IMG/VR virus record: IMGVR_UViG_3300030098_000939
Location: 1 to 37,121 of that record
Reading direction: 5' to 3' (one strand)
From: a virus
DNA: 37,121 nucleotides
Part shown: in pieces, positions 1 through 37,121 of the stretch
Numbering within the stretch: position 1 is the stretch's first letter
How the letters are laid out: each line of letters starts with the position of its first letter
Notes under the pieces: generated by a model
The model's database searches: none
What the model saw: the letters and a program-made list of their open reading frames with translations, nothing else
Told to the model about the DNA's origin: nothing
Position numbers and translations under genes: made by a program

Positions 1-777
1 CTTATGATAGCAAGCATCTTTTGTGCCACTACCCTTACCTTTCTTATCTGCCTCTGTTACATTCTCTACTTCTTCTTTCTTAGTTTTCTTTACACAGTTT
101 GGATATCTCTTTCCAAACATAGTCTTCATACCTTTCTTCTCATAACCTTTCCAACATGCCTCTTCCATATCTTTGGCATGTTTTCTTATCCTCTTTGCTT
201 GACTTTTATGCATTACCACTGCTTTGTCAAGTTCTTTTGCAATAGTATTAAGATCTTTAGATTCTTTCATTTTTTTCTTAGAATCAGTTTTAACATAGGT
301 AGGTTTTGCAGCACCACGCTTTGATTGCTGGCCAGGGTCTGCTGCTTTCTTTCTTCTTGATGCGGAGAGTCTTTGTGCTTTAGTCATGCTTGCTCTCTTT
401 GCAGAGGACACGCATTTAGGTGTGCCTTCGCCAGGTTCATCACTAGCACAGGTTCCACCTGTAACCACGTTTACCCAACCACCTTTACCGTCTTTGGATT
501 TAGACCCTTTAAACCATTTATGGAGTGAGCCTTCACTCATTCCTCCTCCGTTGCCACCTCCGTTGGACCCGTTCCCATTGCCATTGCCGTTGCCAGAACT
601 AGACCCATTAGTTCCTGAACGCCCATTGCCATTTCCGTTGCCGTTTTTCTTAGATTTCTGTCCATCATCTTCATCCTTTGTTAAGTAACCACTACGCATG
701 ACATGATAACCCTTTGGTATGGGTTTACACTTTTTTGATTTGGTGCAATAATATTGACCAGCAGGACAGTCCTTCAT
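1..777 (-). CDS. Cys/Gly/Asn-rich phage protein, 3' end cut by window edge
   Basis: Reading the minus strand from ATG at 777 gives 259 codons without a stop to position 1, so the C-terminus lies outside. Residues 1-25 are Cys-rich (CPAGQYYC, then KKCKPIP). Residues 45-80 are a low-complexity Gly/Asn linker (GNGNG repeats). From residue 80 (MSEGSLHKWFKG) a second conserved block runs through WVNVVTGGTCASDEPGEGTP and ends near AADPGQQSKRGAAKPTYV. A Lys-rich stretch follows, then a Cys module (ACWKGYEKKGMKT...PNCVKK, about residues 211-233) and, at the edge, GTKDACYHK. From memory, such modules recur in hypothetical proteins of marine cyanophages; I do not know a function. An AAGGAG ribosome site lies at 793-798, 15 bases before the ATG, a rather long spacing. 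The Met at residue 80 is a possible internal start, but the Cys-rich N-terminus looks real. Confidence 0.75.
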   Translation of the reverse strand, partial: MKDCPAGQYYCTKSKKCKPIPKGYHVMRSGYLTKDEDDGQKSKKNGNGNGNGRSGTNGSSSGNGNGNGNGSNGGGNGGGMSEGSLHKWFKGSKSKDGKGGWVNVVTGGTCASDEPGEGTPKCVSSAKRASMTKAQRLSASRRKKAADPGQQSKRGAAKPTYVKTDSKKKMKESKDLNTIAKELDKAVVMHKSQAKRIRKHAKDMEEACWKGYEKKGMKTMFGKRYPNCVKKTKKEEVENVTEADKKGKGSGTKDACYHK

Positions 778-805
778 AAGAAAATAAGAAGTCTCCTTAT
801 ATTTA

Positions 806-934
806 TTACTCTTCTTCTTCCAATATTTGTTGATAGTATTTTATCTTCCTACGAAGAGTCAGAACTTCTCTTTGAAGTTCTGCATTTTCTTCTTCAAGGA
901 TCTCAATGTGATCTTGGTAGATGATAACACTCAT
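806..934 (-). CDS. 42-residue coiled-coil protein
   Basis: ATG at 934, TAA at 806-808. The product begins MSVIIYQDHIEILEEENAEL and continues as one amphipathic charged helix ending in four Glu residues. Heptad-like Leu/Ile spacing (I-x-x-L-x-x-x-x-x-x-L-x-x-x-V-L-x-L) suggests a short parallel coiled coil. Length and composition are typical of small phage accessory or chaperone-like proteins, but no family is recognised. It lies 28 bases before the Cys-rich gene and about 80 bases after the previous stop. That gap contains a perfect 14-bp inverted repeat. No clear Shine-Dalgarno precedes the ATG. Confidence 0.6.
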   Translation of the reverse strand: MSVIIYQDHIEILEEENAELQREVLTLRRKIKYYQQILEEEE

Positions 935-951
935 GTAGTTATTTAATCATT

Positions 952-995
952 TAATGTCTTCTTTAGTATCGTTACAATAATTAAAGAAGACATTA
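952..995 (-). repeat. perfect 14-bp inverted repeat (intergenic hairpin)
   Basis: Arms 952-965 (taatgtcttcttta) and 982-995 (taaagaagacatta) are perfect reverse complements around a 16-base loop. The hairpin fills most of the gap between the 85-residue gene and the 42-residue gene. No T-run follows on either strand, so it is not a classic intrinsic terminator. It may be an RNA stability or processing element. Confidence 0.6.
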
Positions 996-1014
996 TTCAT
1001 AATAATCGTCTAAA

Positions 1015-1272
1015 TCAGAATGGTAATCCCGACGACGCTTGCGTTGGAAGTAAAGAACTACCACCGCCACCACCGCCACCAAGATCATTGGTCCCAAGAG
1101 GAAGTGATCCGCCACCCAGTCCACCAAGTGATCCAGTAACTGCTTCAATAGCTTGTTGCTTAACTGTATCAATGATAGAATCTCTGTTGACATATACAAA
1201 TACACCACTGCCAATAAGGGCAATAGATATAGCACCAGACGCAATAGCAATGACATTTACAATTTTTTGCAT
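1015..1272 (-). CDS. small single-TM, Gly-rich C-terminal protein
   Basis: I choose the start MQKIVNVIAIASG at 1272, giving 85 residues. An ORF start 15 codons upstream would run back into the preceding gene, whereas 1272 lies 4 bases after that gene's stop. Residues 3-26 (IVNVIAIASGAISIALIGSGVFVYV) are a clear transmembrane segment, followed by a short helix (NRDSIIDTVKQQAIEAV) and a Gly/Ser/Leu-rich tail ending in GLPF. Similar small proteins appear, from memory, in the same position in cyanophages; the function is unknown. Membrane location next to the two-TM protein might point to lysis or virion-membrane contact, but this is inference. A second frame over the same bases also encodes a hydrophobic peptide (see rejected items). 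Confidence 0.7.
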   Translation of the reverse strand: MQKIVNVIAIASGAISIALIGSGVFVYVNRDSIIDTVKQQAIEAVTGSLGGLGGGSLPLGTNDLGGGGGGGSSLLPTQASSGLPF

Positions 1273-1276
1273 GACT

Positions 1277-1750
1277 TTAAGTAGTAGGTTTTTGTGGTTT
1301 TGGAGATGAAACGCCACCTATTTGTAGAGGTGCTTGTTCAATACGAATGACTTGAGCAGGTGCAGTTTGACTTGCTTTCTCAATCAATCTTTCCATGTCT
1401 GCTTTAGACACTTGACCAGGAGAAGAACCGTTGCCGTTGCCGTTCATTTTCATAGTACCGTCTCCTTTTTTGGAGGCGGTTTGAATTCCAAAGCTAGCCA
1501 GGACTCCCGTAAATACCGAAGCAATAAATGTTGGATCTATTTTTTGTTGCGGTACGCCTGGGATAGCTACGTAATTAAGAGTCAATATACCCCCCGACCA
1601 CACCAACACGCCTAGACGTACAAATGTACTAACGATTGCTGCTTGTTCTTCAGCGTCTGGTAAGATTGCATCTTTTAACTTACCAAGAGCACCTTTTTCC
1701 TCTTTGTCGGTCTCTTCTTCTTTAATCTCTTCTTTTACTTCCTCAGCCAT
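1277..1750 (-). CDS. two-TM holin-like membrane protein
   Basis: The 157-residue product starts with a highly acidic and basic segment (MAEEVKEEIKEEETDKEEK). It has two hydrophobic stretches at about residues 39-63 (VSTFVRLGVLVWSGGILTLN region) and 74-91 (FIASVFTGVLASFGIQTA), then a GNGNGSSPG linker and a charged, Pro-containing tail. Two TM segments with charged termini and late-cluster location are compatible with a class II holin, but no specific family motif is seen, so this is only a suggestion. It could equally be a minor virion or scaffold membrane protein. The gene begins 40 bases after the stop of the fibre-like gene, and its stop is 4 bases before the next start, suggesting coupled translation. 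Confidence 0.65.
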   Translation of the reverse strand: MAEEVKEEIKEEETDKEEKGALGKLKDAILPDAEEQAAIVSTFVRLGVLVWSGGILTLNYVAIPGVPQQKIDPTFIASVFTGVLASFGIQTASKKGDGTMKMNGNGNGSSPGQVSKADMERLIEKASQTAPAQVIRIEQAPLQIGGVSSPKPQKPTT

Positions 1751-1790
1751 TCACTTTTTGCAGGGCTTAATATATATACAATTTCTATTT

Positions 1791-3521
1791 CTAACCGAGT
1801 GCTAATACCATTCCTATTGATGCTTTATCAGATAATTTAACACCATCAGTTTGTTCAATTACTGCTGCAGTAATAGTATCAGTAGAAGGATCTAGAGTAA
1901 TAGAACCAGTGCCTACAGTTAATACTCCAGTAACTCTTCCATCACCATCAACAACTAACTCAGTAGGTCCGTAAGTAACACCTGTGCCTACAAGTAATCT
2001 TGTTCTAGCAGTGACAATACCAACTGAATCTATATTAGTTACATCCTCATAGAAGACTGTACCTGCACAAGATATATTACCAGCAACATGAAGACTCTTA
2101 GCAATACCAACACCACCAGATACAATTAATGCTCCAGTGGTACTAGATGTTGCATTAGTAGTATTGCTAAGAGAAGTAATACCACTCACATTCATCCCCA
2201 TTGCAGAGGTATTACCTTGCTTTAAAGTTTGGTCGAGAGTCTCTGCAGCAGGGGCAAGAGCAGTACTAGCAATACCTACCCAACCAGATCCATCGTAAAT
2301 AAGTAACTTATTCGTGCCAGTGGTCTCATCAAAACTAACATCATCCAAATCCTTGATGAATCCTGCACCACCGCCACCCATAGTTGACAGTTGGGTTTGA
2401 ATACGATTAATAAAAATTCTATAATGTTCTGCTAGATCTTTAAGAGTAGCAAACTTCTGATCCATTGGTGTTAGTGGATCTGTTCCAGTACCAATATTCT
2501 CTGCGGTATCTGGTGGTTCATTCAGAATACCTTCTTGGAGTTCTAAATCTTTTTGTTTTAGTTGTATGTCATAAACAAGTGCCTTTAATTCAGTTAGATT
2601 CTTAAGTTCTTTCTTAATAACTCTTAGATCCTCTTCATAATATTTTGGCTTAGGTAAAGACTCTATTCTTTCTTGAAGAGACTTAACCTCACCATCCATA
2701 TACTTAGCAAGATTATCTGTAGACTCTACAAAAGACTCTTGTAAGTTGTCTACTGTTTTCTTTGTTACTTCACTAAAAGCATCAAACCTTTCACCCACCT
2801 TTTCATTAAAAGTTATCTCAAATTCTTTTTGGTTAGTCTTTAATTTCTTCTGAAGATTCCAGATAACAGTAGATTGTTCTCTAAGTTCTTTAAAGATATC
2901 CTTTCTTACAATATCAACTCTTTCATGAATAGTCTTAAAATCAGTCTTTGTTTCAAATGATTTAGTATCACTTTCTTCATGTATCTTTTCTAACTCATTG
3001 GTTACCCTTGCAGCAAGTGTTGATATAGTATCTCTAACTCCTCTGAAATCTTCATCAATAACATTGAATCCTTTTCCAACCCAAGCAAAATCAGGAACTT
3101 CTGTAACCTTATGAATCCAAGTTGGTAAAGTAGGAATAGATTCTTCAACTTTATTAATTGATTCACGTAATGCTTCTAACTCATTTTCATAATACCTAAC
3201 TTCAGGCACTACTGGTATCTCTTCTTTTACCTGTTGAATACTTGCAGATAACTCTTCTAGTTCTGGTGCATAATCTTTTATCTCTGGTATCTCTGGTATG
3301 TCATTACGAACATCATTAACCATTCGTACCAACTGACCCCATTCTGGTGCCTTGATAACATCCTCTACCTCTATAAAGGAGTTGCCATCAGCATCTTCAA
3401 TGGTTTGGACTTCCTCTACTATCTCTTCTTTTGGTAAAAATTCATCTACCGATGGTAATGTAGGCTCAACAATAAACTCGTCTATTGACGGTAGATTAGC
3501 AATAGGAGTTTTGTCTATCAT
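1791..3521 (-). CDS. coiled-coil fibre- or whisker-like structural protein
   Basis: The product has 576 residues. Residues 1-60 are acidic with a duplicated motif (LPSIDEFIVEP / LPSVDEFLPKE). Residues about 65-345 are long charged helices with a repeated unit (PEIKDYAPELEEL, PEVRYYENELEAL, PKPKYYEEDLRVI) and heptad-like spacing, as in trimeric phage fibres and fibritin. Residues about 385-576 are beta-rich and contain TNKLLIYDGSGWVG and GALIVSGGVGIAKSLHVAGN followed by NIDSVGIVTAR. I know this signature from structural proteins of many marine phages. It lies directly after gp16, a place where T4 has gp17. Likely a virion appendage (neck whisker or fibre); wac is absent elsewhere in the window, so a fibritin role is possible but unproved. 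Confidence 0.8.
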   Translation of the reverse strand: MIDKTPIANLPSIDEFIVEPTLPSVDEFLPKEEIVEEVQTIEDADGNSFIEVEDVIKAPEWGQLVRMVNDVRNDIPEIPEIKDYAPELEELSASIQQVKEEIPVVPEVRYYENELEALRESINKVEESIPTLPTWIHKVTEVPDFAWVGKGFNVIDEDFRGVRDTISTLAARVTNELEKIHEESDTKSFETKTDFKTIHERVDIVRKDIFKELREQSTVIWNLQKKLKTNQKEFEITFNEKVGERFDAFSEVTKKTVDNLQESFVESTDNLAKYMDGEVKSLQERIESLPKPKYYEEDLRVIKKELKNLTELKALVYDIQLKQKDLELQEGILNEPPDTAENIGTGTDPLTPMDQKFATLKDLAEHYRIFINRIQTQLSTMGGGGAGFIKDLDDVSFDETTGTNKLLIYDGSGWVGIASTALAPAAETLDQTLKQGNTSAMGMNVSGITSLSNTTNATSSTTGALIVSGGVGIAKSLHVAGNISCAGTVFYEDVTNIDSVGIVTARTRLLVGTGVTYGPTELVVDGDGRVTGVLTVGTGSITLDPSTDTITAAVIEQTDGVKLSDKASIGMVLALG

Positions 3522-3525
3522 ATTG

Positions 3526-3948
3526 TTATTTATTTTGGGCCTTAGTCGCCTCTTTTAGCATCTTTGCTAAGTCAGCAGTAGAACCAACAAAAAGTGAATT
3601 GTTGACAGTAGATGGTCCTTTTTGTACTGTCTCCTCTTCCACGTCTTTAAGTTTCTTTTGCAGATCCATTAACTTATCTGTGGCATCTGAAACCGATTTG
3701 ACTAATTGTCCAGCAACTTCGTATGCTCTTGGCATGTCACTCTCTTGAGCAAGTTCAAGAATTCCATTAATTGCTTCTTGTCCTTTTTCAATGATAGAGT
3801 ATAAATTGCCTCTTGTGTATTCGTAGTCATTTCTAATATCTGTTTTGTCCCGATCTTCGGGTGGTTTTTGAATACCAACCTTCTTAACGTCTGCTACAAC
3901 TTCACTTGCAACATCAAAAGTTTTTTCCAATTCCGTAAAATCTGCCAT
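3526..3948 (-). CDS. 16: terminase small subunit gp16
   Basis: The 140-residue protein matches T4 gp16 (164 residues). The central segment DYEYTRGNLYSIIEKGQEAI corresponds to T4 DYVFARDNIKGLLESTNRVL. ESDMPRAYEVAGQLVKSVSD corresponds to SSEHPRAFEVVAGLIKTTSE, and the C-terminal GSTADLAKML resembles T4 KATTADLLNI. In T4 the small subunit forms a ring that recognises concatemeric DNA and stimulates the large subunit ATPase (gp17) during headful packaging. The gene follows gp15 by 2 bases and precedes the fibre-like gene by 4 bases. The large subunit gene is not in the window, so the cluster continues beyond position 1 or gp17 lies elsewhere. Confidence 0.9.
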   Translation of the reverse strand: MADFTELEKTFDVASEVVADVKKVGIQKPPEDRDKTDIRNDYEYTRGNLYSIIEKGQEAINGILELAQESDMPRAYEVAGQLVKSVSDATDKLMDLQKKLKDVEEETVQKGPSTVNNSLFVGSTADLAKMLKEATKAQNK

Positions 3949-3950
3949 GA

Positions 3951-4997
3951 TTATACATCCTTATTCTGAGATGGACTATACTGTTTGAAGTCTTGGAAGA
4001 ATGAAGTTGTTTCATTGAATCCAAAATCATCACCCATTTCAATAAGAGCATCATCAGCAGAAGTGATAAGATCTACTGTAGAACCATTAACATGCTCTTG
4101 AGCAGTGGTTCCCTCTTGACCACGTAGAACAACAAGATTGTTACCATCAATCTCTTTGATCTTCATATTCTCAGTATCAATGTAGATATTATCATTAACA
4201 CTAAGAGCAGAAGAATCACCTACAGTAACAAGTGTTTCTTTAGCATCAAGAGTTTCATTCAAGAAAGTAGTTCCATCATTATTGTAATCTTTAACCGCCT
4301 TAGGAGTAACGCTGTAACGAACTTCTCTTCTAAAGTCCTTACCCTTTCTTGTACTGTAATCAATGGTTGCTTTCTTAATCAAACCACTTGATGAATCAGG
4401 TATAGGTCCGAAGAGATATGTCTTAGCAGTAAATGTTAATGTATAAATTAAAGCTCTACGTTCTGAAAAATCTCCTTCATAATCATCTGTAAAAGTAACG
4501 CTATCTAAAACTATAGGTACATCTCTTTTCTCTCCTATAGTAGAGAGCATATTAATTGTTAGGTTATAAGAAGGTTGGAAGTATGGTAGTATTTGTTCAA
4601 CAATCTGCAATGCATCGTCATTTAATTTTGCAATGAGATTAAGTTCAAATGTCATATTATATGGAACTGGCATGTAGACTTTCTTTGCTCTAACCTTATC
4701 AGAAGTCGGAGCAGTTAAAAAAGTTTGAGTCTGAGTTACTTTCCTAGAAGGATCATAACTTAAACCAGTAAATTCAAATGATAGTCGAGGTAAAGTTAAA
4801 GTTTGTGCGTTCTTTAGATCTGGTGCTTGCTCAATCCTTGCTAGAAACTTTTGGATTGGACCATAGGCCAAAGGCACTTTCATTACACTGACAGCTTTTT
4901 TGTCACTGTCTAAATGCTTGATCTGTATGTTATTGAAGAGTGTTCCAAAACCAATTACGGTCTTTCGCAGAATCTCATTATAGAAATATTCAAACAC
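3951..4997 (-). CDS. 15: tail sheath stabiliser and completion protein gp15
   Basis: The 348-residue protein aligns with T4 gp15 (272 residues): MFEYFYNEILRKTVIGFGTL versus MFGYFYNSSFRRYATLMGDL at the N-terminus, and QIVEQILPYFQPSYNLT versus QIVEQILPYFQPHFNTT near residue 140. gp15 forms the hexameric ring that caps the tail and joins it to the neck. The extra length is mainly at about residues 240-315, where a module beginning LNETLDAKETLVTVGDSSAL contains YIDTENMKIKEI, RGQEGTTAQEHVNGSTV. This resembles modules in the gp7-like and DUF4815 proteins of the same window, so it looks like an inserted domain near the C-terminus. It is separated by 21 bases from the upstream 88-residue gene. Confidence 0.92.
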   Translation of the reverse strand: MFEYFYNEILRKTVIGFGTLFNNIQIKHLDSDKKAVSVMKVPLAYGPIQKFLARIEQAPDLKNAQTLTLPRLSFEFTGLSYDPSRKVTQTQTFLTAPTSDKVRAKKVYMPVPYNMTFELNLIAKLNDDALQIVEQILPYFQPSYNLTINMLSTIGEKRDVPIVLDSVTFTDDYEGDFSERRALIYTLTFTAKTYLFGPIPDSSSGLIKKATIDYSTRKGKDFRREVRYSVTPKAVKDYNNDGTTFLNETLDAKETLVTVGDSSALSVNDNIYIDTENMKIKEIDGNNLVVLRGQEGTTAQEHVNGSTVDLITSADDALIEMGDDFGFNETTSFFQDFKQYSPSQNKDV

Positions 4998-5018
4998 AGA
5001 TAATAATTCGACTACTTA

Positions 5019-5285
5019 CTATTTAACAAGTTCGGAGCCACCACCAAAATCATGGATACTTTCCGAACCACCTATGGCAAAAGGATTATACTTTGCAGTC
5101 GCAATTTTATACATCTTTTCATGTACAGTTACATCCTTTAATTGATCCTTTCTGGTAGTACCACCACCTTCAGGTACGTTAGAAACCTCAGATGGTTCAA
5201 GAGGTTCGTCTTTTGCAATAGGCATGGAATCGTGTGGGTGAGGTTTATGGAACCATTCATCGTATGGTATTTCTGGGAGTGGCAT
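5019..5285 (-). CDS. 88-residue protein between gp14 and gp15
   Basis: Hydrophilic protein starting MPLPEIPYDEWFHKPHPHDS, with a charged middle (TTRKDQLKDVTVHEKMYKIA) and a C-terminus NPFAIGGSESIHDFGGGSEL. Its ATG shares one base with the TAA of gp14 (TAATG), which implies translational coupling. The NPF-plus-Gly ending resembles the SNPFGDV end of gp14 just upstream, a possible shared assembly tag. No family is recognised. The place between two neck/tail-terminator genes suggests a small virion or assembly protein. Confidence 0.75.
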   Translation of the reverse strand: MPLPEIPYDEWFHKPHPHDSMPIAKDEPLEPSEVSNVPEGGGTTRKDQLKDVTVHEKMYKIATAKYNPFAIGGSESIHDFGGGSELVK

Positions 5286-6658
5286 TAAACATCTCCGAAT
5301 GGATTAGAACGTGTAAAGTCTAATATATCATCTCCTGCTGTTTGTATATTTGCATTATCAGCAAAAGGTGTTACCAAATCATCAGTGGTATCAACTGCAA
5401 GAGTATAAACTGCTGATGATTCAGATCCAGTAACAGATTCTCCTTGAAGGAATGTTCCTGTAGCAATACCAACAACAAGGGTTTTGGTTGTTGCATCCCA
5501 AGACTTGACTCTTGCTTTGGTTCCTGTGGTTCCTCCAGTAACCTCTTCATTAAAGAAGAAGTCACCTGAACCAAGTAGACCAGGATTGCTAATTGTGACA
5601 GTAGGAACATCAGTATATCCAGCACCTGCATTTATTAATCTAACAGATTGAACTGTGCCTCCAACTGCAATTACTTCTCCAGTAGCAGTTGTACCAGTTC
5701 CTGGGGCAGAGAAAGTAACCGTAGGAGTAGTTCCATAGTAACCATCTCCACCATCAGTAATAGTTACAACTCCAACACTACCTGTTGTTGCTATACCAAC
5801 TGTTACGGCAATACCCGTTCCACCTCCACCAGTAAACACTACTGCAGGTATCTCAGTATATCCAGCACCAGGATTAGTGATACGAACACTTTCAACAGCA
5901 AAGGATGTAGTTAATCCGACAACACTAGTTGTTATTGCTACAGCAGTAGCTGTAATGCCGCCACTTGGAGCAGAAGAAATGGCAACTGTAGGGGTAGCTC
6001 TGTATCCACTTCCAGAGTTAATGAGATCAATGAACTGAATACCGCCGTTTCTAAATGTGGTGACAGCAGTAGCTGTTGTTCCGACACCAGTAAGTGTGAG
6101 AGTTTGGGAATATCCAATTTCTTCTGTTTCGTCATCAATGTCACCAATTCCAGTATCAACTGTTTCGTCTTCATAACGGAATACTTCACATTGTAATTCA
6201 TAGACATATAATTCTTTTAATTGATAGAAGGGTTTTGCATGTTCGACGAATTTGATTTCGTAGAGTCTATCATCAAGCGGAAACCAGATGAGATCTCCTT
6301 CTTTTGGTCTGGTGGATAATTTAATTCCCGCTTCATTTCTAATAAGAGGGGTGATGTAATTTTCAAATCTGTCTTTTGAAATTGTAAGATTGATATCTTG
6401 CTGAACTTCAATACCAAACTTTGACAGTACCGTGCCATTTCCCTGATAGACATCGAAGTTGTTGACATATGCTTCTAGTGGATATGCATCATCAAACTTA
6501 GACTGAACTACTTCCCTAATAACAGTGTTAGTTGTTAAGTATTTACGAGGAATGTAATAACACTCAACACCATAAATTTTCAACTGTTCGTTGATTAAAT
6601 CCTGAACCAAATTTTGTTCGTTTTTGGTTCCTTGTGTAAAAAATGGATTTAATGCCAT
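5285..6658 (-). CDS. 14: neck protein gp14 with inserted beta-repeat array
   Basis: The 457-residue product is a gp14 homologue (T4 gp14 is 256 residues). Conserved parts are GVECYYIPRKY at residues 30-40 (T4 GVECYYVPREY), EGDLIWFPLDDRLYEIKFVE around 120-140 followed by PFYQL (T4 [20 protein letters not shown], PFYQL), and the C-terminal SNPFGDV (T4 SSPFDNDF). Between about residues 185 and 375 lie four copies of a repeat with core GSGYRATPTVAIS, GAGYTEIPAVVFT, GDGYYGTTPTVTFS, GAGYTDVPTVTIS, each spaced by about 45 residues. gp14 with gp13 forms the neck ring that closes filled heads. The insert should project from the neck. The start overlaps the gp13 stop by one base. Confidence 0.92.
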   Translation of the reverse strand: MALNPFFTQGTKNEQNLVQDLINEQLKIYGVECYYIPRKYLTTNTVIREVVQSKFDDAYPLEAYVNNFDVYQGNGTVLSKFGIEVQQDINLTISKDRFENYITPLIRNEAGIKLSTRPKEGDLIWFPLDDRLYEIKFVEHAKPFYQLKELYVYELQCEVFRYEDETVDTGIGDIDDETEEIGYSQTLTLTGVGTTATAVTTFRNGGIQFIDLINSGSGYRATPTVAISSAPSGGITATAVAITTSVVGLTTSFAVESVRITNPGAGYTEIPAVVFTGGGGTGIAVTVGIATTGSVGVVTITDGGDGYYGTTPTVTFSAPGTGTTATGEVIAVGGTVQSVRLINAGAGYTDVPTVTISNPGLLGSGDFFFNEEVTGGTTGTKARVKSWDATTKTLVVGIATGTFLQGESVTGSESSAVYTLAVDTTDDLVTPFADNANIQTAGDDILDFTRSNPFGDV

Positions 6659-7509
6659 TAGCCTATCATGTCAAGTGGTAGTGTTTCATAATCCCATGTC
6701 ATTCTCTCCATGATCTTATCAATCTCAAGTGTTGCATCGTCATATAATTGACGACCATTTAATTCAATGCCACCAGGAAGTTTGACTCCTTGGAATTTGA
6801 TTAGATTCATACCCCACTGTCTTTTAAGAAGTGCAGTGAAATATCTTTTTACAAATCTATCATTAAATACTTTAGTTGAATCTGAAGGATCTAATATTCT
6901 CCAACAATCAATAATTAAATAATCATTGATCGAAACACTGCCCCAATCAATATCAAGATATAATCTATCCTGTCTAATATTATATCTAATTTGTTTTTCG
7001 GTATTCAATAAGAAATCAATATCCTCTAACTTTGTCTTTGTCATTGCGTAAGTCAATAACTCAAGTGAGTCAAAGTAATAAACATCATTTAAGAATAACT
7101 GATACTTCACACTGAACATATTATTGGTCATGGTATTAGAACCATCAAACCTGTATATCTTATTGACACCTATGATGCTATCAGGCATCTTAATATAATT
7201 ACTATTCTCTTCAAATTCAAACGTAGCATCAGCACCAGAAGTAGTTCCTATACCAGTGCTTGCTGGTTGCGTTACTGTTGTTGTTACAATACCAACCTTA
7301 CCATTCCCTCTATTAATATCATCTGCTGTCAGTTTATACTTCATAGGCATCTTTATGACACCATCATAATGTCTCTCTTGCCAAAGCTGGAAAGCATCAT
7401 CTATCAAATCACTGATTTGATCGTCAGAGACATTTATCTCAAGGACTGGAGCACCCAGTTGCCTTTTTCCATATTCTATTAATTCTGATCGAGAAGCAGG
7501 CTTTGACAT
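6658..7509 (-). CDS. 13: neck protein gp13
   Basis: The 283-residue protein matches T4 gp13 (309 residues). The N-terminus ELIEYGKRQLGAPVLEINVS parallels T4 [20 protein letters not shown]. The C-terminus NDRFVKRYFTALLKRQWGMN, then LPGGIELNGRQLYDDATLEI, parallels T4 NNRWVKAYATALAKELNGQI and [20 protein letters not shown]. gp13 binds the portal and, with gp14, makes the platform to which the tail attaches. A GATAAATA box (7 of 8 to the T4 late promoter) lies at 7527-7534, just upstream. The gp13 stop shares a base with the gp14 start. Confidence 0.93.
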   Translation of the reverse strand: MSKPASRSELIEYGKRQLGAPVLEINVSDDQISDLIDDAFQLWQERHYDGVIKMPMKYKLTADDINRGNGKVGIVTTTVTQPASTGIGTTSGADATFEFEENSNYIKMPDSIIGVNKIYRFDGSNTMTNNMFSVKYQLFLNDVYYFDSLELLTYAMTKTKLEDIDFLLNTEKQIRYNIRQDRLYLDIDWGSVSINDYLIIDCWRILDPSDSTKVFNDRFVKRYFTALLKRQWGMNLIKFQGVKLPGGIELNGRQLYDDATLEIDKIMERMTWDYETLPLDMIG

Positions 7510-7526
7510 ATCACCAGTTTTCTAAG

Positions 7527-7534
7527 TATTTATC
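7527..7534 (-). promoter_or_regulatory. candidate T4-type late promoter box before gp13
   Basis: Minus-strand GATAAATA differs in one position from the T4 late box TATAAATA. It overlaps the stop codon of the 125-residue gene and would start RNA about 12 bases before the gp13 ATG. This is one of the few spaces between genes in the structural block. Short boxes like this occur by chance in AT-rich DNA. Confidence 0.3.
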
Positions 7535-7910
7535 AAAGAGTGGATGATATACCGCCTCTTACCATAATCTGTCCTTCTACTATTCTATAAACAGTATCTC
7601 CTGTCTTCACATTAACATCATATACGTGTCTTCCTTCTTGTAACTCTGAGGTCTGAGATGTAGTTAATCCAATAAACATCTTACCATCATATGCACTAGA
7701 GAAACCTACTGCAAAAGTAGCAGTGGCTGCTGCCCCAACATACTTTGTCATCTGAGAAGATTGTGAAGTATAATTGGTAAAATCTATCGCAGTGCCAGAG
7801 GTATCATTGACTGTAAAAGTGCAAGTAAATGACGCACCAACGTTAACTACCAAATCTACGACAGATGGATAGTCAGAAGTTGAATCAAATGTGAAGGTTC
7901 TAGTTGCCAT
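7533..7910 (-). CDS. 125-residue beta-rich putative virion protein
   Basis: The product starts MATRTFTFDSTSDYPSVVDL and is rich in Thr, Ser, Val and Phe with alternating polar and hydrophobic residues, suggesting an all-beta fold. It ends KTGDTVYRIVEGQIMVRGGI. From memory, similar proteins occur before gp13 in marine myoviruses, where they are listed as structural. No catalytic motif is visible. Its start overlaps the end of the 65-residue gene by 11 bases, so the two are probably translated together. A role in the baseplate-to-neck region or decorating the virion is an inference from position. Confidence 0.75.
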   Translation of the reverse strand: MATRTFTFDSTSDYPSVVDLVVNVGASFTCTFTVNDTSGTAIDFTNYTSQSSQMTKYVGAAATATFAVGFSSAYDGKMFIGLTTSQTSELQEGRHVYDVNVKTGDTVYRIVEGQIMVRGGISSTL

Positions 7911-8097
7911 TTACAATACTCCTTAACATTTCCTTAATCTCTTTGATCTCACCTTTAAGTTCATCTATTTCTGCTCTTTCACTTTGTTTATGTTTTCGAG
8001 CATTAATATAGTTTTTGTAAGCAGTCATATCAGTTGAAACAATTGCGTTTGAGTTTTCATCTCTGTAAAGAGAATGGTTATTTTTTACAGGTATCAT
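7900..8097 (-). CDS. 65-residue helical protein
   Basis: Begins MIPVKNNHSLYRDENSNAIV, with a C-terminal helix of strong coiled-coil character (QSERAEIDELKGEIKEIKEM). Its ATG overlaps the stop of the 2555-residue gene in an ATGA (8094-8097), and its own stop lies inside the next gene, showing tight coupling. From memory, proteins with the same YRDENSNAIV-type start occur in many T4-like phages and are of unknown function. A minor virion or assembly role is plausible. Confidence 0.75.
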   Translation of the reverse strand: MIPVKNNHSLYRDENSNAIVSTDMTAYKNYINARKHKQSERAEIDELKGEIKEIKEMLRSIVNGN

Positions 8098-11000
8098 GAT
8101 AATGCAATTGCTCTGAATTCAGATATCCTTGGAGGACGTGCCTGATTAGTTGCAGTCATCATAACCTTAATCTTAAATCCATCAAATTCTTTAAGTGAAT
8201 CAATGGTGAATTCATATTCACGGAAATTATCTATTTGTAATGAAGGAGCAACAAATGTATCAGGAAGACCTGAATTGTTTCTTACATCAATGATTTGACC
8301 ACTTTCATTACGGTTATCATAGCCTGGGAATAACTGATAACGGAATTCATTCTCAGCGTCATCCTTTCTAAAGAGTGCGTATGCAACTCTAATATCAGCA
8401 GTAGATGCTCTGTTAGCAGAGAACATAACTTTAATTCCTGTGGCAGGAACTTCAAGTCCTACATTCTTAGTAACATAAGTTGCTGATGTTGGATCATTAC
8501 CAGGAATTTTAACTCTTGAATCATTTGCAAAATTTCCAACAGTATCATCAACTCTATTGGTTGTAAGAATAGCACTTACTCTATCAATATCAATGACTGG
8601 TGATACATCACTATCATTACTATTTAAATCACATTGTATGTTAAGTGATTTATTTCCAGGTAAAGCACTCAATTTACTACTCTCGTTTACTTTAGAAGCA
8701 ATCATACGAGGATCATCAAAGAAATTAGCTTCGTTAAGAGTTATAGCTTCAAATCCTTGATCATCAAATGAGGTTTCATTACCACTAACACTTCTAGCAC
8801 TAATAGTTCTGACTCTACTATTGATAGAAGTTCCCTTAGGTATAAGAGTCTGTACGTTTGGTGTCAAAACTTCAAATTGAACGTTCTGAGAGGCCGTAAT
8901 TCTAGACTCTCCACCACTCTTTGTATCAGCAAAGTATAGACTTGGTAATCCATTAGCACTTGCAGTTCTACTAACTCCTATTCCAACACCATCAGATGAT
9001 GATGCATCCGAATCAATTGCAACATAATAAGTATCCATTGTGATTGGATGAGATCCTTGATTAGCGACCTCAGACATATTATGTGTCTTATTAATTCTTC
9101 TTAGAGATACTCCATTAAACTCATACTTGTAAACAAGTTGATTTACTGGATGAGTAAATGCAAGAGTAGAATCTTGTGCTCTAGTTATACCACTAAGAGT
9201 ATTAGTATTAACTGAAGTATATTCAATGATTTCATTTCCTATCTTCAAATATCCAGGATTAGTTGTGCCAACACCAACACCTTCAAACGAAGTGAATGCA
9301 GCACCAGTGTTTACAACCAAATCTCCAGTGTTATCTCTACCATAGGCAGCAGTTAATGAAGTTGGGGCAACATCACTAACAATTCCTTCAATCTTGACAA
9401 GGTTGTTAGATTCATGCATACCATGATTTTTTTGTTGAACCTGAATTGACTTACCATCATAGAGAGGATCTACAATTGCTTGACCATTCAAGATAGTTAC
9501 ATTAGAACCCTCTCCATTAATCTCAGATCTTATACCAGTATTAGTAACATAATTCATACTAGCACCAGCAGCAACAAAATCACCCTGAACTTGATCTAAG
9601 AATAAAGTATTAGTAAATCCAATAGAAACAACAGATAGTTGTGCTCCTGTTCCTATTCCGTTCATGGAGGCAGTTGGAATACCAACTACATCACCAACCT
9701 TATATCCTCTACCACCATCAGTTACACTAACAAGACCAACTAAACCAGCCTTATTATTAGGATCTTGATATACAGATCCAGCAGTGGATACTTGGACAGT
9801 AACTACCATTCCAGAACCAGTACCAGTAATCGTAAATGGTTGAATATTTTCTGTGGTTGCAACAGTATATCCAGCACCAGGATTAACTGCTAATAATCCT
9901 TCTGTAGAACCACTACTTACAACGGATCCACCGATAGCAATTATATTTCCAAGACCACCAGATAATCCCGAACCAGTCTGTGCTATAGAAACACCAGTGG
10001 TAATTCCAAGAGTATCGATAGAATCAGCAATTGAAGAAGTTAGACCAAGTGTGACTCTCTTAGATAATGTATTAATTGGGTTTGGATTTAATTCTACAAT
10101 TTCATTATTACCAACACCTAATTCTGGGTTAAAGAAATTAACTGTTCCTGTTGTACCAGCAGTGAAATCTGCTTTGTACAGAGTGAACTTCATATCCTCT
10201 AACTGTGATGGTGTCCAAGTAGAAGCGTTCTGAGATTTAAACAACGAACCCAAATATGGTTGTTGTGTAATTAAGACCTTCTGTGACTCACCCAATCCAG
10301 TAGTTGATACATCTTCTTCACCCAATCTAGAAATCCAAACATTATACTCTGTGGATGGAGAAACAACAACTAATGCATACTCATTACCACCTTCCAAATA
10401 TATTGGAGAATCAAACGTGAATCTAGTGGCCACAGAGGCATCTGTAGATACGTTAATATTTGCTGGTAAGAGTTCTTTCTTACTTAAAGGTATAACAGTG
10501 GTTGTCGGTGTTCCTAATTCACAAGTTCTAATTTCTACACTACAAGGTAATTCTTCATCTTTTGTGGAGAAATATAAATCACAAGATGTAATGAATACAC
10601 CATTAGGATTTCCAACATCAAATGACTGAGCAAGAGGGTCATACCATGTTGTAACAATTTGTTGTGTAAAGGTTGATGTTCTTTCTCTGAGAACTGCTCT
10701 ATCTCTTCTTTGATTAACTCTTCTTTGAACATCTGTAAGAACTCTATTATCAGTTAAGTTCTCAGTAACAACTTCAGCATTTCTTGTGTTAATAATACTC
10801 TCTTGAAGAGTTTCAATAACACCAGATGATTCATAATTTTTCTCAACAGCTGATGTTACAACTCCTGGTACTAATGAATTGACTGCAGATGAACTTAAGC
10901 GAAGTGTCTTTGTACCAGTAGCAAACTCTGGGTTTTCACTAATAGTAGAATCAGGAATAAAGAATGATCCAATCAATGTACCAACATTATCTGTTATCAG

Positions 11001-14000
11001 ACGAGTAGTTGTAATTGTTGCTTGAGCACCAGTTGTTTGCCCCCTAAGAGTCATAGTTCCATTAAGGAATCCATAGTACTGTCCCTCAGGTTGTAACTGT
11101 AAACTGAATGTGTCAACATTTAATATAGTCGCTGTTGAAGTATAAACTTCAGGTATTCCTTGGTCATCTAGATATGGATTTACTGAATAAGTATCAGTTG
11201 GAGCATTATAAGGACCATACTTATGATTTGGAACTGCTGCTCTAAATTGAACATAAGGTGTAGATGAAGTTCTAGCTCCTTCATCTAGAATTAATGGAGT
11301 ACCGATAATAGTTTCTCCAACTTGGAATGTACCATTATTCATGGTTACTTCCAAAAGTTTAGGGAAGCAGAACTTAGATACAGATTCTCCATCAAAGAAT
11401 GAGAATAATTGAGTTCTTGGTTTTGCTTTTGTTATTATAAATTCAATATTCCTAGAACGCATTGTAGGAATATTCTGACGATTGACAACCCTATCTCCTA
11501 AAGATTCTGAATCAATCCTTTCTACAACTCTTGTTGCAAGACCAGTTCTAGACTGATTAGTAGTGGTAGTGGTTGTAGTATTATCTACTTCAACTAGAAC
11601 ATCTCTAGCTCTTGCAGTAACTTGTCTGGTTTCTCTGACTGTTCTACTTCCAGGAACTCTCCATCGTTGTATTCTTCTTGGAGGGTTGTTAACAAATTCA
11701 GTTCTTACTTCTGTAGTAATTTCTCCTTGTACATCAACACCAATCCAATCAGTTTGCCATGAATTCCATTGAGTAGAAATTAATCCTGTATTAGGATCAG
11801 CACCCTGCTGTTCTATAACATCTTCAAAGTTACCTTCAATATTAACAACCTGTGCATCAATTCTTCTAGTATCAACCCAAACATCAGATGATGGGTTTAA
11901 TTCCATATCTCCATTCCAGTAAACCACAGCAAAAGGCTGTACGTTTTCTGTTCTAGATGCATATGTATTTGCTATGGCAGCAACTTCAGTATAATCAAGA
12001 GTGATTAAATCACCAGTTCTGCGACATCCACTTCCAACAAGATCATTTGCAAAGGCAAAATCTTGAGATGGATCTGCAGTTTGACCAATTCCAATTATTG
12101 AGTTTGTACCCAATAACATATCAACAGCAGTTGTGTAATGAGATGGACGGCACTCACCAAGATCTTGATCTATTGAAGCATTAAAATCTGGATCACTATT
12201 TGCTTGAGCAGTTGAATGTTTAAAGTTATCTACTAAGAATCCACACTTAAATCTATCCAATCCATCGGCATCTTTGATGGACATATTCTTAGTGTCACTT
12301 TCAAGTAAAGTAAGTGCAGTATGATATTCAAGATTCCTAACTCTATTATCAAGTCTAGTGATATCCTTCATTTGATATCTCTTATACTGTTTTAACAGAG
12401 ACTTGACTTGCTGTGCTTCAAATGTATAAGGTGGAATAAAGAGTGTACCAACATCTAGAGCTCCACTTATAGTTTCTGGAGCAACTGGATTGTCTGAAGG
12501 AGTTCCAGTTTGAATTTGGAAAGATCCATTGGTTGTTAGGAATAACCTATCAATTCTTCCTTGGAAGTAACTATATGTTACATTTAAAGTTTCATCATCA
12601 GAAAGAATATTTGGAGGTGTTTGTCCAGTTCCAGTAAAGGATCTTGAATCAAATTCAAATGGTGATTTTGTTGCACTAGATGCATCATAAGTAGAAACTC
12701 TAGGACGGATATCAATATAATCAGTTAATCTTTCTGTGAAGTTTGGAGGATCAAGATATGTGATATCATCATCATATCTATCTGCACCATAACTATTGAT
12801 GCTAAGTATATCTCCTTCATCTGTGGATGGAACCACATAATGATAGTATGCAATTTTTACTCTACGAGTAGGTTCTGGTTCATTTCCTATTCTAATAATT
12901 CTAGCAAAGTCATAGAAAGAATCTCTTTGCCCATTATCAACTTCATATTTGGCAGAAATTAATCTATCACCTACCGTAACTGCGGTTACAGTTGCTTGTA
13001 TTCCAGAAGATTGGAAGTTTGCTACATCACCAATATTGAATTTTGTATCATTAATATAAGCAATACCAAGTTGAGTAGAACTTGTTATCTCAACAACTAT
13101 AGCGACAGCTCCTTCGCTAGATATAATTTCTTCACCTACAGTTAAATCTGCAGTTGTTCCGTTTGGTCCAGATAACGAAGATAATGTGATTGATGGCAGA
13201 TCAGGATCTGTCATATCATTTGATTCATATATTCCTAATACTCTAGTAACATCAGGAACATTTAAACAAATTTCTTTGTCTTCGACACGAGTTCCATATA
13301 GATTACTAAATGTCAAACCATTTTGAAGACTTTGATTTGTAGTACCAGATCCTACTTTATTAGATCTAGTAATAACTGTGCTTGCTGCAGTAAATCTCTT
13401 CTCTTTTGATGATGGATTTTTCTTCTTTAAAGTTACATCAACCCTGGTTTGAGTATCTGCTCCAACAGAAAGATTGACAAAGTTAATAGTCTTGCTATCA
13501 TTACTAATTTGTATTTGATCAGAAGAAAGAGGTTCATGAGAACCATCTCCATAAGAGATTACATATCTCTGTGGAGTAAATGGCATGAATGTAAAGTCTG
13601 CACCTATACTGAACTGAGAATCAGCAATTTGACTACCTGATACAGTTACATTCCTGAATTGTTTTTTAACAATGATATCAGAATCAAGTATATTGATATC
13701 ACTTATGTTACTATTAGGTAATTTTGTAAGGAAAGTATTATCATCTTTTAAACTAGAATCAAGAAAACGACGTTGTAAATTAGTGGTTACAATATCATTA
13801 ACACCTGGAAGTTGTCCATTGAATATACCAGATACTGATGTTGCAGCTGCAACTGTTATACTAGAACCATCATCAGCAACGGCAGTTATCCTATTGAGAC
13901 TAGCATCAGTAGCAGTTCCACCATATGATACATAATCACCAGTTGTTACAATACCTGCAAAATTATTACCAGGACTAGTTACTGTAGAAATACCTTGATT

Positions 14001-15761
14001 TCCTGGTGTGATTGTAAATGTAGGTGTGTTACCAATAAATGTTTTATTTCTAGGTGTAGTAGCATGTGTTAACTTAAAGTCAGCATTAAATGTTTGACCT
14101 ACACCAGGATTTGAATGAACAGAAAATACATCATCCAATCCAAAATCAGTTACAGTTTTAATGATAGGTCCAACAATATTTCCATTAACTGAGAATGATT
14201 CATCTCTAACAAAACTACCACTATTACCATAAAGAGTTAGTTCTGTACCACTTGCCACAGCACTCACCAGGAACCCCTCAGCACCGCTAGAATTGCCCGT
14301 AATATGTGCTGGTAGGGAAATATCTATATCAGTGCTAATTCCTAATTTTGTATAAGTCTGAACATCAAATAAACGTAAATCCCATTCGTTTTGATCTTGA
14401 TCTGATGATTTTAGATTAACTGATTCTGCAGAAAAATTATATACTCTTGCTTTACCAATTTCAGTGCCTGCGGCAGTTTCGCTGCTCACACCTATCCTCT
14501 CACTTCTTAACGAAACAAAAGAGGTGGTTCCCAATCCAACATTAGGAGTTCCAAATACTCTATTAACAATGAATTGAGTACCAGTGTTAAAATCTATTCC
14601 AACATCTTTTACTTCTTTTGTAGTTCTTGCTTTGGGAACATCTAAATTAGTATTACTAATTGTCTGAATATCATATCCACGAACATAGGCTTTACCAGGT
14701 GAGATCTGATAGATCATCAAATCAGATGATGGTGTTCCTCCATCTTGTGTTGTTTGACCTGGTAAGTATATACCTTTATTTCCTTTCCTATTGTTTAAGG
14801 ATTCTTTTACTTTAACATTAAATGGTTTTACATAATAATTACCAGATTCATCAAAAGTTCTTTTAGCTAAAGCATCTCTAATTAAAGACAGTTGAGAATC
14901 ATCTTCAAAAAATTGTTTTTCACCGTCAACCAGACGCATGATCTCAACAAAGTTTTCATCATTAAGTTCATTAACTTCTTTCTTTGCTAAGACAGCAGAT
15001 ATTTTAAGCCTATCAGCACCTGGTGCTGCGAAATTAGAAAATCCCTTTGCATTATCATATAAAGAAGGATCCGCACCAGCAGTTATAATTTCTTCTTGTA
15101 CACGTAATCCAACACGATATGATGGAGTATTTGTATATTGATCAAGAATAAGAGTTTGTTTTCCTACTCTTACAAAATTACCTCTAAGGAAATAAACACC
15201 TTCTGTAATTTGAACAGCACAACCAGTGGCTGTAGCACCTGTAGGAATAGCGTTTGCAAATCCTTCATTTCCAGCAATTACAGTATTTGCATATGTAATT
15301 GATGCTAATGTTAAAAGAGTTTCTCCATCTTGAAAAGTTTGTCCACTAAAAGTTGTAGAGGATTTTTCATATTGAAGGTAAAAAGTTAAATTTCCATTAT
15401 CCGAATCACCTTCAGTTATATAATCAACAACTTTTGCAGTTACACCTGAAACTTCACCTTTAATTCTTTTGCCAATTAACTTATCAGCATAAAAAGATAC
15501 AGGTATACCAAAATATGCTGCTTCAACTTGAACAGCATAATAATCTTTTTGGAAAGATAATTGACCAGGTATTACCTTAGATCCTTCTCTAAAAGTATGA
15601 TCTCCAAACTTCTCAATCTGATTCTGTAGAATAGATTGTAATGTAGTTAACTCCCTTGCCTGAATTGGGAATCCAGGTTTAAATAATACTTTATGAAAAT
15701 CATTAGCCGCATCAAAGTCGTCAAAATATGGACTAACGTTTAGATTCGTTTCCTGTGACAT
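8094..15761 (-). CDS. 2555-residue DUF4815-type giant baseplate/tail protein
   Basis: The N-terminus NVSPYFDDFDAANDFHKVLF, then KPGFPIQARELTTLQSILQN and FGDHTFREGSKVIPG, is the DUF4815 signature I recognise from cyanophage and other marine myovirus structural proteins. The middle includes QPFAVVYWNGDMELNPSSDV (about residue 1270) and a Thr run (DNTTTTTTTNQSRTG, about residue 1397). From about residue 1900 there are two Gly-Tyr repeats (NPGAGYTVATTE, DGGRGYKVGDVV) and, around residue 2160-2210, an IGNEIIEYTS...ITRAQDSTLAFTH module also seen in gp15 and the gp7-like protein. It sits between gp8 and gp13, where T4 has genes 9-12 and wac, none of which is recognisable. A role as an outer baseplate or fibre-attachment protein is therefore inferred. 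The start is 3 bases after the gp8 stop. Confidence 0.85.
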   Translation of the reverse strand: MSQETNLNVSPYFDDFDAANDFHKVLFKPGFPIQARELTTLQSILQNQIEKFGDHTFREGSKVIPGQLSFQKDYYAVQVEAAYFGIPVSFYADKLIGKRIKGEVSGVTAKVVDYITEGDSDNGNLTFYLQYEKSSTTFSGQTFQDGETLLTLASITYANTVIAGNEGFANAIPTGATATGCAVQITEGVYFLRGNFVRVGKQTLILDQYTNTPSYRVGLRVQEEIITAGADPSLYDNAKGFSNFAAPGADRLKISAVLAKKEVNELNDENFVEIMRLVDGEKQFFEDDSQLSLIRDALAKRTFDESGNYYVKPFNVKVKESLNNRKGNKGIYLPGQTTQDGGTPSSDLMIYQISPGKAYVRGYDIQTISNTNLDVPKARTTKEVKDVGIDFNTGTQFIVNRVFGTPNVGLGTTSFVSLRSERIGVSSETAAGTEIGKARVYNFSAESVNLKSSDQDQNEWDLRLFDVQTYTKLGISTDIDISLPAHITGNSSGAEGFLVSAVASGTELTLYGNSGSFVRDESFSVNGNIVGPIIKTVTDFGLDDVFSVHSNPGVGQTFNADFKLTHATTPRNKTFIGNTPTFTITPGNQGISTVTSPGNNFAGIVTTGDYVSYGGTATDASLNRITAVADDGSSITVAAATSVSGIFNGQLPGVNDIVTTNLQRRFLDSSLKDDNTFLTKLPNSNISDINILDSDIIVKKQFRNVTVSGSQIADSQFSIGADFTFMPFTPQRYVISYGDGSHEPLSSDQIQISNDSKTINFVNLSVGADTQTRVDVTLKKKNPSSKEKRFTAASTVITRSNKVGSGTTNQSLQNGLTFSNLYGTRVEDKEICLNVPDVTRVLGIYESNDMTDPDLPSITLSSLSGPNGTTADLTVGEEIISSEGAVAIVVEITSSTQLGIAYINDTKFNIGDVANFQSSGIQATVTAVTVGDRLISAKYEVDNGQRDSFYDFARIIRIGNEPEPTRRVKIAYYHYVVPSTDEGDILSINSYGADRYDDDITYLDPPNFTERLTDYIDIRPRVSTYDASSATKSPFEFDSRSFTGTGQTPPNILSDDETLNVTYSYFQGRIDRLFLTTNGSFQIQTGTPSDNPVAPETISGALDVGTLFIPPYTFEAQQVKSLLKQYKRYQMKDITRLDNRVRNLEYHTALTLLESDTKNMSIKDADGLDRFKCGFLVDNFKHSTAQANSDPDFNASIDQDLGECRPSHYTTAVDMLLGTNSIIGIGQTADPSQDFAFANDLVGSGCRRTGDLITLDYTEVAAIANTYASRTENVQPFAVVYWNGDMELNPSSDVWVDTRRIDAQVVNIEGNFEDVIEQQGADPNTGLISTQWNSWQTDWIGVDVQGEITTEVRTEFVNNPPRRIQRWRVPGSRTVRETRQVTARARDVLVEVDNTTTTTTTNQSRTGLATRVVERIDSESLGDRVVNRQNIPTMRSRNIEFIITKAKPRTQLFSFFDGESVSKFCFPKLLEVTMNNGTFQVGETIIGTPLILDEGARTSSTPYVQFRAAVPNHKYGPYNAPTDTYSVNPYLDDQGIPEVYTSTATILNVDTFSLQLQPEGQYYGFLNGTMTLRGQTTGAQATITTTRLITDNVGTLIGSFFIPDSTISENPEFATGTKTLRLSSSAVNSLVPGVVTSAVEKNYESSGVIETLQESIINTRNAEVVTENLTDNRVLTDVQRRVNQRRDRAVLRERTSTFTQQIVTTWYDPLAQSFDVGNPNGVFITSCDLYFSTKDEELPCSVEIRTCELGTPTTTVIPLSKKELLPANINVSTDASVATRFTFDSPIYLEGGNEYALVVVSPSTEYNVWISRLGEEDVSTTGLGESQKVLITQQPYLGSLFKSQNASTWTPSQLEDMKFTLYKADFTAGTTGTVNFFNPELGVGNNEIVELNPNPINTLSKRVTLGLTSSIADSIDTLGITTGVSIAQTGSGLSGGLGNIIAIGGSVVSSGSTEGLLAVNPGAGYTVATTENIQPFTITGTGSGMVVTVQVSTAGSVYQDPNNKAGLVGLVSVTDGGRGYKVGDVVGIPTASMNGIGTGAQLSVVSIGFTNTLFLDQVQGDFVAAGASMNYVTNTGIRSEINGEGSNVTILNGQAIVDPLYDGKSIQVQQKNHGMHESNNLVKIEGIVSDVAPTSLTAAYGRDNTGDLVVNTGAAFTSFEGVGVGTTNPGYLKIGNEIIEYTSVNTNTLSGITRAQDSTLAFTHPVNQLVYKYEFNGVSLRRINKTHNMSEVANQGSHPITMDTYYVAIDSDASSSDGVGIGVSRTASANGLPSLYFADTKSGGESRITASQNVQFEVLTPNVQTLIPKGTSINSRVRTISARSVSGNETSFDDQGFEAITLNEANFFDDPRMIASKVNESSKLSALPGNKSLNIQCDLNSNDSDVSPVIDIDRVSAILTTNRVDDTVGNFANDSRVKIPGNDPTSATYVTKNVGLEVPATGIKVMFSANRASTADIRVAYALFRKDDAENEFRYQLFPGYDNRNESGQIIDVRNNSGLPDTFVAPSLQIDNFREYEFTIDSLKEFDGFKIKVMMTATNQARPPRISEFRAIALS

Positions 15762-15764
15762 GTT

Positions 15765-17330
15765 TTAAAACTCGACGATGATTTTGATGTCTTCCTTTTG
15801 GTTAGTGGATCTAGTGATAGATGCCCTATTATCAACGTATATAATTTCTCCAGAGTATTTCTTAACTTCTGGTGGAGCAACTCCTTCTGAAAAGGTTTGT
15901 CCAAGGTTATACGTCTTATTATTTATTACGGTGGTAATACCGCTATAGTCTAGATCAATATTCAAATCAACAGATCCACCACTAACGATAGTGGTTCCAC
16001 CTGTTGCTACAGTAGATGAAAATTCATGCAATTCAAATCCAAATTCTGGATTAGTTTTTGCTATGCCAGCTGTAGTAAATCCAGCAAGAGCACTAGATTG
16101 CCAATATTTTAAAACTCTTGTTGTTGCATCCCAAGCAACTACCTGACCAACAGCAGTAGATCCTACACCAACTGTTTGGCGAATTCTAGAGTCTGGAGTA
16201 AACGATGCTGCAGTAACACCAGCACCAGTTAATCTCAGAGCGTAGACAGCACTTGCTTGAGTTGCACTTATAATTGTAGAGGAAGCATTTTCTTCTGGAT
16301 CTTTTACAAGACCAACTCTTGCAAATTGATTACCAGTAACAAAATCTGGGTTTGAGTCATCATTCTCAATCCTAGAATAAACTAAAACTCTAGTTGCTCC
16401 TAATTCACGATAGATATCCGCACCATGTCCTCCTTGTGGGGGAATGATGACATTAAACACAGCATCAGTACTACCAGATGTGTTTGTGATACCACCTGCT
16501 TCTAAATCAACTGTGCCATAAGTGTATCCATCACCACCTTGAGTTACACTAATAGCAGATACCTGTCCAGAAGAGTTAACTGTTACAGAGCACGTAGCAT
16601 TATTTCCATTACCATTAACAGGAACATTGGTATAGGTAGCAGCATTACCATAACCAGCACCTCTGTTAGTAATAACAATATTTTTTAATTGGTTTCCACT
16701 AAGAGCTGCATTACCTCTTACTGCAGTAATGTTTGCATTAGAGGTTGTTGTCCAATCATCAGGAACTGGGATGAAATTAGTTGATTCAAATTTGACAAGA
16801 TCTCCAGGGTTAATAGTATAGAGATACTTCCAAAGATAACCATCACCACTAGTACCAGCAGCTTTTGGTTCCAAATCTGTGTGAAGAGGTTCATCAAGAG
16901 AGGGTTTACCTAATAAGTTATCTGGATCAAAACCATTAGCAATACAAATATAAACTCTGAAATCACTATTCATCACATAGTAATTCGCACCATATAAGTT
17001 TGATGCTCCAGTCTGTGCAGCAGTATTGGTTCTACTGTAATCGTCTCTATAATAATCGTATGTCGTACCAGATGTCCATTGTAGCTTTCTTACAACTCTT
17101 TTTACATCTCCCGCATTTATTTTTTTCAACGCAATCATAGTATCCCAATATCTATCCTCTTGTTGAAAAGAATCTTTAGGATCAGGAGTATTAGTATCCC
17201 AATCTGACTGAACATCAGTTGCGTTCGGCAGATTAATAAAACTATAATAACTATTCGTAGTCGTCTTAATGCCTGCTGCAAAATTAGCGGCATTCAAGAC
17301 CCTTAGTTGATCTGTTATAATAGCAGACAT
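15765..17330 (-). CDS. 8: baseplate wedge protein gp8 with internal expansion
   Basis: The 521-residue product is a gp8 homologue (T4 334 residues). The C-terminus KKYSGEIIYVDNRASITRST, then NQKEDIKIIVEF, matches T4 MRHSGEMIYMENRPPIIMAM and DQTEEINILFTF. Near residues 155-190, DGYLWKYLYTINPGD and FIPVPDDW match T4 DGYVWEYLFEIPPD and YIVVPWPE. About residues 210-400 hold extra sequence absent from T4 gp8, including repeats NRGAGYGNAATYTNVPVNG and QGGDGYTYGTVDLEAGG of the same kind as in gp14. In T4 gp8 is a dimer in each baseplate wedge, binding gp7, gp10 and gp6. Located immediately after the gp7-like gene, as in T4. Confidence 0.92.
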   Translation of the reverse strand: MSAIITDQLRVLNAANFAAGIKTTTNSYYSFINLPNATDVQSDWDTNTPDPKDSFQQEDRYWDTMIALKKINAGDVKRVVRKLQWTSGTTYDYYRDDYSRTNTAAQTGASNLYGANYYVMNSDFRVYICIANGFDPDNLLGKPSLDEPLHTDLEPKAAGTSGDGYLWKYLYTINPGDLVKFESTNFIPVPDDWTTTSNANITAVRGNAALSGNQLKNIVITNRGAGYGNAATYTNVPVNGNGNNATCSVTVNSSGQVSAISVTQGGDGYTYGTVDLEAGGITNTSGSTDAVFNVIIPPQGGHGADIYRELGATRVLVYSRIENDDSNPDFVTGNQFARVGLVKDPEENASSTIISATQASAVYALRLTGAGVTAASFTPDSRIRQTVGVGSTAVGQVVAWDATTRVLKYWQSSALAGFTTAGIAKTNPEFGFELHEFSSTVATGGTTIVSGGSVDLNIDLDYSGITTVINNKTYNLGQTFSEGVAPPEVKKYSGEIIYVDNRASITRSTNQKEDIKIIVEF

Positions 17331-17353
17331 TTACTTAGACTTTTTTTCTTTAT

Positions 17354-20300
17354 TTAGTAAGAACGTTTGATGTTTTTAATTCTGCGAATTACAGGAGCAG
17401 TTGATAGTCCAGTAATACCATCATCAGTAACAATACTGAACGCATGTGGGTCACTATCTCTAGTAACATTAGATAATTTACCGAAAGTATAATTACCAAA
17501 GTAACTATTAATTCCAGTAGTAACACTCTCTGTAGAAGATACACTAACTGTGACTCTTTGAACCCCAGTTGTACCAACTCCAACTACAAAATTTTCACTA
17601 TATGAAACAGACATTGCTTCATATATGTTATCTATAAAGGTAGATCCAATACCAACAGTACCAATACCAGTTCCTGTGCCATAGGATGTTAATCCAATAC
17701 CAGTATTTGAATTGTGTACCATAAAGATATCTCCTGCTGATATTACAGATAATGTCACCGCAGATCCAACTCTCGTTGCATCTCTGAATAATTCATTTAC
17801 ATATAGATCAAACACTAATCCTGTGGATGCAACACCTACAGTAGTAGCAGCAATACCAGAAATAAATCCAAAGTCTCCTTGTACAGTAGGAGTTCCTAAT
17901 GTATCAGCAACACCAGTTGGTTCTCCAATTAGAACCAATGGAGTGGTTGTATTTGTATATCCAGCACCAACTTCATCAACAGTCAATGTGTTGACTGTTC
18001 CAGCAGCACTGACTGTAGCAGATGCGGTAGCAAGTGTGCTTACACCAAAGTATGTGCTAATAGAAACTGTAGGTGCTTGAGTATACCCCATACCTGCATT
18101 CGTTAAATCTAAACTGATAGTACCAGTATCAGAAACAATAGCAGTTGCTGCAGCTGCAATCTTAGGTCCATCTTCATCAACAATAATCAAATCTAGTTCA
18201 GAGCCTGTATATCCCTCTTCATTATCATCAAATAGTGGACGTAGACTTTCAACGTAGATTGTTGTTGATCCCACGCCAACATTACTAATAATTCTAGTAG
18301 AAGGAGTAATCGCAGACTCGTTAATTATTCTTGCTTTAGAAACATATATACCATCAACAACAATATCATCCTTCTGCTTAATCCAAGTCAAAGGACGTTC
18401 CATAGCAGTATTAGTAGTAATACCAGGACCAAAATATTGAATTGTACTAAACTTATCAGAAGTTTGAATACCACTAACAATACGTTCGTTTTGATCTAAT
18501 CCAAAAGTTTCAGATCTAGTGGCTTCATCACGAAGACGAACCTTATCACCTTTCTTAATAGTTTCAACAATATCAACGAATACAGAGTCCTCAGCAGATC
18601 CCTTAAAGTAATATACTTTTAGTGTATCACCTGCTTTAGGTGCTTCGAGGAAATCGATAACACTACCACCTTTAAACTCATAAGAAACTCCAGGATCTTG
18701 AAGAATATCATTGATAAAGATTAATAAGTTATCTTGAATTCTAATTGGAGATCCTTTAGCAGATCTAAGTGAAACAGGAACTCCTGCTTTTCTGATTGTA
18801 AAGGATTTTTTCACTCCATCAAAGAATGGACTAAAGTTATCAAGAACTTCTAATTCTCCAAATGTCCAAGCAGAGAAACTATCATCATGAACTGATTCGA
18901 CAATAATCTGGAAGTCTTTAAAGTTTGCAGGTGTGCCAGTTGTTGGAATGCCAGCAAAGTTTGCAGTATTAGCAGGAACTGTTAATACATCACCAACAGC
19001 ATAGTTACGTCCAGTATTGACAATGGTAAAGTTAGTTACGCTATTACCCAGACCAACTGTAATATCAACAGTTGCATCAACTCCATTTGTAGTAGAACCA
19101 CCAGCAGCAACTAATGGAATATTCTCATATCCTGTGGGTTCATCAATAAAGACTTTAGGTGGATTAGTAAATGTATATCCAGAAGCCACACCATTTGTAA
19201 CTCCAATACTTACCACGTATCCATCTTCAACAACAGCAGTACCAATTGAAACAATATTTGGATATCCAGTAGATCCTGAAGTTCCTACACCAACAAATAC
19301 TGTTTGAATACCGATCCTATAACCACTACCACTATTACCAATAGATATTGACTCAATAGTTCCTAATCCAGAAATTACAGCAGTACCACCAGCAGAAATT
19401 AATGGTTGATATCCCATTCCCTCTGATGATCCAACATTAACAAGAATACCACCTCTAGGTAGAGTACCAACATTTAAGTCTGATGTTACAGATGAGGCCG
19501 TGCCAGTAAATGTTATAGAAGAAATTCCACTGGTATCTTCTGTTAGGTTATAGTCAACATCTGGACCTTGGAAAATCTCATTCAATAAGAATACTCCATT
19601 ATTGGTAGAGAATCCAGTAACATTTGCTGCATTGCTTGTTAAAGTAAATGTCTTCGCAATACCAGTAAAGTCTTTTGATATAGAATCAAATAAGATATTA
19701 TCTTCATAAGCTTCACTATCATCAGACTCTGCAGTTCTAATAAAGGATCTTCCTTGGAAAGTAGAACGTGTTTGTAATCCAGCAAAACCTTCTTCACCAT
19801 AAGGAGGTTCAACAAAGTTAAGTGAGTTACCTAATATAGTATAGTTTCCATCAAACTTAGTAACGATTGCAGGAGCAGTATGAACTCCAAGAGCACTACC
19901 CAACCAACCTCTATCTAATAATAATTGATTAGCAATACCAGCAAAACCAGTAGATTTAACTCTCATATATTCATCATCAATTTTTATAATATCACCACCA
20001 ATCATTGAAGCAATACCCGTTATCTGAGCATTAACTTGAGAAGCATTCATAGTGCTCACCAATCCAACGGTAACACCAGTAGAAACGATTGGTGATTGAA
20101 TATTATTATCAAGAGCAATCAAACACTTAGTGTCTTGCTTGTGAGATGTAATAGAGTGACTATTACCAGTTCCAACTGTGGTAAATCCAAGAACTGTTGG
20201 AGGTGTTGCAAGAGCGTCAGATGCAGTAGGTGCTAATCTGATTAGATCTTCACTAACTTTAACAGCAAAAACAGTTGTTCCAATTACACCACCTGATGTA

Positions 20301-23300
20301 GAAATACCATTTCCATCATAAGCATATGTAAGTTTCTCACCAGTAACTAAGAAATGATCTGCTAATTGGATTGTATTTGCATCAATACTAACAACTGAAG
20401 TATCAATCTCAGGATCCCAAACCTTTCTAAAGATTGGTCTGTTTCTATGAGTAAGATTAAAGTTACGTTTAACAACAGAAAGAGTACCACTATAAGTACC
20501 TTCCCCAGCACGGAATTGACCAACTGAATTACCATCTCCTATTCCAAGAGTAGAAATACCACCAGATCTTTGGTTTTCAAGTGTTTGTCCAAATACTCTT
20601 ACCTTAGTTGCTATATTTTCATTTGGTGTAAAGAATACACAGAAATCACCACCAGAATATCCAGTGCCAACAGTTCCTAATCCAACATCTAATCCATCTC
20701 CATCATCGTCATAAGAAAGAACTTCACCATACTCTGCAGAATAAGTTTGAGCTACAATACCATCACTTGATTGAGAAACAAGCATCTCTCTGACAGATGC
20801 CTTGGTATTGGTAGTATCTTCAACGTTTATTATAAAATGAGCACCTTCATACTCTGTACTTGTAAATCCACAAATTTTATTTTCACCAGGTGTTGCAGAA
20901 GAAGAAATTTCAGTATAGAATGATTCCATCATTCCTTCTATTAGTGTTGTGGAACCAACTCCAGTAGCATTAGAATTGAATTCATAATCCACAATCTTAA
21001 CAGCACACGTGGTATTAATACCAGCATTTGGATAGAAATTCAAATTAGTTAAACCATTTGTTTCAACTCCAAATGTTCCTATAAATCCACCACTACAGAA
21101 GGATCCATAGTCAACAAATCCTGTTCCTGAATCATTACCAGTCCTATCATGAACAATATTAATTTCTGCAAACTGATGAGTAGAAATACCAGAAGTAGTT
21201 TGTACAACTTCAACTAATACTTTATTACCAGCAGAGTTAGTAGAACTAATACCAAGGATACTACTTGCTGCTCCAATAGCAGTGGTTGTAGTAAATCCAG
21301 TGACTGTAACTAAATCTCCTATGGATGTTGATCCAATTCCAGTGACAGCACCAGTTCCAACACCAGTCATTCTGTTAAAGTCAACAGAAATGAAATCTAT
21401 AACATAATTGTTTAATTCAAACTTAGTTGGGAAGAAATTGACATTAGCAAAAGCACCACTAAAGACATAATCAAAATGTCCTAAGAAACCAGAGCTATCA
21501 ATGCTATACTGATTAATATACGCAAATGTACCATCTTGGACAATATTGAAGAATCCAGTTTGAGTCTCACCAGTGAATCTTGTGTCTTTTATATGATAGA
21601 AGTATCTGTGGGCAGAGAAGGTATCTTTGTTTACAAAATCAAACTTCTCAAATGGATCTGTTCGAGGAGTACTAGAGAATAGATCTCCAATATCATCAAT
21701 CGATATAACCCTGTTAGTTCTTGCTTCCTCATAATCAGTAAGAATATTATTCTCTAGAACAATCTCTTTGGAAACAGTTATCTGATTTGCACTGCTTATA
21801 CCAGCAACTTCAACACTTAACTCAGTTGCTGAATCAAAATCTAACTGAGTACCAACATCAGTTACTGATGACAAATCAACCTTAACATCTATGGTTTGAG
21901 CACCAACAGATGCAGAAGCAGCTCCTCTACCAGGATTTGGAAATCCTTTTCCGCCTTGGCCATAAACACCTACACCTTGTTCATCTGCATTATTAGGTCT
22001 TCCATCAAAAGATTCAATCTCCATGTCAGAGAATTTTTTGAATCCACTAGTATGTGTTATTTCACCAACTACATCTTTCCAAGTATCAAATTGAACTGGA
22101 GACTTAATTGCATATGAGAATGATTGATAGTAATCATTATCTGGTATTCTTTGACGAGAATCGTTTAAGAACCCAGTTATATTTTGATTACCTTGTCTTT
22201 GTTCTACAAGAGGCCCTACATCAAAAGTAGATTCAAATTTTTCAATTGATTGTACAAATCCAACTTGATTAGATGAATTACCTTCAATTTGCTTGCCTTC
22301 TTCAAATACATCACCAGTAGCAACTCTTAATGTATTATTATTTTTATTCCACCCAATAACAGTACCAGTCTTAGTTCCAGTAAGAGTTTCTTGAGTAATT
22401 TTTTCTTTAATATTAAAATCACCTTTTCTAGTTACTGGTTCAAAACCAGGAAAATGTTTTTCTGGTATTATCCTACCAGCAGATGCATCTGGATCATATT
22501 CACCAGGATTATCATTTTCTAGAATAAAAGTAACTTTAGGATTAGCACCACCTAAATTTGGTGTAATAGAATTAAGAGTAAAGAGGTCATAATCATACTC
22601 ACTAGAATTATATCCAAATCCAGTAGTGGCGATACCAACACCTTCAATTAGAACCTTATCTCCAATTGCAAATGGGAAATCTTGACCAACAGAAAAATCA
22701 GTATCAAGAGTAAGTTCTACTGTTGCAGAAGTAGTTGTAAATCCAACAGTTTCAATACCAACTCCATTAGAGTTATGAATAGGTATTATAGTTGGATTGG
22801 GATCTTGAAGTCTCTTAGTATTCTTGTTGATTATAGCACTAGAAACACCAACTGATCCAGTTACTTCAGTAGTGATATCACATTCATCTAAAATTAATCC
22901 ACTAACTCTATCTTTAACAATCAACTTGGGTGGAGTAGAATAATTATGTCCACCAGAGGTAATACCAACATGATCTAAAGATCTAAATCTATCAATCTTA
23001 AAGAGACTTGGTAATGCTCCAGTTGGACGTAAAGTCTGATCATATGGGAATTCATAACCAGGATTAGTAATATGAGTTGTTTGTACTCTACCAATTGAAT
23101 TACTCTCTACTCTTAAAATACAACCATTACCATATGTTGTAGCAGCAGTTCCTGTATATGATCTGCTTACAGTAGAAATACCAGGAATACTATTATAACC
23201 ATATCCTTTATTTGTTATCTTCACATCTGCTATAGGCCCTAAAGCACCAGCAGAAGAAGTTTCATATGATAAACGAGCAGATATATCTGTATAACTAGAT

Positions 23301-26300
23301 TTTTCTGGTTCGTTTGGAACATTAAAACTAAACGTCGTTGATCCAATAGATGATATCTTAAAGTTACCATCATATAAAGAATCCTCTAACTTGATAGTAT
23401 TATAATTGTTGACAGTTTTGTCAACAGCAATTTCAGATTGAACTGTAGTAATTCTATCAGGATTAACAGGAGTTAAGTTGTAATAAAGTATCTCAGGAGT
23501 TTTGTCATTAGTTTGTAAGAATACCTTTCCACCATCTATACCAACACTTCCACTACTAGTAACATCAAATTGATCAGGTGTCTCTGTAAGGAACTCATGT
23601 TTAAAATCTTGATCCCTATAGAAATTAACTGAGAATGCTGAGAAAGTTGTACCACCAGAAACATTTCCTAAAGAACTATCAGCAACATTAAATTCTAATT
23701 TCTGACCTCTAGTAACTTCAATAAGAGGATTAATAGGAAGAAGAGAATGTGTTACTGCCCCTCCAGTAGAAGCTAAAGAAACTGCTAATGGATATTGAAT
23801 ATTAGCGTTATGAGAGTTTGATGCTAATCTTAGTTTATCTGCACTATCTTTAATTACAAAGTAAGATGCGTTATCATCTAAACCAGATACTACACTAGTT
23901 GATTCGTATATGACTTGATCACCAGTGTTAAGTCCGTGGTTAGTAATACTAATAGTGTTATTAGTTGTATTAACGTCTCCCTGTAAGAAAGTTGCTAATC
24001 CTACTGTTGTCTTTCTATTATAATCATTATACTTAACAGTATATGAAGTAGTAACTCCAGGTAATACATCTAAAAATATTGTGTCACCAACTCCAAGACC
24101 ATGAGCAGTGGTAGCAGTTGCAGTAACAACAACTTTCTCTAATATACCAGTTAATTCAACATCCTGAGTTGTTAATGAATGGGTTACTCCTGTGCCAACA
24201 CTATGGAAGAAAAGTTGTTCGGCTGCAGTGGAAGCAACGCCAACAAAAACACCCTCAGATCCCATTCCAACTGGCATTGTTGTTAGACCAATTGTATTCC
24301 GTCCTAGATTTATTGAATATACTTGAGTTGGAAGATTAAAGTTATTAATACCATCAGTGGACACTGAAACAACTGTCCCACCACCAGCAGAATAAGTCAA
24401 TGAATCTCCAGTTGTAAAATTATGATCTGGAATGAAAATTGATCTTGTTGGAATAGCAACAGAAGTACCAACACCAACTGCTAAACCAGGAGCACTTACA
24501 GATATGATACTGTTAATACCAACCCCTGCAGTAGTTCCTAATCCTACAACTTCTGATGGGTCAAAATAAGTGCTTGTCTGAAGTTTGATTTCCTTATCTG
24601 TATTAACACCAACATTAATAGTAAGAGCACGTGGTTTTTCTTCAATGATTGATCCTTGAGTATATGCAGTTCCTACTGTTCCGTCATATTCTCTTATTAC
24701 TCTAATTCTAGAATTGAATTCATCAACATTTACAACATATAATTGTTCTGTAGATATACCAATAACATCGTCTGGTTTTAAAACAGAAGGATCACCATTA
24801 ATTGAAATAAAGGTAACTATACCAGTGGCTCCTGTGTTACCAATACCAGTGGACAACTTGAACATTGATGTGTTAACACCAATATTGTAAACACCATCTA
24901 TATTAAGTATAGATTGAGATGATATTCCAGAAACACTAACAAAGTCACCATTTTTAAAGTTATGAGGTTCAGGTGTTCTAGCAACAATTGTTTTCTTATC
25001 AGAAAGCACTTCAAAAGTAACATTTTCTTTTCTAGTGGTAGAAGAAGTTATTTTAACTAATTTCTTTCCACCAATTTTAGTTACTTTTGATGATGCAGTA
25101 GATCCACCAGTTTCTCTATTGTCAAATACTATCTGGTCGCCAACTTTATAATCAACTCCACCATTTTCAATATTAACAGTCTCTATGCCTCCTGTGGCTG
25201 CAAAAACTATGGAAGCAAAATCATCAATATTTTTATCTGGGCGTTTTACATATTCATAATCACTAGCATTGAACGAGAGTTTGTATGGATAGATGTTTCT
25301 TACATAACCACCCTTATCTAAGTCAAGTTTTGTTGTAATTGAATCTGGACTAAAGTTGAATGGATCTGGTTTAGACTTAAATGCTTCACCAACAGCATAT
25401 GGGAATACTGGAGTAAAATACTTATCGAAAGTAGCGTCCTGTTGAGAAGAACTATCAATAGTTGCAAAGTATGCGTAAGTACCCTCTGGATAATCAGGAG
25501 TCTTACAGAAACGACCATTATACTTGTCTAGATCACCTTTATTGGTAAATGTATAATCATTAGTGAATGAACCTAATTCCCAATCACCAACACTAGGACC
25601 AAGTTGTCTAGTAGCGTTTAATTCATAACCAGGAACCATTCTTCTAATGGCACCACCATCAATATTAGCAAATCCATAAGGACCATAGATGGGGTTACCA
25701 TCATATGCAAATCCTAGTATTGGTGAGTGGTTAGAAGACACTTCCTCTGCGTTTTCATATTCCAAATCATATGTACCATAATCTTTCAAACCATTTAACT
25801 TAAGAGAAGGAAGCATTTCTCTTAGTTTTCTAGGAGCATATAAATGAGTAAACTGAGATCCAAATGTCGCAGTGCTAGGCTCCATAAAACCATCATCAAG
25901 TTTTATAAGAGACTTATATCGTTTTACATTATCGAGTTCCCATGCTTTGACCTTTGGTTCAATAACAGGTGCTCTACCAGCAGCGTCTACAGCAGTCTCT
26001 ACGCTTAGGAAAGATCTATCAGTAACAAATCCAACACCACCACTTACAACGGTCACAGAGGTGATTACACCGTCCTCTATGACTGGAGTTAGAGTGGCAT
26101 AAGTACCAATACCAGATGTAATAATTTCTGGAGGAGCATTATATCCTGTACCCCCTCTAGTAACGATTACCTGATCAATTTTACCATCTTGTACAACTGG
26201 TCTAAGTTCAGCACCAGATCCAGCAAGAAAATCAATATTTGGTGTTCTATTATAACTTACAATCGCAGAGTTACCATATCCAGTTCCATTCTGGGTTAGA

Positions 26301-29300
26301 TCAATGGAAGTAACAGATCCTCTTACAACAGGGATCATAGTTGCATTATAATCACCTAGAGAAGATGAAATACCAAGTTCTCCACTTATGGAAACAGATA
26401 TTGGTTGATAGTTAAAGATGTGGGTTCCAACTCCAACTCCAGTAAATCTAACATAAGTTCCATTGTCATATGCTTCTGTTAAAGTACCACCAACACCAGC
26501 AAGAGCAACTCTAAAGTTATCTTTATCAACAACAATGGCTTGATATTGTGCTGTAGTTACCAAACCACTAATTGCAGTTCCTGTAGTTTCGTAAGTTAGA
26601 ATTTCTCCATTTTCATATCCATGATCTTCAATATTAATTGAGTTAGTTGCAGTATTAATTCCTGTAACAATAACACTTCTTTTTTTGTTCTCATATCCAG
26701 TTCCTGGATTGGTTATAAAGATTTTGTCAACAACATTCTTCTTTTGTACACTCTCAAACTTTTGAGTACCTGATCCTTTGTCAGATAGGTCTACAGTATT
26801 AATACCTGCAATTGCATCATCAAAATGTGAATGTAATGTAATAGCAGTATTGCTAGACAGACCTACAAAGTAGATTGATCCATCACCCAAAGTTGTTGTA
26901 CCTGTTCCAACAGCCGTACCATTGTTTTGACGGTAGAATACTCTCTCACCACCATTAAACAAATGGAATGTAGTAAAACCTATTATATTATCACTTGTAT
27001 TGATACCAACTTCTACATCGAGTGAAGCAAAGTGTGTTCCCTGCTTCATCTTAGCTTCTGCTTTAGCACCAGAACCATTACCACCAGTAATGGTAATTTG
27101 TGGTTGCTCTAAGTAATCAAATCCTGCATATTTTACATCTATTCTCTCAAAAGAACCTTTTACGTTAACATGACCAGTAGCACCAACACCAGCATTATCG
27201 GTAATAAGCAATTCTGGTGGATTTATAATATCATGTCCAGATCCACCATTCAAAACATTAATTGCTTCCAATTCTCCATAGTAAATGGCATCCCTTGACT
27301 TATAATTTGCAAGTTCAACACCATTTACAAACATACCTGTTTTTTCACCAGGAATTGTTGTAAACTCTTCTCCAGAAGAATCGAATACAGGTTCAGAGAA
27401 CCTTCTTACCAATCTTTGTGAATCAATTGCTTTATCTTGTAGTCTACTTGCAAATTCATGTGTAGTGATACCAGCACTGTTACCAGATAAATCAATAAAT
27501 TTACCAGCATCAATATTTGCACGAGAATATGCTAATTTAAATGATTGATCATCAACTTTAAATGCAAAGTAAGATCCTTCAGTTAGAGGAGATATTGGTA
27601 AAGTTGTTGTAGAAGTAGAAACAACTCCATCAATCAAAGCAGATGTTGTTGTAGTACCTGGAACATAATAAACCTCATCACCAGTAATAAAGTCATGACT
27701 TCTTGATGTAGATATTGTTTCACCAGAGAAGTTAGCAGCAATTTTTACTGAAATACCTCTTAGGTCAGCATTAAGTTGTTGATTTGCATAGAATGGAATA
27801 GATGCTGAAGTTACATAAGTCTGATGTTCTGGTTTACCCTCTATGAAATCGTGTCGAGCAGCAACATGGTTTGCTCCAACCATCTTTCTACCTTTATGCT
27901 CATGATATGGGCCTGCATAAGGAACTCCACTAACAATACCAACTACATTTAAATCATATGCATTACTAACATTTGCACTAAACTTATAAGTTGGTTGTTT
28001 AACTGCAGGAAGAACTTCTGCTCTAATTAATTCATTTCTAGCTTTGAATGTGTGTGTTAAATCAAGAAATCCAACACCACTAAGAATTGCAATTTTACTT
28101 GATGGTACATCTACAACTGCAGCACTACTTTCTGCAGAATTAAATTGATCAATAAGTGTAATCTTATCACCAATGTATAGAAGATGAACTTCTGGACATG
28201 TAATTTTAATATTACCGTTACCTATATCTTCAACAGTCTCTATATTAAAAATATTAGGAACATTATAAATCCATTCTGTAAATGACTTATTTGTATCTTC
28301 TAAAATACCAAGATTCTGTACATCGATAGAATCTCCAGTAACCATTTGATTACTTGGACCAGGAATAACAAAATTAGATACTACACCTGTAATTCTGACA
28401 GTTATCTTATTTCCATCATCATCAAATCCATAGATGCTAGATTTTAATCTAACAAGAGAATCTTTACTAATAACAGAGGTATTACCAGAAAGTCCTAAAA
28501 ACTGAGTGGTAGTAATGCTTGTATAAGTAATTTCTTTTGAATCTATTACTAGAGTTCCTGAAGATGGGAATCCAATAGTAGAGTCAACATAAATTGTATT
28601 TACATCGGCAATCTCATCAGTTACAGTCCTAGTGGTAGGAGTAACACTAAATTTACCGTAGATAGAACCAGACTCACTGATATCTTTGTCAGAACCAGCA
28701 TCCAAACTTATTTGATAAAATTTATTACCTTCTCTATTATATGAAATTACATTAGCGATAGAACCGTATGAATAGTTAAGAACACCAGCAACAGAATCCT
28801 GATATAATGTTTGACCAATAAGTTTATAAGGATCTCCTGAAAGAGCAACTACAACTAAATCTTCTGTAATTCTATAATCAGCATCAGAAGGTTTAATCGT
28901 ATTTTCATATGGTTTTACAATAGTTGCTTTTGAACCATAGAGAGCACGGAACAAAATTTCAAAAGAATCATCAGTTCCTTTTGTTGTATAGAGGTCTTTT
29001 GCTTGTTTTGCAAAAAGAGATTGATCAAGTCCAGTAACAAAAGCTCTATCTTGTAAACCAGGAACATATAGTTCCTTGTACTTTCTAAAGAACTCTACAA
29101 GAAAGAGATTACTTAAATTGGTTACTACACTATCATCAACGTGTGCTGCAGAAGCTGATGTAGTAAATGTAAGTCTATCACTTTCATCATTATTAAAGAG
29201 TGATGTAATTGCACTAAAAGCACGTTTACAATCAAAAAATTGTCTTTTATCTTTACTAGTATAAGTTATTATTTCATTATCAATTTTTAAATATCCATAG

Positions 29301-29578
29301 CGATCAGGAAATCCAACTGTAGAGTTAACTGCAATAGTAGTATCAAACGCAGTTATTGCTCCATCTAAATTAGTAGATGTAACAAGGTCTTGTTGACGGA
29401 AAGAATCATTCTTAATATATTGATCTAAGTTCTCAGCAAGATCAATAGGTGCTCCTTGAGCCTCTTGTGATTTATAATATTGTTCTAAAAATTCTCCAAA
29501 CAATGGAGACTCAGATCTAATTTGCTCAGGAATCTGGTTAGAGACTACCGAATAAGTTTTTGCTCTTGTTTCTATCAT
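17354..29578 (-). CDS. 7: 4074-residue gp7-like giant baseplate wedge protein with YHYH-type domain
   Basis: Position between gp6 and gp8 is that of T4 gene 7 (1032 residues). Residues about 190-250 (KDLYTTKGTDDSFEILFRAL, then YGSKATI and EDLVV, LIGQTLYQDSV) match the T4 gp7 C-terminal part (DFYSTKGIEASYKFLFKVLY, EDLV, GQTIYTATG). The N-terminus (SESPLFGEFLEQYYKSQEAQ) is typical of phage wedge proteins. The rest is an enormous beta-rich extension. It contains about fifteen Gly-Tyr repeats (for example NPGTGYENKK, NAGMGYTQAPTVSIS) and three IDxE-type modules. A motif YHEHKGRKMVGANH sits near residue 559. At about residues 1275-1400 is a YHYH-type domain (HSPILGFAYDGNPIYGPYGF, then LDKYNGRFCKTPDYPEGTYA, FPYAVGEAF). 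Near residue 3600 is LLIFINDILQDPGVSYEF, a fibre-type module. The ORF is intact over 12.2 kb. The start ATG shares a base with the gp6 stop. Confidence 0.85.
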   Translation of the reverse strand: MIETRAKTYSVVSNQIPEQIRSESPLFGEFLEQYYKSQEAQGAPIDLAENLDQYIKNDSFRQQDLVTSTNLDGAITAFDTTIAVNSTVGFPDRYGYLKIDNEIITYTSKDKRQFFDCKRAFSAITSLFNNDESDRLTFTTSASAAHVDDSVVTNLSNLFLVEFFRKYKELYVPGLQDRAFVTGLDQSLFAKQAKDLYTTKGTDDSFEILFRALYGSKATIVKPYENTIKPSDADYRITEDLVVVALSGDPYKLIGQTLYQDSVAGVLNYSYGSIANVISYNREGNKFYQISLDAGSDKDISESGSIYGKFSVTPTTRTVTDEIADVNTIYVDSTIGFPSSGTLVIDSKEITYTSITTTQFLGLSGNTSVISKDSLVRLKSSIYGFDDDGNKITVRITGVVSNFVIPGPSNQMVTGDSIDVQNLGILEDTNKSFTEWIYNVPNIFNIETVEDIGNGNIKITCPEVHLLYIGDKITLIDQFNSAESSAAVVDVPSSKIAILSGVGFLDLTHTFKARNELIRAEVLPAVKQPTYKFSANVSNAYDLNVVGIVSGVPYAGPYHEHKGRKMVGANHVAARHDFIEGKPEHQTYVTSASIPFYANQQLNADLRGISVKIAANFSGETISTSRSHDFITGDEVYYVPGTTTTSALIDGVVSTSTTTLPISPLTEGSYFAFKVDDQSFKLAYSRANIDAGKFIDLSGNSAGITTHEFASRLQDKAIDSQRLVRRFSEPVFDSSGEEFTTIPGEKTGMFVNGVELANYKSRDAIYYGELEAINVLNGGSGHDIINPPELLITDNAGVGATGHVNVKGSFERIDVKYAGFDYLEQPQITITGGNGSGAKAEAKMKQGTHFASLDVEVGINTSDNIIGFTTFHLFNGGERVFYRQNNGTAVGTGTTTLGDGSIYFVGLSSNTAITLHSHFDDAIAGINTVDLSDKGSGTQKFESVQKKNVVDKIFITNPGTGYENKKRSVIVTGINTATNSINIEDHGYENGEILTYETTGTAISGLVTTAQYQAIVVDKDNFRVALAGVGGTLTEAYDNGTYVRFTGVGVGTHIFNYQPISVSISGELGISSSLGDYNATMIPVVRGSVTSIDLTQNGTGYGNSAIVSYNRTPNIDFLAGSGAELRPVVQDGKIDQVIVTRGGTGYNAPPEIITSGIGTYATLTPVIEDGVITSVTVVSGGVGFVTDRSFLSVETAVDAAGRAPVIEPKVKAWELDNVKRYKSLIKLDDGFMEPSTATFGSQFTHLYAPRKLREMLPSLKLNGLKDYGTYDLEYENAEEVSSNHSPILGFAYDGNPIYGPYGFANIDGGAIRRMVPGYELNATRQLGPSVGDWELGSFTNDYTFTNKGDLDKYNGRFCKTPDYPEGTYAYFATIDSSSQQDATFDKYFTPVFPYAVGEAFKSKPDPFNFSPDSITTKLDLDKGGYVRNIYPYKLSFNASDYEYVKRPDKNIDDFASIVFAATGGIETVNIENGGVDYKVGDQIVFDNRETGGSTASSKVTKIGGKKLVKITSSTTRKENVTFEVLSDKKTIVARTPEPHNFKNGDFVSVSGISSQSILNIDGVYNIGVNTSMFKLSTGIGNTGATGIVTFISINGDPSVLKPDDVIGISTEQLYVVNVDEFNSRIRVIREYDGTVGTAYTQGSIIEEKPRALTINVGVNTDKEIKLQTSTYFDPSEVVGLGTTAGVGINSIISVSAPGLAVGVGTSVAIPTRSIFIPDHNFTTGDSLTYSAGGGTVVSVSTDGINNFNLPTQVYSINLGRNTIGLTTMPVGMGSEGVFVGVASTAAEQLFFHSVGTGVTHSLTTQDVELTGILEKVVVTATATTAHGLGVGDTIFLDVLPGVTTSYTVKYNDYNRKTTVGLATFLQGDVNTTNNTISITNHGLNTGDQVIYESTSVVSGLDDNASYFVIKDSADKLRLASNSHNANIQYPLAVSLASTGGAVTHSLLPINPLIEVTRGQKLEFNVADSSLGNVSGGTTFSAFSVNFYRDQDFKHEFLTETPDQFDVTSSGSVGIDGGKVFLQTNDKTPEILYYNLTPVNPDRITTVQSEIAVDKTVNNYNTIKLEDSLYDGNFKISSIGSTTFSFNVPNEPEKSSYTDISARLSYETSSAGALGPIADVKITNKGYGYNSIPGISTVSRSYTGTAATTYGNGCILRVESNSIGRVQTTHITNPGYEFPYDQTLRPTGALPSLFKIDRFRSLDHVGITSGGHNYSTPPKLIVKDRVSGLILDECDITTEVTGSVGVSSAIINKNTKRLQDPNPTIIPIHNSNGVGIETVGFTTTSATVELTLDTDFSVGQDFPFAIGDKVLIEGVGIATTGFGYNSSEYDYDLFTLNSITPNLGGANPKVTFILENDNPGEYDPDASAGRIIPEKHFPGFEPVTRKGDFNIKEKITQETLTGTKTGTVIGWNKNNNTLRVATGDVFEEGKQIEGNSSNQVGFVQSIEKFESTFDVGPLVEQRQGNQNITGFLNDSRQRIPDNDYYQSFSYAIKSPVQFDTWKDVVGEITHTSGFKKFSDMEIESFDGRPNNADEQGVGVYGQGGKGFPNPGRGAASASVGAQTIDVKVDLSSVTDVGTQLDFDSATELSVEVAGISSANQITVSKEIVLENNILTDYEEARTNRVISIDDIGDLFSSTPRTDPFEKFDFVNKDTFSAHRYFYHIKDTRFTGETQTGFFNIVQDGTFAYINQYSIDSSGFLGHFDYVFSGAFANVNFFPTKFELNNYVIDFISVDFNRMTGVGTGAVTGIGSTSIGDLVTVTGFTTTTAIGAASSILGISSTNSAGNKVLVEVVQTTSGISTHQFAEINIVHDRTGNDSGTGFVDYGSFCSGGFIGTFGVETNGLTNLNFYPNAGINTTCAVKIVDYEFNSNATGVGSTTLIEGMMESFYTEISSSATPGENKICGFTSTEYEGAHFIINVEDTTNTKASVREMLVSQSSDGIVAQTYSAEYGEVLSYDDDGDGLDVGLGTVGTGYSGGDFCVFFTPNENIATKVRVFGQTLENQRSGGISTLGIGDGNSVGQFRAGEGTYSGTLSVVKRNFNLTHRNRPIFRKVWDPEIDTSVVSIDANTIQLADHFLVTGEKLTYAYDGNGISTSGGVIGTTVFAVKVSEDLIRLAPTASDALATPPTVLGFTTVGTGNSHSITSHKQDTKCLIALDNNIQSPIVSTGVTVGLVSTMNASQVNAQITGIASMIGGDIIKIDDEYMRVKSTGFAGIANQLLLDRGWLGSALGVHTAPAIVTKFDGNYTILGNSLNFVEPPYGEEGFAGLQTRSTFQGRSFIRTAESDDSEAYEDNILFDSISKDFTGIAKTFTLTSNAANVTGFSTNNGVFLLNEIFQGPDVDYNLTEDTSGISSITFTGTASSVTSDLNVGTLPRGGILVNVGSSEGMGYQPLISAGGTAVISGLGTIESISIGNSGSGYRIGIQTVFVGVGTSGSTGYPNIVSIGTAVVEDGYVVSIGVTNGVASGYTFTNPPKVFIDEPTGYENIPLVAAGGSTTNGVDATVDITVGLGNSVTNFTIVNTGRNYAVGDVLTVPANTANFAGIPTTGTPANFKDFQIIVESVHDDSFSAWTFGELEVLDNFSPFFDGVKKSFTIRKAGVPVSLRSAKGSPIRIQDNLLIFINDILQDPGVSYEFKGGSVIDFLEAPKAGDTLKVYYFKGSAEDSVFVDIVETIKKGDKVRLRDEATRSETFGLDQNERIVSGIQTSDKFSTIQYFGPGITTNTAMERPLTWIKQKDDIVVDGIYVSKARIINESAITPSTRIISNVGVGSTTIYVESLRPLFDDNEEGYTGSELDLIIVDEDGPKIAAAATAIVSDTGTISLDLTNAGMGYTQAPTVSISTYFGVSTLATASATVSAAGTVNTLTVDEVGAGYTNTTTPLVLIGEPTGVADTLGTPTVQGDFGFISGIAATTVGVASTGLVFDLYVNELFRDATRVGSAVTLSVISAGDIFMVHNSNTGIGLTSYGTGTGIGTVGIGSTFIDNIYEAMSVSYSENFVVGVGTTGVQRVTVSVSSTESVTTGINSYFGNYTFGKLSNVTRDSDPHAFSIVTDDGITGLSTAPVIRRIKNIKRSY

Positions 29579-31662
29579 TAGTATGAGTATCCGCCGCTTG
29601 ACGATGATGTGTTAGCTGTTACTTCAGTAGAACTAAATGTTGTAGATGTTGTATAAGTTGTTGCATAAGAAGTATCGACTTCTTGTACAGTAGATGCTTC
29701 AGTATCAGTTATAGTTGAATAAGTTGGAACTCCTCTTACTAAAGGAGATTCACGATCATCTCTTCCGTTAGGGAAACTAGAACTAACAATATAGTTAGAT
29801 CCAGATACGTCAGCACCAGAAGAAATAGTATCAGAAACCATAGTAACTAAACTGTTACTATTATCTAGTTGCAAATAAAGATCCTGTAATCCAATAACAT
29901 CATAAGACTTAGGTGTACCACTGATTTGTACCAGTGGTTGATCAGTGCTTAATACAGTAGATGTAATCATCAATGCATTAAGTAATATCTCACCTTTGAC
30001 ATAATCTATTGTTCCAATATTATTTCTAATAATAGCAACTTGATTAGAAGCAAGTAATTTGAATAGAATTACTCTTCCACTCTTTCTGTCTGCATTAGGA
30101 ATATCAGAAAGATAAACCGTTCCACTTATACCACTTACGGTAAATCCAGAAGATTTGATATTATAACCATTTAATGAATTAACATTGAAAGCATTACCAT
30201 AACAAAGTTCATATGTTGCTAGATCTGATAAAGCAGGCCTTAAATCTCTTCTCATAGAGATTCTAGTGATATTAGAAGTAATAGCACTGTCAGTTTTATC
30301 AATTAAGTTCAATGCTTTAGAGAACTTAAATCGTGCTCCAAAGGTGTTTAATTCACTTGACCTAGCATAAGTATCTAAAGTGCTAATAACCTCTGTTTTA
30401 AGAGCATTTACGCTATTTGTAGCATTAGCATTGTAGTATACACTACTATCCATCTCAACAAAGAGATATTTAAGATCTATTATATTTGGAAGGATTCCAG
30501 CAACTGTATAACGCTTTAATTTGTTCTTAAGTTCAATTTTTTCAATTTGAGACAAATATTTACCATTTTTTGGTTTTATACTAATAAAGACTCTACCGTA
30601 TTGTGGAGGACTTGTATCCTCACCTCCATAAACAGAAACTGACTCTGTATTAGCATAAATTTTGGTAACAATCGCTTTATAATCATCTGCAGTCACTGCA
30701 CGGTTCTGAGCAGAGTAAACTAAAGGTGCAAATTTCTTAATTGACTGAATTGACTCAATTGTAGCTCCGTTTTCTGCTTTTAATGTTGTTGTAAGTAAAG
30801 AAATACCTTCTGTTACCGTAACTCCTGAATTGTCTTGTATAATTCCAGTAAATGTAAACGAATTTACGCCATTTGCCTCTTCACCATTAGTTGCAACGTA
30901 GTTTACAGTTATAAAATTTGAATCTTCGAGTTTTTTACCAAATTTACCATCTCCGAAGAGTATTTCATACTTTTCATCAGCAACTTCTTGCAAAAGGAAG
31001 ATCAGAGAGTTACTTGTAACGTCAATAATGTTGTTAGTTAACTTATAAACCGTTTTTAGGTTGGTTGCAGTGCTATTTGGTGATACACTTACCTTAAGTG
31101 TCGAAGTATCGACTCCTTGATTAGGTAAAATGAACTTTTCAGTGGGAACATTGTCTCCAGTCTCCCTATATGTAAAAGTTTTAGTTAAATATGACCCTTC
31201 TTTGATTTCAACATCAGTAAAAGTTGCAATATTGTCAACAACAGGTACTGTTATATCATCCATTATTGCAAAACTGTAATTTTCACTTGCAAAAGTGTTA
31301 GAAACAGCTACAACTCCTGCTTTTAGTGTTAAAGTTAAAGGTTGAACTGAATATCCAGACGTATCTACGAAGAAACTTACCTTTGCACATGCTGCTTGCT
31401 TCGATCTAGGTGTATATCCGACGTTACGAGCCAAAGAAGCAACGTTTTCTCTTAAAGTTGCACTGTCAATGAAGACTTCATTAGCAACCATGTTGCTATT
31501 ATAGGCAGTGATGTAAGAATTATACGCAAGAGTGTCTATTAGGACCGACATATTCGATCCTTCAAAGTCAAAATCGGTAAAATTAGAATTTGCCCTCAAA
31601 TAATCCTTAATTTGAGTCTTTATTTGGTCAAAATCTAGATTTGTAAACTGAGTTAATGGCAT
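29578..31662 (-). CDS. 6: baseplate wedge protein gp6
   Basis: The 694-residue product has the length of T4 gp6 (660) and the characteristic N-terminus TNLDFDQIKTQIKDYLRANS, then NMSVLIDTLAYNSYITAYNS, NEVFIDSATLRENVASLARN and VGYTPRSKQAACAKVSF. This is the gp6/J-like wedge core shared with other contractile tails. About residues 210-250 EKYEILFGDGKFGKKLEDSN is the conserved core strand region. In T4, gp6 dimers link adjacent wedges into the inner ring around gp5-gp27. The C-terminus is Ser/Thr-rich (TTYTTSTTFSSTEVTANTSS), unlike the core and possibly disordered. It abuts gp25 (stop 31663) without a gap and overlaps the next start by one base. Confidence 0.93.
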   Translation of the reverse strand: MPLTQFTNLDFDQIKTQIKDYLRANSNFTDFDFEGSNMSVLIDTLAYNSYITAYNSNMVANEVFIDSATLRENVASLARNVGYTPRSKQAACAKVSFFVDTSGYSVQPLTLTLKAGVVAVSNTFASENYSFAIMDDITVPVVDNIATFTDVEIKEGSYLTKTFTYRETGDNVPTEKFILPNQGVDTSTLKVSVSPNSTATNLKTVYKLTNNIIDVTSNSLIFLLQEVADEKYEILFGDGKFGKKLEDSNFITVNYVATNGEEANGVNSFTFTGIIQDNSGVTVTEGISLLTTTLKAENGATIESIQSIKKFAPLVYSAQNRAVTADDYKAIVTKIYANTESVSVYGGEDTSPPQYGRVFISIKPKNGKYLSQIEKIELKNKLKRYTVAGILPNIIDLKYLFVEMDSSVYYNANATNSVNALKTEVISTLDTYARSSELNTFGARFKFSKALNLIDKTDSAITSNITRISMRRDLRPALSDLATYELCYGNAFNVNSLNGYNIKSSGFTVSGISGTVYLSDIPNADRKSGRVILFKLLASNQVAIIRNNIGTIDYVKGEILLNALMITSTVLSTDQPLVQISGTPKSYDVIGLQDLYLQLDNSNSLVTMVSDTISSGADVSGSNYIVSSSFPNGRDDRESPLVRGVPTYSTITDTEASTVQEVDTSYATTYTTSTTFSSTEVTANTSSSSGGYSY

Positions 31663-32064
31663 TTATCTAAATGATTCTAATAGAAAGTTGAGTGATTGAG
31701 GTTGAGCATCAATCCCAACAATATCATAAACAATTGTCACATCAAATGCGTTAGAATCATAGTAAGGAATGACTTCTACATTCCTTAATTTAACTCTTGG
31801 CTCAAAATTATCAATGGTTTCAGTGATTTCTTCACTTATAAGCGATGCCGACGAGGTATCCATCAGTTCAAATAGACTTTCACCTAACCTTGAACCCAAT
31901 ATTGGATTGAAAGGACGTTCTTGAAGGTGTGTAAGTACTAAATTCTTGACAGAGCGAGCTATTGCATTCTCATTCTTCAAGGGAATTACGTCCCTAGTAA
32001 CAGGATGAGGTGTAAAAGACAGAGAAATGTCCTTAAAAGTACGTGAGACTCGTTGGACAGGCAT
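31663..32064 (-). CDS. 25: baseplate wedge protein gp25
   Basis: 133 residues, as in T4 gp25 (132). The segment VLTHLQERPFNPILGSRLGE parallels T4 GIITTRKGSRPFDPEFGCDL, and NFEPRVKLRNVEVIPYYDSN parallels NYEPRIDKLAVNVIPVYDDY. gp25-like proteins (gpW/gp25 family, TssE in type VI secretion) form the wedge core with gp6 and gp53 and nucleate the sheath. The gene opens the structural block here. gp53 and gp5 are not adjacent, unlike in some T4-like phages. Its ATG is embedded in TATAAATG, and a 7-bp hairpin lies just upstream, so translation initiation may be affected by structure. Confidence 0.93.
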   Translation of the reverse strand: MPVQRVSRTFKDISLSFTPHPVTRDVIPLKNENAIARSVKNLVLTHLQERPFNPILGSRLGESLFELMDTSSASLISEEITETIDNFEPRVKLRNVEVIPYYDSNAFDVTIVYDIVGIDAQPQSLNFLLESFR

Positions 32065-32068
32065 TTAT

Positions 32069-32095
32069 ACGCTAATATTTTTTATTATTTAGCGT
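32069..32095 (-). repeat. 7-bp inverted repeat upstream of gp25
   Basis: acgctaa (32069-32075) and ttagcgt (32089-32095) are perfect reverse complements around a 13-base AT loop. The structure overlaps the last codons and stop of the 69-residue gene and ends 5 bases before the gp25 ATG. No T-run follows on the minus strand, so a terminator is unlikely. It may influence gp25 ribosome loading. Confidence 0.4.
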
Positions 32096-32294
32096 GTTTA
32101 TTAGGATTAAACAGTTCTCCGTCTTGTGCATAAGGATCTTCATCCTCTAAGTTCTGAATTATTGCTCTTTCAAACAGTTCTCCATCAGTTTTTCTTCTTT
32201 TTCTAGGTGTCAAATCATCTTCCCATATCTCTCTTAGCATCTTTTCGTGTTGATGAGCTGCTAAATTGTCTAAAAAATCGTTTTGAGCTTCCAT
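32085..32294 (-). CDS. 69-residue acidic protein with repeated DGELF motif
   Basis: Starts MEAQNDFLDNLAAHQHEKML. It contains a basic patch (TPRKRRKTDG) and the motif DGELF twice (KTDGELFERAI and AQDGELFNPNK), about 20 residues apart, which suggests a small internal duplication. No family is recognised. It begins one base after the stop of the methyltransferase gene and ends 20 bases before gp25, so it is cotranscribed with both. Confidence 0.65.
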   Translation of the reverse strand: MEAQNDFLDNLAAHQHEKMLREIWEDDLTPRKRRKTDGELFERAIIQNLEDEDPYAQDGELFNPNKHAK

Positions 32295-32295
32295 T

Positions 32296-32973
32296 TTAGT
32301 TAGAATTCCAACGTGGACCTGTCTTATCTGACGTACTATTTACATTTCTATATTCGCAATCAACTAATTTACCGTTTCTTTCCGCAACATAGATCCTATC
32401 ATAGCATTCAAAACCATTTTCTTCTAGGAATTTGTCTAATTCTTCACCTGTGTTAGCATTCTCATAGTCTTCTGACTCATCATACTCCGCATATATGAAA
32501 TCTACGTTCTTTAAATGGTCTCCAGCACTCTTAAGTACCTTTAAATCGTTACCTTGTGTGTCAGTTTTGAGTACATCTACCTTTGTGTAATTTAAATTAT
32601 CTAATATTGATGCTAAACTAACTGTCTCGACGGTATATACCCTGTCAACGAGGTTTTCAAATCTTCCAATTGGTCTACAAAGAGAACTAGTGCCAGGATC
32701 TCCACTAAGTCCGTAGAAATCTTTGTCTCTGGATTGATCGACATCAGAAATAGCAGCTTCAATAAGGTAACATCTATCCCCCGCATCGAGAGTCTCCAAG
32801 TGCGAGCAACAAGATTTAAAGTTATTAGGATGTGGTTCGATTCCAATAACATAGACGTTTGGGTCATTACGTAACCATTGGGTGGCATTGGGCATATTAA
32901 AAGAGAGACCTACGTCAAAGCGGAGTGTTAATCCGCTTTTAAGTTTCTCATTGATTAAATCATAGTCTATCAT
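32296..32973 (-). CDS. FkbM-family SAM-dependent methyltransferase
   Basis: 225 residues. The Rossmann start FDVGLSFNMPNATQWL (residues 19-34) replaces the usual FDIGAN glycine loop. IEPHPNNF (45-52) is the acidic SAM-ribose strand, with Glu46. VDVLKTDTQGNDLKVL (132-147) is the FkbM signature, followed by a helix (KSAGDHL). FkbM enzymes usually O-methylate sugars or small hydroxylated products. Substrate here is unknown; with a cupin and a glycosyltransferase nearby it may act on a glycan, which is inference. From memory, FkbM proteins with this FDVGLS start are frequent in cyanophages. It overlaps the 46-residue gene by 4 bases (ATGA). Confidence 0.85.
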   Translation of the reverse strand: MIDYDLINEKLKSGLTLRFDVGLSFNMPNATQWLRNDPNVYVIGIEPHPNNFKSCCSHLETLDAGDRCYLIEAAISDVDQSRDKDFYGLSGDPGTSSLCRPIGRFENLVDRVYTVETVSLASILDNLNYTKVDVLKTDTQGNDLKVLKSAGDHLKNVDFIYAEYDESEDYENANTGEELDKFLEENGFECYDRIYVAERNGKLVDCEYRNVNSTSDKTGPRWNSN

Positions 32974-33110
32974 CCTTGACCCCTATACCTCTTAGGTGCT
33001 TTGTTCCGAGACGAGGCCGCATATTTGGTGTGCTTGCCTCTTCCTTGTCGAGTTTTTTTGGGTCTTGCCTCTACGGTCTCGTTACCGAGTACTCCTTTTG
33101 ATTTTGCCAT
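32970..33110 (-). CDS. 46-residue very basic protein
   Basis: ATG at 33110, TGA at 32970-32972. It starts MAKSKGVLGNETVEARPKKT, continues with RQGRGKHTKYAASSRNKAPK and ends RYRGQG. About one third of residues are Lys or Arg and there is almost no hydrophobic core, so binding to nucleic acid is plausible. I recall close relatives with the same GLLGN...RQG...YRGQG pattern in many marine T4-like cyanophages, where they are unassigned. It starts 3 bases after the glycosyltransferase stop and its stop overlaps the methyltransferase start (ATGA). Confidence 0.75.
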   Translation of the reverse strand: MAKSKGVLGNETVEARPKKTRQGRGKHTKYAASSRNKAPKRYRGQG

Positions 33111-33113
33111 AAC

Positions 33114-33887
33114 TTATAGTACCCTTGTTTTTTCATGTCCAACACGTATCCGAGGATCGCACCAAATCTCATAGTCGGCTTCAATAGCATCTAAACAGAA
33201 ACTAACGTCCTCTCCACACATGTCTTGAACCGCACCACTTTCAAACACTTGCATCTTAGGAGCAAACCAAGGATACTTCATGTTCTCATCTTCAAAGACA
33301 CCATTCTTAATCATAACCCAACCAAAACCAGTGTAGTCTACGGTGAAAGGTTTCTTACGCTTTGAAATAGTCTCTACGGTTTCATGATTCATGACTCCAC
33401 CATTCTTACGGAAGTCGTCTTCTTCTAACCAATGTGCAACAGAAGTAGTCTTACCATCTTCAGTCGCATACCATCCAGCAGTGATACGCTTTTCGTCACC
33501 TTCAGCAGGAACGGCAAGATCACATAACTGCCAGAACTTCTCTGATGTAAATACGATGTCTGAATCAATCCATAATTGATAGTCATACTCTAACTTACCA
33601 TCCCAAGGTTTTTGATCAGGACCACGTAATACATTTGCACCTAATACTTTACAACGTGCAAAGTTAACCATAGATGAATAATCCTGACTAATCTGGATAC
33701 TCATTCCATTCTGAACCATGTCGAAGCAAAGTTGAACGAAGTTCTTTAAGAACACAAAAGAACATCCTCTGCCTGGTAGACAGAAGACAATCTTTTTACC
33801 CTTCATTCTGGCTTTTATAGCATCTATATCCCACTCTGCTTCTTTTTTCTTAGGAGCAGATGCTTTTACGGTAAATCCTTTTGCCAT
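33114..33887 (-). CDS. GT-A-like glycosyltransferase
   Basis: The 257-residue protein has a Lys-rich start (VKASAPKKKEAEWD), then a Rossmann-like strand KKIVFCLPGRGCSFVFLKNF (residues 31-50). The nucleotide-sugar metal motif is WIDSDIVF with Asp-Ser-Asp at 108-110. Downstream are ITAGWYA (135-141), YTGFGWVMIKNGVFE (185-199), an acidic GEDVSFC (225-231) likely holding the catalytic or acceptor-site Glu-Asp, and a C-terminal His (VGHEK, 251) as in metal-binding GT-A enzymes. Family assignment is from motif pattern only; donor and acceptor are unknown. A consensus sigma70 promoter lies 23-52 bases upstream, so it is probably expressed from the host polymerase. Confidence 0.75.
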   Translation of the reverse strand: MAKGFTVKASAPKKKEAEWDIDAIKARMKGKKIVFCLPGRGCSFVFLKNFVQLCFDMVQNGMSIQISQDYSSMVNFARCKVLGANVLRGPDQKPWDGKLEYDYQLWIDSDIVFTSEKFWQLCDLAVPAEGDEKRITAGWYATEDGKTTSVAHWLEEDDFRKNGGVMNHETVETISKRKKPFTVDYTGFGWVMIKNGVFEDENMKYPWFAPKMQVFESGAVQDMCGEDVSFCLDAIEADYEIWCDPRIRVGHEKTRVL

Positions 33888-33909
33888 GAATAATTAACTC
33901 ATCACATTC

Positions 33910-33939
33910 ATTATACACGCTATGTATATGATTTGTCAA
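33910..33939 (-). promoter_or_regulatory. sigma70 promoter for the glycosyltransferase operon
   Basis: Minus strand: TTGACA at 33934-33939, an 18-base spacer and TATAAT at 33910-33915. Both boxes match the consensus exactly. The -35 overlaps the TGA stop of the 47-residue gene. Expected RNA start is near 33902, leaving about a 15-base leader before the ATG at 33887 and no clear Shine-Dalgarno. Confidence 0.8.
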
Positions 33940-34079
33940 CTAAGTTCTTTTATTTTATCACTCCAATATTCTCTTTCACTATCATCAATCCAAGGAGAAT
34001 GTACCATTACATGTGCATGTTTTAACCAATCTTCTTTCTTCCAATGTCTCTTAGGAGCCATATGATCTTTAAGAGTCAT
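33936..34079 (-). CDS. 47-residue Trp/His-rich protein
   Basis: ATG at 34079, TGA at 33936-33938. It starts MTLKDHMAPKRHWKKEDWLK, continues HAHVMVHSPWIDDSEREYWS and ends DKIKELS. It is hydrophilic with four Trp and four His. Its ATG shares one base with the TAA of the preceding gene (TAATG), a strong sign of a real coupled gene. No family is recognised. Its last codons contain the -35 box of the next promoter. Confidence 0.65.
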   Translation of the reverse strand: MTLKDHMAPKRHWKKEDWLKHAHVMVHSPWIDDSEREYWSDKIKELS

Positions 34080-34267
34080 TAGTAACTATCGTCTCCTGAA
34101 GGTAAAGATAAGACTCTCTCAAAACTTAAGTCTGCTACTTTTCCTAGAGGTGTACTAGGTCCACACATACTGTTCAACATACTCCACCTAACATTAAAGT
34201 CCTCTTCACTTAGATTGTGAAAGAGGACTTCTCCTTTAGCATATATGTGGTAACTAAACTCTGTCAT
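34079..34267 (-). CDS. 62-residue conserved small phage protein
   Basis: I choose the ATG at 34267 (MTEFSYHIYAKGEVLFHNLS); ATGs at 34273 and 34279 are also in frame and would only add MKMT. The product reads on as EEDFNVRWSMLNSMCGPSTP and ends SLPSGDDSY. From memory, short proteins beginning with a YHIYAK...L...EEEF pattern are common in cyanomyoviruses, all of unknown function. It overlaps the cupin gene by 14 bases and the 47-residue gene by one, so it sits in the middle of a coupled set. Confidence 0.75.
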   Translation of the reverse strand: MTEFSYHIYAKGEVLFHNLSEEDFNVRWSMLNSMCGPSTPLGKVADLSFERVLSLPSGDDSY

Positions 34268-34592
34268 AGTCATCTTCAATCCTCACAATGTCTTCTTCTA
34301 TACATTCATCACCTACTTGAACCTCGATAATGGTAAGACCGTCGTCTCCTGCCATAATACGATGATTCACCTTAGTGGGAATATAGAAGTATTTACCAGG
34401 ATAGGCTTTTAGAGTATCTTCGCCAAGTATAATCTTACCATACCCTTTGACACATACCCAATGCTCGCACCTCTTATAATGATACTGTAGAGATAACTTA
34501 CTATTAGGTTCAACAACTAATCTCTTTAACTTATAACCATCTTCTTGAAAATGATCTTCGTAAAAACCCCAAGGGCGGAAAAATCTATACAT
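34254..34592 (-). CDS. mannose-6-phosphate isomerase-type cupin
   Basis: The 112-residue protein is a single cupin domain like the C-terminal domain of bifunctional mannose-1-phosphate guanylyltransferase/isomerases. RPWGFYE starts the domain (6-12), then LVVEPNSKLSLQYHYKRCEH (25-44, metal ligands likely His38 and His44), WVCVKGYGKI (45-54), YIPTKVNHRI with His77, and IIEVQVGDECIEEDIVRIED (88-107). The family isomerises mannose- and fructose-6-phosphate or acts as a sugar-binding cupin. The guanylyltransferase half is absent, so a stand-alone sugar-phosphate role is likely. The start ATG lies in the loop of a predicted hairpin (34562-34616) and has no clear ribosome site. A sigma70 promoter lies upstream with a leader of about 150 bases. 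Confidence 0.88.
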   Translation of the reverse strand: MYRFFRPWGFYEDHFQEDGYKLKRLVVEPNSKLSLQYHYKRCEHWVCVKGYGKIILGEDTLKAYPGKYFYIPTKVNHRIMAGDDGLTIIEVQVGDECIEEDIVRIEDDYDRV

Positions 34593-34616
34593 GAAAAAAA
34601 TCTTGGCGGGGTTTTT
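34562..34616 (-). promoter_or_regulatory. hairpin enclosing the cupin start codon
   Basis: Plus-strand aaaaaccccaag (34562-34573) pairs with cttggcggggttttt (34602-34616) except for a 3-base ggc bulge, giving 12 base pairs. The 28-base loop contains the ATG at 34590-34592. In the RNA the stem ends GGGG followed by a U run about 10 codons into the cupin gene, so the fold resembles an attenuator or a start-codon trap. Confidence 0.45.
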
Positions 34617-34639
34617 TATATAGAAAAATTTTTTGAAAA

Positions 34640-34647
34640 AATTTATA
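34640..34647 (-). promoter_or_regulatory. candidate late promoter box before the cupin
   Basis: Minus-strand TATAAATT matches 7 of 8 positions of the T4 late box. It lies 48 bases upstream of the cupin ATG inside a very A/T-rich stretch (34624-34644 is itself an A/T inverted repeat), so chance occurrence is likely enough to keep confidence low. Confidence 0.25.
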
Positions 34648-34691
34648 TGCTAAAAGCAGACTTTTGTAGGTTAGCGTTAGGTACTTTTTTT

Positions 34692-34718
34692 ATAACGCAT
34701 CGGGACACGCCCCGTTAT
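34692..34718 (-). repeat. 5'-leader hairpin
   Basis: Outer arms ataacg (34692-34697) and cgttat (34713-34718) plus inner ggg (34702-34704) and ccc (34710-34712) form a 9-bp stem with a 4-base bulge and 5-base loop. It lies in the cupin leader, about 25 bases after the expected RNA start. The flanking run is A on the minus strand, so it is not a terminator. Confidence 0.4.
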
Positions 34719-34747
34719 CAACGAACGCCGAAATACTGTCCGTACTG

Positions 34748-34776
34748 ATTATAACATAAGACTGCCAATCTGTCAA
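34748..34776 (-). promoter_or_regulatory. consensus sigma70 promoter upstream of the cupin
   Basis: Minus strand: TTGACA at 34771-34776, exact 17-base spacer, TATAAT at 34748-34753, with an extended -10 (TGT before the box). Expected RNA start is near 34741. The core and downstream sequence (GCAGTCTTATG...TATAATCAGTACGGACAGT, in parts) is repeated in the promoter at 35040-35068. Confidence 0.85.
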
Positions 34777-34800
34777 TCTAAATGTTAAGAACTGTCCATA

Positions 34801-35013
34801 TCAGTTGTTGTTAATCAGGCCATAAGATTGCTCCCATAAAGTGTCAATGTCAACTGACAAATTCTCGACGGTAACTGATAGTTTCTCTTTGTCCTCATTT
34901 ATATCAAATAAGGCATGGTAATCTATCTGATTTGGATGAAAAGAATTCCCATCAATTTCAAAGTCTAAAGTAACACGAATATGCTGTAAATCATCAGCAG
35001 GGTTAGTGTACAT
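34801..35013 (-). CDS. 70-residue protein of unknown function
   Basis: Starts MYTNPADDLQHIRVTLDFEI and is acidic, with alternating strands (RVTLDFEIDG, KLSVTVENLSVDID) suggesting a small beta-rich fold. It ends LWEQSYGLINNN. The last residues QSYGLINNN recur as QSEGLINNN inside the 87-residue protein 490 bases upstream, and the DNA there is 23 of 26 identical, so the two share a duplicated piece. GAAGG lies 2 bases before the ATG. A sigma70-like promoter is 27 bases upstream and an exact late box is farther up. Confidence 0.65.
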   Translation of the reverse strand: MYTNPADDLQHIRVTLDFEIDGNSFHPNQIDYHALFDINEDKEKLSVTVENLSVDIDTLWEQSYGLINNN

Positions 35014-35039
35014 AACCTTCGAGTGATTGTCCTATACTA

Positions 35040-35068
35040 ATTATAACTTATAAGACTGCTAATTGCAA
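35040..35068 (-). promoter_or_regulatory. sigma70-like promoter before the 70-residue gene
   Basis: Minus strand: TTGCAA at 35063-35068 (4 of 6 to consensus), 17-base spacer, TATAAT at 35040-35045. RNA would start near 35033, about 20 bases before the ATG at 35013. The spacer GCAGTCTTAT and the region after the -10 (TAGTATAGGACAAT) resemble the promoter at 34748-34776. Confidence 0.6.
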
Positions 35069-35091
35069 CCCCTTATATGTTACAAACCGTG

Positions 35092-35135
35092 TAGCGAGTA
35101 CTTGACAAGAACTCTCTTCTATGTTATGCTCGCTA
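35092..35135 (+). promoter_or_regulatory. plus-strand promoter framed by a 7-bp inverted repeat
   Basis: TTGACA (35102-35107), 17-base spacer and TATGCT (35125-35130, 4 of 6) with an extended TGT form a forward promoter. tagcgag (35092-35098) and ctcgcta (35129-35135) are perfect reverse complements that bracket it, an arrangement like an operator. No ORF of sensible size follows on this strand. The transcript would run through the gap towards the hairpin at 35293-35322, so a small RNA is possible. Confidence 0.45.
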
Positions 35136-35166
35136 AGATCACTAAACCTCAGCACGATTAGCAGGG

Positions 35167-35174
35167 TATTTATA
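35167..35174 (-). promoter_or_regulatory. exact T4-type late promoter box
   Basis: Minus-strand TATAAATA matches the T4 late-promoter consensus at all 8 positions and lies in a gene-free gap. It faces the 70-residue, cupin, glycosyltransferase and structural genes. Expected start is near 35160. It is the only exact box I found between genes on the coding strand. Confidence 0.5.
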
Positions 35175-35256
35175 ACACTTTCTGAAGACAATATTCTACT
35201 AAGTATAAACAATCAATTTACATTTAATTAAACGTTTTTAACACATAATCCACTAG

Positions 35257-35286
35257 TTTTCCACAGAAAGTAATACTTTTTCCACA
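35257..35286 (+). repeat. paired TTTTCCACA sites (DnaA-box-like)
   Basis: TTTTCCACA occurs at 35257-35265 and 35278-35286 in the same orientation, 21 bases apart (two helix turns), each followed by GAAA. Both fit the relaxed DnaA box TTWTNCACA. The surrounding sequence is AT-rich and gene-free. They may be protein-binding sites; a replication role is speculation. Confidence 0.4.
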
Positions 35287-35292
35287 GAAATA

Positions 35293-35322
35293 CCCCCTGA
35301 GTTGTTGTTACTAACTAGGGGG
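35293..35322 (-). terminator. GC-capped hairpin at the end of the 87-residue gene
   Basis: CCCCCT (35293-35298) pairs with AGGGGG (35317-35322) and AGTT (35300-35303) with AACT (35313-35316), with a single bulged base and a 9-base loop. It overlaps the TAG stop at 35311-35313. The following minus-strand bases TATTTCT are only a weak U-run, so termination may be partial. Confidence 0.5.
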
Positions 35323-35574
35323 CAATTCATGCTTTCTAACTGTTATATTGTAGTCGTAATCCTTGAACAAATTCATTAACATTAGTGTGTTTAATTTGCC
35401 CCAAGAATCTATACAATATGTCTGGTAAAATCCATTCACTATGTTATCCTTACTCGTATAACAGAAAGTATAAATTAACCCATCCCAATCTTGTGTTGGA
35501 TTGTTGTTAATTAGGCCTTCAGATTGTCCGTCGAAAATATTCAGTTGAGTAAGGATTTGGTCTTGATTTGACAT
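35311..35574 (-). CDS. 87-residue protein of unknown function
   Basis: Starts MSNQDQILTQLNIFDGQSEG and has an aromatic-rich middle (TQDWDGLIYTFCYTSKDNIV, then GFYQTYCIDSWGKLNTL) and a charged tail ending in LPPS. It shares QS-x-GLINNN with the C-terminus of the 70-residue protein. Its start overlaps the end of the 122-residue gene by 56 bases, with GGAG 11 bases before the ATG. No family is recognised. Confidence 0.6.
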   Translation of the reverse strand: MSNQDQILTQLNIFDGQSEGLINNNPTQDWDGLIYTFCYTSKDNIVNGFYQTYCIDSWGKLNTLMLMNLFKDYDYNITVRKHELPPS

Positions 35575-35887
35575 ACTTTAGTTGACTCCAATTAGCATCG
35601 TTACATAACAATAATGTATGGATATATTTGTGCTTTAAAGTATTATGTTTCTGTCTAAATTTGTCTGAGGTTTTACATACTGGTTTTTCCCTAATTGATG
35701 TCTCTATTGTTAAGTATCTCGTGTGCGGTTTAAATCCTTTTTTATCCTCTAATTTCTCTCCTTTAAAATATACCCAACCCTCGTCAATTATGTCTGTGTT
35801 CGGTCTTTTCCAAATGACGTAATCGTTAACTTCTGGTTCATACATAGTGGCACAAATTACGTTAGGTTCATTATAATTTATTCTCAC
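35519..35887 (-). CDS. 122-residue conserved cyanophage-type protein
   Basis: Starts MRINYNEPNVICATMYEPEV, followed by NDYVIWKRPNTDIIDEGWVY and FKGEKLEDKKGFKPHTRYLT, then YIHTLLLCNDANWSQLKYVK. From memory, proteins with the same order (EPDV...VDEGWVYF...KGFKP...HTLLLC...W) are widespread in marine cyanophages without assigned function. The DEGWVYF segment suggests a small beta barrel. It begins 3 bases after the stop of the 61-residue gene, so they share a transcript. Confidence 0.75.
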   Translation of the reverse strand: MRINYNEPNVICATMYEPEVNDYVIWKRPNTDIIDEGWVYFKGEKLEDKKGFKPHTRYLTIETSIREKPVCKTSDKFRQKHNTLKHKYIHTLLLCNDANWSQLKYVKSRPNPYSTEYFRRTI

Positions 35888-35890
35888 AGA

Positions 35891-36076
35891 TTAGTCAAGT
35901 TCGTAGTCAGGATCTAATGGAAATTCCTCCATCTTAGATTCACTTAGTGCATGAATCATACACCAAACTTTCTCACCAGACAAGAGATTTTCATCACATA
36001 AGTATGAAACAGTATCCTCGATTGTCTCAAGGATGTTGATTGCTTCTTCTCTCAATTGTTGTGGGGTTGTTGACAT
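35891..36076 (-). CDS. 61-residue acidic helical protein
   Basis: Starts MSTTPQQLREEAINILETIE, then DTVSYLCDENLLSGEKVWCM and ends EFPLDPDYELD. It is mainly helical and acidic. From memory, proteins with the YLCDENLLSGEKVW motif occur in cyanomyoviruses beside the 122-residue family, which supports both calls. Function unknown. About 96 bases separate it from the zinc-ribbon gene; that gap holds a 6-bp GC-rich inverted repeat and a TATAAA sequence that could be a weak promoter. Confidence 0.7.
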   Translation of the reverse strand: MSTTPQQLREEAINILETIEDTVSYLCDENLLSGEKVWCMIHALSESKMEEFPLDPDYELD

Positions 36077-36111
36077 TTTGTTTGAAGGATTAGGGTGAAC
36101 ATTGTTTATAA

Positions 36112-36153
36112 CGAGGCCTGCGTATCTCGGAAAGAAAAAAATCGCTCGCCTCG
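36112..36153 (-). repeat. 6-bp GC-rich inverted repeat between two small genes
   Basis: cgaggc (36112-36117) and gcctcg (36148-36153) are reverse complements with a 30-base loop that contains an A7 run on the plus strand. On the minus strand it is followed by TTATAAAC. It could be a weak terminator for the zinc-ribbon gene or a leader structure of the 61-residue gene. Confidence 0.3.
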
Positions 36154-36172
36154 GAATATTACGGAGTGATTG

Positions 36173-36343
36173 TTATACTTTAACTAAGAAATCTTCTTTG
36201 TTAATGTATTCTCTACAACCTAAACATCCTGCGGCACTCCACGCAAAATGATAAACTGTTGCAGTATGATTACACTTAGGGCATGTAATCTCCTTACCGT
36301 TTCTACCTGCTCTGGTGTAACGATTAACGTTCTTAAGTTTCAT
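36173..36343 (-). CDS. 56-residue zinc-ribbon protein
   Basis: ATG at 36343, TAA at 36173-36175. It starts MKLKNVNRYTRAGRNGKEIT. The Cys pairs are CPKC (21-24) and CLGC (40-43), the spacing of a small zinc ribbon, and the rest is HTATVYHFAWSAAG and REYINKEDFLVKV. From memory, near-identical architecture (KNINRYTR...GKEITCPKC...YHF.W) is very common in marine cyanophages; it may bind nucleic acid or a protein partner, but no function is known to me. It overlaps the preceding gene by 4 bases (ATGA). Confidence 0.85.
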   Translation of the reverse strand: MKLKNVNRYTRAGRNGKEITCPKCNHTATVYHFAWSAAGCLGCREYINKEDFLVKV

Positions 36344-36696
36344 TTAGTCCTCCCAAAAAACATATGTGGATGTAAATTACCGTACGAAGATGATGGGTAA
36401 TTGTTGAATGTAAATATCCTGATTATGTCGTCGTGAATATTACTTTGTCGCATGATTTGTATTACTAACCCTTCGTCTTTTGATTCTTCTATTGATTCTA
36501 ATACGTCGCCTAATATCATATAGTCTAGACGATTACGTACCCAAACAAATAACGAAGCATTGATAGATATTGAAAGATCTTTACATCTATTGCCTACAAT
36601 CCATGCTGCAAAGTTATCTTTTATACTCTCAAATTGTGATGCCTTAAGTTTAACACCTTGGGGTTGATTCCAATTTGGTTTCATATTAAATTCCAT
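36340..36696 (-). CDS. 118-residue protein of unknown function
   Basis: I choose ATG at 36696 (MEFNMKPNWNQPQGVKLKAS) over a GTG at 36711, because the ATG comes one base after the previous gene's TAA and has GGGGA 8 bases upstream. The product continues QFESIKDNFAAWIVGNRCKD and includes LFVWVRNRLDYMILGDVLES. It is mixed alpha/beta with a Phe/Pro/His-rich tail (LHPHMFFGRTK). No family is recognised. Its TGA overlaps the zinc-ribbon ATG. Confidence 0.7.
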   Translation of the reverse strand: MEFNMKPNWNQPQGVKLKASQFESIKDNFAAWIVGNRCKDLSISINASLFVWVRNRLDYMILGDVLESIEESKDEGLVIQIMRQSNIHDDIIRIFTFNNYPSSSYGNLHPHMFFGRTK

Positions 36697-36697
36697 A

Positions 36698-36838
36698 TTA
36701 ATTGTCCCCACTAGTTAACAACGAATCAATGTAACTTTGCTCGAATAGTTCACAACCTACATTGAAATCGTCATGGTCAGTGTTACCTATCCAAACTTGT
36801 AACACCTCGTCGTATACATTTTGTGATAAAGATTGCAT
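36698..36838 (-). CDS. 46-residue acidic protein
   Basis: ATG at 36838, TAA at 36698-36700. It starts MQSLSQNVYDEVLQVWIGNT, then DHDDFNVGCELFEQSYIDSL, and ends LTSGDN. It is acidic with an amphipathic pattern. It is the first gene after the terminator at 36862-36890 and leads directly into the 118-residue gene with a 1-base gap. No strong ribosome site or promoter was found in the 24 bases between terminator and ATG, so its promoter may lie within or before the terminator. Function unknown. Confidence 0.6.
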   Translation of the reverse strand: MQSLSQNVYDEVLQVWIGNTDHDDFNVGCELFEQSYIDSLLTSGDN

Positions 36839-36861
36839 GGTAAAAGAATAATAAAGGACAG

Positions 36862-36890
36862 AAAAAAGAGGGGCAATGTTATGCCACCTC
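36862..36890 (-). terminator. intrinsic terminator
   Basis: On the minus strand GAGG-(T)-GGCA pairs with TGCC-CCTC around loop TAACAT: an 8-bp stem with one bulged base, followed by TTTTTT (36862-36867). This is a standard rho-independent structure. It begins inside the last codons of the gene at the window edge and separates that gene from the small-gene group. Confidence 0.85.
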
Positions 36891-37121
36891 CAGGAAATTA
36901 GAGTCGATAAGTATCATTCCATCGATGAAATCTTGTGTCTGACGATTGAATGAAACGTACCAATTCCAGTTCTTTTGAAATACTGAACAACCGTATTTTA
37001 CCTCACTAAGTATAGCATTTAAGCGTGACTTAGTAGTGACAGTCTGCCATCCGCAACTTGATACCTTTACAGCATTTGTAGAGTGGTCTACGGTTGCGAT
37101 GTTGTGACCATGTAGAAAAAC
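36879..37121 (-). CDS. conserved small phage protein, 5' end cut by window edge
   Basis: Eighty codons plus a TAA at 36879-36881 are visible, reading in from the window edge. The visible part begins VFLHGHNIATVDHSTNAVKV, then SSCGWQTVTTKSRLNAILSE, VFQKNWNWYVSFNRQTQDFI and DGMILIDSNFLEVA. From memory, the TTKSRLNAIL...VFQK..EWFV...F..GM order marks a common cyanophage protein family of unknown function. The protein is likely complete at about 90 residues, so only a few N-terminal residues should be missing. Confidence 0.75.
   Translation of the reverse strand, partial: VFLHGHNIATVDHSTNAVKVSSCGWQTVTTKSRLNAILSEVKYGCSVFQKNWNWYVSFNRQTQDFIDGMILIDSNFLEVA

Follow-up and report, generated by a model that had tools for sequence, protein, structure and literature searches.

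The sequence that we analysed (the window) is the viral record IMGVR_UViG_3300030098_000939, which has 37,121 bases. Judging by its T4-type genes (for baseplate, head-closure, and tail-sheath-stabiliser proteins) and by the similarity of its DNA to Synechococcus and Prochlorococcus phages, it is a fragment of a T4-like cyanophage. T4-like cyanophages are abundant ocean viruses. All of the likely genes from base 993 to the right end of the window are on the minus strand, while the longest open reading frames (ORFs) in the first kilobase (4-324 and 386-688) are on the plus strand. Two of the minus-strand genes are very long (8094-15761, 2555 amino acids; and 17354-29578, 4074 amino acids). By gene order, not by alignment, their counterparts in phage S-SM2 are annotated as a VrlC protein and as the gp7 baseplate wedge initiator. 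ARAGORN finds no tRNAs in the window.

Near the right end of the window, two small minus-strand genes are separated by 297 bp (35014-35310). The upstream neighbour, gene A (35311-35574, 87 amino acids), does not belong to a known family: it has no matches in PHROG or Pfam, and a protein search of annotated phage records found no relatives. It does have relatives in 12 IMG/VR loci. The downstream neighbour, gene B (34801-35013, 70 amino acids), belongs to phrog_12516, whose function is unknown. A protein search with gene B gave 14 loci in IMG/VR, and in the annotated phage records it was gene B, not gene A, that led to the isolate S-SCSM1. In the IMG/VR loci that hold both genes, A, B, and the gap stay together.

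In our list of likely genes, which we compiled manually from the ORFs between 993 and 36838, this gap is the largest, followed by gaps of 208 bp (34593-34800) and 96 bp. A preliminary description of the window had called the gap gene-free, and we agree. It does contain a 54-amino-acid TTG ORF (35048-35212, minus strand; a mechanical call), and we considered whether this might be a small gene. However, its frame, taken relative to gene B, is open in just 2 of 10 relatives (L003 and L010) and is interrupted by stops in the other 8, so it is not a conserved gene. The second-largest gap, which is directly downstream of gene B, contains a perfect (12/12) sigma70 promoter (34776-34748, minus strand).

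The motifs that the preliminary description had reported within the gap are present. On the minus strand, there is a sigma70-like promoter of the early type ahead of gene B (35040-35068, TTGCAA-17-TATAAT, 10/12), which is also seen in relatives, and an exact T4-type late box, TATAAATA (35167-35174), which is the sole exact copy on either strand of the window. On the plus strand, there is a second sigma70 promoter (35102-35130, TTGACA-17-TATGCT, 10/12), with its -35 hexamer at 35102-35107, its -10 hexamer at 35125-35130, and a TG before the -10 hexamer (an extended -10). Because the likely genes from base 993 on are on the minus strand, this forward promoter faces against them. It reads through an A+T-rich tract (35161-35250), which is a candidate unwinding element, and then through two exact copies of the DnaA-type box TTTTCCACA on the plus strand (35257-35265 and 35278-35286, 21 bp apart). 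The 60 bp from 35190 are 17% GC, which is the second-lowest value among the listed non-overlapping 60-bp windows.

Two further motifs were reported. A 7-bp inverted repeat (TAGCGAG at 35092-35098 and CTCGCTA at 35129-35135) brackets the forward promoter. The outer arm is missing in several relatives (L010, L011, and others), so we rejected the repeat as an operator. At the border of the gap, a GC-rich hairpin (CCCCCT...AGGGGG, 35293-35322, minus strand) overlaps the end of gene A and is predicted to fold well (z = -4.46). It is probably the terminator of gene A, although no clear T run follows it. In S-SM2, GGGGGC...GCCCCC and then TTTTT are found upstream of the conserved core that we describe below.

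The preliminary description also stated that signals are far denser in the gap than elsewhere in the window. The gap is indeed the longest one, but the number of promoters is barely above expectation: 34500-35800 has 8 promoters, versus 5.8 in shuffled sequences (standard deviation 1.9), which is a slight excess. Apart from the TTTTCCACA copies at 35257 and 35278, the window has none, and among 1260 strand-collapsed 9-mers with the base composition of TTTTCCACA (TTTTCCACA included), just 3 have 2 copies within 60 bp of each other in the window. A longer 13-mer, TTTTCCACAGAAA, was not above chance (2 found with up to 2 mismatches, 2.5 expected). The significance of the gap rests on conservation and not on motif counts in one sequence.

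Across 11 aligned relatives, the mean identity to the window is 0.77 for the gap, 0.83 for gene B, and 0.81 for gene A. Within the gap, identity peaks at the core of the forward promoter (0.89), at the boxes (0.85), and at the promoter of gene B (0.85), and is lowest in the A+T-rich tract (0.66). (The sister contig L002/L014/L136 differs so little from the window that it does not count as independent evidence.) In 8 records from relatives, which total 260,270 bases and include the sister contig, 23 of 24 copies of TTTTCCACA lie in the homologous gap, with positions matched to loci by hand. Similarly, the isolate S-SCSM1 has a single copy of TTTTCCACA in 228,827 bases, and it lies in the gap upstream of the gene B homologue.

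The most conserved part of the gap, as identified from alignments of 14 and of 13 sequences, is a core, GTGATCTTAGCGAGC (35128-35142, minus strand), that overlaps the -10 and the start region of the forward promoter. In the alignment of 14 sequences (7 of which come from records of named phages or marine viruses), GTGATCTTAGCGAGC is followed by a variable stretch and then by TGTCAA. The opposite strand of GTGATCTTAGCGAGC...TGTCAA is a sigma70 promoter whose -35 is of the TTGACA type, not the MotA middle type. Of 24 records, 16 have exactly one match to a strict pattern for the core plus the -35, and none has two, although 12 of these 24 records had been found with a similar pattern. In SynMITS9220M01, the -10 is shifted relative to the core (offset +2 instead of -3) and yet is a perfect TATAAT, which suggests that the constraint is on promoter function.

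A first, sequence-only model of the core had a match (E < 0.001) in 11 of 19 phage records, 6 of which had supplied training sequences; the match was weak in 2 more records and there was none in 6. These 6 are Syn9, S-RSM4, S-CAM7, S-B05, DSL-LC03, and AG-345-E15 (a 15.8-kb record), and the model also missed the site in S-PM2. In all, we assembled 35 non-redundant core sites, with 22 from loci with pairs of boxes and 13 from protein, DNA, or core searches. A sigma70 promoter with a score of at least 9/12 (consensus match only, with spacings of 16-18 allowed) is present in 34 of the 35 cores, versus 68 of 700 random 64-mers. Among the sites that were not selected for TGTCAA, 21 of 22 have such a promoter. 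The -10 hexamer partly overlaps the columns of the weight matrix that we used to find cores; the -35 does not.

The A+T-rich tract is also a general feature of these sites. The 180 bp downstream of the promoter have a mean GC content of 30%, as compared to 37% for the loci and 39% for the opposite side. At all 33 measurable sites, this stretch is below its own locus in GC content. In contrast, the late box TATAAATA is not clearly enriched or conserved in distant lineages: counting both strands, the box side of the 35 sites has 6 copies, versus 2.9 in shuffled sequences, and the non-box side has 3. We therefore rejected the idea of a late-box switch. The preliminary description had suggested either a switch region or an origin-like locus. 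We have no specific evidence for a switch: there is no clear enrichment of the late box, and several relatives do not have the repeat's outer arm. The conserved core, the boxes, the A+T-rich tract, and the promoter support the origin-like alternative.

Among cultured phages, we identified candidate core sites in S-SM2 (at 58.1 kb), S-PM2 (19.3 kb), S-SCSM1 (1.0 kb), and Bellamy (73.3 kb), and a less certain candidate in DSL-LC03 (80.3 kb). At three of the sites in isolates, there are overlapping annotated features: a tiny coding sequence in S-SM2, gp86 over the pair of boxes in Syn9, and two tRNAs (19177-19333) that overlap the site in S-PM2. ARAGORN finds no tRNAs in 17000-22000 of S-PM2, so the tRNA annotations there are unconfirmed. 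Gene B adjoins the element in many, but not all, of the cyanophages that have the core; in P-TIM68, they are about 13 kb apart.

Are the core and the boxes associated? We scanned viral contigs for pairs of TTTTCCACA, blind to the core, and obtained at least 120 loci. Among the 120 loci listed, 29 have a core (score of at least 15) within 450 bp, versus none of the 1780 control windows that we took from these loci. (These 29 include 21 non-redundant sites, one of which is from the sister contig L136.) With a threshold of 12, the core was found at 34 of the 120 listed loci and in 1 of 1780 controls, and with a threshold of 10, at 37 of 120 and in 4 of 1780. The orientation is consistent as well (27 to 2 among the listed loci at a score of 15). 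The other 91 of the 120 listed loci do not have a core at this score. In the reverse direction, 8 of the 13 non-redundant cores that were not found via boxes are followed by at least one exact box within 230 bp; these 13 include the window and two of its relatives.

We also searched entire genomes. With a refined weight matrix that was built without S-PM2 or DSL-LC03, the best match in the genome of S-PM2 is at 19315 (score 17.3; the next is 11.9), beside three boxes at 19231-19264. The best match in DSL-LC03 is at 80301, between two groups of boxes (80123-80579), with a narrow lead (10.4, versus 10.3 for the next). With the unrefined matrix, the S-PM2 site ranks second and the DSL-LC03 site is not in the top five. 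In Syn9, the best match to the refined matrix (70263) is not beside the pair of boxes at 52565-52589. A core is visible by eye at this pair, inside the annotated gp86, but is not among the top matches. As for the boxes themselves, no permuted 9-mer out of 1259 is as densely clustered as TTTTCCACA in S-PM2 or DSL-LC03, while 25 of 1259 cluster as well in S-SM2 and 20 of 1259 in Syn9. DSL-LC03 has five copies of TTTTCCACA at 80.5 kb.

The boxes are not found with every core. Across the 35 sites, 22 of which came from the search for pairs of boxes, 27 have at least one exact box in the 230 bp downstream, and 26 have two or more. The other 8 cores have no exact box in this range (for L029, just 30 bases are available). 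In 3 of them, the boxes are on the other side; the remaining 5 have none in the vicinity and also lack any one-mismatch box downstream. Bellamy, SynMITS9220M01, Sf-CH5, S-SCSM2R, and L149 have a core without an exact box nearby. By genome, S-SM2 has 2 of its 3 copies of TTTTCCACA at the element, AG-345-O18 (a 36.8-kb record) has 4 of 5, and S-8S55 has 1 of 3 at about 70 bp from the core match. In P-TIM68, an inverted pair lies on the other side of a degenerate core, at a distance of about 190 bp, and there are 2 copies elsewhere. Sf-CH5 and SynMITS9220M01 have 2 copies each and S-SCSM2R has 1, all elsewhere, and Bellamy has none. S-CAM9, S-SRM01, and P-SSM2 have 3 or 4 copies each, none of which are near the core match, and these three genomes count against the hypothesis that the element is an origin. 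At the other extreme, six loci (L034, L045, L071, L081, L092, and L099) have 4-7 additional copies up to about 470 bp from the core, on its far side. The preliminary description had named conservation of the boxes in relatives as a check; the boxes are conserved, but some lineages lack them. Because some cores have no box nearby, DnaA cannot be needed everywhere.

Do these boxes bind DnaA? TTTTCCACA is identical to the cyanobacterial DnaA box: in the portion of a published study that covers these sites, it is the DnaA box in most cyanobacteria, and Prochlorococcus is described as lacking a DnaA box near dnaA (PMC4674748). We examined 21 host-like genomes, which we picked by size and by the similarity of psbA to the S-SM2 gene. 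All 21 encode the DNA-binding domain of DnaA. Exact TTTTCCACA is absent from all 21 dnaA loci (about 3 kb each) and is present in 2 of 12 dnaN loci, in one of them upstream of the gene, although 3 of the 12 loci hold almost no upstream sequence. When we allowed one mismatch, we counted 17 sites over 10 host-like genomes within 450 bp upstream of the dnaN match, and none of 200 permuted motifs reached this number (mean 1.27). These sites are in five of the genomes (6, 4, 3, 3, and 1 sites), and the other five genomes have no near-consensus site upstream of dnaN. Per 450 bp, there are 1.7 near-consensus sites upstream of dnaN, 0.53 in other windows of the same loci, and 0.08 in random windows of G161. 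The phage boxes thus resemble the host's own and are closer to the consensus than these are, although the match is not universal.

Three of these genomes (G161, G243, and G211, which are marine Synechococcus-like) share an intergenic triad of TTTTCCACA that is far from dnaN and dnaA (L379 2769-3079, L380 2754-3064, and L381 2775-3084) and that adjoins, by eye, an acetyltransferase-like ORF. We considered the triad in G161 (at 1.657 Mb) as a host origin and rejected it because sampled GC skew places the origin at dnaN. The triad is possibly a site for DnaA titration or regulation. Nor is TTTTCCACA restricted to cyanobacteria, since a genome scan for three boxes found clusters of it in many bacterial phyla.

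An alternative is that TTTTCCACA is bound by some other phage protein, at a site for recombination, packaging, or regulation. This would account for the lineages that keep the core without boxes, and it is in line with the scarcity of exact boxes at host dnaA and dnaN, and with the published lack of a box near dnaA in Prochlorococcus. Against it, TTTTCCACA has the sequence of the DnaA box of cyanobacteria, and near-consensus sites are in excess upstream of dnaN in half of the 10 host-like genomes. We consider this explanation quite improbable. Another idea is that the boxes are decoys that titrate DnaA away from the host's origin and halt host replication. In E. coli, datA is a DnaA titration site, with DnaA boxes outside of the chromosomal origin. 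Two observations fit a decoy: the phage boxes are exact while the host's dnaN-side sites mostly have one mismatch, and the number of boxes near the core ranges from 0 to 7, as expected for an accessory trait. However, two boxes per genome would probably titrate little DnaA before the phage replicates. Furthermore, unlike datA, the boxes come with a promoter and an A+T-rich tract, and a decoy explains neither this tight link nor the cores without boxes. We give the decoy little chance.

Many cyanomyoviruses share the combination of a convergent promoter, an A+T-rich tract, and DnaA-type boxes, and we lean slightly towards the view that this element serves T4-like cyanophages (family Kyanoviridae) as a replication origin. 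An origin is the most likely reading because the element has the anatomy of a T4 origin, faces against the genes, has host-type DnaA boxes in many lineages, and has a plain sigma70 promoter of a fitting kind. Specifically, in phage T4, the origins oriF (or ori(uvsY)) and oriG are described, in the part of one account that concerns them, as a promoter followed by an A+T-rich downstream element, with a minimal sequence of about 100 bp (PMC3016281). Like these R-loop origins of a related phage, our element has a promoter and then an A+T-rich stretch. In contrast to our element, the T4 promoter is MotA-dependent (middle), and DnaA boxes are not mentioned in that part of the account (PMC3016281). 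According to a section of another article, cyanomyoviruses lack motA and are believed to rely, early in infection, on the host's sigma70 polymerase in its unmodified form (PMC2984593), which fits the element's plain -35/-10 promoter. The element also resembles cyanobacterial oriC, whose DnaA boxes are, in the portion of the study mentioned above, mostly next to dnaN (PMC4674748), in that it has a cluster of TTTTCCACA. Unlike oriC, it does not adjoin dnaN or dnaA, it has a conserved convergent promoter, and its boxes are missing in some relatives.

If the element is an origin, then early in infection, the host's sigma70 RNA polymerase would start at the convergent promoter (35102-35130). The transcript would cross the adjacent A+T-rich tract and remain paired to the template as an R-loop, and its 3' end would serve as the primer from which the phage polymerase makes the leading strand, while the phage's helicase and primase would load onto the displaced strand. 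Where a lineage has TTTTCCACA boxes, the host's DnaA might bind there and help to open the A+T-rich tract or to hold it open. We infer these steps (transcription, R-loop formation, priming, and DnaA binding), and hence origin activity, from the arrangement of the motifs. S-SM2 is annotated with gp59, gp32, gp41, gp61, gp43, and the helicase uvsW.

The second most likely reading is that the element controls transcription and does nothing else: a conserved antisense or non-coding transcript would regulate the upstream gene, with DnaA or another protein at the boxes. The most conserved part of the element is a promoter, there are promoters in both directions, and a promoter with boxes could equally well be involved in gene regulation. 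Also, cyanophage S-PM2 has a known antisense RNA, CfrI, as noted in one section of a published article (PMC2984593). However, the predicted transcript is no more structured than shuffled sequences (z = +1.3 and -1.0), and an Rfam search of 34000-36500 found no match above the gathering score (a sub-threshold match to sR2 is outside of the gap), so we do not favour a structured non-coding RNA. Moreover, gene A has no relatives in annotated phage records, and yet the core and boxes are found there. Nor would regulation explain why the downstream side was A+T-rich at 33 of 33 sites. Overall, we consider control of transcription alone to be unlikely.

The preliminary description had proposed GC skew as a check for an origin, and this check did not favour one. 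In all five of the genomes that we analysed (S-SM2, Syn9, S-PM2, DSL-LC03, and Bellamy), the detrended cumulative GC skew turns elsewhere and not at the element, so we do not use GC skew as support for an origin. Where nearly every gene is on one strand, however, GC skew has little power as a test.

A more specific version of the origin hypothesis, which we offer tentatively and would not bet on, is a hybrid: a T4-type phage with its own replisome might combine an R-loop promoter and an unwinding element with acquired DnaA boxes of the host's type, and a lytic phage would thus let the host's initiator license or time its first round of replication. The boxes would have been gained and lost repeatedly between lineages. 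More broadly, the element raises the idea that lytic T4-type phages may use the host's DnaA. A literature search (mostly of titles and the starts of abstracts) found no mapped origin for T4-like cyanophages, and no description that joins cyanophage, origin of replication, and DnaA box. The search did find a single theta origin that was predicted for Syn9, as stated in a section of the article (PMC2984593); like our element, it is a claim of an origin in a T4-like cyanophage. The sites that we list give an exact location for a candidate origin in cultured T4-like cyanophages.

Another sequence element, CCTAACCTACAGAGGTGACAA, is visible by eye downstream of the core in S-SM2, Bellamy, SynMITS9220M01, S-SCSM1, and P-TIM68, and a degenerate form of it is present in the window.
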